Assembly: GCA_037783415.1 (NCBI GenBank)
Contig: JAZGTN010000044.1
Span: forward strand, 1,302,001 to 1,366,000
Direction of reading: 5' to 3'
Length of the DNA: 64,000 nucleotides
Origin: Leptasterias polaris
Lineage: Eukaryota > Echinodermata > Asteroidea > Forcipulatida > Asteriidae
Made by a program: the position numbers and the translations under genes. Under the pieces are notes generated by a model that was not told the origin of the DNA, did no database searches, and worked only from the letters and a program-made list of their open reading frames with translations. Each line of letters starts with the position of its first letter. The first letter of the stretch is position 1. Below, one piece after another: positions 1-64,000 of the stretch.

Positions 1-870
1 GTGGAACCCTGTATGATTTTAGACATTACATGATTGTTACACATGTTTCACATACTGTATGTAAATACCCCTTTAAAGAACCTGTCAAGACTCCTTGGAT
101 ATTCATGAGAGCAGAAAGGATGAAAATAATTTAGCAAGGGAGGAGGAAGATGCAGCAGGTTGTCTTATTAACGACATCTTCAGATTCCTCCAAGGTGATT
201 CTCACTCTGCGAGAACACTGGGGGTTTTTGTGTATTGGCATTACCCATGTGTACCCATTGAGAATTCATGAGAGAAAACCAGGAAAATGAAGAGCATCGA
301 GTGTGGAGGGCAGGTTTGTTTTAAGGGCATCTCATCGGGATATTCCTCAAGGGTTAACAAACAACGCAGAGTGAGACCTGTGGCTTACTCCTCGGTAGTC
401 ATGGAGAAATCCATGTGAATACCCTTGAAGGAAACAAGGACGAGGATAAGAGGTTTCTCTGAGTGAAAGGTCATCTTAAGATTCCGCTGCATTGATGCAA
501 GGAAAAATCAACAAAGTGAGACAAAATCACATTAGAAGCCAGCTTATTGGCATTCATTCTGTGTAGACATTGGGAGAAAATGAGAGCCACGACAGCAGCT
601 GGAGCATATTACATGTAAGGCAAGGACACTGCAGTAGGTTTCCTTCACATCTTCCATAGCACTAGAAAAACCCGCACTAGAAAAACCCGCACTAGACTAT
701 GCAAGTCTCACGAGTATCGAAAACAAGACAAAACTCAACAACGACTATATTTTTCTATAAAATCAAATCTTCTTTTTGAATTAAATTTATACAAAATGCA
801 CATTATATGTAGAATCTTGTTGTTGATGTTTACCAATGACCAGTGAATTGTATTTACAGTGTTTTACGTA
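1..870. other. Unassigned sequence, no gene recognised
   Basis: No coding exon, RNA gene or clear transposon end was recognised here. A short motif (GCACTAGAAAAACCC) is repeated in tandem at about 663-692, just before the sequence ACTATGCAAGTCTC, which has a related copy near 30230. Confidence 0.4.
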
Positions 871-1230
871 GGGTGTCATGGCCGAGTGGTTAAGAGCATC
901 GGATCCAAGTTCTGGTGGTTTAGTCATCGGGGTGTGGGTTCGAGTCCCGGTCATGACGCTTGTGTCCTTGAGCAAGACACTTTGCTATAATTGCTTCTCT
1001 TCACCCAGGGGTATAAATGGGTACCTGCAAGGGTAGAGGTTGATATTGTGTTTGAAAAAGCCTTCGGAGCGCCATCACGGCAGCCCGGGCTGTATACTCC
1101 CCAGGGAGCTGAGAAAGATTAAAAGGGAATGTTATTGGCCCAATGACCAGGGCACTAATGTAAAGCGCATTGAGACGTTATTGTGAAATGCGCTATATAA
1201 GAACTAGTTATTATTATTATTATTATTAGT
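871..1230 (+). mobile_element. tRNA-derived SINE, full length
   Basis: The 5' end is a tRNA-like head of the Leu/Ser type. It has a box A-like GGCCGAGTGGTTAAG and a box B GGGTTCGAGTCCC. A conserved body follows (cttgagcaagacactt, gggtacctgcaaggg), then the 3' signature GCGCTATATAAGAAC and a (TTA)n tail. A near-identical copy lies at 40718-41090, and diverged or head-only relatives at 7503, 32284, 42609 and 45675. SINEs like this depend on a LINE reverse transcriptase. The close similarity of this copy to the one at 40718 suggests fairly recent mobility. Confidence 0.85.
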
Positions 1231-1264
1231 GTTTGTACATGTCTATCTGTAGTCAGTCTCTTTT

Positions 1265-1649
1265 TAAAGGCACTGAACACGTTTGGTAATTGTCAAAGAC
1301 CAGTATTCTCACTTGGTGTATCCCAACATATGCATAAAATAACAAACCTGTGAAAATTTGGGCTCAATTGGTCATCGAAGTTGCAAGAAAATAATGAAAG
1401 AAAGAACACCCTTGTTGCACAAATTTGTGTGCTTTCAGATGCCTGAAAAAGGCTTCAAGCCTGAAGTCTTTTTCAGATTCAAATATTTTAGTGAGAAATT
1501 ACCTCTTTCTCAAAAACTACGTTACTTCAGAGGGAGTGGTTTCTCACAATGTTTTATACTATCAACATCTCTCTGTTGCTCGTTACCAAGTAAGTTTTTA
1601 TGCTAATATATATTTTGTGTAATTACCAGATATGTCCAGTGCCTTTAAA
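1265..1649. mobile_element. MITE of the AAAGGCACTG family
   Basis: The element is bounded by inverted ends, TTTAAAGGCACTGAACACG on the left and a matching CCAGTGCCTTTAAA on the right. The interior is non-coding. Full or related copies occur at 58493-58858 and 62718-63100 (opposite orientation), and a sister subfamily at 20690, 47137 and 54113. The short open frames inside are incidental. Confidence 0.8.
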
Positions 1650-4395
1650 GTCCATTTACATTCTAAACGTCTGTCTGTACTGGATTTTGTACACTATAAG
1701 TATTTCCAAATAATTCTTTATGCAAAATAATAATAAAAGCATTGAAAAAGAAGCATCACAAAAACACATTTGGATCCATTTAAATTCCATGAAAGGGTGA
1801 CCTTATCAGACAAAAAGTTTTAACCTTAGGGTTCTGTGAAAAGGTATCGGCAAATAATGATGTTTATCCACACACCTTGAAAGCTTACAAGCTTACACCT
1901 TGAAAGCTTACAACTGTGCGTGAAGGGATGTGCGTGATAGGCCTATGTAATAAGTAACTATTACTAGTTCACTGTTGGCGGGACAGACGTATCCCCATAC
2001 TTTTGTTTGGGCACTGGCCTGGTGATCAGTCTTTTTCTCTGTCGTTTTCTTCCATTCTGTGCTTTTTAACATGTGTTCTGCGCCTTTGATCATTTTGTAT
2101 GTAAGGGGCGCAATATACATTTTAAATATTATTATTATTATTATTATTATTTGGCTGCATGACAACAAAAAAGTTATATACTTATAGAAATGCTATGACA
2201 TTTTAGCCCACCTTTTTTCCCAAGACTGTTGTAAAATAAAAGATAATAAAATGTACATTTTAGGGTGCCCAATTTTAAAACAGGTGTGAAGGTAACGAAG
2301 CACAAAACAACTTTGCTGAACAGCATTTATAGTTACATGTACTAGCCAAAATACCATCATGTACCATCTCTGACTGGTTTCCCTAAATTATTTTTGCTTA
2401 ATACCAGATTATTTATTGAGCAGAAATTTAAAAGCAGTTCTATGAATTGGGCTCTGCAGATATCATGGTTTATGGCATTGTGGTGTACAACTTACTGAAT
2501 GTGGTAACCTTGTATTTTTTAGAGCTACATGTACTCATAAGGACTACAATTAGACGCACCTCTGCCGGACAAACTTTGCATGCCTGATTCGATTGTGCAA
2601 CTATAGATATTTTTTCGCCTTTTCATAAACTTAAAAGGGTTGCACTGCTTCAGCGACGACATTGTCATCGCACAGTGCTGACTGTTATGATTTATTTATG
2701 CTTTTTAGATGCACAGGCACTCTGTCCTCATGCCGACCGATTGACTACACGGATCAATGGCATCAAAGTCAACCACTCAAAAAATCTTTTATTAAACAGC
2801 TCTAAATCATACAGAACGAACGACTGCTTTCGAACGACTGCTTTGCTAAAAGCCATCTCGACAATAAGTAATGTGTTATTTTGATAGCAAGGGTAGAAAG
2901 AAACTGTACAGTCAGCCTGTGCCAATGTTTGTAAGGGGTCTGTTAAGAAACCATTGCTTGAAAGTTACATCAAATAAATGCAAAGTGTTCACCATGCGTT
3001 AGAGAATACCCTAGTCAGTCAAAAATGTTTTCAAATGTACAGTTACCTGTATCATCTTAATAATATTGTACTATAAACAGCATTGTAGCCACGCCGGTCG
3101 GGTGTAACCGGCATTTGCTATTGCCGACCGCCACACAGACTAGATGAACATCCTACCGACCGGCACAAAATGCAACAAAGTTACAATAAAATGAACTACC
3201 TCTTTTACACAGTCGATCGCTTGTTCAGTTTGAACGGTAAACTTGTTTTTCCCCAGTTGTCAATGATTAAATAAAACACATTTTCAACCCAAAGGAAGCC
3301 GACAGTTGGATGTCCTTTTCTTTAATGTTAGCCCCAGACAGCTGGACACTATCCAGACATGTCAGGGAGAACGATTGACCCTCCAATTGAGACCCAATTA
3401 CTCTTATCTATAATCCTCTGCAGTTTGTTACACAATTGTTTTAGTTTGCAATACTCTTGCTTCACTCAAAAGACAAGCCGCAGTGCGTGCATGGTGTCTT
3501 TGTAGCTAATCCTCTACAGTTGTTATACAATTGTTTTACTTTGTAATACTCTTGCTTTACTCCAAAGTGAGCAGCGTGGGCGGTGTCTGTGTGGTGTTGT
3601 GACCTGGTTTTGTGACTCTTCGGAGTGGGTTTCGTGTTCTTTTAAACCTGGAAAGTGTGTTGACATCTGCTGGCTTTTAGATTTAATGTTTGTTTTTGAA
3701 TAAGATATGATTTATTAACATTTTATTCATGCAAATTGTTCCATCGGGTTTACCACCCATGGGGAAACCCCTGGCCAATTTTCAAAATAGTATTTTTTGG
3801 TAAATTGCTTTTTTCAGAGTACAACTAATAGTTTATTTATAGCCTTCAGGCCTTTGTTAAAATAACATGTTTGGCCTTTGTGCTCTATCTACTGGCTTTG
3901 GAGCCCTCCAAAATTTTGTTTGCTCCAAGACCAAAGTGGCCTTGCCCTAAAAATGTTGAAGCCTATTGAAACTGTAATGAAGTTTTAAATAACAGATTTA
4001 CATACCTTAAAATGCATTACAAAAATCATGTCTCAGAAAACCCATACAAATCCATTTTTAAAGCAGTAAAATTAAAAGCTTCGCTCTATTTTGATTGTAA
4101 ATTAGCTGGCACTCAAAAAGTTCTAGCTACAACCCTGACTAGAAAATTTTTATTGTACTGAATACATAAAATGTAGTACATAATACAATATGCACAAAGA
4201 AACACAAACACAACAAACTTCAAATCTAGATGTGTATCGCATGTGCAACACTGTCATACTGTTGACATTTTGTCAATTCCACTTGTGTCAATATTTGGGG
4301 TTTTTTGCAATAAAACAAAAGGGATGGGTTAATCCACAACCAAAAACAAAAGGGATGGGTTCCACAAGGCACAACCCATGCAGTTGAATGGTTTC
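1650..4395. other. Intergenic sequence without recognised gene
   Basis: I see no supportable exon here. A (TTA)n tract at about 2127-2151 may be the tail of an old SINE. A short inverted segment with GCCGGTCGGGTGTAACCGGC lies near 3092. The imperfect tandem duplication at 3412-3595 is listed separately. Confidence 0.4.
3412..3595. repeat. Imperfect tandem duplication of about 95 bp
   Basis: Two adjacent copies share taatcctct(g)cagtt, acacaattgttttagttt and aatactcttgctt, then diverge. No coding potential was seen. Confidence 0.6.
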
Positions 4396-4562
4396 AAATG
4401 GTTGGTCCACGCATGATATTTGGTTTACGAGAAAAAGTAGGACTTGAGTACAAAGCCTGACCTACATCAGCGTTCTCCCTTAACAGTGGTCCGCTGGCCC
4501 AATGCCAGTTAAAATACCAGAGGACCAGTCAAAAGTTCAGCATTGAAAAGCGTCCCTATTTC

Positions 4563-4662
4563 TTGAAATATGGACTAGTGAAAAAGCTGATGGACTAGTG
4601 AAAAAGCTGATGGACTAGTGAAAAAGCTGATGGACTAGTGAAAAAGCTGATGGACTAGTGAA
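4563..4662 (+). repeat. 20-bp tandem repeat, about five copies
   Basis: The unit GATGGACTAGTGAAAAAGCT is repeated head to tail with almost no divergence. Single diverged units (gactagtgaaa, aactggtcctgctg) recur at about 5190-5260, so the array grew from a segment of a dispersed repeat. Confidence 0.85.
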
Positions 4663-4692
4663 ATTACAAGCTAACTGGTCCTGCTGGCTAGT

Positions 4693-4871
4693 CAATAGAC
4701 CTTATGCATTGACGTCACCAAGCCGCCATCTTAGAGGTAAACTGATGATGAAACAATGGAAACGCGCTGATTTGTACGCGCGGCGCACAGGACTGGCCAA
4801 TGAACATCTTCCTTTTGACCTCTAGACGAGGGCGCCCTACTCAAATGACGTCATATGCATAAGGTCTATGG
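4693..4871. mobile_element. MITE with TAGACCTTATGCATTGACGTCA ends
   Basis: The left end TAGACCTTATGCATTGACG is mirrored by the right end TGACGTCATATGCATAAGG plus TCTA. The element is about 178 bp and non-coding. A TA target duplication is likely but cannot be separated from the ends. It sits inside another repeat, in the sequence aactggtcctgctggctagt. Confidence 0.8.
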
Positions 4872-5627
4872 GCAAACCTTGCTACATGTACATTGTGTAC
4901 ATGTTCAAATGGTGTACATTGTAGGCTCTACGTAATAGACTTTTCAGGCTATTTAACCACAAGCTGGCTAGTTCAGTGTTAAAAGCATCTCTATTCAATA
5001 TGAAGTAATATAAAGATGGATGGTTCACCTAAAAAACTGTATCACCGCAAAACGCACAAAGATTGTATAGAGCTAACTAACAATGATCGCTTAAACGATC
5101 TAGAAAGAGAATACCAGTGCAAGTATCTTGTCATATTTGTTGTAACCTTTCTGTCATTTCTTTAGCTTTGATGTATGTATTTTGGACAAGTGAAAAAGGC
5201 TGTAGACTAGTGAAATGAGTAACTTCAGTAAGCTACAATGTAACTGGTCCTGCTGATTAGGCACTGAACAAAAAGAAGGGCAACCCCTCCATGTTCAAAC
5301 ACATTGCGTCCGGAAAAACAACATTCACATCAAAACCTGTCGAACACCTGTTTGAATTAAATCTGATCCACTTCTGACAAAGAAAACCTTCTGATTTCCA
5401 CTGAAAACTCTCCCAGTCTCATTTCCTGTTGGCAAACAGTCTGTGTCCAGAAACCCTACTGAGTGAACTTATTAATAACCCCCCCCCAAAAAAAAAAAAA
5501 CCAATACCATGGCCTTGTCTGGAAGGGAAACCAAGGGGAAGCATGGCAAACTTGAACATGCACATTGATTTTGAATACTGACAGAGGCAATGGACTGAAG
5601 TTAAGGGACATGTACGTTGCCTTGGAT

Positions 5628-5985
5628 TCAATTTTGTCAAATTGAAACATCAAAATGGACTTTGAGGTTGTTTGTGGCACAACTCTCTCTCTCATGGCAG
5701 TGTTCCAAAAGGAACTCTGCATTTCTCCATACAATCTGTACTCTTTATCAAGTTAATGAGAACGAAGTAAGCTTGCTTTCACAATAAATCATAATTTGTT
5801 TGTTTTTGTGATCCTTTCTAATCAGTAGTATCAGTAGTCATACCTTTAATAAACACATGATGTTTGCATGTCGTTTTTATTTCATACTTCCACACTATCC
5901 TGAGCTTCTGACAAATCCATCAGTCAAGAATCCTAATCACAAAACAGGATCCTATCTTTGATTGAGTGTCGAGTACAATACTTGT
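5628..5985 (+). repeat. Left copy of an inverted repeat that brackets the BEN/transposase transposon
   Basis: This segment recurs in reverse complement at 19352-19733. Shared landmarks include GTAAGCTTGCTTTCACAATAA, TTTGCATGTCGTTTTTATTT and GCTTCTGACAAATCCATCAG. The copies are highly similar but carry substitutions and small indels. It may be a dispersed repeat family with two opposed copies, or an inverted duplication linked to the element between them. Confidence 0.75.
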
Positions 5986-6107
5986 GTGGATCATTGTATT
6001 CTACTTTTAAAACATCATTCTAACCAAATGCATTTCATATCAAACGGTTTCAAACGCTTTTCAATACCCAACTCGCCCGATCCAAGGCAACCCCTTACAC
6101 AAATTTA

Positions 6108-6545
6108 CACAAGCTTGCCGGCAAGCTTGTAACAAGCTTGCCGGCAAGCTTGCCTGCAAGCTGGTAACTAGCTTGTATCGTTCCAAATATTTAAATGAGG
6201 GCAAGCTTGCAGCAAGCTTGCCGGCAAGCTTGTTGCGAGCTTGCCTGCGAGCTTGCCGGCAAGCTTGCGCAAAATTAGATTTTTAGTTACTAGCTTGCAG
6301 CAAGCTTGCAGCAAGCTTGCCGACAAGCTTGTCGACAAGCTTGTGAAGCTGGTAACTAGCTTGTTTTGTTCCAAATATGTAAATTAGGGCAAGCTTGTAG
6401 GCAAGCTTGTAGGCAAGCTTTAGATATGTGATACAAATCTATAGTAATACTAGCTTGCAGCAAGGTTGCAGCAAGCTTGCAGACTAATCAAAGCTTGCCA
6501 GCACAAGCTTGCAGTAAGCTTGTGGCAGACTTGTCCACAAGCTTG
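6108..6545. repeat. Left subterminal palindromic repeat field of the transposon
   Basis: Dozens of copies of the palindrome GCAAGCTTGC and close variants (GGCAAGCTTG, ACAAGCTTGC, GGTAACTAGCTTG) are packed at irregular spacing in both orientations. The core AAGCTT is invariant in most copies. A matching field occupies the other end of the element. In CACTA elements such subterminal motifs are the binding sites of the accessory protein and transposase. Open frames here are artefacts of the repeat. Confidence 0.9.
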
Positions 6546-6693
6546 CCACTTGCCAGCAATTAATTCAGTCATTAGTCAATTAATTCACACTGCACTAAAA
6601 TATTAATAGGAACAAATGTGTAGTTTTATTATCTGTAGTTGGGTTATTTCCCTACAGCGTTGAAAGTATTAAAAAAACGACTTTGCATAGATG

Positions 6694-7105
6694 AAATTTA
6701 AACTCTTGACATACGTCAATCCTGAGATATTTGCCTTTAAACAAATAAATTATTTATTTGTAAAAACCTAACACAACTGCAAAAACTTGAGATAAACTGT
6801 CTATATACTGCTGGGAACACATACGTTATTGCGACGTGGCATAATATGGGCATGTCGTTGGCAAACCTTCAAATTTGGCAAACCATGAACCAGTTTTTTA
6901 ACTCATGCCGACTCTGAAAAACATTTCTCTATGAAGAACTGCACTAGCTTTGGTTGTGTACAGTATCTCACTCTATCTCTTTCTCTCGGACATAAAAATG
7001 AAGTGTGTGGTATATTGGCAAGCATCTGAATAACAAAATTTAAACTCTTGACATACATCAATCCTGAGATAATTGCCTTTAAAAAAAAGTTATTTATTTA
7101 TAAAA
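6694..7105. repeat. Direct repeat of about 75 bp downstream of the BEN gene
   Basis: Copies at about 6688-6770 and 7026-7105 share AAATTTAAACTCTTGACATA, followed by gtcaatcctgagat and attgcctttaaa, then an AT-rich tail. The right copy contains the presumed poly(A) signal of the BEN gene, so the left copy is a second potential 3'-end site. Confidence 0.7.
7093..7098 (-). terminator. Candidate poly(A) signal of the BEN-domain gene
   Basis: AATAAA on the minus strand, about 70 bases past the TAA stop at 7165-7167. The position is right for 3'-end formation. It lies in an AT-rich tract with overlapping alternatives. Confidence 0.5.
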
Positions 7106-7164
7106 ATACACTGAAGTAAAAACCATTTATTTGGTTCGGTACCCTGGTACCTGTCATGGTCCCT

Positions 7165-10100
7165 TTACTGTGCAGATGATGTTTTCCTCTGTAGTGCTCG
7201 TCTACATGTGGCACACTTTTGATTTATTTTATCGTTGAATTCCTTCGCACTCATACAAGGTTGGCCACTTGGAAGCCTATATCGTCGAAGTACGCACTCT
7301 AGAAAACAAATGGCAAGAGAAGTTTGTGCAATAGTCAATATTTAAAAATGAAAGATCATTGGTACAGCTATCACCATGAGCCAAACTAGAAAAGTTACCA
7401 ATTTTGTATAACTCAGATGGTACAGAAACCTGACTTTATAGACCATGTCAGGTGTTTACCAACAAAGATGGAGCATGTCAGGTGTTTACCAACAAAGATG
7501 GAGTGTCATGGCCGAGTGGTTAGTGCGTCGGACTCAAGCCCTGGTGGCCGAGTCATCGGAGTGTGGGTTCGAATCCCACAAGATTAAGTGGCATATTTAA
7601 ATAGTTTCACTCTCTTTAAACTCCAACAAATTGAAAAGAAAAAATACCTTTAATTTCATGCAACTTCCTTGCATCTAGTGGGACATTCGGTGTGTTAGTC
7701 TTCCTATTGACAGCCTGTCTGGATCCACAGGCATTGCCTTGTGCGAGCCTGATTTCTCCAAAGACTGCTAAAAGCAGAGCGTACAGCAGTGTCTCCTTAC
7801 ATTTACCCTTGGCGAGAGCCGCTCTCCTGTCCTGCTCAGTCAAAAGGTGTATCCCTCCTGGATACAGTGGGGTTAATGTCTGTGAAAAAAATTAAAGTTG
7901 CAATAGGCATGCTCAATAAGTAAGTAAAGATGTGTTTATTGACAACGTCTTGTCTATTGCAACCTGTTCACAGTGGACGGGTAAAGTACAATTTTGGACA
8001 GACATGAATGGGCGGCAACCAGTCATTTCACTTGCAAATGGTGCCTGCTGTGCCTGTTTTTTGCAAAGTTTTTTTAAAAATAATGACAGATTGTGCAGAA
8101 TTGTGATCTTGTTAGGCTATTTGTGATAGAGATTACATAAGATATGGTTTGTAATTGTAGTGTAAATGCAGTGGCTGCACATCATAAAATGAACTAAAGG
8201 GAGGTTACATCATTGGAAGAAATGAAAACAAAAATTACTTTCAAGTTACTACAAAATAACTTACTTCACTGAAAGTACATATTATTAAGTATCCAGTAAA
8301 ATTGTTTTGAGAAGTGTTATTTCATTTTAAAGAAAAATGCAAAATGTTGTAGGCATTTTGAAGCGGTGGTCAGCTGACCATCGTTGTTTGCACAATATGA
8401 ACCATGCACAAAATAACTGATAAAATGGAAACCGTTATTTGCCGATTTGATGATATTTTCACAGGTTCGTTTTGTGATGTGTATTTTGAAAAGTAGATGA
8501 TTGGAATGAATTAAATCTTCAAAAAACAAATGATGCAGCCTCCCTTTAATAGTAGATATCTTAAATTATAATCAAAAACAAAATAATAGAGGGTAAAAAG
8601 TATGGGGCTGTTCATAGTAAGCCAAGTTAGTCACTTACCTCATCAGATGTTGGAGTCATGGAGGTGTCTTCGGCTGGTGGGGATGTAGGGATGTCTTGGC
8701 CGGTGGTCGTTGCTGTTGGAAGCTTGAGTTTCGATTGGAACACTTGTTTTTGTGGCTGACTGCTGGTGGCTGGCAAGGTGGATGGCAAGGTGGATGGCAA
8801 AGTGGCCTTTGGTGGCTGGCTTGTGGGTTGGGCTGCTGGCTGGCTTGTGGATGGCGCTGGCTTTGTGGATTGCCACAATTGAAGGACTGAGGTTACCTCT
8901 TGCATTAGCTTGATTTTTTTGGGGGTGATAGCTAAAACAAAACAAAAACATCAGGTATTTAATATATTTATTTAAGATGTATTGTCCGTGCTAAAGCCAA
9001 TTTTACCTTCAAAATGAATCCAATTGTTAAATTGCTATTTTTGTAAGATTACCAAAGTTATGAACTTTCAAATGAGATATTGCACGAAAACATACATCCG
9101 ACGGTTTTGAAACATGGGCGTGTCGTATTCAACTTCGGCGCAGTGCGCCTTCATCAATGCACTAAAAAATAAACATCCCAGATGTTTTAATTCAGTGGGT
9201 TTACAAATGCTGTCCATCAGAAATACGACACCAACTCCCAATTTCTTTAAAATCCCAAAATGTGAATAAGAATTCACAGACCTGTGTAATGGACATTAAG
9301 TTTCATTACAAGGAAACAAAATTCTTACCAACACTGAAGGGAAGGTCTGACACAGATCTTTGGCGCAGCAGGAGAATTTCCTCATCTTTGTGCTTAAGCT
9401 GGTCCTTTAACTGGCTTATTTTATTATCCCTTTCTGCCAGCTGCCATTTCAGATTGAAAATGACCCCGTCTTCCCCCATGCTCGGACCGGGGTTCATCTC
9501 AGCTGCTACTGGTGGCTGCATAAAGAGAGAAAACAACATCAAAAATAAATAAATAAAGGATTTATTTATTATGATATGTCGTACTTCAATTGAAGAACAA
9601 TTACTTTTAGTTCCTGATTCAAAAATACAAAGTGTAAGTTCATCGGCTGTTGGAAGATTAGAATGCAGTTCAATTAATTTTGTTTGCCATTCATTCAAGA
9701 TGTCAGCTTTCGCATGTAAATTAAGTGAAAAACCAGTAATTTTTGTCATGTTTTGAACAACATAAGACTTTAAGAGTGCCAATGGAAGGTGAAAAGCTAC
9801 TCATTTAATACATAAATCATGTGGTTATAAACTTGTGTGCCATCTTGGGAAAAAGCCCCAATCTTGAAAAAAATATTAAAATAAAAATGGTGCCTTCTCT
9901 GTCGTTTTTCAAAAAAGCCAGGATGAGAATTATTTTTAAAGCTTTTATTTAAGAAAAGTTTCTCGTCCGTTTTTTTTTAAAGGAGGGAGGCCGGCCCCTT
10001 GTTTCCAAGATGGTGATTTTGTCCAAGATGGCATTTCCCCCCCCAGTTTTGACCACCTGATTTATAATAAACCAGCTTTTACCTTCCATTGTTCCAAATA

Positions 10101-12258
10101 TGAAAAAATGAGAGGTTTTGCTAAATTGTATGTTTCCCAATCAATGTATAATTGTTTGTTTTTACAGGCATAGGCCTACATTTAAAAACAAAATAAAAAA
10201 TAAAAACATTTTTGCAGGCAGCCATGAAACAGATGAGGGTGGGGACGAGAAACTGTACCTTACCGGTGAGCATCTCTTTGCACAAAGCTTTCTGAACAGT
10301 CAACTTGTCCAGCGTCGCCTGTAGCTTTGCTGCTTTCGTAGTCTTTATGTCTGATGTCGTCGTCTTCATCTTCACCCCCAATGTAGCCTTCCCTTTCAGA
10401 GCAGTCTTCCCTTTCAGAGCAGTCTTTTTGATGTTCTTCGCCGTTGTTGGTTGTGAATGTTGAGGCTGCCCTGTCTCTTCACGTTCTTCCTCATCCAGCT
10501 CCATGGCCTCTTCTTCTTGATTGGTGGTTAAGAAGTCTGCCATTAAAACAGGTTGCTTCCTGATGCGTTTGGTCATGTTGGTTGATGGGTCCTCTATTAT
10601 GATGTCACCAGTTGCACATCCATAACCATCAGCCTTTTCAGAACATTCCTCCTCCATCAAGTGCAGAAATTTGCCCTGCTCATCCTGCAGCTCTTTCTTA
10701 TTGTCTGTGAAGTATAATAAAGGAAGTGGATATTAATATTATGCCGGCAACGCCATTCTTTTTTATAGTATGCCGGCAACTGTCTCTAATTATAATTAGC
10801 ATTTTTCTACCAATTCCTGGAGAGGAATAACAGCCCTGATACTTCAGCTTGAAAGGGGCAAGGCAGTTTTGCCTTGACTTTTTGTAAAAATTTAGGGCAC
10901 CAAGGCAATTTTCAAAAATTCCAAAGGGCATCAAGGCGATTGCAAAAATTTGCAAAGGGCACCAAGGCAATTTTTTGAAAAAACACATATTTCATAAATA
11001 ATACAATCTTACACAATAAATACACATCGGGTCATCGGCGGACGCATCACCCAATTCCCAAGCCAAAACAAACAAGCCGGCTGCATGCTGCCTGCATTTA
11101 ACAACAACTTCTTACACGCTCCTTCTCGGTTGTTTTTCTTTTTCGCACGGTCCCACCTGCTGGGTCGAATACTCAGCGCGTACGAGGTTGAAACAATGTC
11201 TGGGTTACCGACTCGGATGGGCTGTTCACGCGCAGTGCTGCATACACGTGACGTCGACGGTCGAAGCTTATTTTACCAGACTATTTCACCGTACATGTAC
11301 ATACATGATATATACATACACGTGCATGCTCAATGGTTTTCGTCGGTGCGTGCGTGTACTGTGTGATGAGAGGTAAGTTGTTCGTTGCGTTAATTTTGTG
11401 TGTGGGATCTGCAGATAGATCACACAGACATCGGAAGTTTTGACAGTCGCTATATTTCAGCTCATTTTCGGTGTCATTTTTTGAGATTTATGTCGCATGT
11501 AGAATATCGTTTAATATATTTTTTTCAGGAGAAAGGGCACGGCGGCAATAACAAAAAAAGGGCACGGCAACAATTGCCGTGGAAAGTGGGATTTTTAAAG
11601 GGCATTGCCATGATTGCGGCAATCGGTTGGGGCATCGACGGCAATTGCCGTCGTTGCCGTCGTGAAGTATCAGGGCTTGGGAATATAAAAAAAAGGGAAA
11701 TAAAGCCCAACATCCATTAAAAATCCCTTAATGCAACAAGCACGTAAAATTGGTCAATCAGAGACAGTTGCCGGCATAAGTACGTTTACTAAAAAAAGAA
11801 TGCCATTGCCGGCATTAATATCCACTGCCTAGGCCCTATATTATTTATAATAAACAAAATGTAGAATTCAGGGGAGGCCAGGCATAGACAGTGTTAGACT
11901 AATTATTAATTAACGTTTTACTTATTTTTTTAGGCTAATGCTTACTCTAGGCTCAAACATTAACAATTTCATTTGAACAAAAGTTTTTGAAACGACTGAG
12001 TTATAACTTACCACTTATCCGAAGGACTTTCCCAGGATATTTCTTGCCACCTTGGAACCGAATGTCAGAAATGGTTCCCTCCTTTCTCACATTTTCACAA
12101 ACGCTGGCTTCGTTCTCTATACTGATTTTTTTGTCGTCGATCCAATAAACCAAACACCACGTTTTGGTTTTGGATCGCGATTCCCCATCGACATTAGACA
12201 GCTGTGGCTTCTTCAGAGCAAACAACTCCTTTACAAAGCTAGAGCGAATGTTCGCCAT
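7165..12258 (-). CDS. BEN-domain protein encoded within the transposon (6 exons, 508 aa)
   Basis: Exons read on the minus strand: 12258-12012, 10704-10264, about 9508-9329, 8931-8639, 7879-7648 and 7298-7165. All have GT/AG borders and compatible phases, and the frame is open to TAA. Residues 1-82 form a small N-terminal module (WCLVYWIDDKKIS, then YPGKVLRISG) like that ahead of the BEN domain in BEND5-type proteins. An acidic, Lys-rich linker follows, with two KTALKGK-type repeats. A coiled coil lies near residues 255-280 and a Pro/Thr/Ser-rich stretch in exon 4. The BEN domain (about 392-500) begins at LYPGGIHLL and contains ETLLYALLLAVFGEIRL, NVPLDARKLHEIK and CVLRRYRLPSG. BEN domains bind DNA and chromatin partners. 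The gene is divergent from the transposase, so a role as the element's end-binding protein is plausible but inferred. The start ATG is the first in the frame with a strong following match. Exon 3 has three in-frame alternative acceptors. Confidence 0.82.
7443..7590 (+). mobile_element. 30-bp duplication followed by a SINE head fragment
   Basis: The unit beginning CATGTCAGGTGTTTACCAAC is present twice (7443-7502). A tRNA-like head then starts at GTGTCATGGCCGAGTGG and ends at box B GGGTTCGAATCCC. The SINE body is missing. The fragment lies in the last intron of the BEN gene, so it is a passenger. Confidence 0.7.
10725..11826. mobile_element. Nested DNA transposon in intron 1 of the BEN gene, with a second element inside it
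   Basis: The outer ends are long inverted repeats of about 65 bp: AGTGGATATTAAT at the left edge and ATTAATATCCACT at the right, each containing two TGCCGGCAA motifs about 30-40 bp apart and ending near AACTGTCTCT. No clean target duplication was found. Inside it, a second pair of ends (AGCCCTGATACTTCA at 10832-10846 and its complement at 11662-11676) marks another element. Its interior is built from GGGCACCAAGGCAA-like and GGCAACGACGGCAA-like units. No transposase was recognised. The short open frames within are not supported. Confidence 0.75.
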
Positions 12259-13042
12259 AACAAAGATTTCAAAGGTCACGAAAGGTTAAAAATACAAAAG
12301 ATATGAACGAACAAAATATTATTATATCAATGTAATGATGCGAGAATCAAATGCACCGAGTCTTGCCTTGATGAAAGCGTGGCTTGGACGTGATGCATGC
12401 TGGGATAATGCGGCCACGCGGGGGATGACGTATATAACATGGATAGGGGTTAACACTATGGACAAATTAAACAAAAAATGCGTTACCGTATTTTGAATAC
12501 CAAAATTCCTTTTTTTATTTTTAATATGTTCCGTTATGTAATCTATAAACTGTTAAATAATGGAGGAAAGCGTCACACGATTAAATATTTAAAGAAACTC
12601 CTTCAGTGCACACCCCCAAGAAAGTGGTCAATCCCAAGATAATTTACACGTGACATCCGGCCCGCGAAATTGACAGACTTTGTGGGGGCCCAGTCATCAT
12701 ACCCAGTGCATGCATGCAGTACTCGAGCTCTCTCGCACGTACATGCCAACTCGACTCGTTGTCGACTCGTCTTAGTCATCTACGAAAACTTGCGTACGAG
12801 TTGGGTCCGGGTTCTATTTCTATGGTGTATGTACGGCATGTCTATGTACGAGTTGGTCTGGGTGTGCATAGTCGTTCTTATTTTCATGACGGGACGACGT
12901 GTCTGCAGGAGAGCGGCGCGACACCGCGTCGTTGCATGTGTACTGCGAGAAATTAGGACCTTCAGATTATACTGACCATTTTTGTCAATTATTGTTGTTG
13001 AAATTACATTCAAAGTCTACATTTCATCACGAAATCTGCACA
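12259..13042. promoter_or_regulatory. Shared divergent promoter region of the BEN and transposase genes
   Basis: The region separates the two divergent start codons by 784 bp. TATATAAC at 12431-12438 is a good TATA candidate for the plus-strand transposase. GCATGCTGGGA at 12395-12405 resembles one half of a ZNF143/Staf site, a common bidirectional-promoter motif. Several repeated ACGTACATG and ACTCGT units occur at 12716-12860. Transcription start sites cannot be read from sequence, and an additional 5' exon is possible. Confidence 0.5.
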
Positions 13043-16000
13043 ATGAGTTGCACGGACAGGAAGAGGAGAGGACCCTATGCTTTCTCTCACTCCAAAGGAA
13101 ATTTGTCTGGAGAAACGAGGTCAATGCCTAAAGTAACAAAATGGCGTTCTCAACGACGTGCTCAACAGAATGCCGATGACGATGCAAGTAAGTAAAAAAT
13201 GGAGGGGGAAATGGAACATGATTGGATGAAATGTCAGAAAATAATTATACTTAGGAAATAATTTGACATGTAAATCACTGTCCCAGACCTTCGTTTTTAA
13301 CAATACGAGGAGCTCGTTTAACCACTCTCCTGGAAATTACTCAGGAGCTCAATTCGAGCTCCTCAGATCACTCTCCTGAGTCCTGGGATTGTCCAGGAGC
13401 TCAATGTGCTTGACTTTTTACAACAGTTGATAAAGTCAATTATATGGTTCAGTTTAACAACCAAACACATGGTAGAAACATTTTGGGGTTTGTTAAATAA
13501 AACATGATGAAAAGCACCATCCCGGTACAGTACCAATGAGGTAGTTTTGGCTGCGAGTAGTGGCACCATTGAATGACCATTAATGTTGACCATGCCAAAT
13601 TATTTCTTATTTCTGCACTTGGAATTTCACCATGAAATTCAACAAGACCCGGGGTTCGGTAAAGACCAGACCGAACACGATTAATAATTTGTTGAAAATA
13701 AATATGCTGAAGTAAAAAAGAATTAAAACATGCGGAACTAACATTGTTAGTTCTGCATGTTTATGGTCTTTCTCCATGTGAATGTATTCATGAATGTTCA
13801 TGAATACATTACAAAGTTATATTTGTAGGCCCCTACATTTTTTTTTCTTCAAAATGAAACGCACCTTTGACATGTTTGATAATTTATCACATTATTTATA
13901 CTTATAGGCTACTAAATCTGTTTGATGTTTGTTAGGAATTTGGGGTAATTTTTTATTTTTATTGAATATTGGGGGGGGGGAATTAAATGGTTTTAGTAAT
14001 GAACCTATGCTGCTTCTTCCAGTAGGAATCCCTCCTGCAGAGTTTCAATTATTTAACTAAATGCATGTTTTCTTTTCTCAATTTGATGTACAGCAGCAGA
14101 CTTGCATGATCCAAGAACAAGTCAGTCCACAAGTGGAACTGCTTGGTACGAAGATGATACAACGTGTCCACTACAATCAGCCGGACAAGACAGGCCGAAC
14201 CTGTCAAAAGACATGAATCCACCTGTGTGTCTTGATCATCTGTCAGCACTGGCCGCATCTGGAACTGCAGCATTGGAATCGGTTGACTGTGAACCACAGG
14301 TAGATTTACATGTACAAGGATGTACAGAAACCCCAGACATTGATCTTGATTGTCTGCCAATTCATTCCACACCTCATTATGTGGAACCGTGTACGGACTT
14401 GCAGTATATGCATAATTCTACTACCGGTTGCAACATCAATGACACTGAAGATATGTGGAATGATGCCCAAGAGCAAGTGTATGATAACCTTGATTGGTAC
14501 GAAGCCCAAGAGCCACTTGATGACAATTTGTCAGATGATGAGGGCGAGTCATTTGCCACATGTGGGGAAAGTGAATGTTGCGATGATTCACCTCTGTATG
14601 ATGGTGCTCCCATAACATTGGCAGAGAGCATGCTCCTCATCCTTACCCTGTGTATCAGACATAGTTTAACTGGAAGTTGCCTGGTTGATATTCTCACTCT
14701 CGTATCGCTTCACTGTCAGCAGCCCAATCTGTGCAAAACATCACTTCATTTATTCCGGAAATATTTTTCAGATTTATCAATGCCCCTCAAATTCCATAAA
14801 TTCTGTACCAAGTGCCAATTCTTAGTTGAAAACGACAATGTTAATTGTTCATGTTGTAATGCTGTTTTTGGCAGTGACCCGAAATCCCTTTCCTATTTCA
14901 TTGAAATACCTTTTTTAGCACAGCTAGAGACGCTTTTCAAGCGAAAAGAATTTTGTGAAGATCTTGAATACCGTTTCAAACGTAACAAAAAGGTACAGGG
15001 AAATATAGAAGATATATATGATGGAAATCTCTATAGACGGTTCTCATCACCAGGGGGTTTTCTTAATAATAAGCATAATATCTCTTTTATGTGGTACACA
15101 GATGGTGTTCCTACATTTAAATCATCTCGTTTTTCAATATGGCCATTGTATTTCGCTATTAATGAATTGCCTCCAAACAAGAGAATGCATAAAGAAAATA
15201 TGATTATTGCTGGTATATGGTATGGAGAATCAAAACCATGTATGGGGACATTTCTGAAACCATTTCATGCAACTTTGAAAAATATCTTTGATGGGGTGAC
15301 TATAAGAAATTATTTGAATAACGAAATTAACGTGCGTGGAATGTTGTTGTGCGGAACATGCGATATGCCAGCAAAGTGCATGGTCCTCAATATGAACCAA
15401 TTCAATGGTTTGTATGGCTGTCCAAGATGTGTCCAACCTGGACAGGTAATTGCAGTAGGTAGAGGACATGCTAGAACATTTCCTGTAGATGTTAGTAATT
15501 TTGATGGTCCAAAAAGAACTCACGAAGAAACCTTGCAGTCGGCTCAAGAAGCTTTTCAAACCGGACATCCTGTTCTGGGAGTGAAAGGGCCCTCGTGGTT
15601 TTTGTATCAAATGCCAGATATTATTCGTGGTACTGCACTAGATTGGATGCATCAAGTTTTGCTGGGAATTGTCAGAAGAATGCTTTTTCTTTGGTTTGAC
15701 AGCAGTAACTCTTCAGAACCCTTTTCAATTTCTCATCTTATAGATGTAGTTGATAAACGACTTCATAACATTCAACCTGCTAATTTTATTACCAGAGTTC
15801 CTCGGAGCATAAAAGAACATAGAAAGTATTGGAAGGCATCGGAATGTAGAGCCTGGTTGTTATATTATTCGTTGCCAGTTTTGACAGGATTATTGCCCGA
15901 AATTTTTTTCCAACATTATCTGCTTTTGGTTGAAGCCATCGTCTTGTTGAATGGAGATTCCATTTCACCAGATACTGTAGATCACTGCGAAGCAGTGCTG

Positions 16001-16849
16001 AGAAACTTCTGTATGATGCATGCCAGTCTCTATTCACAAAAGCAAATGACATCAAATGTACACCAGTTATTACATTTATGTGATGTTGTGCGCGATCTCG
16101 GACCTTTGTGGGTTTACTCATGTTTTTCATTTGAATCTTTGAATGGCGAAATATTGTCTCTTTTCCATGGAACACAAAAGATTGACTTACAGATAGCTAG
16201 TAATATTTGTACATTATTGAAAGAACCTCTCTTGAAACTGCAGCTAAAACGTGGGACACCCGTTTCAACATTTTATTTGTCTATGAAAAGTCGCATTTCC
16301 TGTAGTTCGAAGAGAGAACAGATATGTGATGGCATTTACACCCTAGGTCTACTAAAAAACTACTGTTTAAGTCGAGACGAGAAGGTTGCATTGTATTCAT
16401 ATTTTGGTTATCACTGCACAGGCACATTGTACAAGTGTGTTGCATTCTCTCGTATTTTAAAGCAGAACATTGTCATATGCTCCAAATTATTTACCCTACC
16501 AGTCCGCAGAAATTCTTATACTGTGTCATTTATGCACAGTAATGCGGAGAGATATGGTCACGTTAATAAATTCATAAAAATAACACCTGTTGGTTGTGCA
16601 TGTGAAATTATCTGCTCATGTTCTGTTTACATGTCCTTTGTGGAAATGTTTGATGAATCATCATACAAAATGTCTACAGATGACATTACCTCTGCTACTG
16701 TGGATCACATCGTCCCATGTAAACGAAATATGCAGTCAATGTTGGCAGTACCTGTTAAAGCCATTTTAAATTTATGTGTGTATGTAGATATCAAAGATAT
16801 TGATACAGTGTTTGTTGCAAAGTGTCCAAACACCGTTGAAGGAGATTAG
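13043..16849 (+). CDS. Tnp2/EnSpm-like transposase of the transposon (2 exons, about 966 aa)
   Basis: Exon 1 is 13043-13187, from ATG (MSCTDRKRRGPYAFS) to donor A|GTAAGTA. Exon 2 runs from 14094 (or 14097) to the TAG at 16847-16849. The phases match and the frame is unbroken. Exon 1 encodes a short basic N-terminus. The following 170 residues are acidic and low in conservation. A Cys cluster (CTKCQFLVENDNVNCSCC) near residue 285 may bind zinc. The core resembles the Tnp2 family of CMC transposases: WYTDGVP (Asp385), GTCDMPAK (Asp472) followed by the CPRC knuckle, DWMHQVLLGIVRRML (Asp565) and FESLNGE (Glu729). I propose Asp385, Asp472 and Glu729 as the catalytic DDE set. The full-length frame suggests an active or recently active element, although co-option as a host gene is possible. 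Confidence 0.85.
13726..13810 (+). repeat. Two adjacent hairpins in the transposase intron
   Basis: The first stem pairs AAACATGCGGAACTAA with TTAGTTCTGCATGTTT at about 13726-13762. The second, 13781-13810, is a perfect palindrome with 14-bp arms (AATGTATTCATGAA) and a 2-base centre. Both are within the intron, about 280-370 bases before the acceptor. A cluster of opposed CAGGAGCTC motifs lies upstream at 13310-13405. Confidence 0.7.
14091..14096 (+). promoter_or_regulatory. Tandem NAGNAG splice acceptor of the transposase gene
   Basis: The intron ends in CAGCAG, so splicing could add or drop one codon while keeping frame. Both products start exon 2 with the same split Thr codon, and differ by a single Ala. 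Confidence 0.6.
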
Positions 16850-17160
16850 AAAGAATACACACTGACTTCAAATTAACGCTACCTTTTAATTGACAGAAAT
16901 GTAAAGGAGCTGATCCCATATTTTGAAGTCTCTACGATATAGATGATTGGTGTTTGCCATCTCAATTTGGATTTCAACAATATTTAATCAACTTTGTAGA
17001 CTTTGTACTTGTCCTTTAACAGATATTTTAATTTAATGCAGATCTGCATTTGAAAGTTTGTTAGAATTAGAGCTCTAATGTACATGTATGCTGCTTAAGT
17101 ACACGTTTTACTGTTGTATTACATGAATGAACTTTGGTTTTTACAATAACAATGTTTCTT

Positions 17161-17166
17161 AATAAA
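17161..17166 (+). terminator. Candidate poly(A) signal of the transposase gene
   Basis: AATAAA lies 312 bases past the stop codon, in a sequence (TTCTTAATAAAATATTG) typical of metazoan 3' ends. It precedes the right subterminal repeat field by about 220 bp. Confidence 0.6.
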
Positions 17167-17383
17167 ATATTGTCAAATTCTAACTGAACTGTTCTTGTTT
17201 GATTGCTGCATTGATTTTATATGGTAAGCGCTTACATTTTTTTTTTTTATGGGGGTGGGCGGGCTGCATAAGGAATGAAATTTTGATTTTCATGTGTATA
17301 GCTGCATGCAAGAACATTTTGTTTGCGATTTGTCTATTCCATTACATTAACAGAACATATTATGTACATATATCGATGGCAAG

Positions 17384-17785
17384 CTTGCACACTGGCAAGC
17401 TTGTATTAATAAAGCACTGTGCAAGCTTGCACTGGCCATTGCTACAAGCCATGATGCAGTCGTTTATCAGCTTGTTAAACAGATTGCAAGCTAACCAAGA
17501 AAGCATGCAAGCATGCTGCAAGCTTGCAAGCTTGTCAAAAAAACATGAAAGCTTGCCAAGAAACCATGCAAGCTTGCACAAAAGATTGCAAGCTTGCCAA
17601 AAAATTTGCAAGCTTGCATGAAGACAAACGTGTTTCATATAAGCTTGCTGCAAGCTTGCACGGGCTCGCAAGATTGCAAGGAGCTTGCAGCTAGCTTGCT
17701 GAAATTATTGCAAGCTCATTTGAGCTTGCAGCAAGCTCAATGAGATTGTCACAAGCTTAAAACTAGCTTGCCGCAAGCTTGATTT
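17384..17785. repeat. Right subterminal palindromic repeat field of the transposon
   Basis: Repeated GCAAGCTTGC, CAAGCTTGCA and GCAAGCTAGC units in both orientations mirror the left field. Spacing is looser and units more diverged than on the left. The last unit ends about 10 bases from the element terminus. Confidence 0.9.
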
Positions 17786-17795
17786 TCCGTAAGGG

Positions 17796-19351
17796 ACGTG
17801 TCCCTTTAATGCCTGGAGGTGTATATGTATCAAATTCAAAGAGCATTCTATAACACTAATTTATCACTGCAATAAACACCCCCAATGAAACAAGTTGCTC
17901 ACAATAATAAGTGTTGAACATGCTAAATACACTAAAGTTATGGTTATTGTCAGGGCTCAACATTTACACACAACTGCAGGCCAGAGGCCAGTGAATTTAC
18001 ATGTACCTTGTAAGACCCCTGACCTCACAATGAAAGTAGGGGCTTTGCACTCCCATTAGTCCCTCCCCCCCCCCCCCCCCCCAACCGACCTTTAATTTTA
18101 AGCTGGAGAACACCAACTGCTGACATCTGGTGTACATTTAAATTTTAACAAAGATTTTGTTAGTACTGAAAAGAAAAGAAAAAATTCTAAAGTTCTGCAT
18201 ACATGTACGTGTCGATACACAATTTGTACAGTGTTCACATACTTCTGCCTTGACAAATGACATGTGGTGCTCAGGTGCTACAATATAGCCCAAAAGCACA
18301 TTATTCCAGAAGAATTCTTCCGAAAATTTGTGGAACTTTTCCATTTCAACACTTAAAACCAATTCATTTTGCCCCAATAACATGTTACGCTCAGTACGTT
18401 TTAAAGTTAGACCCTACCATGTACATTTATAATGTCAATAAATTTTCTCATTTCTCATACAGGCCTACAGCTATTATGTAAAAAGGTCTATCAATAAAAA
18501 CCAAATAATCCATTCAATCAACTGGAAAATATTGCTCTTTGGAATCAATACAGTTTTATTAAATGTCAGCAGAAGCCAAGACTCCACTTCAAATATCAAC
18601 TGTCACTGTGAAGGTCAAGATTTAAGAAGTCTGTTTACGTCTTGCAGTCTGCACATAATAAGATGAGGCTTTGTACATCACACTGCGTTTATATGTGATT
18701 TTTATGAATTGTTCCTCATGGGTCCGACCAGTACATTGCACACTGTGTAAACTTCCGTCATGGTTTCAAATTACATACAATTATGGAAACGTGAGAATTA
18801 TTGCTGACTAATCAAATGGCAAGCCTTATACATATTTTAATACGTACAAATAGCTCTGCTTACTGTCAGTAAAAATGCCACACTTAATGTAAAATGCATT
18901 TATGACATTATCAATTCACAGGTTATTAAAGACTGATTGTCTGAGCGTGTGCCTACTTACATACTTTACATTACAAATAAGCCTTACTTCACTTACAACG
19001 GTATACTGGTACCGACCAAGTAAGCGGAGAACAGTGATAGTACAATAAGCATGGTACATGTACATGTAAGCTATTTCCTGCGCAATTTGTCCTTGTTTTT
19101 TTATTGCATTGTTTGTCTATGTCTGTGTATTTTAAGGACATAGATGGAAATAAACCACGTTTAATTTTTTTTTAAAGGTTTCAGGGGCTATCCTTGGCTT
19201 CGTAATCAGTTTACTTTTTATACTACTCTGTATTTGTGATTATATTGCCGAAATAAATTAATAACAAACAAGAATACTCCTAATGTATTAGTTGCCACTC
19301 AATACTAGCATTCAGTGTGCATACTCAGTTAAAATTGTTCCCTGTCAGTGA
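17796..19351. other. Intergenic sequence right of the transposon
   Basis: No gene recognised. A fragment like the CAGGGCTCGAA MITE family (cagggctcaacatttacac, aggccagtgaattt) lies at about 17952-18000. An uninterrupted C run sits near 18062-18082. Confidence 0.4.
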
Positions 19352-19733
19352 TGCGGCAGTTGGTACTCAACACTCAATCCAAGAGAGGATCCTGTCTTGT
19401 GATTAGGATTCTTGACTGATGGATTTGTCAGAAGCTCAGGATAGTGTGGAAGTGTGAAATAAAAACGACATGCAAACATCATGTGTTTATTAAAGGTATG
19501 ACTACTTGCTGATACAACTGATTAGAAAGGATCACAAAAACAAACAAATTATGGTTTTTGTTGTATTTATTGTGAAAGCAAGCTTACTTCGTTCTTATTA
19601 ACTTGATAAAGAGTACAGATTGTATGGAGAAATGCAGAGTTCCTTTTGGAACACTGCCATGTGAGAGAGTTGTGCCTAAAACAACCTCAAACCTCATTTT
19701 TTGTTTCAATTTGACAAAATTGAATCTACAATT
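19352..19733 (-). repeat. Right copy of the inverted repeat that brackets the transposon
   Basis: Reverse complement of 5628-5985, sharing the GGATCCTGTCTTGTGATTAGG and TGTGTTTATTAAAGGTATGA landmarks with small differences. It starts about 1.56 kb beyond the right end of the transposon, against 0.11 kb on the left. Confidence 0.75.
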
Positions 19734-20689
19734 CCGGCCAAAATGATTGGTCCACCTGATAATAAATATTACTCTCCCAATGTTGTTGGTTTCTTATTTA
19801 ATTGTTTAGGATTATTTTTCCATTTTAAGATTGGATTAACAGGCTTTTGAGTTCACTTTTATTAATCCTGACCATTTTACAATGAGTTTGTCTTGTCATC
19901 CGATTCCTATAGTTGTTCTCGCCTTTCTGCTACTGTTCTAATACATCATTAGTAACGTACCACTATACCAGTAGTAAATATGTTATTATATTGCTGTATA
20001 CTCCAGTGAAGTTGAAATCTTGGCCAATATATCATAACAATGAGTGGCCTATAATAATTAATAACCACCCAAGCTGGAGTGCAGACCGTGCAATTACAGT
20101 CATAGATGGGAGGCGGGGGCCCCAACAAATTATGAGCCGGATTGTAGGAACATGTGGCAGCATGTCAACAAAATCTATAGAAACTTAACTGTTAGGCCTA
20201 TTCATTCTTTTCTTGAAAATGTTTCATGAATTTTGTACAGGTTGATTGACTAATGTCTTTGTTAAAAACCCAGAAGACTGCAACAGTCATGTATTTTAAA
20301 ATCCACAGGAATAGCTACATGTGTATTACAAGCTGCTCTTTGGACATTGTCAGCACCAAACTTCCCACATACATGTATGTAAGTCTAAAAAATATGCGTG
20401 AATTGTGGGCCGATATGCACAAAACGTGACAGATACAAACAATTTTATTTAAAACACAAACACTTTGGGTTTTTTTTTGGGGGGGGGGAGGAGCTTTAGA
20501 AAAATTTCACAAAAAGCAATGTAGAATACCCCAGCTTCCACACTAGGGCTTTTAAAACCAAAGATAAACACCTATTAAAAAAATTCTGAGGAACTTGTTT
20601 CAATTCAGCGCGCGACCACGCTTTAAAAATTTGGGTCCGGATACCCCCCTATTTTTTAACAATCATAGGGAGAACCTTGGACTACAATG

Positions 20690-21058
20690 CATATCCTTTT
20701 AAGACAATGTACAACATTGGTAATTGCCAAAGACCTGTATCCACACTTGATGTGACCCAGCATATATATACATGAAATAACAAACCAGTGAAAGTTTCAG
20801 CTAAATCGGTCTTTTGAGTCATGAAAACACAGTGAAAAACCCCATTGCACGTTTTCACTGTTTTCAAACATAGGATTTTATCCCCGGTGATAAAGACCAA
20901 CTGTTTTACTCATTTCCTAAAAGCTATAGCATTTCAAGCAAAACTATTTCAAGGGAAGTTTTCCACCATGATCATCTTTCTACCATGTAAGTTTATGTTT
21001 CAAATCTGTGAAAAGTTATATTTTCAATCTTACCAATGTTGTACACACCCTTTAAAAA
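20690..21058. mobile_element. MITE, TTGGTAA subfamily
   Basis: Left end ACAATGTACAACATTGGTAA is mirrored by right end TTACCAATGTTGTACAC. The interior (tgaaaaccccatt, accatgatcatctttctacc) is closely matched by 63101-63340. It is related to the AAAGGCACTG family. Non-coding. Confidence 0.75.
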
Positions 21059-24000
21059 AGCAATAACTTGTTATTTATTGTTTGAGTCTTGCATCATAAA
21101 TGACAACTCTTTTGAAGTGAAAACTTAATCAAACGGAAGGGTGCACATTAAGGGCAATTAAAATGCACTGAACAGTTCAACTCATTATAGTTATAAATCC
21201 TCTCTAAAGACCTGCATCACTGCATCCATCAACATCCTTCTTTGAGACTATCCACACAAATACAGTTATAGTGTGGAGTGTGGATGGGGATTTGAAAAGC
21301 AGTTGGGCCCAGTATTATCAAGTATAAATACACGTGTGTAGCAAAAGAATTTGCGCAGTTTATGTAAGGGCCATTCAGAAAGTTTAACCCTTTGAAAAGC
21401 AATCGAGGTAGCCATTGATTGAAGTGATTTTAATTCTAATGTTCGGCATCTATACCAAGAATGTACAGGTACTTTACAAACTGTATGGGATGATGGGACC
21501 ACAAGGGGCCTTCTCTTGGACTTGCTCCTTAGCCAGAGCCCAAAGGAGTGTCTGGGTGACATAATGGTCACCCTAAGGTTTTCTGCGGTCTGTCATTTAC
21601 AAAGTACATGCTTGTGTGCATTGTAAAAGTCATCCCTTGCACACTTTATGTACTATCATGTACATGTACAAGTGGGTAGGTGATCTGGTAGCTTGGTTGA
21701 CGGTGGGGAAGATTTGCAAGGATCTTCTTCTTGTTGCAACAAAAACACTGCATTTCTGCGCATCCTTAAGATAATGCATTAGAGTGAGTGAGGCTATGTC
21801 TACTGTATGTATTGTACAATGTGCAAGGTTGTTTTTATAAACCAAAATGTAAAAAAGGGGTATTTGGAATAATCAATAATTCAAACTTTTGAGTTGTTTT
21901 TTGTTCTTTTCAAAATTATGGGTGGATGGGTCAAAAGAAATAACTAAAATCGACGGTAAGTTTTCAGTTCAAATGTTTTAAAAATATTTACACGTTTATT
22001 GTGTTTGGCACAAAGTTGCAGGCTGGAAGTCAGGAGAAGCCACTGAAAACTCCTCCTGAGCTGGGAGACCCTTGTTGGAAACGTTCTGCTTCATTTGAGG
22101 CATTACTTTGTTCTGTAGTGTATAGACCCATTTCACCTGACGTCATGATCGCAAATCACAATATTCTTGATTTAGCGATCTTGGGAGTCAATGTCCTTTT
22201 TATTATAATACAGTGTACATGTAGTGCGAATTTTAGGTGACACAGCATTTTTACAAGCTTACCCGTTGACACCAAAACGGGTGAGCGTGGCATGACATGC
22301 ATGCTGGCAAAAGGTCAATAACGTTTTTATTGAATAATCAGTCATTATCTAAAAATCAAAACTTTGTGTAGGTGGGTGGGTCAAGACAATTTTGAAAAGA
22401 TTTTATTTATTTTATTTTATTTTATTTTTTTACAATTGATTAAAAACTGCCCTTAATAATATTTTACTTTGTGTAATGATTGCAGTGCACGGCAACTTGG
22501 CATTGATCAGTACATGTTTAAAGGCATAAGAGGTATTGCAATGTCATGCATTTTTGCTACCTTTTTGTTTGGCCAGGCTTTGAACACCCCTGTCTATTGG
22601 GGTATAAATTTAATAATGACTTGCTCAAATCTTGCAGCTCAGCAGATAATGGGGGAGTGGGAAGGCAGGCTCATGGAGAAATTAATTCATGTACAATCCT
22701 TCCTCAAAGCATCCACGCATCGTTGAGCAGAGGAATGTGTTTCTAAGATGCATCTGCACAGTAGATGGAGATAATGAAGGGTGGGGTGGGGGACAGCTAG
22801 TTCATCATCTCATCATCCCAACCATCTCACTCCCTATTTGCTTACATTACAATATGTACACGTTACGGTATGCGTACATGAATTTCCAATGAAGTGTTTA
22901 TGGAACATGGATGAGAAACTAAGCATTGACGTCACAAACAATATGACAAGATCGTATGGCATGGAAAAGGAGGGCGAGAAGGGCAGGTCTTTAAGATCAT
23001 GCCGAGGGAAAATGACTCACTGTTTCATCTTCTTCACTTAAGCCTAATTTGTAATCAACTCACTACTGCCTCTGAGATGCCAGACATACTCCGTCTGACA
23101 TCCTACATCCTACATCTTAAAGATGCTAAATCTGTTTTTTGGGCTGATTAGACCCCAAAATTTAAAATTAAAACTTTAAAGGCTACCCATACAAAGATGG
23201 ACAGAAGGTTTACTGGAAGTCATACTCATAATATACCTTTTTTGGGGAGAGCAATCATCAAATCCTGGTGCTTTTTACGAGAACGTTGCATCCTTTGTCA
23301 AGTCAGGGTTTCATTGTGCAAACGATATTTCAAAATTCAAAGAAAAACAATTGCTCCAGAGGCTCCAAAACGTTTTCAATAATAATTACGGGCAAGGGCT
23401 TGAAAATGCCTTTTTAAGCAGCTCTTTGAAATTGGGCCTGCAGTTTATATGTTTTGACAGGGATTTTGTAAATATGCTTATATTGGGCTTCCAATCGAGG
23501 CAATCAAAATAAGCTACTGTGATGAAGTGGATTTCCAAATGCTATTTTCTTGACTTTGACTCTACTCCCCAAAATAGCCCCAAAAAAAATTGAGGACTGG
23601 CATTGGTACATGTCTAAAATTTATAATAATTTAACGCTTTTAACATTTAACATTTTTATTCACGTTATTATTACAATGTTGTTCTTTTAAAATTACCCAA
23701 AACAGGAGGTCACTGTTTAAAAAACACACCAAAAAACAAACAAAAAAACATCTTTTCCCACCTAAAGACCCACCCACACACCTTCCTTTAATTTGTTCAG
23801 TTTGCAATAACATAAAACGTCATCAAGTAAAAAAAGAGAAAACACCGCACAAGGATTATTAACAACTTTTTAATAGCAACTTCCTTCCTTTGATGTATGC
23901 TTCCTTACAAGTATTGGGTGTTATTACTGAGCATGAAGCTGAATAACAAGATAGAATTGGCTGCCAGGCAAAAACGTAGCTCAGCCAACTTCCTTCAGGT

Positions 24001-25439
24001 CTGACATTAGCAAGTAAAGCAGAACCTCACTAAATGGAGACCACAAAAACACATGAATTTAAATGTTTAGTGAAGTGATCTGTGTCCAATGAAATGAGTA
24101 CAATGTGTACAAATCATATTACATGTATATCGAGGCTAAAACCTATTTTCTGTTTTATTCAAGTCTGGAATTACATGAAGGCAATGGCTTCTTTTGCCCC
24201 CTGCTCTTGGCCTTGGTGCCCCTCAAAAGTTTCAGACTTTAAGATTGTCCAATGGGAGACATAGTGTTAGCCAGAGGGGTGTCTGGGTGTCTTTTGGACA
24301 CCCTGTTTTAAATTTGGACACCCTGTTTCATCTGTCATTTACATGTAAATGTATTGTAAGTGAACAATTTGGACACCCAGTTTTTAAATTTCCAGCAGAT
24401 TTGGACACCCTTTTACCAAATCCTGGCTAAAACCTTGATGGGAGAGCCCTTTGTAAAATGAAATTTCGAAGATGAAATTCCAGGCTTGGTCATTACAGAG
24501 TTTGATGAATAATTTACATGCACTGTGTAACATTCTGGAAAATTAATTCTGCCTATTTAATACTAAAATGCCAAAAGAGACATTATTTGGTTACAAGCCC
24601 TTGCAACATTTTCTAAATATTTTCAGATACAATTTGGTATAAAATTAATGTAAACTACAATTGCTTTGTATGTATAAATGTATAGGCTAATAGTCCAAAC
24701 AATTTATATATTTTCCATATTTTACAAAACAAATGTATGTCCATGTTTGTGTATTTCACCACTCTACACTGTATTTTTCTTTACAAACATGACTAAAAGT
24801 AAAAGTATAAATTTATGAATTAATACTTGAAAATAGAAAATTTTCTGAAAAGACTAGGTCTGAATTTCAGTAACCAGATGTAGGCCTACGTGAAGTAAAC
24901 ATTTTCAAGATTTAATTTAAATTTATTTTTCCCATGTACAGTCAATCTCACTGACAATGACAAAGTGCGAACTATAAAAGCTAATTGCATATTCACTCTC
25001 ACGGGCTGATGACAAAAAGGTAATTAGTGTTGCCACAACAACAGAAAGCTTTCTGCTCGTTTTTTAAAACAATTTGTTGACAATGACAGGATGCACGTTT
25101 GGGGGGGGGGGTAATAATTGCGCCTGAGAGCCTACAATGCATTGAGAGTCTGCAATTTGACCTCTCAGAGACAATAGCTGCAAACTGGTGAAAACAACAG
25201 TTATCACTTGAAGGGAAGGAAGTGGGGTACATGTACATAAGGGTACAGTAGGCCTATTATCATCATTTTAAATCTATGTCATGCCAAATTCCTAAAACAC
25301 CAATCTACTACTACTATATGTAGTAGAGGCTCCATAAATGATGTTCTACAGTGTACATGTCATGAATTAAGTTCAGAGAAGTGATACATGCACAATCGGG
25401 TGAACTTAAAAAGTGGTAAAACAGCAGCAATTTTTCCAA

Positions 25440-25565
25440 AAAATTTGTGGAATAAAATTTCATTATCACTTATCAGACAATGCCAGAGAAAAGGTGAACA
25501 ATGAATAACAAATTTGTCTTATCAGAAGTCATGAAATGATTCTGAAGTAGCAAGGAATGACTTTG
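25440..25565. repeat. Dispersed direct repeat, copy 1
   Basis: A segment with GTGGAATAAAATTTCATTAT and AAAAGGTGAACAATGAATAA recurs at about 26605-26735 in the same orientation. The second copy runs directly into a LINE 3' remnant, so both may be parts of one degraded retrotransposon family. Confidence 0.65.
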
Positions 25566-26205
25566 TGGGTATTTTATGACATCTTTTAACATGCTCTGCA
25601 AATACTTTGTCAGTGGGGCCCTAACATTTGACAAGACTTTCTTGTTGGTTAGTATTATGATGATGAGCAATATTTGTTACTTAAAGTTATTGTAATTACA
25701 AAGTTATTCAAATTAAGCCAACTGTTCTTAATTGGAAGTCCGTGTGGCAAAAAAAACTTGGAATAACCAGTTGTTTTCTTTCCTTGGCCTTTTATACACA
25801 AAAAAACACTGAACAAATCTGCTAAAAGTCAGTGCCCTGGTGCCCTAGCCCATGGAGGAATGCCTAGCCTTTGTCTTGTCTGTTCAGTGTCTGACAGTCA
25901 CTGACACTAAAGATGACTATCGAACCATTATTAACATTATATTTATTCAAGGATATGAGTTTACAATATACATTTTTAGTAATGCTCAGTCTGTTGTACA
26001 GCTATCATCATCATCATCTTCCTTTACTGTGTAGAAACCTCTGTATTTAGTATACTCAAACATTGATTGAGGTGCAAACTAGCAGGTGCAGACAAAACTC
26101 AACTCAAGGCATAAAAAAGATACGAATGTGCAAGTAAAAGCAGTTATTTATTTTAGCATTTTGTGTGGGGATGGGTAATTAGCTGTGAAGGTGACACCGT
26201 TATAG

Positions 26206-26404
26206 CCTGGGCCCAATTTCATAGAGCTGCTTAAGTACAAAAAGTAGCTAAGCACAACAACATTTTGCTTACCAGAATAAGGTTACCAGCCAAACTACCA
26301 TGTCACGTGTACAATTTTTGACTGGTATCCTGCACATTTCTGCTTAGCAGACAACTGTTAAGCAATATTTTCTGCTTAAGCAGCTCTATGAAATTGGGCC
26401 CAGG
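26206..26404. mobile_element. MITE with GGGCCCAATTTCATAGAGC ends
   Basis: Near-perfect terminal inverted repeats of about 30 bp (GGGCCCAATTTCATAGAGC plus tgcttaag) bound a 140-bp non-coding centre. Shorter, diverged relatives occur at 38157-38392 and 46476-46609. Confidence 0.9.
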
Positions 26405-26575
26405 TCTTGAAGACATCCAGAGTTGGTGACCCAGTAACTTGCTTGGGCAGTGAATTCCACAGGCGGATGGTGTTTGGGAAGATCAGAAGGAGCCTTTCAA
26501 TAAGTTTGTGCGGGTGGATGGAACAAGGAATTTCATGTTATTTCCTCTGGTGGATGAGTTTAGCTGGGGTTAGCT
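26405..26575 (-). pseudogene. 3' end of a non-LTR retrotransposon reverse transcriptase, frameshifted
   Basis: On the minus strand the translation runs STRGNNMKFLVPSTRTN and, after one frameshift, FPNTIRLWNSLPKQVTG then PTLDVFKT. This is the characteristic C-terminal segment of jockey/CR1-like reverse transcriptases (RG..., NSLP..., FK). Only about 55 codons survive. It is a dead remnant. Confidence 0.7.
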
Positions 26576-26865
26576 GGTTTTCTATATAGTCATACAACAG
26601 CAATTTTCCCCCAAAAAATTGTGGAATAAAATATTCATTATTACTAATATCAGACACAATGTCAGAGAAAAGGTGAACAATGAATAACAAATTTGTCTTA
26701 TCAGAAGTCATGAAATGATTCTGAAGTACCATGGAAAGCTCCATGGTCATACTCAAAAATGTTTTCACAAAAGATGTGTGTTTACGTTTTGTTTTTTCAG
26801 TTGTCAAAATTGCATTTCATTTCATAAACAGAAAGAATTAGAAACTATTTGTATCAAATAGGAAA

Positions 26866-26985
26866 TTGGCAGAATAACTAAGGAGGTTTTAAGACTGAAT
26901 ATAACAAATTATCACTACAGTTTTATTGGCAGAATAACTAAGGAGGTTTTAAGACTGAATATAACAAATTATCACTACAGTTTTA
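26866..26985. repeat. Exact 60-bp tandem duplication
   Basis: Two identical adjacent copies starting ATTGGCAGAATAACTAAGGA. Perfect identity implies recent origin, or possibly an assembly artefact. Confidence 0.9.
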
Positions 26986-27202
26986 TGAACATATCCAACA
27001 TATCTTTCTGGAAAGCACCCAATAACCTCGCCAGTACCCACACTATAAATCCGAAGTGGCTAACCTGCTTGAACGCCAGGCCGTCAAAAAATACTAAGTC
27101 ACCCATTACAAAACACTCCTCATTCATGGTGGAGCACTACGTGTGTACAAAACGCACACAAACACGGAACAGACGTCACTACACAATTTGTCAAAAACTC
27201 AC

Positions 27203-27280
27203 CCAGAAAATCAAGTTGAAAATTGTCAAAAGTAGCTTGACAATAGCCATTGCTGCCGTGGTTTGCATCTGCTTCGCCAT
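27203..27280 (-). CDS. Probable first coding exon of a tetraspanin
   Basis: ATG at 27280 opens 26 codons ending in a consensus donor (TGG|GTGAGTTTT). The peptide ends IVKLLLTIFNLIFW, which matches the first transmembrane segment of tetraspanins (typically K-x-LL-x-x-FN-x-I-F-W), and introns commonly fall just after this tryptophan. Tetraspanins are four-pass membrane organisers. The rest of the gene would lie at lower coordinates on this strand. I found no second exon, so intron 1 must be long, or the exon is orphaned. A plus-strand open frame across the same bases (26985-27581) has no recognisable domain and I treat it as a shadow. Confidence 0.5.
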
Positions 27281-27289
27281 CTCAGCTCT

Positions 27290-29500
27290 CTCGTTAACTC
27301 TTTTCCGTGTGAAAATGTTCCCAAAGGTTGAATTTTCGGCTCAATATGTGGGACCCCGCCGCAACAGATTAGAGCTCGGGAGCAACTTTCAAAGACGCTG
27401 TAAACGTGGCCAGTCTACCTCCTCTCTCAGCTTGACGTCTCCTCCTCTATTGGTGGTGTGTCTACGTCTGAAAAGGGTAGACTTGATTTCAAGTCTGAGA
27501 TCGCGGTTATTTCTCTGCATCAGCCACACAAAATTTCCCCCGCAGAATGGTCAGGCAATTATGTATTTGGCTATCAGGTAGACTAAAAACCACGAGCACA
27601 GACTTGGAACCAAGTCTAGAAAAGGGAAGCAGCCTAGCCGTTTTTGTGGTTTAGGGGGGAGTGGTCACGTTTGCAAAATTTAAGGGGGGGTGTTTCCCTG
27701 GGAATTGTGTAATGTGTTGAATGGTTATTTTATTTTCTGCTGGTCTATGTCAGGTTTTGAGTTCTTAAACAGTTTCCCTTGCCTTTTTCAAAAGTGCCGG
27801 TGATATAAACTACACTACGACAATTCGGCGGCCGACGAAAGTCCTTTTAAAACCATGGATGAATAAGTGAGGGAAATCGCCGTTCGTATATTCATAGAGC
27901 AAGGACTGGTCCTTGCTCTATGGTATATTTTACCATTTTACTAAATGACATGATTTTTATAATCCAGATGTGAAAGTTCAATAATGTTACACTCCAGAAT
28001 TAGGACTGAATTGTTGTCCGTCTGTTGCAATTGTCAATGACAGGATGTATAGGCCTACACACCATGTTAAATGTTGAATAGTTCATTACAAACAAGTGTA
28101 GAAAGTAAAAATCAATGGACAAGCTAGAACCAAAATCAATATGCAGATTGAGGACACCCTATGACCATGCTATGACTGAGTAAAGAGTGGTATAGGCCTA
28201 GATCGGTCTGATTTGTTGGCAACCTTACTGACATCGATGAAGAGAGAGATTTTTTTTTTTTTTTTTACTTTTTTATTTTAGTAAATAAAAAAGTATCTCA
28301 AAATGCAAAACAAAAAGAGTTGTATGAGGCAATATTTTCAAAGTCTGGATTGAAAGAGTGGGTGCACCTACCGCATTGTTTTGACTGACTCTGAGTAACT
28401 TTACTTTACTTACTACAAACACATCCTTTGACCCCCTCCCCCCACCCACCAAATAATTAAAAAATAGCGGCGATCGAGTCCCGAAGTCTGTCAATCATTG
28501 AATACTAGTTGTCAAAAGAGGGCGGTATTTATTCTCAGCGGCAAATTAATTGGCTACATGTTCGAATAACTTACTTAAAGGTAGTGTCATAAATTGATTT
28601 TTGTCAAAAACAAATGCTGATTTATAGGAAATGTTTTCAATAAAGATACACTGTAAGTCACCGGTGAAAGTTTTAGTTGAATACAATGTCTACTTGTTGA
28701 GAAAACAGCAGATAAACTGTTCAATCAAGAACGAGTCGAAACCGTCCATTCTGACGCGGGTAACAATCGTAATCTTCTTCGGCCACATCATGATTCACAA
28801 ACGGACACCATGCACGGAAATTTGAATAACCAAAACTCGTCTTGTTGCCGTCATCTTACGTTTATGATGTTATCATCCTACAGTAATTTATTTCAGGATA
28901 TCTCAATAAATTGCTTCCAGATTTCCGTAATTATCTCACCCCTGTTATTAATTTATTCTTTTGATACACTCAAGTGACTGTCCATGTTTCATCAGTCAGT
29001 CCAATTCCTGATAATGCACGGCCTGGGTCGAGAGTGGCACACTGTGTACTTAATTCTATTTTACACTTACACTTAGAGGTGAATAGGCTAATGTGCCTTT
29101 CAATTTTTTCAATTCAATTCAATAGACATTTATTTCACATTGACATATTCAATGACAGTAAATACAGTTTGTATAAGGAAAAAATTAAAGCAGTAGTTTG
29201 TAGCATAAATTAATATTACATGTTTACAGTAAGTAGGCATAATATAATTAATTTTACGTGAAGAGCACACTTAATTGACTGTAAAAAAAAAAAAAAATTA
29301 TAATGATGTCAACATGTAGGAAACAAGGTGAGCATGGCTTTTGTACCTTTCCCTAAAAAACAGGACAACACTACAAAAAAAACAACAGACGGACTAGGAC
29401 AGGACAACACAAACAAAGAGTGAGACTAGGCACAATGTATTGCTTCACTTAAATAAATTATAAAATAAGATACAAGGTGAATTCTTACACGTAACTGTTG
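27290..29500. other. Non-coding sequence upstream of the tetraspanin-like exon
   Basis: The first 300 bp are relatively GC-rich and may include the promoter of the minus-strand exon. The palindrome at 27893-27922 is listed separately. A stretch from about 28580 (aaaggtagtgtcataaattg) to 28850 may be another MITE, but no matching end was confirmed. Confidence 0.35.
27893..27922. repeat. Perfect palindrome, 14-bp arms
   Basis: CATAGAGCAAGGAC and its complement are separated by TG. It could extrude as a cruciform or form the apex of a MITE hairpin. It is not a recognisable terminator in this eukaryotic context. Confidence 0.8.
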
Positions 29501-29529
29501 ATAATGGATTTTTTCAGATTTTTAGCAAA

Positions 29530-29740
29530 TAAAAAACCCTTTCAAACCCATCTCTTCAAGTTCGTTTTTGAAGGAGTTAACACTTAATTTGTTGCGCTCA
29601 CGACTTGATTATACCCTTTGGGAGAAGAATTTGTCTACATCTGAGTGATTTGGTCAGTCTTGGCTTGAATAGTTTCATTGTATGTCCTCTAGTACTGGTT
29701 TCCAAGAATCTTGCATGGTCTGTCTTCTCGCGCCCTGTGA
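29530..29740 (-). pseudogene. LINE reverse transcriptase C-terminal remnant, frameshifted
   Basis: Minus-strand translation gives TRGHTMKLFKPRLTKSLR and LLPKGIIKS, a stop, then in another frame KLSVNSFKNELEE. The TRGH...K.., then V-N-S-F-K-N-x-L pattern is the classic tail of CR1/jockey-type reverse transcriptases. It is a broken remnant without function. Confidence 0.7.
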
Positions 29741-30911
29741 GAAATTCAAACTTTGCTAAAATAAAACACGATGCCACAGCCAGGCGGCCCTGCGTGCGTG
29801 TCGCGCTAGCCGCTGCCGGGAAGTAAGTTTTATGACATGAATACTCCGAAGATTTATTTATAGTTTCTTTATTTTAATACACTTCTTCACTGGGACAACA
29901 CAACATACATTTTAAAGGGTAAAACCGCGGGATACACCTTTTTTGAGACAACAACCATTAAGTCATGATTAAGTCAAACCACAGAAGTTGCTTTTTTCTG
30001 TTAAGTGAAAAGTAATTTGGTTGAACAACACAAGTCGTTCTTTTTTGTCTATACAAAGTCTTTACTAGTCTTGAATTGTGGCCACTTATTCTTCACTTTT
30101 ATTTCTTGAGCACGTTGCCTGTGACGTCACTTCTGCACCAACCTAGTAACTAATAATAGCTGAATAAGTATAGGCGCCACTCGCTCAAGACTAAAACCTC
30201 AAGACCAGACACTAAACAGTTCACAATAGACTGTGCAAGTCTCGCGCACATTCGAACTTCCGGGACCATAGTGGTCCCAACCATCATGGAGTTTTACGTT
30301 GGCAAGATTTTGTTTCGTCAATTATTTTAGTTTAATGTAGTTTATAACCTAGAAAATTATACATGTTGTTGGGAATGTAATACTAAGTGATAAACAAATA
30401 TGAAAGTAAAACCAATCCAACAATATAACGAAGAAAACCCGAGAATTAAACTTGACCTCAGCTTCCGGTTATTGCAAAAAATTAAGAATTTTGTGCTCGC
30501 CTCCGGTCATAAATTTTATGTAAAAAGCTTGTTTTGGATGCGCGATTATAATCGCCAGATGCTGTAATTGCAAAGCGAAACCTTTTCATTGCAGTCTATG
30601 GTTGTTGGGGCGTCAGCATCCTTTTTAAACTGCGATACGGGTCAATTTTAAACCCGTTTAGTGACCAAATCCGCGTAAAAAGTTAACGTCAAGAAAGCAT
30701 CCTTGTCCAAGAGTTTTAATTATTTTTCAATAATAATTAACACACTTTTGTGTATTTTTTTCAAAAGCTAATACAAATTTCATCAAATTGTAATTATTTA
30801 TTTTTGTTGTTCAGATTTAGTCATGAGATATAATTTAAAACAAAGATTTTATTTCAGAAATAAAAATGTTCTTCGTTTGGCGTGTTTTCTCGTTCGGATA
30901 TGCGAGACTAA

Positions 30912-31050
30912 GGCCGTGTCCGAATTGGCGGCTACAGCTACGGCTACGGCTAGATTTCCGCGTCATCGTGCATTGAAGTATAGGACGTCCTTAGCAACAC
31001 CCTTAGCAACAGCCGTAGCCGTAGCCGTAGCCGCCAATTCGGATACGGCC
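30912..31050. mobile_element. Harbinger-like MITE with TAA target duplication
   Basis: The ends GGCCGTGTCCGAATTGGCGG and CCGCCAATTCGGATACGGCC form inverted repeats of about 30 bp, continuing as reiterated GGCTAC. TAA flanks both sides (30909-30911 and 31051-31053), the 3-bp duplication typical of PIF/Harbinger. It lies about 90 bp upstream of the proposed TMLHE promoter. Confidence 0.85.
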
Positions 31051-31140
31051 TAATACACAGTCTATGACTGGCGAACATCATTATTGTTCATTTCGCCTAC
31101 AGAGGGCGTACGGTCCAGAGAGTTTGGATGACCCCGCATA

Positions 31141-31245
31141 AAGTTCGTTTCGTGCACCGCCACGCGTCGCATCGGCCATGTTGGGCACTCAATTTAGTGG
31201 AAAACGCGTCGTCTGCTGCCTGGCTGCCCCGTAATTAGTCGAGTG
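31141..31245 (+). promoter_or_regulatory. Candidate promoter and 5' untranslated exon of the TMLHE-like gene
   Basis: A CpG-rich patch (ccgccacgcgtcgcatcgg, aaaacgcgtcgtctgctgcc) precedes a possible donor CGA|GTGAGTG at about 31240. An acceptor TACAG at 31977-31981 would join it to the exon that contains the ATG. There is no TATA box in clear position. The link is inferred. Confidence 0.4.
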
Positions 31246-32019
31246 AGTGATATAGTTGCCTAAGTATTACTATAATAAGGTATTTACGATTTTCCTTTTG
31301 TTTTCGTGTAAAAATATTCTCGTAATTGGGAAATTTCAAGAGTATCCTATTTTATTTATTCATTTCCTCGACCTCCCATGATATGATGATTCATTCATTT
31401 AAGATCTAGCCCCACTTTTTGTGTGTAGCCAAAATGCAAGCTCATCCTTCCAAGTGGGGCTACCTACCATTATTTATCAAGATTTTGTTTTTTTATGTTG
31501 GATGATGTCACATTTAGAATTTCGCTATGATGGAGTATCACTCAGATAAAATGTCATTTTGCACCATTTAACGAGATCAGAGGTAGACTTTCAGTTTCAT
31601 GAGGACTCTATCTTCCATTTTTCTAGGTGTATTGAAAATTTAGTGGATTGAAAAATTGAATTTGACATTGAATTGAAGCCCCTCTTTTATATAAGGCTCA
31701 ATAATGAACCAAGTTATAGTGGAAGGCACTTTGATATATTTAATTATATCTTTCACTATAATCATTGTCTAAAAAAAGTGATAACTTGACTGTCAATAGT
31801 CATGCACCGTACACTATTTACAGGATCTTGTATGTGTTGAATGAAAACTAAGGATAGAGGGAGTCTAAAACCCTGGAGGAAGCACAAACCAATAATTTAC
31901 ACCTTTAACTTTAACTGAAGCTGTAAATATGTAAAATGCTTTTTGTTTGTGAAGTAACTCTAAATTTTCCTTGCTATACAGAGGTTGACGTAACAAGTTA
32001 ATCCAAGTGTTAGAGAAAG

Positions 32020-35000
32020 ATGTCGAAGTCTCAGATTTTAAAGACCGCCCATGCTGTCCAACAAGATCGAAGAGTGAAAATAACGTTCGGAGAATTCATT
32101 TGGGACCTAAGCTATGTTTGGCTGAGAGATCATTGCAGGTAAATTCTTAGTTGCAAAGATCATTCTCTGTTCAGACCTTGCGAAGGGTTACCTTTTGCAA
32201 TCCTTTTGTTCCCTAACTACTATCCGCAAATACTAGTTGGGATCGCTAGCTTGTGTGAAAATAATGTTTGTAATATAACACAGTGTTGCGGCCAAAGCGG
32301 TTAAGAGCACCTGGACTGAAGCTCTGGTTACTGATCAGCAGAGTGTGGGTTCGAGTCCCGGTCTTGACACTTGTGTCCTTAAAAGTAAGACACACTTAAC
32401 TATAATTGCTTCTCTTCATCCAGGAGTAAATGGGTACCTGTGAGGGTAGAGATGGTTTTTGTGATTTAATTAGCTTGGTGTGCTACATATTTGGCAGCAC
32501 TGGCTGTATACTCCTTTTGAGATTGGCCACCCCATAATCATAAATGCTGATAGTGATGAATTACTACAACAATTTGTACCTTTTATTTTCCCTTGATTTC
32601 GCTCTTAAGGTGTGCAGAGTGTTATGACTCAGGAACGACCCAACGTTTGGTTGATACGTTCAGTATTTCTTTGGACATCAAACCTCAGCAGCTGACTTGT
32701 CAAAAAGATGGGCTGAACCTTATATGTAAGTCATGGTTGAACACCCCTATAATCCGACACTCCTATGCTCTGACACCCCTATGCTCCGACACCCTGAGCT
32801 CCGACACCCTAAGTTCCGACACCCATGTTCCGAAACCCCTATGTTCCGACTTCCCTATGTTCCGACACCCCTTTGTTCCGACACCCTTATGTTGACACCC
32901 TAATGTTCCGACACCCCTATGTTCCGACACCCCTTTGTTCTGGCACCCCTATGTTCCGACACCCCTATGTTCTGACACCCCTTTGTTCCGACACTCCTAT
33001 GTTCCGACACCCCTATATTCTGACACCCCTATGTGAATCTGACACTCCTATGTTTCAACACCCCTTTGTTCTGACACTCCTCTGTTCCGACATCCCTATG
33101 TTCTGACACCCCTATGCTCCGACACCCCTATGCTCCGACACCCTAAGTTCCGACACCCCTATGTTCCGACACCCCTATGTTCCGACACCCCTATGTTCCG
33201 ACACCCCTATGTTCTGATTTCCCTATGTTCTGACACCCCTATGTTTTGACACCCCTTTGTTTCGACGCCCTTATGTTCTGACACCCTAATGTTCCAACAC
33301 CCCTTTGTTCTGGCACCCCTATGTTCCGACACCCATGTTCCAACATCCCTATAGATGTTCCGACACCCCTATGTTCCGACACCCCTTTGTTCCGACACCC
33401 CTATGTTCCGACACCCCTTTGTTCCGACACCCCTATGCTCCGACACCCCTATGTTCAGACACCCCTATGTTTCTACACGCCTATATGTACCAACACCTTT
33501 ATGTTCCGACACCCCTATGATTTGGTAATCCTAACCCTAACCCTAACCCTAGCGTGTTGTTAACGAGGGGTCATCACATCATCTAGGTTGTTTGAACATA
33601 GGGGTGTTTGAACACAGAGCAATCAGCCTCTTAAGTCTGATATGTAAGTAATTAATGTAACTTTTTGAACAGTAAATATCGGACTGTAAATTTTAGAGTG
33701 TAATACCATTTTTAAAGAATGTTTGTTTGTTAGTTGTTCTTAAATTATACGTTAATCCATCAGCGTGTGCGGTTGCCAATGAAAAGCCTTTTACCTATAC
33801 TTCTTATTTTCAATCTGCGGATTTCCAATTGACCATCAGAAAAATCAGTAAGTTATTATTATAGCATGAAAAGTTTTTAGAAGCTTATGCCTAATGTATG
33901 TAGGTGAGTCTTTTTACTCAAGAACATTATCATCCTTTTTTGCCCCAAGGGCCAAATCATAGGTCTATTGGATCGTATAAGACATATCATCTTCATGTTG
34001 CAGCCATCTTTGTCATATCCCCAATGTGAATTAACAGTTTGTGAATACTAATGTTGATTGATTGGAAGGGACCAGGCTAGATTCCCGTCTGGCCTCATTG
34101 CAAGTTTGGCTTCATTGATTTGAAAATAAAGAAAAGGTTTTCTAAACTGTTAGTTGTATTTAAGAGTCTTTTGTGAAGGAAACCTTTTTTTCTTCACTCT
34201 GTTAAATTATTATTATTTTTTTTTCAGGGCCTGATGGTCACCTGACCAATCTCCCGTGGCAGTGGTTGGTGGAAAATGCTCCCGGTGGACAGCGAGCGAC
34301 CGATGGGACGATGCCACTCCGTGTGTTTTGGGATGGCGAGAAGATGACGAGCACGCTCCCTCCTGATATTCCTTACAAGGAGTTCATGGAGACAGAGGCA
34401 GGCTTGAAGGAAGCCGTGGAGAGATTCTACAAGTTTGGTCTGGTGTTCTTCGATGGGATCCAGCCAAACACTGAAGATGTTCAGGTTTTGATTTTTGTTT
34501 AGTGTATCAGAAAGATGCGATGGGAGGCAATTTTTTTCTCGGCAACTTTGAGAAATCTAGCTGTCCGGACACTTCACAGAGGCAATAAAGATGATTGTCT
34601 TGGTGCCCCTTGCCTCAGTGGACCTTGCTTTGGTGCCCCTTGCCTTAGTGCCCCTTGCCTTTGTGCCTTTTACCTCAGTGCCCCTTGCTTGATGCCCCTT
34701 TACCTTGGGGGACGTGCCCCTTGTCTTGGTGTCCTTTGCCTCAGTGCCCCTTGCTTTGATGCCCCTTTACCTTGGGGGACGTGCCCCTTGTCTTGGTGTC
34801 CTTTGCCTCAGTGCCCCTTGAAAGCTTTGATGCCCCTTTACCTTGGGGGACGTGCCCCTTGTCTTGGTGTCCTTTGCCTCAGTGCCCCTTGCTTTGATGC
34901 CCCTTTACCTTGGGGGACGTGCCCCTTGTCTGGTGTCCTTTGCCTCAGTGCCCCTTGCTTTGATGCCCCTTTACTTTGGGGGACGTGCCCCTTGTCTTGG

Positions 35001-38000
35001 TGTCCTTTGCCTCAGTGCCCCTTGCTTTGATGCCCCTTTACCTTGGGGGACGTGCCCCTTGTCTTGGTGTCCTTTGCCTCAGTGCCCCTTGCTTTGATGC
35101 CCCTTTACTTTGGGGGACGTGCCCCTTGTCTTGGTGTCCTTTGCCTCAGTGCCCCTTGCTTTGATGCCCCTTTACCTTGGGGGACGTGCCCCTTGTCTTG
35201 GTGTCCTTTCAGTGTTGTGACTACACTGGTCGGGGCTGGTCGGCACTAACCAGTTCTAAAAAATCCCGACCGGCTCTCAAGCAATGTTACGACATTGCCA
35301 ACCGGTACTTTTTGCTACTAATAAGCTTACAAACTAAGGAATTCTTCTTACGTAACTAAAAACTATCAAAATCAAAAGTGTTGTTAAATCTTGTCCTCGA
35401 CGATCGCGATTGATCATTTCTTGTTGTGTCATTTTTATTTCAAGTTGACTGTTTGATGCAGCGATGTTTCCCCTTTCCATGTTAGCAGAAAAAACAAATA
35501 TTCTCACAGCGTCTGATTGCTGCCGCATCCTTTGAGTAAATCATTAGAAAAACCTAGGAACCAGACGATAGTAGAACGTATAGCTCTATGTTACGCATCA
35601 GTACACGTAGCCAGACTTCCTCCTTTTGATGCATGTGTTTTATTTTTTATCTAACTCACCAAGTTGTGAGCACACACATGTCGTTCGTTCACGCGGCGGT
35701 GTTTATTTTTCTTGTCGATTGTACCACAGATACGACGCTCATTAGAACCCTCGCTTCACGCCACTCCGCCATACCAGTTCACAAATCGTTCTCCACTGTT
35801 TCTTCATTATTTTTGTCACATTTATGTGTTCACGAGGGAGATATAGACAAGAAAATTATTTTCTTACGGAAGTATGAAGAAACTGCGCAAACCACATTGA
35901 CTTCTACTGGGTACTTGACTCCACTGCACATTAGACTTGTTAAAAGTCCATCAATTTTTAAAGGTTTCTGCGTTCAGCGCTCGCACACCAAATGTATCGC
36001 GATCTTCTGTCCCCATTTTTCTCACTGGATTTACACGTTTCACACGGGTCGACTTTTTGGTTTTTCCGGCAAAAACCAGAGGAATCACATCCCTGGATCA
36101 TTCTATGTTTTCTTAATACTAACTTACCTTATTAAGTTGCAAGAATTTTACACAACTTACATGAATTTTACACAACTTACATTTAATAAATAATAAATAC
36201 TTTATTTGATTAAATTTGACACTCGTCTCATTTCACTTGTCAGCTCCAGATATATGAAGGATATTTGGAATTTGTGAGGTATAAGCAGGCTGGGTATAAG
36301 CACTTGATATATGGCTCAACATGTGTACTTCTAATTCAGCAAAATACATTGTATGTTGTTAGTGTCTAGAACCCATAAAATATGTATTTTTAAGGGTGTA
36401 AAATGTAAACATTTTCGGGGCCACCCCCTTTGGACCCCTGATGAACGACTCGCGCAAGCGCTCGGTACCTCGCTTAGCTCGCTCCTCTGTGAAAATTAAC
36501 CGGTTCTTAAAAACTTCTGGTCACAACACTGTGTCCTTTGCCTCAGTGCCCCTTGCTTTGATGCCCCTTTACCTTGGTGCCCCTTGTCTAAATGCCCCTT
36601 GCTTTGATGCCCCTTGCCTTTGTGCCCCTTGTCTTAGTGCCCCTTGCCTAGGTGCCCCTTGTCTTGATGTCTTTTGCCTCAGTGCCCCTTGCTTTGATGC
36701 CCCTTTACCTTGGTGCCCCTTGCTTTGGTGCCCCTTGCCTTGGTGCCCCTTGCTTTAGTGCCTCTTGTCTTGGTGCCCTTTGCCTTGGTGCCCCTTGTCT
36801 TAGTGCCCCTTTACCTTGGTGCCCCTTGCCTTGGTGCCCCTTACCTTGGTGCCCCTTGTCTTAGTGCCCCTTGCCTTAGTGCCCCTTGCCTTGGTGCCCT
36901 TTGCCTCGGTGCCCCTTGCTTTGATGCCCCTTTACCTTGATGCCCCTTTACCTTGGTGCCCCTTGCTCTGGTGCCTCTTGCCTTGGTTCCCCTTGTCTTG
37001 GTGCCCCTTGCCTTGGTGACCCTTGCCTTGGTGACCCTTGCCTTGGTGCCCCTTGCTTTGGTGACCCTTACCTTGGTGCCCCTTGCTTTGGTGACCCTTA
37101 CCTTGGTGCCCACTATATTCCAATTCAAATTTCACTCATAGTGGCCAGTGCCCTTCACCAAGAACAAAATGCCTTGCCCCATTCAACAATGACACATCCG
37201 GCCTGAGGTAGGCCCCAGTTTTGACAATCAGAAGGTAAATTGTAAAACCACCCAGCCATCTCAAAGCAAAGGCGATCTGCTCCCACACCATGTAAAAATC
37301 TCTTGGAGGTTGTGAGCCGATCTGGAACATGTTTTTAACAACTTAATGTTTCTGAAAGTATGCTCTGACATTAGTTTCTATACTTATGTCCCACCATGCA
37401 ACGTTTCAAACCCCACAAGTAAACCACGAATTTCCATGTTGTTGGTTTTTTCTGCAGAAAGCTGCGAATCGGCTCTCCAGACTGCAAGAGACTTTCTATG
37501 GGGGCGTCTGTGTAATAACGGCTGATAATGAGATAGCTGATTTGGCATACTCCAGCGCTAAACTGAATTGTCACACAGATACAACATACTTTACCCAGCC
37601 TGCAGGGTAAGTGCATTAGTGGAAAAACTCTTAAAATTCTCTTTTTCTCCCCCAAAAATTTGAAAGGCTTTTCAGAATATAAATACTATATATATATAAA
37701 TATAGCCTTAAATATAGTTCCTTTTAGCATCATTCTACTTCAAAAAGGTTAAACTTTTTTTTTCCTAGTTTTACATTTGCTAATGACAGGATTCGAACTG
37801 GCCTCTTGTCGCTCAGCGGTTTAGTGGTAAGACTAATGACAGGATTCGAACTGGCCTCTTGTCGCTCAGCGGTTTAGTGGTAAGACTAATGACAGGATTC
37901 GAACTGGCCTCTTGTCGCTCAGCGGTTTAGTGGTAAGACTAATGACAGGATTCGAACTGGCCTCTTGTCGCTCAGCGGTTTAGTGGTAAGACTAATGACA

Positions 38001-41000
38001 GGATTCGAACTGGCCTCTTGTCGCTCAGCGGTTTAGTGGTAAGACTAATGACAGGATTCGAACTGGCCTCTTGTCGCTCAGCGGTTTAGTGGTAAGACTA
38101 ATGACAGGATTCGAACTGGCCTCTTGTCGCTCAGCGGTTTAGTGGTAAGACATCTTGGCCCAATTTCATGGCAAAGAATCGGCGCTTACATAATCAGGGA
38201 ATTTCGCGCTTACATCAAGCGTATTTCACGGGTTAGCAGGGAATTTTTGCTTGTGCGCTTGCGTAGTCCACGTTAGTAGGCATTCTACGCTTACACAGCT
38301 AGCGCAGAAATTCGACGCTTGCTCGGTAAGCGGTGCAATGGTGATCGCAAGCGACGAATTCGGCCGTAAGCAGAGCCATGAAATTGGGCCCTGCTCTGGA
38401 ATGGCAGGGGTCGTAGGTCCGAATCCCAGCAGAGTAGTATGTTCCACAGGACTTTGGGGAAAGCAATGAGCCTTTACCACACTTCGGTGTAGGGTAAACC
38501 CCACCCCCCTTCTCCCCCAAAAAAGAAGTTTTATTGCATCAACCTCACAACTGAGTAAGCCATTTGAGAGTTAGATTTGAATATTGTCTAGTACAATGAC
38601 ACGTTTACCCACAAGCTACTGGATAAACCCACAGACTATAGACCATGTTACCTTTGTTTACATATATAGTGACCAAGTACATTCTAATGCATTTCCTGAC
38701 AGGCAAGATACCACACAGGCCATATGGGAAAATTTACATTTTGTGTCATAATTTTCACATAAATTCAAGAGTTACAAAAGCAACAGCTGTACAGCTTTTG
38801 AGATGTCCCCCCTTTCTTCAAATCAAAAGTTGAGACATATCAGACGGTGCAATCTCCATAAAACATAATATTTATTGTATTCTTCCATTGAGCTGTGTAC
38901 AAACTGTGCCTGCAGGAAGTCCAGGCTCTGTGGCTCTTTTGTAAACATGTGAGGTCACAGGTCACATGGTCTATAGAGAAAGTTGCTATGTCAAATGGTT
39001 CAGTGCAAGCTTTTGTTTTTAGCAACCTCCAGATAAGCAAGCCCTGGTACCATAATAGATCGATCCATTAAGCCCCGCCTCCTTACGAGTTGACCAATCA
39101 CAGCCGCGAAACCCGATCACCATTAGTGCAAAGATCACCAAACGGCTCAAATGGTGATCGGTCAATGAGAAATGGGCGTGGCTTAATGGATCGGTGTATT
39201 GTGGCCTACACATTCATTCAGAATTGTTTATGGGTGTAATTCTGCCTCTTACATAACTACGCAAAAGCTTGCCTCAAATCATGTGTCATAGCAAGTGTCG
39301 ATATATAGTCACGAGTTCAAATTGAAGCGGTAACTTGTGACTAAGCAAGTCATTGTACCAGACATTATTCAAATCTAACTTGCAAATGGTTTGTTCATAG
39401 AGCTACACATGACCAAGAGCACGTGTCCAATCAACCTTTAGATTCTTGTCGTTACTTTTATTATTTATTCATAAATACCTGGGACAGTTTATTCATTCTG
39501 ATTGGTCGAGAGGACATCACGTGGCCATGTTTAAAACGTTTGATATAAACACGGCTAGAAGTGTTTAAAAACAATTTGCACAACGCGGAACGCACATTCA
39601 GTTATGATACGCGCACTTCCATTTTGGGAGTCAAACTATACACTAGAATCATAGAGTTGACTCCCAAACTGGAAGGGCGCGCATCTTATTCGAACGTGCG
39701 TTCCGCGTTGTGCAGTGGGTCTAGAAATTTAACGCAGAATCGAAAGTGAGCTGCAGACGACCGAAGGGGCAAAAATGTCCGATTTGTTCTCAACTTTTTA
39801 CAGGTTTTTGTCTATATTTTCAAGGGGAAGATATTTATGAATGGGAATTCAAAGTGTGTTGAATCGGTTTTAAACCAGTGGTTTAAACCCAACGAGGACT
39901 GGTTCTTGATCATTTTACCTCAACTTCGTCTCGGTAAAGTTATCAAGAACCAGGCCTCGGCAGGTTTAAACCACTAGTTTAAAACCTCTTCATCACACAT
40001 TGATTCCCTTATTCTCTACAGAGCCATGTTGTTTACATGCTTCAAGCATGACGGACTTGGAGGGGATAATCCTTTGGTTGACGGCTTCCACGCTGCAGCC
40101 AAACTGAAGGAGACTTATCCAGAACACTACCAAGCTCTAAGCACCATACCACTGTCTGCATGGTACAGGGACAAAGAACGACACATGGAGATGCACTTCA
40201 CAACGCTCAACCATGATCCTGTGACTGGGAAGCTGATGATGATCAGGTAAAAGGTTCTGAACAATCTACACGGGCTTCCCATTAGTTTCAGAGTTCAGTA
40301 CAAGATCAACCTCCTGACATTCAAAGCACTTCATGGTTCAGCCCCTCCCTACATACAGAGCATGCTTCAGCACCGGTATGTCAGACCAGGTCTGAGGTCA
40401 TCGGGCAGCATGCTGTTTGTTCCCCGGACTCGCCTTGTCACTTATGGCAATAGGGCCTTTTCTAACATTGCCCCCGCCTCTGGAACTCTCTGCCTAAATA
40501 TCTTAGAGACACACATGACATTTCCCACTTCCAACAGTCTCTTAAAACACATCTTTTCAGATTGGCGTATGAACATCTCTGAGAATTTCTGTGATTGACC
40601 TAGACCGGTGCCTTTGAATGTTTAACAGATAATTTGCACCCTACAAATGCTGTGTGTTATTGTTATTATTTATTAAAAGGTGGTGAATTATTAATTTGAT
40701 TGCATATATTTTGTAGCGTGTCATGGCCGAGTGGTTTAGATCATCGGATTCAAGTTCTGACGGTTTAGTCATCGGGGTGTGGGTTCGAGTCCCGGTCGTG
40801 ACGCTTGTGTCCTTGAGCAAGACACTTCGCTATAATTGCTTCTCTTCACCCAGGGGTAAAATGGGTACCTGCGAGGGTAGAGGTTGATATTGTGTTTGAA
40901 AAAGCCTTCGGAGCGCCACCACGGCAGCTCGGGCTGTATATACTCCCCAGGGAGCTGAGAAAGATTAAAGGAATGTTATTGGCCCAATGACCAGGGCACT

Positions 41001-41050
41001 AATGTAAAGCGCATTGAGACGTTATTGTGAAATGCGCTATATAAGAACTG

Positions 41051-41096
<46 letters not shown>

Positions 41097-41816
41097 CGAT
41101 ACATTATTCGGAGCGGAAACCCCAAGTCAGCGGAGCTGTAATGCTTTATGGCTCAATGATTTTTTTTAAATATCGCCTTCTGCCGCCCAGTTGTTGTGTA
41201 GTGTTGTTGGTAGACTAGCCTTAGGGAAATCTGAATGAATTTGACAGCCAGTTTAGTATGCGACAAACTGGTGCCCATCCTCCTTTATCCCTCGTGCAAT
41301 AACACATCACAATCTTAAATTTCAAACGTTAATTATAAATTGTATCGTCCAGTCCCCAGGTTTTTTTCTTGTCTTATGTACATATCACTTTTTAGTTAGT
41401 TTTCTTGTATTGTACATATCCCTAAAACTGATTTAAATGTTTTTAATGTTTCTGTATGCAAACATTTTAATTAGCCTTTTTGGGATATAATAAAGATTGA
41501 ATTGAATTGAATTAAATGTCTTCATCCTAACCCTTGCTGCAGGTACAATAACTCAGACAGGGCTCCTCTGTCCCACCTATCACCCGATGACATTGATCGA
41601 TTCTACGCAGCGCACCAGGCGTTTGCCGCGATCCTCCAGAGTCCAGCCAGCGAGTTTGTGGTCAAACTCAACCCTGGGAGGCTGATGCTGATTGATAACT
41701 GGCGGTGTCTACATGGCCGCATTGGTTTCACTGGACATCGTATGATGACCTCTTGCTACTTACAGCGTGACGAGATAAACAGTAAAATCAAGACCATTCT
41801 AGGGGTCAAAGATTAA
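32020..41816 (+). CDS. TMLHE: Trimethyllysine dioxygenase, TMLHE-like (6 exons, 379 aa)
   Basis: Exons 32020-32138, 32610-32725, 34228-34484, 37458-37606, 40022-40246 and 41543-41816 splice at GT/AG sites with consistent phases. The enzyme is an Fe(II)/2-oxoglutarate dioxygenase that hydroxylates trimethyllysine, the first step of carnitine synthesis, normally in mitochondria. Evidence: SYVWLRDHCRCAEC gives Cys39, Cys41 and Cys44, which with His83 (WPDGH) form the N-terminal zinc site of the TMLHE/BBOX family. CHTDTTYFTQPAG gives the iron ligands His203 and Asp205. DNWRCLHGR supplies His346 and GHR the 2-oxoglutarate-binding Arg355. HTDTTYF and YVWLRDHC favour TMLHE over gamma-butyrobetaine hydroxylase. 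The protein is about 40 residues shorter at the N-terminus than the human enzyme, with an in-frame TAG 9 bases before the ATG, so no clear mitochondrial presequence is visible. Confidence 0.9.
32284..32545 (+). mobile_element. Degenerate tRNA-derived SINE in TMLHE intron 1
   Basis: The head has box A-like GGCCAAAGCGGTTAAG and box B GGGTTCGAGTCCC. The body matches (cttgtgtcctt, ttgcttctcttcatccagg, gtatactcc) but the 3' tail is lost. Confidence 0.7.
32743..33520 (+). repeat. 16-bp minisatellite in TMLHE intron 2
   Basis: About 48 copies of the unit CACCCCTATGTTCCGA, with frequent C/T and G/T variants and a few one-base indels. Open frames across it (HPYVPTPLCSDTPMFR-like) arise from repetition and are not genes. 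Confidence 0.9.
33529..33552. repeat. Short interstitial telomere-like repeat
   Basis: Three and a half CCCTAA units lie directly after the 16-bp minisatellite. (TTAGGG)n is the metazoan telomere repeat. Confidence 0.8.
34583..37110 (+). repeat. CCTTGCC minisatellite in TMLHE intron 3, split by a hAT insertion
   Basis: The basic unit is about 16-17 bp (TGCCCCTTGCCTTGGTG). In the left block (34583-35209) it is organised as a 67-bp higher-order unit containing TTGGGGGACGTGCCCCTTG, repeated about seven times with one variant carrying an extra AAAG. The right block (36532-37110) is mostly simple 16-17-bp units. The blocks are one array interrupted by the element at 35210-36531. The open frames through it on both strands are artefacts. 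Confidence 0.9.
35210..36531. mobile_element. Non-autonomous hAT element with 8-bp target duplication
   Basis: The ends CAGTGTTGTGAC and GTCACAACACTG are inverted and begin with the hAT signature CAGTG. Subterminal AACC(A/G)GTTCT(A/T)AAAAA blocks are also shared. TGTCCTTT occurs at 35202-35209 and 36532-36539, a perfect 8-bp target duplication within the minisatellite. The 1,322-bp interior has a 186-codon open frame (35633-36193) without a transposase domain. Confidence 0.92.
37779..38150 (+). repeat. Seven tandem 53-bp units built from half of a tRNA-like SINE head
   Basis: The unit begins CTAATGACAGGATTCGAACT and ends CGCTCAGCGGTTTAGTGGT plus aaga. The copies are essentially identical. 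Each contains a box A-like TCGCTCAGCGG on the plus strand and a box B-like GTTCGAATCC on the minus strand. The last unit continues into a MITE, after which the other half of the tRNA-like head appears (see 38157). Confidence 0.9.
38157..38392. mobile_element. GGCCCAATTTCATGGC MITE inserted in a tRNA-like SINE head
   Basis: Ends GGCCCAATTTCATGGC and GCCATGAAATTGGGCC are perfect inverted repeats. The interior is made of CGCTTAC/GTAAGCG-like motifs. Left flank supplies box A (TCGCTCAGCGGTTTAGTGG) and right flank (38393-38480) supplies box B (GGTCCGAATCCC), so the MITE splits one SINE head. Confidence 0.85.
38637..38974. mobile_element. MITE with TATAGACCATG ends
   Basis: Left TATAGACCATGTTACC and right GGTCACATGGTCTATA are inverted. 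Copies occur at 42148-42488 and 56494-57219 (interrupted). A TA target duplication is likely. Non-coding. Confidence 0.85.
39047..39204. mobile_element. Short MITE with GATCCATTAAGCC ends
   Basis: Left CGATCCATTAAGCCCCGCC matches the complement of right GGCGTGGCTTAATGGATCG. About 158 bp, non-coding, in TMLHE intron 4. Confidence 0.8.
39576..39714. repeat. Foldback element, 139 bp
   Basis: TGCACAACGCGGAACGCAC pairs with GTGCGTTCCGCGTTGTGCA, and the arms continue through GCGCACTTCCATTTTGGGAG and its near complement. Almost the whole length folds on itself. Confidence 0.85.
39869..39988. repeat. Foldback element with TTTAAACCAGTGG arms
   Basis: TTTTAAACCAGTGGTTTAAAC and GTTTAAACCACTAGTTTAAAA are opposed, with inner arms CTGGTTCTTGAT and ATCAAGAACCAG. 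It ends 33 bases before TMLHE exon 5. Confidence 0.8.
40252..40625 (+). pseudogene. L2-like LINE reverse transcriptase C-terminus
   Basis: Translation in shifting frames gives LPISFRVQYKINLLTFKALH, APPYIQSMLQ, then VPRTRLVTYGNRAFS and SLLKHIFSDW. These correspond to the LHWLPV..RI.YK...LTYKAL, then L..P.TRLKTYG.RAFS, then FK..LKT.LF pattern of L2/CR1 LINEs. It begins six bases after TMLHE exon 5, so it was captured into intron 5. Confidence 0.8.
40718..41090 (+). mobile_element. tRNA-derived SINE, full length
   Basis: Nearly identical to 871-1230 through head, body and the GCGCTATATAAGAACTGG 3' signature, ending in a longer (TTA)n tail. In TMLHE intron 5. Confidence 0.88.
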
Positions 41817-42147
41817 AACTATGCCGCTAATCCATAATCAAAATGACTCTTGATAAAACAACTAAATTTCAACAATACTTGCCAGCACCCCAAAACTCAA
41901 GAACTCATAGGCGGACAAATCAAAATCCCAGAGTTTCATTGTAAAACTGAAAGAATGAAAAACAATTTGTTGCCTTACCTTCTGTCCGTAATTTTAACAC
42001 TAGTTGATTGTTGCTCCTTTTTTAATACATTTTTTTTTAGCGTGTGCAATTTGACCTTTTTTGTTTTGTTTCAAATTGTTGTTTTTTTCAATGTGGTTTC
42101 TTAATCTTTTTAAATACTCTTATTGTTGGCATTTTTTGTGTGTGGTG

Positions 42148-42488
42148 TATAGACGATGTGACCTGTGACATCACGTTTACAAAAGAGCCACAGAGCCTTG
42201 ACTTCCTGCAGGCACATTTGTACACAGATCAATGGAAGAAAACAACAAATCTTATGTTTTATGGAGATTGCAGTGTCTGATTTTTCTCAACTTTTGATAT
42301 GAAGAAAGGGGGTGGGGGGACATCTCATAAGCTGTACAGCTGTTGCTTTTGTAAATTTTGAATTTATGTGAAAATTTGACACAAAATGTAAATTTTCCCA
42401 TATAGCCCGTGTAGTATCTTGCCTGGCAGGAAACGCTTTAGAATGTACGAGGCCACCACTCTGTAAAACAAAGGTAACATGGTGTATA
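42148..42488. mobile_element. TATAGACC-family MITE copy
   Basis: Opposite orientation to 38637-38974, with matching internal AAAAGAGCCACAGAGCCTTG and TTACATTTTGTG-complement blocks. It provides an uninterrupted version (cttgcctggcaggaaacg) of the site that carries an insertion at 56774. Confidence 0.8.
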
Positions 42489-42608
42489 CATGATTGGTTT
42501 GCTCCATTAAAAACTTGGGCTGTTGTATACTACGCTTTTACTACCCAAGTCTCCCCCAGGGCTTTATTAAGTAAACAATCTCCCCACTGAGTTAACCCTG
42601 ATAAGTGG

Positions 42609-42885
42609 GGTGTCGTGGCCGAGCGAATAAGTACACCGAACTCAAGTTCTGGTGTTTCTGTTCAGCAGAGTGTGGGTTCGAGTCCTGGTCGTGACACTTG
42701 TGTCCCTGAGCAAGACACTTAACTATAATTGCTTCTCTCCACCTATATTGCTGTATACTCCCCAGGGAGCTGAGATGGTTTAAGGATTGAAACAAATGGC
42801 CCAGTGACCAGGGGTAATAATATGCGCCTCGGAATAGGCTACCTAGATAGATGGCGCTTTATAAATGCTTGATATTATTATTATA
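42609..42885 (+). mobile_element. tRNA-derived SINE, internally deleted
   Basis: Head GTGTCGTGGCCGAGCG and box B GGGTTCGAGTCC are present. The body lacks the middle block, and the end reads GGCGCTTTATAAATGCTTG with a TTA tail. Confidence 0.75.
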
Positions 42886-42889
42886 AGAC

Positions 42890-45540
42890 ATATATTATAT
42901 TCTCAAGCTTGCTCTATATATTAATTAATTATACACATTTTTCAGTTGCTACTAGGGTTTAATATCATGCTATCAAAATCGGTTTGGTTATTTCAATGTC
43001 AATCTAAAACTCATTTAATAGGCTAGTTCTTTATAAGTTTTTTTTGCCAGTGGGTTATATTTTGTTTCTTAATCTTATCTCATGTTTGTCTTGTTCAGGG
43101 ATGTGATAGGCTGTTGAAAAAAAAACTAAAACTAAACTGTGAGCGCAAAAGCTTGCGAGCGTGAAGCCTACTAATGTACATGTATCTTTGTTTTAAAAAC
43201 CTTAGTCCACATCTGGGGCATTTTATATGGTTTCATCTTTATGTTATTACGAGTTTGATCTTAATGTTAAAATAAAAATAAAAATAATAACGATAATAAT
43301 ATTGTTTATTTTATTATTTTTTTTGGGGGGGGCGGGGCAAAAAAAATACACACCACCCCGGATTTCCGAAAAAAACAAAACATGTAGAAATCACCTACCT
43401 GCTGTTTGTTTTGTTTTTGTATAAAGACGGGTCTTCAGATACGCTTTTCGGAGACCTCCATCCACGCACTTTCTATGTGCAAGTTATTGCTTTGTAAAAT
43501 GTAGTACCTATATTTTTTGGTTATTCAGCAGGACACTTTCAGGAAGTTTAACACACATTTTCAGTCGCCCTAAAACAGTGACTTTAAGAGCATTAAGAAT
43601 TGTTTATATAAGAAGTCGTGTACTTTTGTGGTCAAAATGAATGGGTTTGGAGTGTATGTCCGTATGCCTGGTAACACATGTCTTCCCATCAACATTTTGG
43701 GGGTGAGAGAATTCATGTGTTTGTTTATTGGGGTGTTTGTTTGTCTTTTGCTTTTAAATTTTTAATGTTCCTATTGTATACATTTTTTGCTGTATTTTTA
43801 TATTTTTATATTTGAATAAACCAGTAATAATAATAATAATGTCATGTTGGTTGCCGAGTACCAGGGAGCTCTATAGCAAGCTCCTGAATCTAGAGTTCCT
43901 TGTGCACATGCAAGGAAGAAGTATTTTTCTAATCTATCATTGAAATTTGACCAAGAATTACCCCCCTTTGTTTGTGCCGGGTACGGTTGACCAAGGTCTT
44001 ACCCTATAGTCACGTTCGAAGCTTCGACTTCATTGTCGTGGCTCATCCGGACCAAACCCAAGTAAAACCAGCTCATGGAGCAATGTTCACTAGGGCTGAC
44101 CCAGGTGCATAACGTCACAACAAAACTTTCTCAATGGTCGCCATTTTTTAGGGTTCGCTAGGGCTGACCCAGGTGCATAACATCACAACAAAACTTTCTC
44201 AATGGTCGCCATTTTTTAGTTATTCGGCAGGAAACTTTCAGGACACACATTTTCACCCTAAAACAGTGACTTTAAGAGCATTAAGAATTATTTTTTATAT
44301 AAGATGACATTTACTTTTGTACTCTTAATGCATTGTATTTTGTTTACTTTAGAACTTTTATAAAATCTTTAGGTTTTAAGAGGTTTTTTCCCTAGCCAAT
44401 GTATTGTAATGGTATGTATTAAATTCTTTAAGAATATCTTTCCCTTTTTAATGCAGTTATGACAGTGTATCATGTGTTTTATTTACGGTTGGTTTGGTTG
44501 CGAGATAATAACTGTTGAGCGTGGCAATTGCCAACATCTTCAGAGACTAGTCACTGATGCCTTGGTGATAACTATAACTGAATTTTTTTTAAATGATTGA
44601 GCGTCAAGTTTTGTAATAATTCAAAAAAAAAAAATGCAAAATCAAGTTGGGAAAAGCCTTGTGGCTTCGCCACTCGTGCATGCGCATGTGGTCTCCCTTT
44701 CCCTGTGCTTTGGGGCTATACCTAGCTTTGCCTAGGCCACGAAAGCCTTGAGGAAAGGCTAGAGAGGAAGTGGCCTGAGGGTATTGGGGACCTAAGTCTA
44801 AGGGGTGCTGGTCATGCGAGTGTCATGGGGAAATCTGTTCCCTGGAGATTCTGTCCCCTGTATGAGAATTTAACTTGGGCTGAAGGAGAATAATTCAAAA
44901 TAGGGAGCTATCAGAAGAAGTTTGTGTACAGTACGCTGTATGAGGGGACAGAAGGGACAGAATCTCCTGCCACATGGGCTCTTTTAGGAGCCTTCATCAC
45001 TGAAGAGTTTTTCCCTGGAATTTTTTGTCTTTGATATTTAATTTGTCCAATAAATGATTGATGGAATTTGCCACAGCACTTTTGGTCTTTATTCAAGTGT
45101 TGTCTAATGTCAGGTTTTTCAGTGGCAAACAATTCTCATTTTCACATGTGAGACCCTACTCCAAAAACAGAAATAGTGAAGTGATATTAAAAGTGGAAAA
45201 TAACCCCCAAAATTTGCCTTGCTGTCAATGATGTGATTTCTAAAACAGTACATATGTTAAATAATAGTCGCCTTATAGGCCCTAATCAGGTGTTCATCTG
45301 CGTCTCTTATTCTCATCAAATCCAATTTCAGGAAATTTTGCAAGAAGTAAATTATTTTGGCTTATAGCATCACATAGTTCTAAAATGTAATTTTTTTTTC
45401 TTTTTTCCCTTTCAGTGAAGAATGTGTGGTAAACTTAAAACACCTTTTTTTATTGTGAGTTTACAATTTGTGAAAAAAAAAAAAAAGCTGTTGCAAACTT
45501 CTAATCAACTAAAATGACCTATGGTATAAATGCAAACAGT
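42890..45540. other. Intergenic repeats downstream of TMLHE
   Basis: No gene recognised. A 67-bp near-perfect tandem duplication (ctagggctgacccaggtgc) spans 44091-44217. A separate direct repeat of about 95 bp links 43521-43625 with 44218-44310 (gtgactttaagagcattaag). A truncated hAT-like element begins at 43098. Confidence 0.55.
43098..43420 (+). mobile_element. Truncated CAGGGATGTG hAT-like element
   Basis: The left end CAGGGATGTGATAGGCTG and the next 200 bases match 61882-62221, including aaagcttgcgagc and gaagcc(t/c)actaat. The right end is degraded. Confidence 0.65.
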
Positions 45541-45544
45541 TGTT

Positions 45545-45660
45545 AATGGCCTGACGTTTCGACCCTAGCAGAGTCTAGCTTTCTAGAAGGCTAAATGACA
45601 ACACAACACAAGCAGTCAAGTAGAAAGAAGTGAAAGGAGAAAAACAGAACACAGTGAGGC
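45545..45660 (-). mobile_element. 3' fragment of a Penelope-like element
   Basis: GGCCTGACGTTTCGACCCTA then gcagagtct is the reverse complement of the segment just after the GIY-YIG frame at about 61335-61365. Only the 3' untranslated part remains. Confidence 0.6.
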
Positions 45661-45674
45661 TAATTTAAAAATAG

Positions 45675-46045
45675 CGTGTCATGGCCGAGCGGAGAGCATC
45701 GAACTGAAGCTCTGGTGTTTCTGATCAGCAGAGTGTGGGTTCGAGTCCTGGTCGTGACACTTGTGTCCTTAAGCATGACACTTAACCATTATTGCTGCGT
45801 CCTTCGGATGGGACATAAAGCTGTTGGTCCCATGTGTTGTGTAATGCAGGTAAAAGAACCCAGTGCACTTATCGAAAAGAGAACGGGTTTGCCCCGGTGT
45901 TCCTGGTTTGATTGGCTGCATATTGCGCCAAAGCACCTTGTTAATGCTTCAAAAACGTAGCTCCACATTCCTTGCAGGAAAATACTAAAGCGCGCCTTGA
46001 GTGTCACTGAATGACAGACATGAGCGCTATATAAGAAGCCATTAG
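45675..46045 (+). mobile_element. tRNA-derived SINE with an alternative body
   Basis: The tRNA-like head (GTGTCATGGCCGAGCG, box B GGGTTCGAGTCC) joins a body not shared with the other copies (ccttcggatgggacataaa, cagtgcacttatcgaaaag). The 3' end again has GCGCTATATAAGAAG. It is a second subfamily sharing head and tail. Confidence 0.8.
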
Positions 46046-46475
46046 GTATATATATATATGTATGTTTTATGTTTATATAAACAAATTACTTTAAAAATGT
46101 AGGAAAAAAAAATATAAAAATAAAGAGAGATCTGGTTCAAAGAAGATGATCAACAGCAATTCCTCACAAACCAAAGATTCGAGATTGACAAACCATTTCA
46201 TTCTTTACAAATTTATTACACTTCAGTGTTTAGCAATAATTATACCAGTAGATGAGAATGCGCTACATAAATCTAGGCAACCGTTTTCATCACAATTTTT
46301 TTTAAAGAAGATGGCAAGGGCAGAAAATTGTTTACTGCACTCAAAAAATGTCTGCTCAGTGGAAACAGAGGTTACCAGCCAAAATACAATGTATTGTACA
46401 TTGTTTTTACACTGGTCCCCAGCATATTTCTGCTGAGCGCTAACGTTTTGCTTAACATCTCGGAGATATTAGCAC

Positions 46476-46609
46476 CTGGCCCGAATTCATGGCATTGCTT
46501 ACCACAGAAGTCTGCGTTCACAGTGCCCTGTACAGCATGTGATTCTAGGGGGGGTGGGGGCGGGTTAGCGCAGAATTCTACGGTAAGTACAGCCATGAAA
46601 TTGTCCCCC
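46476..46609. mobile_element. Diverged GGCCCAATTTCATGGC MITE
   Basis: Left TGGCCCGAATTCATGGC and right GCCATGAAATTGTCCCC are inverted. The interior has a G-rich run and GTAAG motifs. Related to 38157-38392. Confidence 0.7.
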
Positions 46610-47015
46610 AGTTACTTACAAATTCATACATGCAAAGGCTTTTCCTAAAAGAAGATATCTTCCATTGGAAATAGCACCTGGAAAAACACAATGAAATTAC
46701 CATTTCGGCCATGTAAAAAAGATATAGCGATCCCCACCTTCACCGTAGAAACACAAAAATCGCTCAACAGTGCAACGTAAAGCTTAAATTGACCACTTGC
46801 AGTTTCATCACCTGCTTGGCAGTGATACCTTAATAGAACCCAACAAATAGTACCGACTTTGTATTTTTAATGCTTTTCTCATAGTTTTATCTTGATGTAC
46901 GTTTTTATTGCTTGTTCATCTGTAATGCAATTCAGCGTGTTAGGCTGCTATAAGCAGATTTTAATAAACCAATAATAATAATACATTGGGTGCTCTGATA
47001 TGGGGCATGGTGTAA

Positions 47016-47545
47016 CCCCCCCCCCCCCCCCCCCCCCAACACCTTGTTGTGTCTTCGTTGTGTCTTCATTGTGTGTTTAGAATCTCAGGAATGTTTGGGA
47101 AGGGGAAAGATACTTTTGTAAGAGGAAAATGGTGTGTTAAAGGCCCTGTACACTATTGGTAAGATCGAAAAACACAAATGTTCACAGATTCACACATAAC
47201 TTACATGATTTAAAGTAAGTAATGGTAGAAAGGGTTCCTTAAAATATTTCTGCCTAAAATGCTATCGTTTCTGAGAAATGAGTAAAACAATAGTTTTTAT
47301 CGCGCGCGATAATAAACTTGATGTTTGAAAAACAGAAAACACATAAGGTCTCTTTTCACTATTTTCTCGTGACCTCGACGACCAATTGAGCTCAAATTTT
47401 CACAGGCTTGTTATTTCATGTATGTGGTTGATTACACAAAACATGAACACTGTCTGTGATTATTTTGTCAGCTCTGCCAATCCTGTATAATACCTTTAAA
47501 GTACAGGAACATTGGTGGTGGGGGGGGGGGGGGGGGGGGGGGGGG
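47016..47545. repeat. C run and G run facing each other
   Basis: A run of about 22 C (47016-47037) and a run of about 26 G (47520-47545) flank a MITE. The runs could pair, and the G run could form a quadruplex. Run lengths in assemblies are often unreliable. Confidence 0.7.
47137..47501. mobile_element. MITE, TTAAAGGCCCTG subfamily, uninterrupted
   Basis: Left TTAAAGGCCCTGTACACTA and the degenerate right end ataatacctttaaag bound an interior with TTATCGCGCGCGATAATAAA. It is the inverse of the outer part of 54113-55084 and provides its empty-site sequence at about 47210. Confidence 0.8.
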
Positions 47546-48280
47546 ACACCCTCTGCTCATATCGGGCATGGTATATATGGAGCCAGGACCAGTAAGTAGC
47601 ATGGTGCTCCTTGTGTGCTGCCAGTAATTGGTCTGCATCAGACTACCCTCTTCTTTCGGTTGTGGTAGTCTTGGTACAAGTCTGTTTTCACGGACTCTAC
47701 TTCATCTACTTTACTCAGCCCACTGGTCTTAAGGCACGGGAGTAGAAAAGGGCACTACATGCACGGGGGTGCAGGTAAAGCCATTGTTGACTGCTTGGAG
47801 AGGTAAAATAAAAACTATCTCCTGACCTGTAGAATGCTAAACATTAATTTTGTGTTTACACAGTGATACTCCAGATGTTACATGCAACCCCAAAAGATGC
47901 AACTTTATCACAATCCTTCACAATAGCCCATACAAATGATTAATATTAATTTTCAAATAACTGAGAAATATATTTGGTTAAAACAAATAATCCTTACAAA
48001 AGCAGTTTTACCAAACTCAAGGCCACAAAAAGGCCTGAAAAATTAAAATGGACGATTTGTTTCAAATGTTTGATAGAAATATGACATGAAATTATTCACT
48101 CTTGGGGTTAAATATAATATAAATAAGCATTTGAAAATGCATTCTTTTGTTTTTCTCGATTTTATTTTCAACACAGTGAAAAATAGAAAAACTGAATGAA
48201 AATTACATCCAAGACAGATAAAACAATGAACCCAACGTTTGTTTATTCAAACAAAAAACACCCGATAGGATGCAATAGCC

Positions 48281-48568
48281 TAGTCTTGGTGCAAGACGTT
48301 CTTGTTGAGTTAGTAAAACCATAGGGCCTACATGCACTCAACAACACTATACACGTCGCGACTATTCCACCGATAGAGGGCGTCTTCTGGAAGCCGCGAA
48401 TCCGTCAGCGAATCCGTTTTGAGTGCGATGCGTGGTGGTGATCTGGAATTTTCCCAACAGCGCCCGCTATTGTTCGATAGTCATATGCGTGGGGGGCGCT
48501 AAATAGCGATAGTTGCGTGATCGCGATAGTTGCGTGATAATGAACAACAACGTCTTGCACCAAGACTA
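48281..48568. mobile_element. Mutator-like MITE with 9-bp target duplication
   Basis: Ends TAGTCTTGGTGCAAGACGTT and AACGTCTTGCACCAAGACTA are perfect inverted repeats. GCAATAGCC occurs at 48272-48280 and 48569-48577, a 9-bp duplication as made by Mutator-family transposases. The interior is non-coding with repeated CGATAGTTGCGTGAT. Confidence 0.88.
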
Positions 48569-49480
48569 GCAATAGCCCATAGGTATGTCCAACATGCACA
48601 TGATCAGCGCGCTAAGGATTCTGGGTAAAATCATAGAGCAAGAAACACCAGCACCCATAATGCTGCACTGATTTTGAAGCAGTGCCATACACAACCATAA
48701 ACCTAATAGTAATAATGTTAATTACATCATGGCAGCCTGATTAATTTTTTAACTGTACTCCAGTTCAAATAATGCATTGCGGTATATTTTTAAGATAGCG
48801 CTTGTGCATATGGGCTATTAGGGATTTTGCTTAGATCAATTGAAAAATATTTCAATTTTCCTACAATTATTTATATTATTAAAGGTTTTCTTAACTTTTT
48901 ATTTCATTAACCATCAGCCAGATCAATGAGCTTGTCTTCTCACAAGTCACTACTGCATTCACTGGTTCACATATTTCAATAGAAGACTTTGTAAAAAGCA
49001 GCAGGCATACCAGGTAAATTCCAATTGTTTAATTCTTGTCGAGCGCATTTTCCACGATAATGGGTTGTTACCCACTGCCACAGTCTCAGCAATCTTGACA
49101 ACGTAGTCGGGCATTTCAGCACACTGTTGTCATGGTCTCAGTTTTGCGGCGTGCTCGAATACCCGCGTCACCCTCGTTCGGCGAGTTCTCTATGGTCCCA
49201 TTAATCTTGCGATTGTCCTCTCAAATTTGGGCAAAACAGTGGTGAAAACTCAGGCACAGCAAGAAGAAAAATACATTTGACAGAGAAAGCAAAACAGACT
49301 CTTTACCCGGTATTTGAAATTGGTACTTATGTTTTTATCCGTGTAAAATTTCAGGCAAACCAACCCCTCCGCCCCCCCCCCTCCCCTTTAACCAATGATA
49401 CACCCATTAGGACCACTGTTGAGGACAAATAGTATAAGCATGAAAACACTACACATGATTAAACCGCAATTAAATTTTGT

Positions 49481-52400
49481 TTAGAGCCACCATGTTCTTG
49501 ACCTCCTTTTCTCAACCTCTGGACTTTGGGTACGTGCCCATTTCCCTTCGCTGTGCAGAACTGCCACTTGTGTTTCCTTATTGAAGGTAATCAACTTGTG
49601 AAAGGGGTTGCTCTCTTTGGGCCCGGCTGGTGTTGTTCTACTACTACTCTGGTTTGATCTGGAGCCCCATCTGTCACTATATCTGCTGTGGGGTTTACTG
49701 TGGTATCTGTCCCCCTGGGTGGCACTTGACCAACCTTGGTTTCTACTACTACTGGCATGTGCATCCCAGCCATGGCGTTCCCTCCTGTCTCTCTCAGGGC
49801 GTCTGTCATCATATCTATGGTGGTGACTGTCCCTGCCGTCTCTCTGCTTCGGAGGTCTGTCATACGAAGACTCCTGGAGATTACCACGGGGTCTGTCATC
49901 ATATCTATCCTGGGGTCTGTTACTGGCAGTCTTATCCCTTGTGCTTGTCTCGTAGCGTCTCTCACTTCTCCCATGCTGATAATCTATAACCTTGGTCGAT
50001 TTAGCACTTTCGTTAGTGTGTCTCGGATGATTCGATGCAAGGCTCTTATCCACGCCTTGCTTCTCACCAGTTCTTGAACTGTAATGACTTGCTGTATCTG
50101 CTGACCTTTCTCCGACATGTGTGTCATCATGTGGCCTTTGACCTTTGCCACCGTGATGAGACTTGGATGGTTGCATTTCTTTACTCTTCCTATGACTGCG
50201 TTCATGTTCTTCTCTGGAAGTCTGCGTTCTAATATCTCCCGCTCCAGCTGGACTGCTTTCTGCCCTTTCTTTAAGGACAGCAGGAACTCTACTCGATTTG
50301 ACCTGATCAATTGTTGGGGCACTCGGCAGTTCAGGGGTGAAGGATATCCCACCCTTGGATTCCATGATCTTATTCTGCCCGTGTTGGTAGTCAATTGTCA
50401 CAGCAGCAGGTTTCTCTTCTCCGACTCCTGTTGTATCTCTGGACGCCATGACTCTATCAAGGTGTCCACTTTGATCTGGAAATGACAGGACAGTATTTGT
50501 TGTGCTTTGTACTTGATGGTCGTCATGATTGTCAACAGGTCGCTGTGTTACAATGACACCTATATGGTGTCCTTGACCCTGGCCTTGACCTTTGACATCT
50601 GCCAACCTTTCACCCCTAATTCCTTCATGATCTTCCTTGGATCCCTTAATACCAGGAAGATTGTCATTCGCATTCAGTGTCATTCCAGAGCATGCTATTT
50701 CTTCCTGCAGTTTTTGTCGACGGATGTTTTCCAGTTGTTTAGAGATGGTCTTTATGACGGCTTGTTGTTCTGGGGTAAACATTTCCAGAGTAAACTCTTC
50801 TACTCCAGGTGGTTTAGAAACTCCTGCAGCAGAAATTGTGGGAGGAGCAGTTGTGTTTTCATCCACGTCAGACTCCCTTGGTTGGGGTTGATCGTTATTC
50901 TTGGCTCCAGGAACTGACTGGTGGAGTTTCCTGGGCAGTAACAGCCGTTGTTCAACAATGCCCACGCCTGGCTGATGATGGGGGCCAATATCAGATTCTA
51001 TTGACTGATGTGATACTACTGGAAGATTGTAACCTGTTCGAAGAGCAACTACTGGTAGATTGTGACCTGTTTGAGATGCATCTACTAATGACTGACGGAA
51101 AGGTACATGTTGAGCTGATGGATGGATGTGTTCTCCAGAATGGAGAAGTGCTTCCTCCTTGGCGGGTTTGGCAAATTCCATTTTAATGGTTGGATGATTA
51201 GGAGGTGAGGTTTCATCTTTGACTTCTTTGAATTTTCTTTTCTTGGCTGGCTTCACGTCTGAGGAAGGTTCAGCAAAATACGTTGGTACCTTTTGTGCCT
51301 CTTTCTTGATTTCAGGAGGAACAGGTGTCTTCCGTTTCTCATTTCTATCTGAAGGTCTTTCTTTCTCTTGACTTTTCACTTTGCTGCTTTTGCTAGGTTG
51401 CTCCTCTTCTGAATGTTTCCTCTTCTTCCTCTTCAAGGGTGCTCCCTCGTCGGTTTTCTTGATCTGATAGCTCTTGCTCTCCATATACATTTCCAGATGA
51501 TCTCTAGAGATCTCGTAGATACCTGCATCAACATCACTATCGCTATCGTCCTCATCCTCATCATCAGGATTGTCTTGCCGCTTCCTCACATCAGACTTCC
51601 TGGATTTGGTCTTCGATGAGCTTCTGCTTCTTGGCCCGGAGCGTTTTCTCGATTCAGTCGTCTCCCTGTGGCAACTGTCATCAGTGTGACTGCTAGACTC
51701 TGATGCTGTATAGCTGCTGTAACTGCTGTAACTGTAGGAACGGCTTCCTGATAAACTGTAGCTGGAGTAGCTTCCGTCAGAGTAACTCCCATCTGAGTAA
51801 CTATTCTCAGAAGAAGACCCTCTGGACAAACTTCTGGTTCGTCTATCTGGACTCTTCCTGTCTCGACGTCCTCTCTTGGCACCCTGAGATTTTGGTTTGC
51901 TCTGGTTTCTCCTATCCTTGAGTCTATCTGAAGGATTCTCCTTCCGGTCTTGACTTCCTTCATTGCTGCTGTCTACAGAGTGGCTTGCTCTTCTTGTTTT
52001 GTTACTGTCAACTTTATAAGTTTTTCTCTTGCCCGACTTTGTCTTTGATCCACTGTCGTCCCTCTGTGCCTTATCAAGGTTGTCTTTTTCTGCTATTTTC
52101 TTGGCAGCAGCACCTTTGTTGTGAATATCTTTCTTCTGCGTTCTCATGTTCATTTGGTCTTGTGGAGATACATCCCTACTGTGCCTTCTTGAGGAATGAT
52201 GGGAGCCGTCTTTGGAACTTGATTTAGATCTAGACCTGTCTTCCTTGATCTCCTTTTGAAGAAATGGTCCATCCTTTTTAGTAGGTGAATACTGACCAAG
52301 GCAATCCTCATCATCTTTCGTGCGACTTCTTTGTGATTCTTTGGATAATGTCCTACGTCTTGGGGATACTGATGGAGACTGACTTTCTCTTGTCTTAAGA

Positions 52401-55400
52401 TGCTTTGATGAGCGTTTTGCTTGTTTTTTTTCATCTCTTTTCTTTCTTGAATCTGACCCTGGTTTGGATTTCTGTCTTGAAGGCTCTGGAGAAAGAGATC
52501 CTTGACCTCTTCGGGTACTTCCACTACTCTTACGCTGTACCATTACATTCTTTTTGTTAGATGTTGATTCTTCAGTTTTTACCTCAACTTTAAATTTCTT
52601 GGTTTTACTAGCATGCCTATGTTTAGATCTTGATCTTGAAGAACAGTCAGAGCTAATACTCTCAGAGTAAGACCCAGACCGCCTTCTTCTATATTTGGTC
52701 TTCTTAAAGTTACTGTGATGTCGACTTCTTGACCTAGATCTAGAGCTACTGTTAGAATTTGAGTCTGAATTCTTGCTTCTCTTTCCAGAGTCTGTTCTCT
52801 TCTTGCTTGATGTTCTGTCCAGTTTTCTTTCTTCTCTGAAGAGTTTTCTGCCACTTCTCTGTAGACTTGTTTCACTGGACATGGAGTGTAAGCTTCCTCT
52901 AGACCTGGAAGGTCTGGAAGAAGCTGAACCATCTGAACTCCTAGAGTACTTCCTCTTTTTCTTTGACTTTTTCCCGCTCTTGCTGGAATGCTTCTCGTCT
53001 TTCTTTCCTGAGGATTTGTCTCTTTCTTTGCCTTTCTTCTTTTTCTTCTTCTTGCTCTTCTCCGCACTACTCTTGGCGTGTGCTGATGCAAGATGCTCCG
53101 TCTCCACCATTTGTCTGAGAGTCTCGGCTGAGATGTTAATAACTTCTGGAGATCCAGGGGAAGCCGAGGAGATTGATTCAGGGGAGCTGGTTCTCTTTTT
53201 GGGCGTCTAACACCCCATGGAAGTTCAAAACAAGTAAACACATATCCATATCACAACGTTTTTGAAATGAAGATATAAAGTGGTAGAATTTCAGGTAAAA
53301 GTTGACAGAGCCACCAACATTTGTTTTACAAATTTCAATTACAAAGTAAAGTAAAACAAAGATCATTTCAGATTTGCGAAAAGGTGAAAAAAAACAAACA
53401 CAATTTTGGTCATGCAAATTTATCGGCAAAAAAAAAGTAAATATTGGAAGAAAAGGACAAACATGATAGATATGTGGAAATTTGTTACATGAAAGAATCA
53501 ATATTTCAATTTTTTTTTACAATTCATCATGTTTCAATTTTTGACATTTAAAACAAAATAACCATACAGGCCCCAAAAAGAGTAAACAAATTAAATAATA
53601 ATAATTAAACACAAAAACATACACACACACACACAACCAACCAAATAAAATAACACATTCCCAAATTTGGTTTCATTTCACAAAGTTTAGAACAAAAAGA
53701 TTCATGCATTTTGTTTGTTTCAAAGGATACACATTTCACAGTGATTCAAAAGATGCGTTGTCAAGTAACACATTGAAGCAACCCACAGTCACATCGAGAG
53801 AACAAAACACCCGACCAGGATAACAGAGGTCACAGATTCCACGGTAGAGGTCACAGGTCAGAGTTCAAACGGCAAACCAGAAAGTTGATGATGGCAATGT
53901 GCAAGAGTCCAGTATCCAAGGATGTTTCCAAGAATGCAGTCATGTGAAAAAAATAAAGAACAACAAACCCAGTGTAGCAAGACAATACTTTATCAAATAT
54001 TTAAATAACAGGATAGTGTGTGACTTGAGAATCGGACTCGAGTCACTGATGTAAATTTTTTTGCATTAGGGATTAAGAATATAATTTGTTTTTTACCCTT
54101 ACACCGATGTGTGTTAAAGGCATTGTATACTTTTGGTAACAGCTCAAAATCAGTGTCCACATTTTGTGTCATTCAACATATTGCATGAACAAACAAACCT
54201 GTGAAAGTTTGAGCTCAATTGGTCATCGAGGTCACGAGAAAATAGTGAAAAGAGACCTTATGTGTTATCTGTTTTTCAAACATCGAGTTTATTATCGCGC
54301 GCGATAAAAACTATTGTTTTACTCATTCCTCAGAAATGATAGCATTTTAGGCAGAAATATTTTAAGGAACCCTTTCTACCATTACTTACTTTAACCCTTT
54401 CCTTACCATAGGCGACTTTAGTCGACTGCACTAATACCCCCCCCCCCCTTCCTTACCATTGGCGACTTTAGTCGACCAAGCTTACACACAAAAAAGCACT
54501 CAAGTCTGAGCACAAAGGCCATTTGTAATAAAGCTGTAGTTTTGTCCATGTTTGCCCTCCATACCCAAGCTTACCATCATTGGAAAGGGGAAGATCGGAT
54601 CTTTCCAATGATGGTCAAATAAAATAAGGTTGCTATTTTGCAATCTCTTCAAACTGGAGTTGAAAGATCCGAAATGCCAATCACCTACGGAGCGCCATTT
54701 GGTTGTGTACAAAAAAGTGTTTGAGATTACAGATCACACCGAGGAAAGAAAGACAAAGAACTTTGACATTTATTGACCGATCTCAATAATTATTTGATTA
54801 TATAAAAGGGAATTCAATAAGTGGGAACTTTTTTATTACTTATTTTGCTGTAAAACAATGTCTTCAAGTAGATAATGGGGTTTGTAAAAATGACCTTTGA
54901 ACGAAAGCTTTCTGTTGTGTAAGAATGTGTGCTTCACATTTGAGTGGTCAAACAATGCGGTCACCAGCAGTTGTTTATGTCCAAACAATTCGGTAAGGAA
55001 AGGGTTAAATCATGTAAGTTATGTGTGAATCTGTGAACATTTGTGTTTGTTCGATCTTACCAATAGTGTAGGACAGGGCCTTTAAGCACTGTATACTCAT
55101 CTATTAAATCGCTCTTTGACTTGCTGCCTCTTTTGCTGGCTACCATACTTGAGCGCGCATGTAGAGCAGATCAACCATGGTACTTATTAAAATGTGCTAT
55201 ATATCAGGGGTTATAGGCGAGCAAGGCCTGCTGGAAAAAAATGGCGTGGCTAGATTGATCACCCCTTGGAATGAGGTTTTAAGCTTGCATCTTCTTCATC
55301 ATCATTTTGGATTTTAAGTCATCACCAAAGATGGAAGATGACTTCGAGGCCTTGGAGTTTCTGATCAGACTAAGAAACAAAGCTGTTGTTATATAGTACT

Positions 55401-58400
55401 GGTTTCTCACCCTCATCTTCTTGATGTTACTGAGACACAACTGAGCCTCCAAGAAGCCTGGTTTGATCTCAATCGCTGCTTGGTAGCAGTCAGCAGCCTT
55501 CTCTTTGTTACCCGCCTCCTCAAGCCTGGACACAAAAAAACATATCAATTTTATTATTGATTTTGGGTTTGAACAAAGAAAAATTGACTATTGCGGGATT
55601 TGAACCAACGACCTCCGGATTAACGTGCCGGCGCTCTACCAACTGAGATATCTAGCCCTATGTTGGCGGTCTCCCTCTTTTGTCAATATCTTTGTTCGGG
55701 GAGTGCCAGTCAGAAGCCATTCAACCGTTAACTGCCGTGTAGCCAGGGATCACACCCAAGTATACGATACAACCTGGGAAGCGGCAGCCAGGGGATCACC
55801 TTAAGGGGATGCGACTTTTTATTTCAGATATCGAATAATAAACCACACTTTTAGACCACCTTTATATTACCCTCAAATTGAATGCTACTAATGCTAAAAT
55901 AGATTCCATATACCAAAATGTTGTCATTGTACAAAATTGTTTCTTGTATTTTGAATAAAAGCATTTTGTTCTCGCACATTCACAAAAGATCAATCACAAA
56001 AAGATAAATCAGAGCTTGCCCACTCCACTTAAGCCCTGATCATACTTCCTGCGAATGCGAATGCATTACGAATTTTGACGTCACAAATTTGCAACGAACA
56101 ATTCAGAAGAGTTGACTTGTGCTCAACTCCTGCGATTTATTCGCAGCGAAAAACAGAGCTGTGACGTCAACATTTCGTTTCGCATCCGCATTTGCAGGAG
56201 GTACGAACCGGGCTTAAAAATCCAGCAAACTGAATTTACAAGACAATAATATATACCGACAAGACGTTATGTCCCTACACCCCTCGACAAGACGTTAGAT
56301 AAACAAGTTCAATGTTCTTACTGTTTTCCCCGTTCAAGGAGTGTTTCACACATGTATTTATTAGCATTGCGGTGATTTGGGTTGATCTTTAGAGCCTTGC
56401 TGAAGTCAACCAGGGCCTTGGACAGATGATCTCTGTTTGCGTACCTGTAGAAATCAAGCAATGGTTAAATAAGTTCTACAGTAAGCAAGTTGAGTATAGA
56501 CCATGTGACCTGTGACATCACATGTTCACAAAAGAGCCACAGAGCCTGGACTTCCTGCAGGCACCGTTTGTACGCAGCTCAATGGAAGAAAACAACAAAT
56601 CTTATGTTTTATGGAGATTGCACTGTCTGATTTTTCTCAACTTTTGATATGAAGAAAGGGGGGGCATCTCAAAAGCTGTACAGCAGTTGCTTTTATTAAT
56701 CTTGAATTTATGTGAAAATTATGACACAAAATGTAAATTTTCCCATATGGCCTGTGCAGTATCTTGCCCGTCAGCAGGGCTCGAATTTTACACTGGACCA
56801 CAGGCCCCAGGCCAGTAATTTTAGTGTTGGGCCAGTAAACTTATGACCTAACAAGTCCGATGGTCTTGTGTTTTTCAATTGAATAACAGAAACAAATTAT
56901 GTTCAAGTGTTGACTTTGGGTCTGATAAATTATCTTTCAATTCTATGAGTAATCAAGTATACTCTTCTCTTACTTGTCTCAGTTCGGGTTCATATAAAAG
57001 CAGTCAAATGCATGTTAAACTGTGTCAGCAATGTTTTATTTTCACATTTTGAATCTGGTCTTGTAAAAAAATGTCTGGTCCAGTAAAGATTTTGAGCTAC
57101 AAGCCCTGTAGTCTTGTGGATTTTCTCCCCAAATTCGAGCCCTGCGTCAGGAAATGCATTAGAATGTACAAGAACTACAAGGTCACCATTTCTGTAAACA
57201 AAGGTACCATGGTCTATACATTCATGTTTCAAAGTTCACATGGTTCATCCTCGGGGGTGGTAAGACTCTTTTGTCTGAAGCCCTGTGCAGAGTGGTGCTA
57301 ACAATGAATGAATAAACTGATTAACAATAAATATACAAGCCCAGACTATTTTGCCTGCCAGCCTCACTCTGGGCACATGGGTGTACATGCCTGACAGGCA
57401 AACAAGATGACCACCAAAGAATATCAATAAGATGGACGAACAAAGGAAACAAATTTAAGGTGTGTGAGATTTCAGGTATTCAGGTTGATTTATGTATTCA
57501 TTCTGGTTCTAGAACCAACGATTCTCAGAAAAGCAAACTTATTCAAGCTGTACTAGCCAAGAACCTTGGGAAGAGGAGCCAAGAACCTTGGGAAGAGGAG
57601 CCAAGAACCTTGGGAAGAGGAGCCAAGAACCTTGGGAAGAGGAGCCAAAAACCTTGGGAAGAGGAGCCAAGAACCTTGGGAAGAGGAGCCAAGAACCTTG
57701 GGAAGAGGAGCCAAGAACCTTGGGAAGAGGAGCCAAGAACCTTGGGAAGAGGAGCCAAGAACCTTGGGAAGAGGAGCCAAGAACCTTGGGAAGAGGAGCC
57801 AAGGAAGGAAATTCAGTTGTAGATGTGGGCATGGTGGGAGGGAAACCCAAGAGAATTATTCCAGGGAAAACAAACCCAATCAGGAAGGGACTGAAAACAA
57901 AGCGGCCATACAGAACAGAGCTCCCACACATGACGTAACATGAGTGGTGACGTTACAGGGCTTTTCGCGAATCTTTCTGAAAAGCACCGGACAAGGGTAT
58001 TCAGAATGATTGTTTTTTTACCAGTTTACTCAATTGATTTTGGGTTGAACAAAGAAAAATTGACTAGAGCGGGATTTGAACCAACGACCTCCGGTTTAAC
58101 GTGCCGGCGCTCTACCAACTGAGCTATCTAGCCCTATGTTGGCGGTTTACTCAATTAAAACATGTTTAATCTCTTTCTCATATGAACTCAATTTCCTTAT
58201 TGATTGAAAACATTTTAAATGAATTTCAGCAAAGATCACTTGTTGCCGTTTCCGTTCACGTAGGTCTTTAACCCTCCTACTGTTCGCAACATTTTCAAGT
58301 GAGTTGACCAACCATTTGAAACCATTCAACTGCCAAAGTTGTGTATGGTGGCACAACTGTGCACAGAACTAAACTGTGTACTGTGTACTGTGTACATGCA

Positions 58401-61400
58401 TTCCCTCATGGTATCATATTGCAAGGCTGGCATAGCTTACATGTATCTATCATTCAAAACCACAGTGAATGGTATTTCAGCCAGCAAGAGGGTTAAAGGC
58501 ACTGTACACGTTTGGTAATTACTCAAAATATATATTAGCATACAAACTTACTTGGTAACGAGCAACGGAGAGCTGTTGATAGTATAAAACATTGTGAGAA
58601 ACCACTCCCTCTGAAGTAACGTAGTTTTTGAGAAAGAGGTAATTTCTCACTAAAATAATAAAAGACTTCTGGCCAGAAGCCTTTTATTCCTATCTGAAAG
58701 CACACTAATTTGTACAACAAGGGTGTTTTTTCTTTCATCATTTTCTTGCAACTTCAATAACCAATTGAGCCCAAATTTTCACAGGCTTGTTATTTTATGC
58801 ATATGTTGGGATACACCAAGTGAGAATACTGGTCTTTGACAATTACCAAACGTGTTCAGAGAGATAAAAAACTGTTTAACTCACAGAGCTCCTCTTGCCA
58901 CAAATGCCTCTACATTCCCCTCATCAATCTCCAAGGCTTTGTTAAGATGCTGCATCGCCTCCAAGAACCTCTCTGCTTTGAAGTGCTCCACACCCTTAGC
59001 AACGCTGCAGTTTAAAGAGAGATTGTATTCAGGTTATTGATTTTTTGGTTTACACATCCAACAGCACATTTAGCGCCAATAACAGGATGAATAGGAAACA
59101 AGAAGAATTGCTCAGTTTTAGATGTGGGAGGAAAATCCCAATTGGGGAAAACCCATGCAATCAGGTAGGAACTGAAAACCCATGCAATCAGGTAGGGACT
59201 GAAAACCCATGCAATCAGGTAGGTACTGAAAACCCATGCAATCAGGTAGGGACTGAAAACCCATGCAATCAGGTAGGGACTGAAAACCCATGCAATCAGG
59301 TAGGGACTGAAAACCCATGCAATCAGGTAGGGACTGAAAACCCATGCAATCAGGTAGGAACTGAAAACCCATGCAATCAGGTAGGGACTGAAAACCCATG
59401 CAATCAGGTAGGAACTGAAAACCCATGCAATCAGGTAGGAACTGAAAACCCATGCAATCAGGTAGGGACTGAAAACCCATGCAATCAGGTAGGAACTGAA
59501 AACCCATGCAATCAGGTAGGGACTGAAAACCCATGCAATCAGGTAGGAACTGAAAACCCATGCAATCAGGTAGGAACTGAAAACCCATGCAATCAGGTAG
59601 GAACTGAAAACCCATGCAATCAGGTAGGGACTGAAAACCCATGCAATCAGGTAGGAACTGAAAACCCATGCAATCAGGTAGGGACTGAAAACCCATGCAA
59701 TCAGGTAGGGACTGAAAACCCATGCAATCAGGTAGGGACTGAAAACCCATGCAATCAGGTAGGAACTGAAAACCCATGCAATCAGGTAGGAACTGAAAAC
59801 CCATGCAATCAGGTAGGGACTGAAAACCCATGCAATCAGGTAGGAACTGAAAACCCATGCAATCAGGTAGGAACTGAAAACCCATGCAATCAGGTAGGAA
59901 CTGAAAACCCATGCAATCAGGTAGGAACTGAAAACCCATGCAATCAGGTAGGAACTGAAAACCCATGCAATCAGGTAGGGACTGAAAACCCATGCAATCA
60001 GGTAGGAACTGAAAACCCATGCAATCAGGTAGGAACTGAAAACCCATGCAATCAGGTAGGAACTGAAAACCCATGCAATCAGGTAGGGACTGAAAACCCA
60101 TGCAATCAGGTAGGAACTGAAAACCCATGCAATCAGGTAGGGACTGAAAACCCATGCAATCAGGTAGGGACTGAAAAACCCAATCCACATGCAAGGCTCC
60201 AGTCTGAGGTGGGATTCGAACCAGGTCCACAGAGTTGAAAGGCAGGGTAAGAAACCACTGAGCCAACCTGACCCCTGTGGAATTTCGTGCCAAGAATCAG
60301 TTGGGCAGGAGACTGCACCGATAGTAGAATTCAACCTTACCCTCTTCACACATCCTAGGCATTTGGTTAAAACAGTCCCTCGTCAGCTCTGTTCTAGCTT
60401 GTAGTGTCACATGCAAAGGGTCTATTGGAGCACTAATCAAATACTGTTCTTTTCTCCTTGCCTTATATAGGCATGATATTTGGTGCTTGGAAAAAGTAGG
60501 AGAATAATGTTTGCGCACAAGGGCTGACCTACTTGTTCATGTGGAGTATGGTTGAATACAATTTTCAGGCTATTTAATCACCATTTTTCTGACTTTTCCA
60601 AGGGCAAACAAAACTCAGAAATCAGACAGAGGAAGAGTATCATGCTTGTTTATACCAGCCATACTGGTGGTACCACCCACAAGACAAGGGGTCATGTCAC
60701 CTGCACCACCACTAATCTAATCTATCTAATATCTTGCAGAGTCTGTGGTGTTCAATATATAGGTGAAACAAGAACTACACTCAAGAGGCGTTTCTATGGC
60801 CACAGATCCAGTCAACACCCAAAAGCTGGATACACCTGTAGGACACCACTTCAACCTTCCTAACCACTCCATTTCTGACATGAATTTACAGGGCATTGAG
60901 GCACTAGGTAACTGCAGAGAGACTGTCCGTCTGAGTAGGGAAAAACTTTGGATAAGGCGCATAAAGACCACTCAGCCCCATGGTTTGAATATCCAAGAAG
61001 GAAATGACTAATAACCTTTTGTTTTTGCCTTCTCCTTTTCCCACACAGTTATCCACTTTATTAGTCTGCCCTTCATTGTATTAACTAATTATTTACCTCT
61101 CTTCTAACCTTCCATTTTGTCCTTTGTGTTCCCAACTTCTTGTGGTCAAGCTATCCCCTTCCTTTCATAACCCCCCCCCCCCCCTTTGTCTTCATAATCC
61201 CTGCTTACCCCCTGCCTTCTCTGAATGCTTTCTGCTTTTCTCCCTCCACTCTCTCTATTCATGTATTTCCACTTGACTACTCTTGCAACTCTGTCTGCTT
61301 GTATGTGTGTTGTGTGTTGTCATTTAGCCTTCGAGAAAGACTCTGCTAGGGTCGAAATGTCAGGCCACTAACTTATTTTTTGCTTGTTTATATAGCAAGG

Positions 61401-62446
61401 TTTCATTGGCAGATTTTGAGCCAAGAAAACGGCTCTGGTTTGATTCAAGACTCTGTTGAAAGTTCTCACCTTTCCATCGACCATCGGTTTGTCTGCCATT
61501 TTCTTAACGGCTCTGAAAACTCCTTATCTGGAAAGTTCTTCCTGTAGTTAGCAGAAATTACGAGATGGAATTACAATATAATCATAGTAATATTATAAAA
61601 CTAGGACCATTTATTTCAGGGCCTACGTCATCCAAAATACCTCAAGTTGGAAGTCAACAACCCCCAGGTCACAATTGGGCAACATTGTTACACTTTATCC
61701 CTTTTATTGGGCTCTCAAATCTGTCTAATAAAGAATATTTTGAGGGCTTACAAAATATTAATGAGGACGGCGATCTGTTTTCTCCCTATTTAGTGGGGTG
61801 CACCCGTAAGGATTTTTCACCCATGGTAGGTCAGCTGAGTTCCATGCGCAACATAGCGAGTTCTCTCTCAAGTTCTTACATCAGGGATGTGATAGGCTGT
61901 TGAAAAAAACCTGAACTCAGAGCGCAAAGCGCGAAAGCTTGCGAGCTCGGAAACTTGCGAGCACGAAGCCCACTAATAACATTTACCTTTGGTTTTAAAA
62001 GCCCTACTCTGCAATCTGGGGCGTTATGAATGGTTTTATCTTCATTTTTTTATGAATTTGATCTTAAGTTTAAAAAAATATATATATATATAAAATAAAA
62101 AATGTACTTATTTATTTTTTATATAAAATCTTTTTTTGGGGGGCAAAAAGAAAACGGATTTCGTATTTGGGAGAAAAAAAACAACGGATTTCCGGTTAAA
62201 AACGGAGTAATCCCATCCCTGTTTATATAAATCTACGACTCTCTCGCTCTCTCACCTTTGAAGACCCCTCATGAGTGACATGGGGGCAGCATTACTCAGC
62301 CCCAGCTTAACTCCGAGGTACGAGACGTTGAAAGGGTTGTCAAACCCAACGGTGCTTTCAAGCATGTCTCCATACGTCTCTAAAGAGTCTAGTTGAAGTA
62401 CACTGCGACGATAATGAACTGGGAGGTCTGCATCGGTGATCAGGCC
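49481..62446 (-). CDS. TTC14: TTC14 homologue, 3' part (six exons, 1,448 codons visible)
   Basis: Minus-strand exons 62446-62256, 61541-61470, 59004-58885, 56444-56322, 55525-55411 and 53206-49481 (TAA at 49483-49481), all with GT/AG borders and matching phases. The first ends in [11 protein letters not shown], the second holds [14 protein letters not shown]; this pairing is characteristic of TTC14. Three TPR units follow: [36 protein letters not shown] and [16 protein letters not shown]. The final exon codes about 1,240 residues rich in Lys, Arg, Ser and Asp with RS-like stretches, a nuclear/RNA-processing style of composition. It is far longer than the tail of human TTC14. TTC14 has an S1 RNA-binding domain before the TPRs; those 5' exons must lie beyond 64000. 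A small undetected exon between 55411 and 53206 is possible. Confidence 0.88.
54113..55084. mobile_element. TTAAAGGCATTG MITE interrupted by a TTAA element
   Basis: Outer ends TTAAAGGCATTGTATACTTT and the complement-like AGGACAGGGCCTTTAA match the subfamily at 47137-47501 in opposite orientation. The insert is at 54395-55004. Confidence 0.85.
54395..55004. mobile_element. Nested TTAA-specific MITE (piggyBac/Kolobok-like)
   Basis: Ends CCCTTTCCTTACC and GGTAAGGAAAGGG are inverted. TTAA flanks both sides (54391-54394 and 55005-55008). The paralogous site near 47210 reads CTTACTTTAAATCATGTAAG on the complementary strand, with one TTAA. The interior repeats CCTTACCATTGGCGACTTTA-like units twice and holds a hairpin at 54574-54613. 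The 70-codon open frame is not supported. Confidence 0.88.
55575..55810 (-). mobile_element. tRNA-Asn-like SINE
   Basis: On the minus strand GGGCTAGATATCTCAGTTGG (box A-like) and GTTGGTTCAAATCCCGC (box B) fold like a tRNA with anticodon-loop GTT region. The adjoining sequence (tcaatttttctttgttc) is shared with 58040-58145. The base changes make a functional tRNA unlikely. Confidence 0.65.
56033..56213. mobile_element. MITE with TTAA flanks and GACGTCA motifs
   Basis: Left GCCCTGATCATACTTCCTGC and the complement of right GCAGGAGGTACGAACCGGGC form the ends. TTAA occurs at 56029-56032 and 56214-56217. Non-coding, in a TTC14 intron. Confidence 0.8.
56494..57219. mobile_element. TATAGACC-family MITE interrupted by a CAGGGCTCGAA element
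   Basis: Outer sequence matches 42148-42488 and 38637-38974. At 56774-57145 a second element with ends GCAGGGCTCGAATTT and AAATTCGAGCCCTGC is inserted, flanked by GTCA (56770-56773 and 57146-57149). The two uninterrupted copies in this window read tgcctggcaggaaa and, on the complement, cctgtcaggaaat, with no insert. Confidence 0.88.
57556..57803 (+). repeat. 22-bp minisatellite, about 11 copies
   Basis: Unit AAGAACCTTGGGAAGAGGAG plus CC, nearly identical in all copies. It stays open in several frames on both strands, so the apparent [22 protein letters not shown] and [24 protein letters not shown] proteins are artefacts. Confidence 0.92.
57804..57945. mobile_element. SINE piece with the CCAATCAGG motif
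   Basis: The sequence agatgtgggcatggtggga and aaacccaatcaggaagggac resembles the unit flanks of the 27-bp array at 59150-60176. It looks like a single-copy version of the segment that expanded there. Confidence 0.6.
58040..58145 (-). mobile_element. tRNA-Asn-like sequence, SINE head
   Basis: The minus strand gives GGGCTAGATAGCTCAGTTGG, GTAGAGCGCCGGCACGTTAA and GTTGGTTCAAATCCCGCTC, about 72 nt with good D and T arms and an anticodon-loop GTT. Base 33 is C rather than T and the same unit is repeated at 55575 with the same flanks, so I read it as a SINE head and not as a working tRNA gene. Confidence 0.6.
58493..58858. mobile_element. AAAGGCACTG-family MITE, reverse copy
   Basis: Left TTAAAGGCACTGTACACGTT. 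The right end stops at ACCAAACGTGTTCAGA and lacks the last bases. It lies within 30 bp of TTC14 exon 59004-58885. Confidence 0.8.
59150..60176 (+). repeat. 27-bp minisatellite, 38 copies
   Basis: The unit AATCAGGTAGGGACTGAAAA plus cccatgc alternates between a G form (gggact) and an A form (ggaact), with one T form (ggtact). Because 27 is a multiple of three, frames stay open on both strands, giving a NPCNQVGTE repeat on plus and two long frames on minus. I do not accept these as genes. The array sits between a tRNA-like head (minus, 60205-60275) and a SINE-like tail (59045-59150), in a TTC14 intron. Confidence 0.93.
60205..60275 (-). mobile_element. tRNA-like SINE head next to the 27-bp array
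   Basis: Minus strand shows box A-like TTGGCTCAGTGGTTTC and box B CTGGTTCGAATCCCACC. Position and orientation indicate that the 27-bp array expanded inside the body of this SINE. Confidence 0.7.
60381..61375 (+). pseudogene. Penelope-like retroelement remnant with GIY-YIG endonuclease
   Basis: The translation from 60552 contains [20 protein letters not shown] and [19 protein letters not shown], the GIY-YIG core of Penelope-like elements. A frameshift at about 60805-60835 moves to a second frame with [26 protein letters not shown] and a stop at 61009-61011. The reverse transcriptase domain is absent. The 3' part (tctgctagggtcgaaatg) recurs reversed at 45545. The upstream part (gcatgatatttgg, ttcaggctattta) has diverged matches at 4410-4960. 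A dead 5'-truncated copy in a TTC14 intron. Confidence 0.82.
61565..61903 (+). CDS. Unrecognised open frame of 112 codons in a TTC14 intron
   Basis: It begins at ATG ([18 protein letters not shown]) and its last 8 codons run into the hAT-like element at 61882, so the natural reading frame is cut off. I recognise no domain. It could be a fragment of a transposon protein or chance. Confidence 0.15.
   Translation: MELQYNHSNIIKLGPFISGPTSSKIPQVGSQQPPGHNWATLLHFIPFIGLSNLSNKEYFEGLQNINEDGDLFSPYLVGCTRKDFSPMVGQLSSMRNIASSLSSSYIRDVIGC
61882..62221. mobile_element. hAT-like element with CAGGGATG ends
   Basis: Left CAGGGATGTGATAGG and right CCCATCCCTG are inverted. The flanks TCTTACAT and TTTATATA are only partly similar, so any 8-bp duplication has decayed. 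Copy at 43098-43420. Confidence 0.65.
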
Positions 62447-62656
62447 CTGCAAATATTAAAACAAGTACGGAGGTTGTGATTTGGAAACAAAATGATAAAA
62501 ATGATTATTAAAATTATGAAAAAAATAAGCAAGACCAAGACCTATAATGATTTTAAAACCCTAACCTCAACCAAGTGTTTTTTTTGTTTTTCAAAATGCA
62601 CCACAGTTGAAATTGAAACACTGCTCAATTCATCAAAATGAAAAAAAAGGGTTTTA

Positions 62657-63476
62657 TTCACGGCTCGAATTAGGGAGGAAATTCCACAAGACAACAGGGC
62701 TTGTAGCTCAACATTTTAAAGGCACTGGACACGTTTGGTAATTACTCAAAACATATATTAGCATAAAAACTTACTTGGTAACGAGCAACGGAGAGCTGTT
62801 TATAGTATAAAACATTGTGAGAAACCACTCCCTCTGAAGTAACGTAGTTTTTGAGAAAGAGGTAATTTCTCACTAAAATATTTGAATCTAAAAAAGACTT
62901 CAGGCCTGAAGCCTTTTTCAGGCATCTAAAAGCACACACATTTGTGCAACAAGGCTGTTTTTTCTTTCATCATTTTCTTGCAACTTCAATGACCACTTGA
63001 GCCCAAATTTTCACAGATTTGTTACTTTATGCATATGTTGGGATACACCAAGTGAGAATACTGGTCTTTGACAATTACCAAACGTGTCCAGTGCCTTTAT
63101 CGGAGTAATGAGAAAACAGTGAAAAACCCCATTATAAGTTTTAACTTTTTTCAAACATCGGATTTTATCCTGCGGGATAAAGACTATTGTTTTACTCATT
63201 TCCTAAAAACTATGGCATTTCAAGCAAAACTACTTCAAGGAAAGTTTTCCACCATGACCATCTTTATACCATGTAAGTTATGTGCAAATCTGTGAACATT
63301 TATATTTCCAATCTTACCAATGTTGTACACACCCTTTAATGTCAACATTTGAACAACATTTCTTTTTTTAAAGATATTTATTCAATTGAAAAACACAAGT
63401 CTGCCAGACTTTTCTGGTCGTGAATTTACTGGCCCTATGCAAAAATCAGACCAGTGTAAATTTCTAGCCCTGCTGT
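62657..63476. mobile_element. CAGGGCTCGAA-family MITE interrupted by two AAAGGCACTG-type elements
   Basis: The outer ends ggctcgaattagggagg and tctagccctgctg match the element at 56774-57145 in reverse. Inside, 62718-63100 is a full AAAGGCACTG MITE, and 63101-63340 is the right half of the 20690-type element. At least two insertion or recombination events are stacked. Confidence 0.75.
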
Positions 63477-63479
63477 TGC

Positions 63480-64000
63480 ATTGTAGAGTAAACAGTTTCT
63501 ACTCCAGCCTTGGCAGTGAGCATTTACCCTGAGTGCTAAATGCATCCAAAACAAATATGCATTGTTTGTTTGAAGCTTGCTGGAAACTCAATGCCCCGTA
63601 TTTTTGACCGCGTGAGGGCGCCCTGAAAACTATTTCTATCACTTCCGGGGTATAACTTTTAAAAGCGATTATCGTCTGCAGCTAGCTGTGTACAGTTAGT
63701 TTTAACATCGGCGTCTGTCACTTCCTGGTCACTTCTGTGTGCGGTATAGATTTTTGTCGCTTTTAAGGCGGATTCCCACTGCAGAATCGATTATTCGGCT
63801 CAAACGTTGGCTAGCTCAGCTTGAAGAAGAGGAGCATCAACTTCTGGCAATAAGTGAATAAAACAGAGCTTGTAAAAAGGTAAACGAACAGTTCACGTTC
63901 ACTGACTGTCCGTCCATCCATGCAGGATCCATTTGTAACCTATCTTGGATTATCCTAAACTACATCGTGTGTTGGGTCTGTCCTTTCTCTATGGTGTGTG
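63480..64000. other. Window edge, possible retroelement or promoter sequence
   Basis: No TTC14 exon was found here. A plus-strand frame at about 63770-63861 reads RLKRWLAQLEEEEHQLLA, then a stop. It has coiled-coil character but no ATG, and could be the start of a retroelement gag or chance. Confidence 0.25.

Follow-up and report, generated by a model that had tools for sequence, protein, structure and literature searches.

The locus raises the question of whether two divergent genes set among dense repeat fields form a complete transposon and, if they do, what a BEN-domain protein contributes beside the transposase. Within the window, the whole 64-kb stretch of DNA that was analysed, the element occupies 11.7 kb (6092-17795) and is complete, belonging to the CACTA superfamily, animal TRC type. 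It begins with CCCTTAC at 6092 and ends with GTAAGGG at 17795, with AC/AC directly outside. The palindrome GCAAGCTTGC fills both terminal fields, and 27 of the 28 occurrences of CAAGCTTG in the window fall inside 6092-6560 or 17375-17795 (binomial 2e-49). The element holds two divergent, spliced and intact genes, encoding a Tnp2 transposase of 966 aa and a BEN protein of 512 aa. The BEN gene runs over six exons on the - strand, from 12258 down to 7165, every intron being GT/AG. Both gene models are sequence predictions from open frames and splice sites. A sequence-only reading had placed ends, fields and genes at the positions of Table 1, and the ends, the flanking AC/AC, the clustering of CAAGCTTG and the exon models confirm it.

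Table 1. Features of the element, with positions in the window
Feature	Position	Strand
Left target duplication copy, 2 bp, AC	6090..6091	
Left terminal inverted repeat CCCTTAC	6092..6098	+
Left subterminal field, GCAAGCTTGC-type palindromes, 17 CAAGCTTG	6109..6560	
BEN gene exon 6: last part of the BEN domain, stop codon	7165..7298	-
BEN gene exon 5: initial portion of the BEN domain	7648..7879	-
BEN gene exon 4	8639..8931	-
BEN gene exon 3: coiled-coil-like stretch (judged by eye)	9329..9515	-
BEN gene exon 2	10259..10704	-
Nested insertion with inverted ends, in BEN intron 1; inside the aligned stretch of C178/C30	10726..11829	
BEN gene exon 1: N-terminal domain, kept between families	12012..12258	-
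Intergenic stretch of the divergent gene pair; close C173/C197 similarity from ~12989	12259..13042	
Transposase exon 1	13043..13187	+
Transposase exon 2: Tnp2 catalytic core and modelled C-terminal BAH-like domain; stop at 16849	14094..16849	+
Right subterminal field, 10 CAAGCTTG	17380..17781	
Right terminal inverted repeat GTAAGGG	17789..17795	+
Right target duplication copy, 2 bp, AC	17796..17797	

Copies of the element in the genome

The same reading proposed a complete, recently active CMC-type element with a BEN protein as its accessory factor, for which other copies should be sought genome-wide. In the 630 Mb searched, several were found, with the same ends; both genes thus exist in multiple copies at unconnected sites, and the single-copy state that would have refuted the reading does not apply. 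Five further relatives all carry both genes, two of them with identical exons and the other three less closely related; in C178 and C30, all eight exons are exactly identical to those of the window element. The CCCTTAC/GTAAGGG ends are present in the window, C178, C173 and C197, and all four copies with both ends intact show perfect 2-bp duplications (AC, AA, TG and CA), each different from the others. Two copies have a damaged end: in C30 the last 3 bases of the right end differ, and C49, whose left end is worn, lacks a target duplication. Terminal fields and genes go together in every copy read. Exact ends, target duplications, multi-copy status, near-identical copies and intact frames together support a complete, recently active element.

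Spliced genes with a common promoter region could also belong to the host, which is the only point in favour of two ordinary host genes lying next to chance repeats. Because several copies exist at unconnected sites, their ends exact and their target duplications different, we rejected such a coincidence and give it practically no credence.

Pairing of the two genes

The gene pair proved to be wider than the sequence-only reading could see, as it recurs across Tnp2 subfamilies of the genome with 31-59% identity to one reference. Of 62 BEN loci, 22 lie head-to-head with a Tnp2 locus, on its upstream side and no more than 15 kb away, and 22 of the 25 Tnp2-BEN pairs within this distance are divergent, near-identical copies being treated as separate loci in these counts. 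With shifted positions and random strands, 2000 trials gave a mean of 0.85 and a maximum of 5, compared with the 22 observed. Under the 15-kb divergent rule, 40/62 BEN loci and 56/78 Tnp2 loci are unpaired. Within the clade of the window transposase, a BEN gene lies head-to-head at each of the six loci. Manual reading added BEN partners in the distant C75 subfamily (28.8 bits) and at C160; the stretches read at C70 and C58a hold no BEN exon. Since many related elements carry the same pair, BEN, a module familiar from chromatin control, probably belongs to the standard machinery of this animal transposon.

Two loci were considered beside these pairs. C150:4538622 was dropped as a further BEN element, its adjoining 9.9 kb containing neither a Tnp2 match nor a GCAAGCTTGC-type word. 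The 7.5 kb adjoining C174 are likewise free of Tnp2 matches and contain three GCAAGCTTGC-type words, all in one 250-base bin.

Transposons capture genes, and the BEN gene might accordingly be a passenger taken from the host, with no role in transposition. The middle of the BEN protein, which has few or no matches between families, would fit such an origin. We nevertheless regard it as highly unlikely, given the recurrence of the head-to-head arrangement across subfamilies, an intron position common to the partners and the purifying selection described below, since a gene that only rides along would decay or disappear.

The BEN protein and the terminal palindromes

Both proteins were compared with domain profiles. 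The transposase matches Transposase_21 (PF02992) with 49.6 bits against a cut-off of 28.6, whereas the window BEN domain stays below the PF10523 cut-off of 23.2, scoring 22.0 as domain alone and 18.4 within the whole protein. A profile comparison relates the element proteins to known BEN domains: the solved BEN domain of NACC1 (8yzs) matches profile A1, built from five element-type BENs, with E 3.8e-4, the window BEN protein alone giving E 0.14 against a solved BEN domain. Among the four counterparts scanned beside the window domain, two pass the PF10523 cut-off (C49, 29.8; C75:2639132, 26.9) and two do not (C173, 20.8; C150, 22.5); the C75:7558589 partner (28.8) and C58:4358934 (36.8) also exceed it. 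The partner exon at C160:891218, taken alone, gives no Pfam hit, and the C160 partner was found by our own BEN profile (E 3.9e-7). The BEN intron has the same position and phase in the window, the C75 subfamily, C150 and C160, the last with a candidate donor. With pN of 0.22-0.31 and pS of about 0.8 (saturated), the BEN gene is, as far as substitutions tell, under purifying selection.

Between C173 and the window element, the transposases are 98.7% identical, and the BEN halves share only 48-59% protein identity. Because the BEN half has diverged beside a nearly unchanged transposase, no tight match between the two proteins is required. Three families have the field motif in common, which reads as an exact palindrome. 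In the C75 subfamily, CTTATAAG replaces GCAAGCTTGC as terminal palindrome, and the C70 array word is not an exact palindrome, one end having been seen in each of C75 and C70. NACC1 and BANP use their BEN domains to recognise CATG and CGCG, and these domains have been crystallised on palindromic DNA (PMC11472053).

The transposase

Residues D385, D472 and E729 of the transposase are invariant in 42/42 aligned proteins, and from this invariance and the fold we infer that they form the catalytic triad. The structure model predicts a RAG1-like core fold, followed by a BAH-like domain at the C-terminus (about residues 794-959). Compared with C49, the dN/dS of 0.12 indicates that the transposase is under purifying selection. 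The value of 0.58 against C173 comes from few changes, and that of 0.905 against C197 from a match that is disturbed along one stretch, through either decay or misaligned indels.

Proposed mechanism

We consider it likely that this is an autonomous, recently active CACTA transposon of the animal TRC type, with the BEN protein as its own end-binding accessory protein and counterpart of TNPA. The BEN protein, transcribed divergently from the transposase, would most likely act as a TNPA analogue, its C-terminal BEN domain binding the GCAAGCTTGC palindromes that crowd the two terminal fields. It would bind probably as an oligomer formed through its coiled coil, bring the two ends together and load the transposase. 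The Tnp2 transposase, with its RAG1-like DDE core, would cut at the CCCTTAC ends and give rise to the 2-bp target duplications. Both proteins would be needed for transposition, and excision would presumably follow the CACTA route. We speculate that the BAH-like domain and the N-terminal domain of the BEN protein might read chromatin.

Alternatively, the BEN protein could act on expression or chromatin, through control of its own promoter, anti-silencing or target choice, with the transposase alone recognising the fields. In hosts, BEN proteins serve as factors of transcription and chromatin (PMC11472053, PMC6317261), and maize TNPA switches a methylated promoter back on and represses one that is active (PMC1636069). 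A Tudor_2 match at the N-terminus of the C75 partner (24.0 bits, below the cut-off of 31.4) and the modelled BAH-like fold of the transposase also hint at chromatin contact. However, the palindromes lie in the terminal fields, with 0 CAAGCTTG in the intergenic stretch, and the array word varies by subfamily, as expected for the sites of a terminal binder. We therefore judge this second possibility unlikely and favour binding of the ends.

Comparison with known elements

Transib target duplications are 5 bp; because the duplication here is 2 bp, the element is not filed as Transib. Transib/RAGL and RAG1-RAG2 share 12% sequence identity with the transposase, and their partner is a Kelch-PHD protein instead of a BEN protein. 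Plant CACTA elements start with CACTA and duplicate 3 bp, whereas the window element has CCCTTAC and 2 bp, and because of these CCCTTAC termini it is not filed as plant-type CACTA (En/Spm). Maize En/Spm resembles it in its subterminal motif arrays; to our knowledge, TNPA is not a BEN protein. Maize En/Spm likewise has two proteins, TNPA and TNPD, which interact and are both needed in maize, but plant En/Spm makes both from one spliced unit, unlike the divergent genes here (PMC1636069).

SmTRC1, a TRC element of Schistosoma mansoni, likewise combines a Transposase_21 transposase, a terminal inverted repeat starting with CCC and a 2-bp direct repeat, and an extra protein has been proposed for the part of TNPA (PMC1636069). 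That extra protein is reported to have no recognisable relatives; by contrast, the second protein of the window element comes from a divergent gene, carries a BEN domain and recurs across subfamilies. Spongebob / EnSpm-4N1_HM of Hydra is an animal CACTA element with CCC ends and a 2-bp duplication, as here (PMC4298943), and the word BEN has no match in the text of that paper.

The host factors NACC1, BANP and Insensitive share the BEN domain with the element protein but are host genes, unlike the element-borne BEN, and we know of no transposon of which they form part. NACC1 has a BTB domain (PMC11472053). Among the matches listed in open-licence literature, as far as their accessible text goes, BEN proteins encoded by CACTA elements are not described; an earlier account is possible in subscription papers or Repbase Reports.

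As accessory protein, BEN would name the formerly unclear partner of animal CACTA elements, and these elements would then supply a natural set of BEN proteins, each with a dense terminal motif of its own, on which BEN recognition rules could be tested. A transposon would also become a possible origin of BEN genes in animal genomes, and the transposase would, by its model, combine a RAG1-like core with a domain that probably reads chromatin. More tentatively, and as a possibility we do not favour, BEN may be the ancestral end-binder of a large animal CACTA lineage with RAG1-like, BAH-carrying transposases, in which BEN specificity and palindromes co-diversify by subfamily and from which at least some animal BEN genes derive, as RAG1-RAG2 does from a transposon pair.

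Related proteins

A scan of IMG/VR with six transposase peptide patterns, which detects close relatives only, gave no relative, and a viral home was set aside. An apparent link of the terminal field to protein P0001 of Asterias rubens came down to a 10-residue match (E 0.019) and was discarded. According to a paper that PMC11075544 cites, DUF4806 is a subtype of BEN. A protein search with the whole BEN protein returned one protein among the 8000 candidates sharing most words, and a search with the BEN region returned five, including one from Strongylocentrotus purpuratus. The best protein match is from Asterias rubens.

Pairing of BEN and Tnp2 genes across the genome

The divergent pair of a BEN gene and a Tnp2 transposase gene is general in this genome. 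A Pfam BEN profile search of the genome gave 48 places, and this list was extended by the 15 of 47 rows of a genome search with the BEN protein that cover the BEN part; rows from the N-terminal or middle part, and last-exon-only rows of loci already counted, were excluded (C101 entered the list as a last-exon row). Tnp2 loci were mapped with a relative as query (at least 58 rows; 56 of 282 candidates scored) and with the Pfam profile (51 rows, 20 of which fell inside loci of the first map and were not entered twice). The merged lists, both incomplete, contain 62 BEN and 78 Tnp2 loci, near-identical copies each being scored as their own locus. Of the BEN loci, 22 stand upstream of a Tnp2 locus in divergent orientation, at most 15 kb away. 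The remaining pairs within this distance are two convergent and one tandem. Upon shifting the BEN loci by 50-300 kb with randomised strand, 2000 trials gave a mean of 0.85 divergent pairs and a maximum of 5. The Pfam BEN places and the first map alone, a set independent of the window's BEN sequence, yield 14 pairs among 48 (null mean 0.51, maximum 4).

By this rule 40 BEN loci and 56 Tnp2 loci stay unpaired in a search of single exons with both lists incomplete, and some of them may lack a partner. Reading by hand supplied a BEN partner for C75:7558589, a distant Tnp2 locus unpaired by the rule (joined BEN exons, 28.8 bits). For C160:891218, likewise unpaired, one partner exon was found, with an E of 3.9e-7 to our own profile among the frames of that locus; the exon alone has no Pfam match. 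The stretches read at C70 and C58a held no BEN exon; C3 and C51, whose matches to the Tnp2 reference cover the part that C70 also matches, are both paired with BEN.

An intron interrupts the BEN gene at one position and in one phase in the window, C75 and C150; in C160 a candidate donor lies at this position. This common structure speaks for a BEN gene that would have been acquired once, long ago.

Two pairs of BEN loci, C150:4538622 and 4551227 and C178:1182144 and 1194746, show an equal 12.6-kb spacing, and therefore represent a duplicated block or a pair of haplotypes. The N-terminal domain of the BEN gene has multi-copy relatives (C178:1692614, C160:969668, C150:1513728, C160:1090448), which sit in ~76-bp tandem repeats. 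No BEN-part match was listed beside them in the genome search with the BEN protein; a Pfam BEN match at C160:976695 lies some 7 kb from one of them.

The window element and its copies

Features of the element and of the window around it (window positions)
Feature	Position	Strand	Details
Element	6092-17795		CCCTTAC left end, GTAAGGG right end; AC and AC on either side
BEN gene	between terminal fields	minus	six exons, reading frame open
Transposase gene	between terminal fields	plus	two exons, reading frame open
Duplication	7444-7590		perfect 30-bp duplication, then stretch tRNA-like by eye
Nested insertion	10726-11829		BEN intron 1; inverted ends; within stretch common to C178 and C30 copies
31-bp repeats	10894-10974		inside nested insertion
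Minisatellites	32741-38151, 57555-57803, 59147-60182		several long arrays, among them a 53-bp unit x7 at 100% and a 27-bp unit x38

The assembly comprises 630 Mb in 334 contigs (window: C44, 1302001-1366000). The sequence-only reading had taken the element for a complete transposon, and other copies with the same ends do exist. A 1.5-kb transposase probe matched seven places, window included, and both ends are intact in four of these: the window, C178, C173 and C197. Their 2-bp duplications (AC, AA, TG and CA, respectively) and flanks all differ, so that the four are separate insertions. C30 is 100% identical to the window over 6092-17792, its final 3 bases deviating, and C178 shows 6 mismatches and 3 gap openings in the aligned parts; both match the window exactly in all eight exons. 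The transposase intron near 13265 carries extra bases in C178 (395), C173 (373) and C197 (66) (L008, L012 and L014/L015) and none in C30. C49, with 72% transposase identity over 806 aligned residues and a worn left end, is an older relative, and at C39 only 133 bases matched the probe.

With the whole BEN protein as query, the sole database match among 8000 candidates scored was Asterias rubens P0001 (86% identity across 23% of the BEN protein), which makes an asteroid echinoderm the likely source. In P0001 (LOC117292407) a SET domain is joined to a portion of the element's BEN gene, which reflects either a faulty gene model or a genuine fusion. In the transposase, residues about 794-959 (exon 2) are predicted to fold into a BAH-like C-terminal domain, to which no Pfam BAH match was found.

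Judged from its sequence, C173 is a natural module swap, in which nearly the window transposase is joined to a diverged BEN half. The transposases share 98.7% identity over 919 residues (dS 0.006), whereas for the BEN gene in the left half identity is 48% (N-terminal exon), 59% (first BEN exon) and 79% (last exon); close similarity starts at an intergenic point near 12989. C197 is built likewise. Its transposase closely resembles that of C173 save for one stretch of ~420 bases in which DNA identity drops to 81.5%; compared with the window protein, the C197 transposase matches at 76.6% overall. Target duplications are perfect in both, and therefore elements with the diverged BEN half have moved.

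Terminal motifs and proposed mechanism

Within the window, 27 of 28 occurrences of CAAGCTTG fall inside the two terminal fields, and GCAAGCTTGC is present in both fields in all three families. The C75 left array consists of 11 copies of a CTTATAAG unit in about 200 bases, a palindrome unlike the window's, and the C70 array of 73 AACTGGTT-like copies that are not an exact palindrome, one end being seen in each case. Repeats at C160 fall inside an open frame, and those at C58:4352300-4361800 lack a clearly terminal position.

According to the background given in PMC1636069, maize TNPA and TNPD are both required and interact with each other; the authors of SmTRC1, a schistosome CACTA element whose proteins had no detectable relatives, expected an animal TNPA analogue. 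The element's anatomy is consistent with such a two-protein CACTA system: one palindrome is repeated many times close to each end, and a putative DNA-binding protein stands beside a transposase that would cut at the ends. We propose that the BEN protein would take the place of the expected TNPA analogue, while the transposase would cut at the element ends. Binding of the BEN protein to the terminal-field palindromes is inferred from where the sites lie, from the palindromes that known BEN domains target (PMC11472053) and from the motif differing from one subfamily to another. In the open-licence literature searched, no description was found of a BEN protein paired with a CACTA transposase.

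Two further observations concern repeats in the window. ARAGORN called no tRNA in the tRNA-like stretch, and the 31-bp repeats of the nested insertion look similar, when compared by eye, to the TTGCCTTGGTGCCCC arrays at 34.6-37.1 kb.
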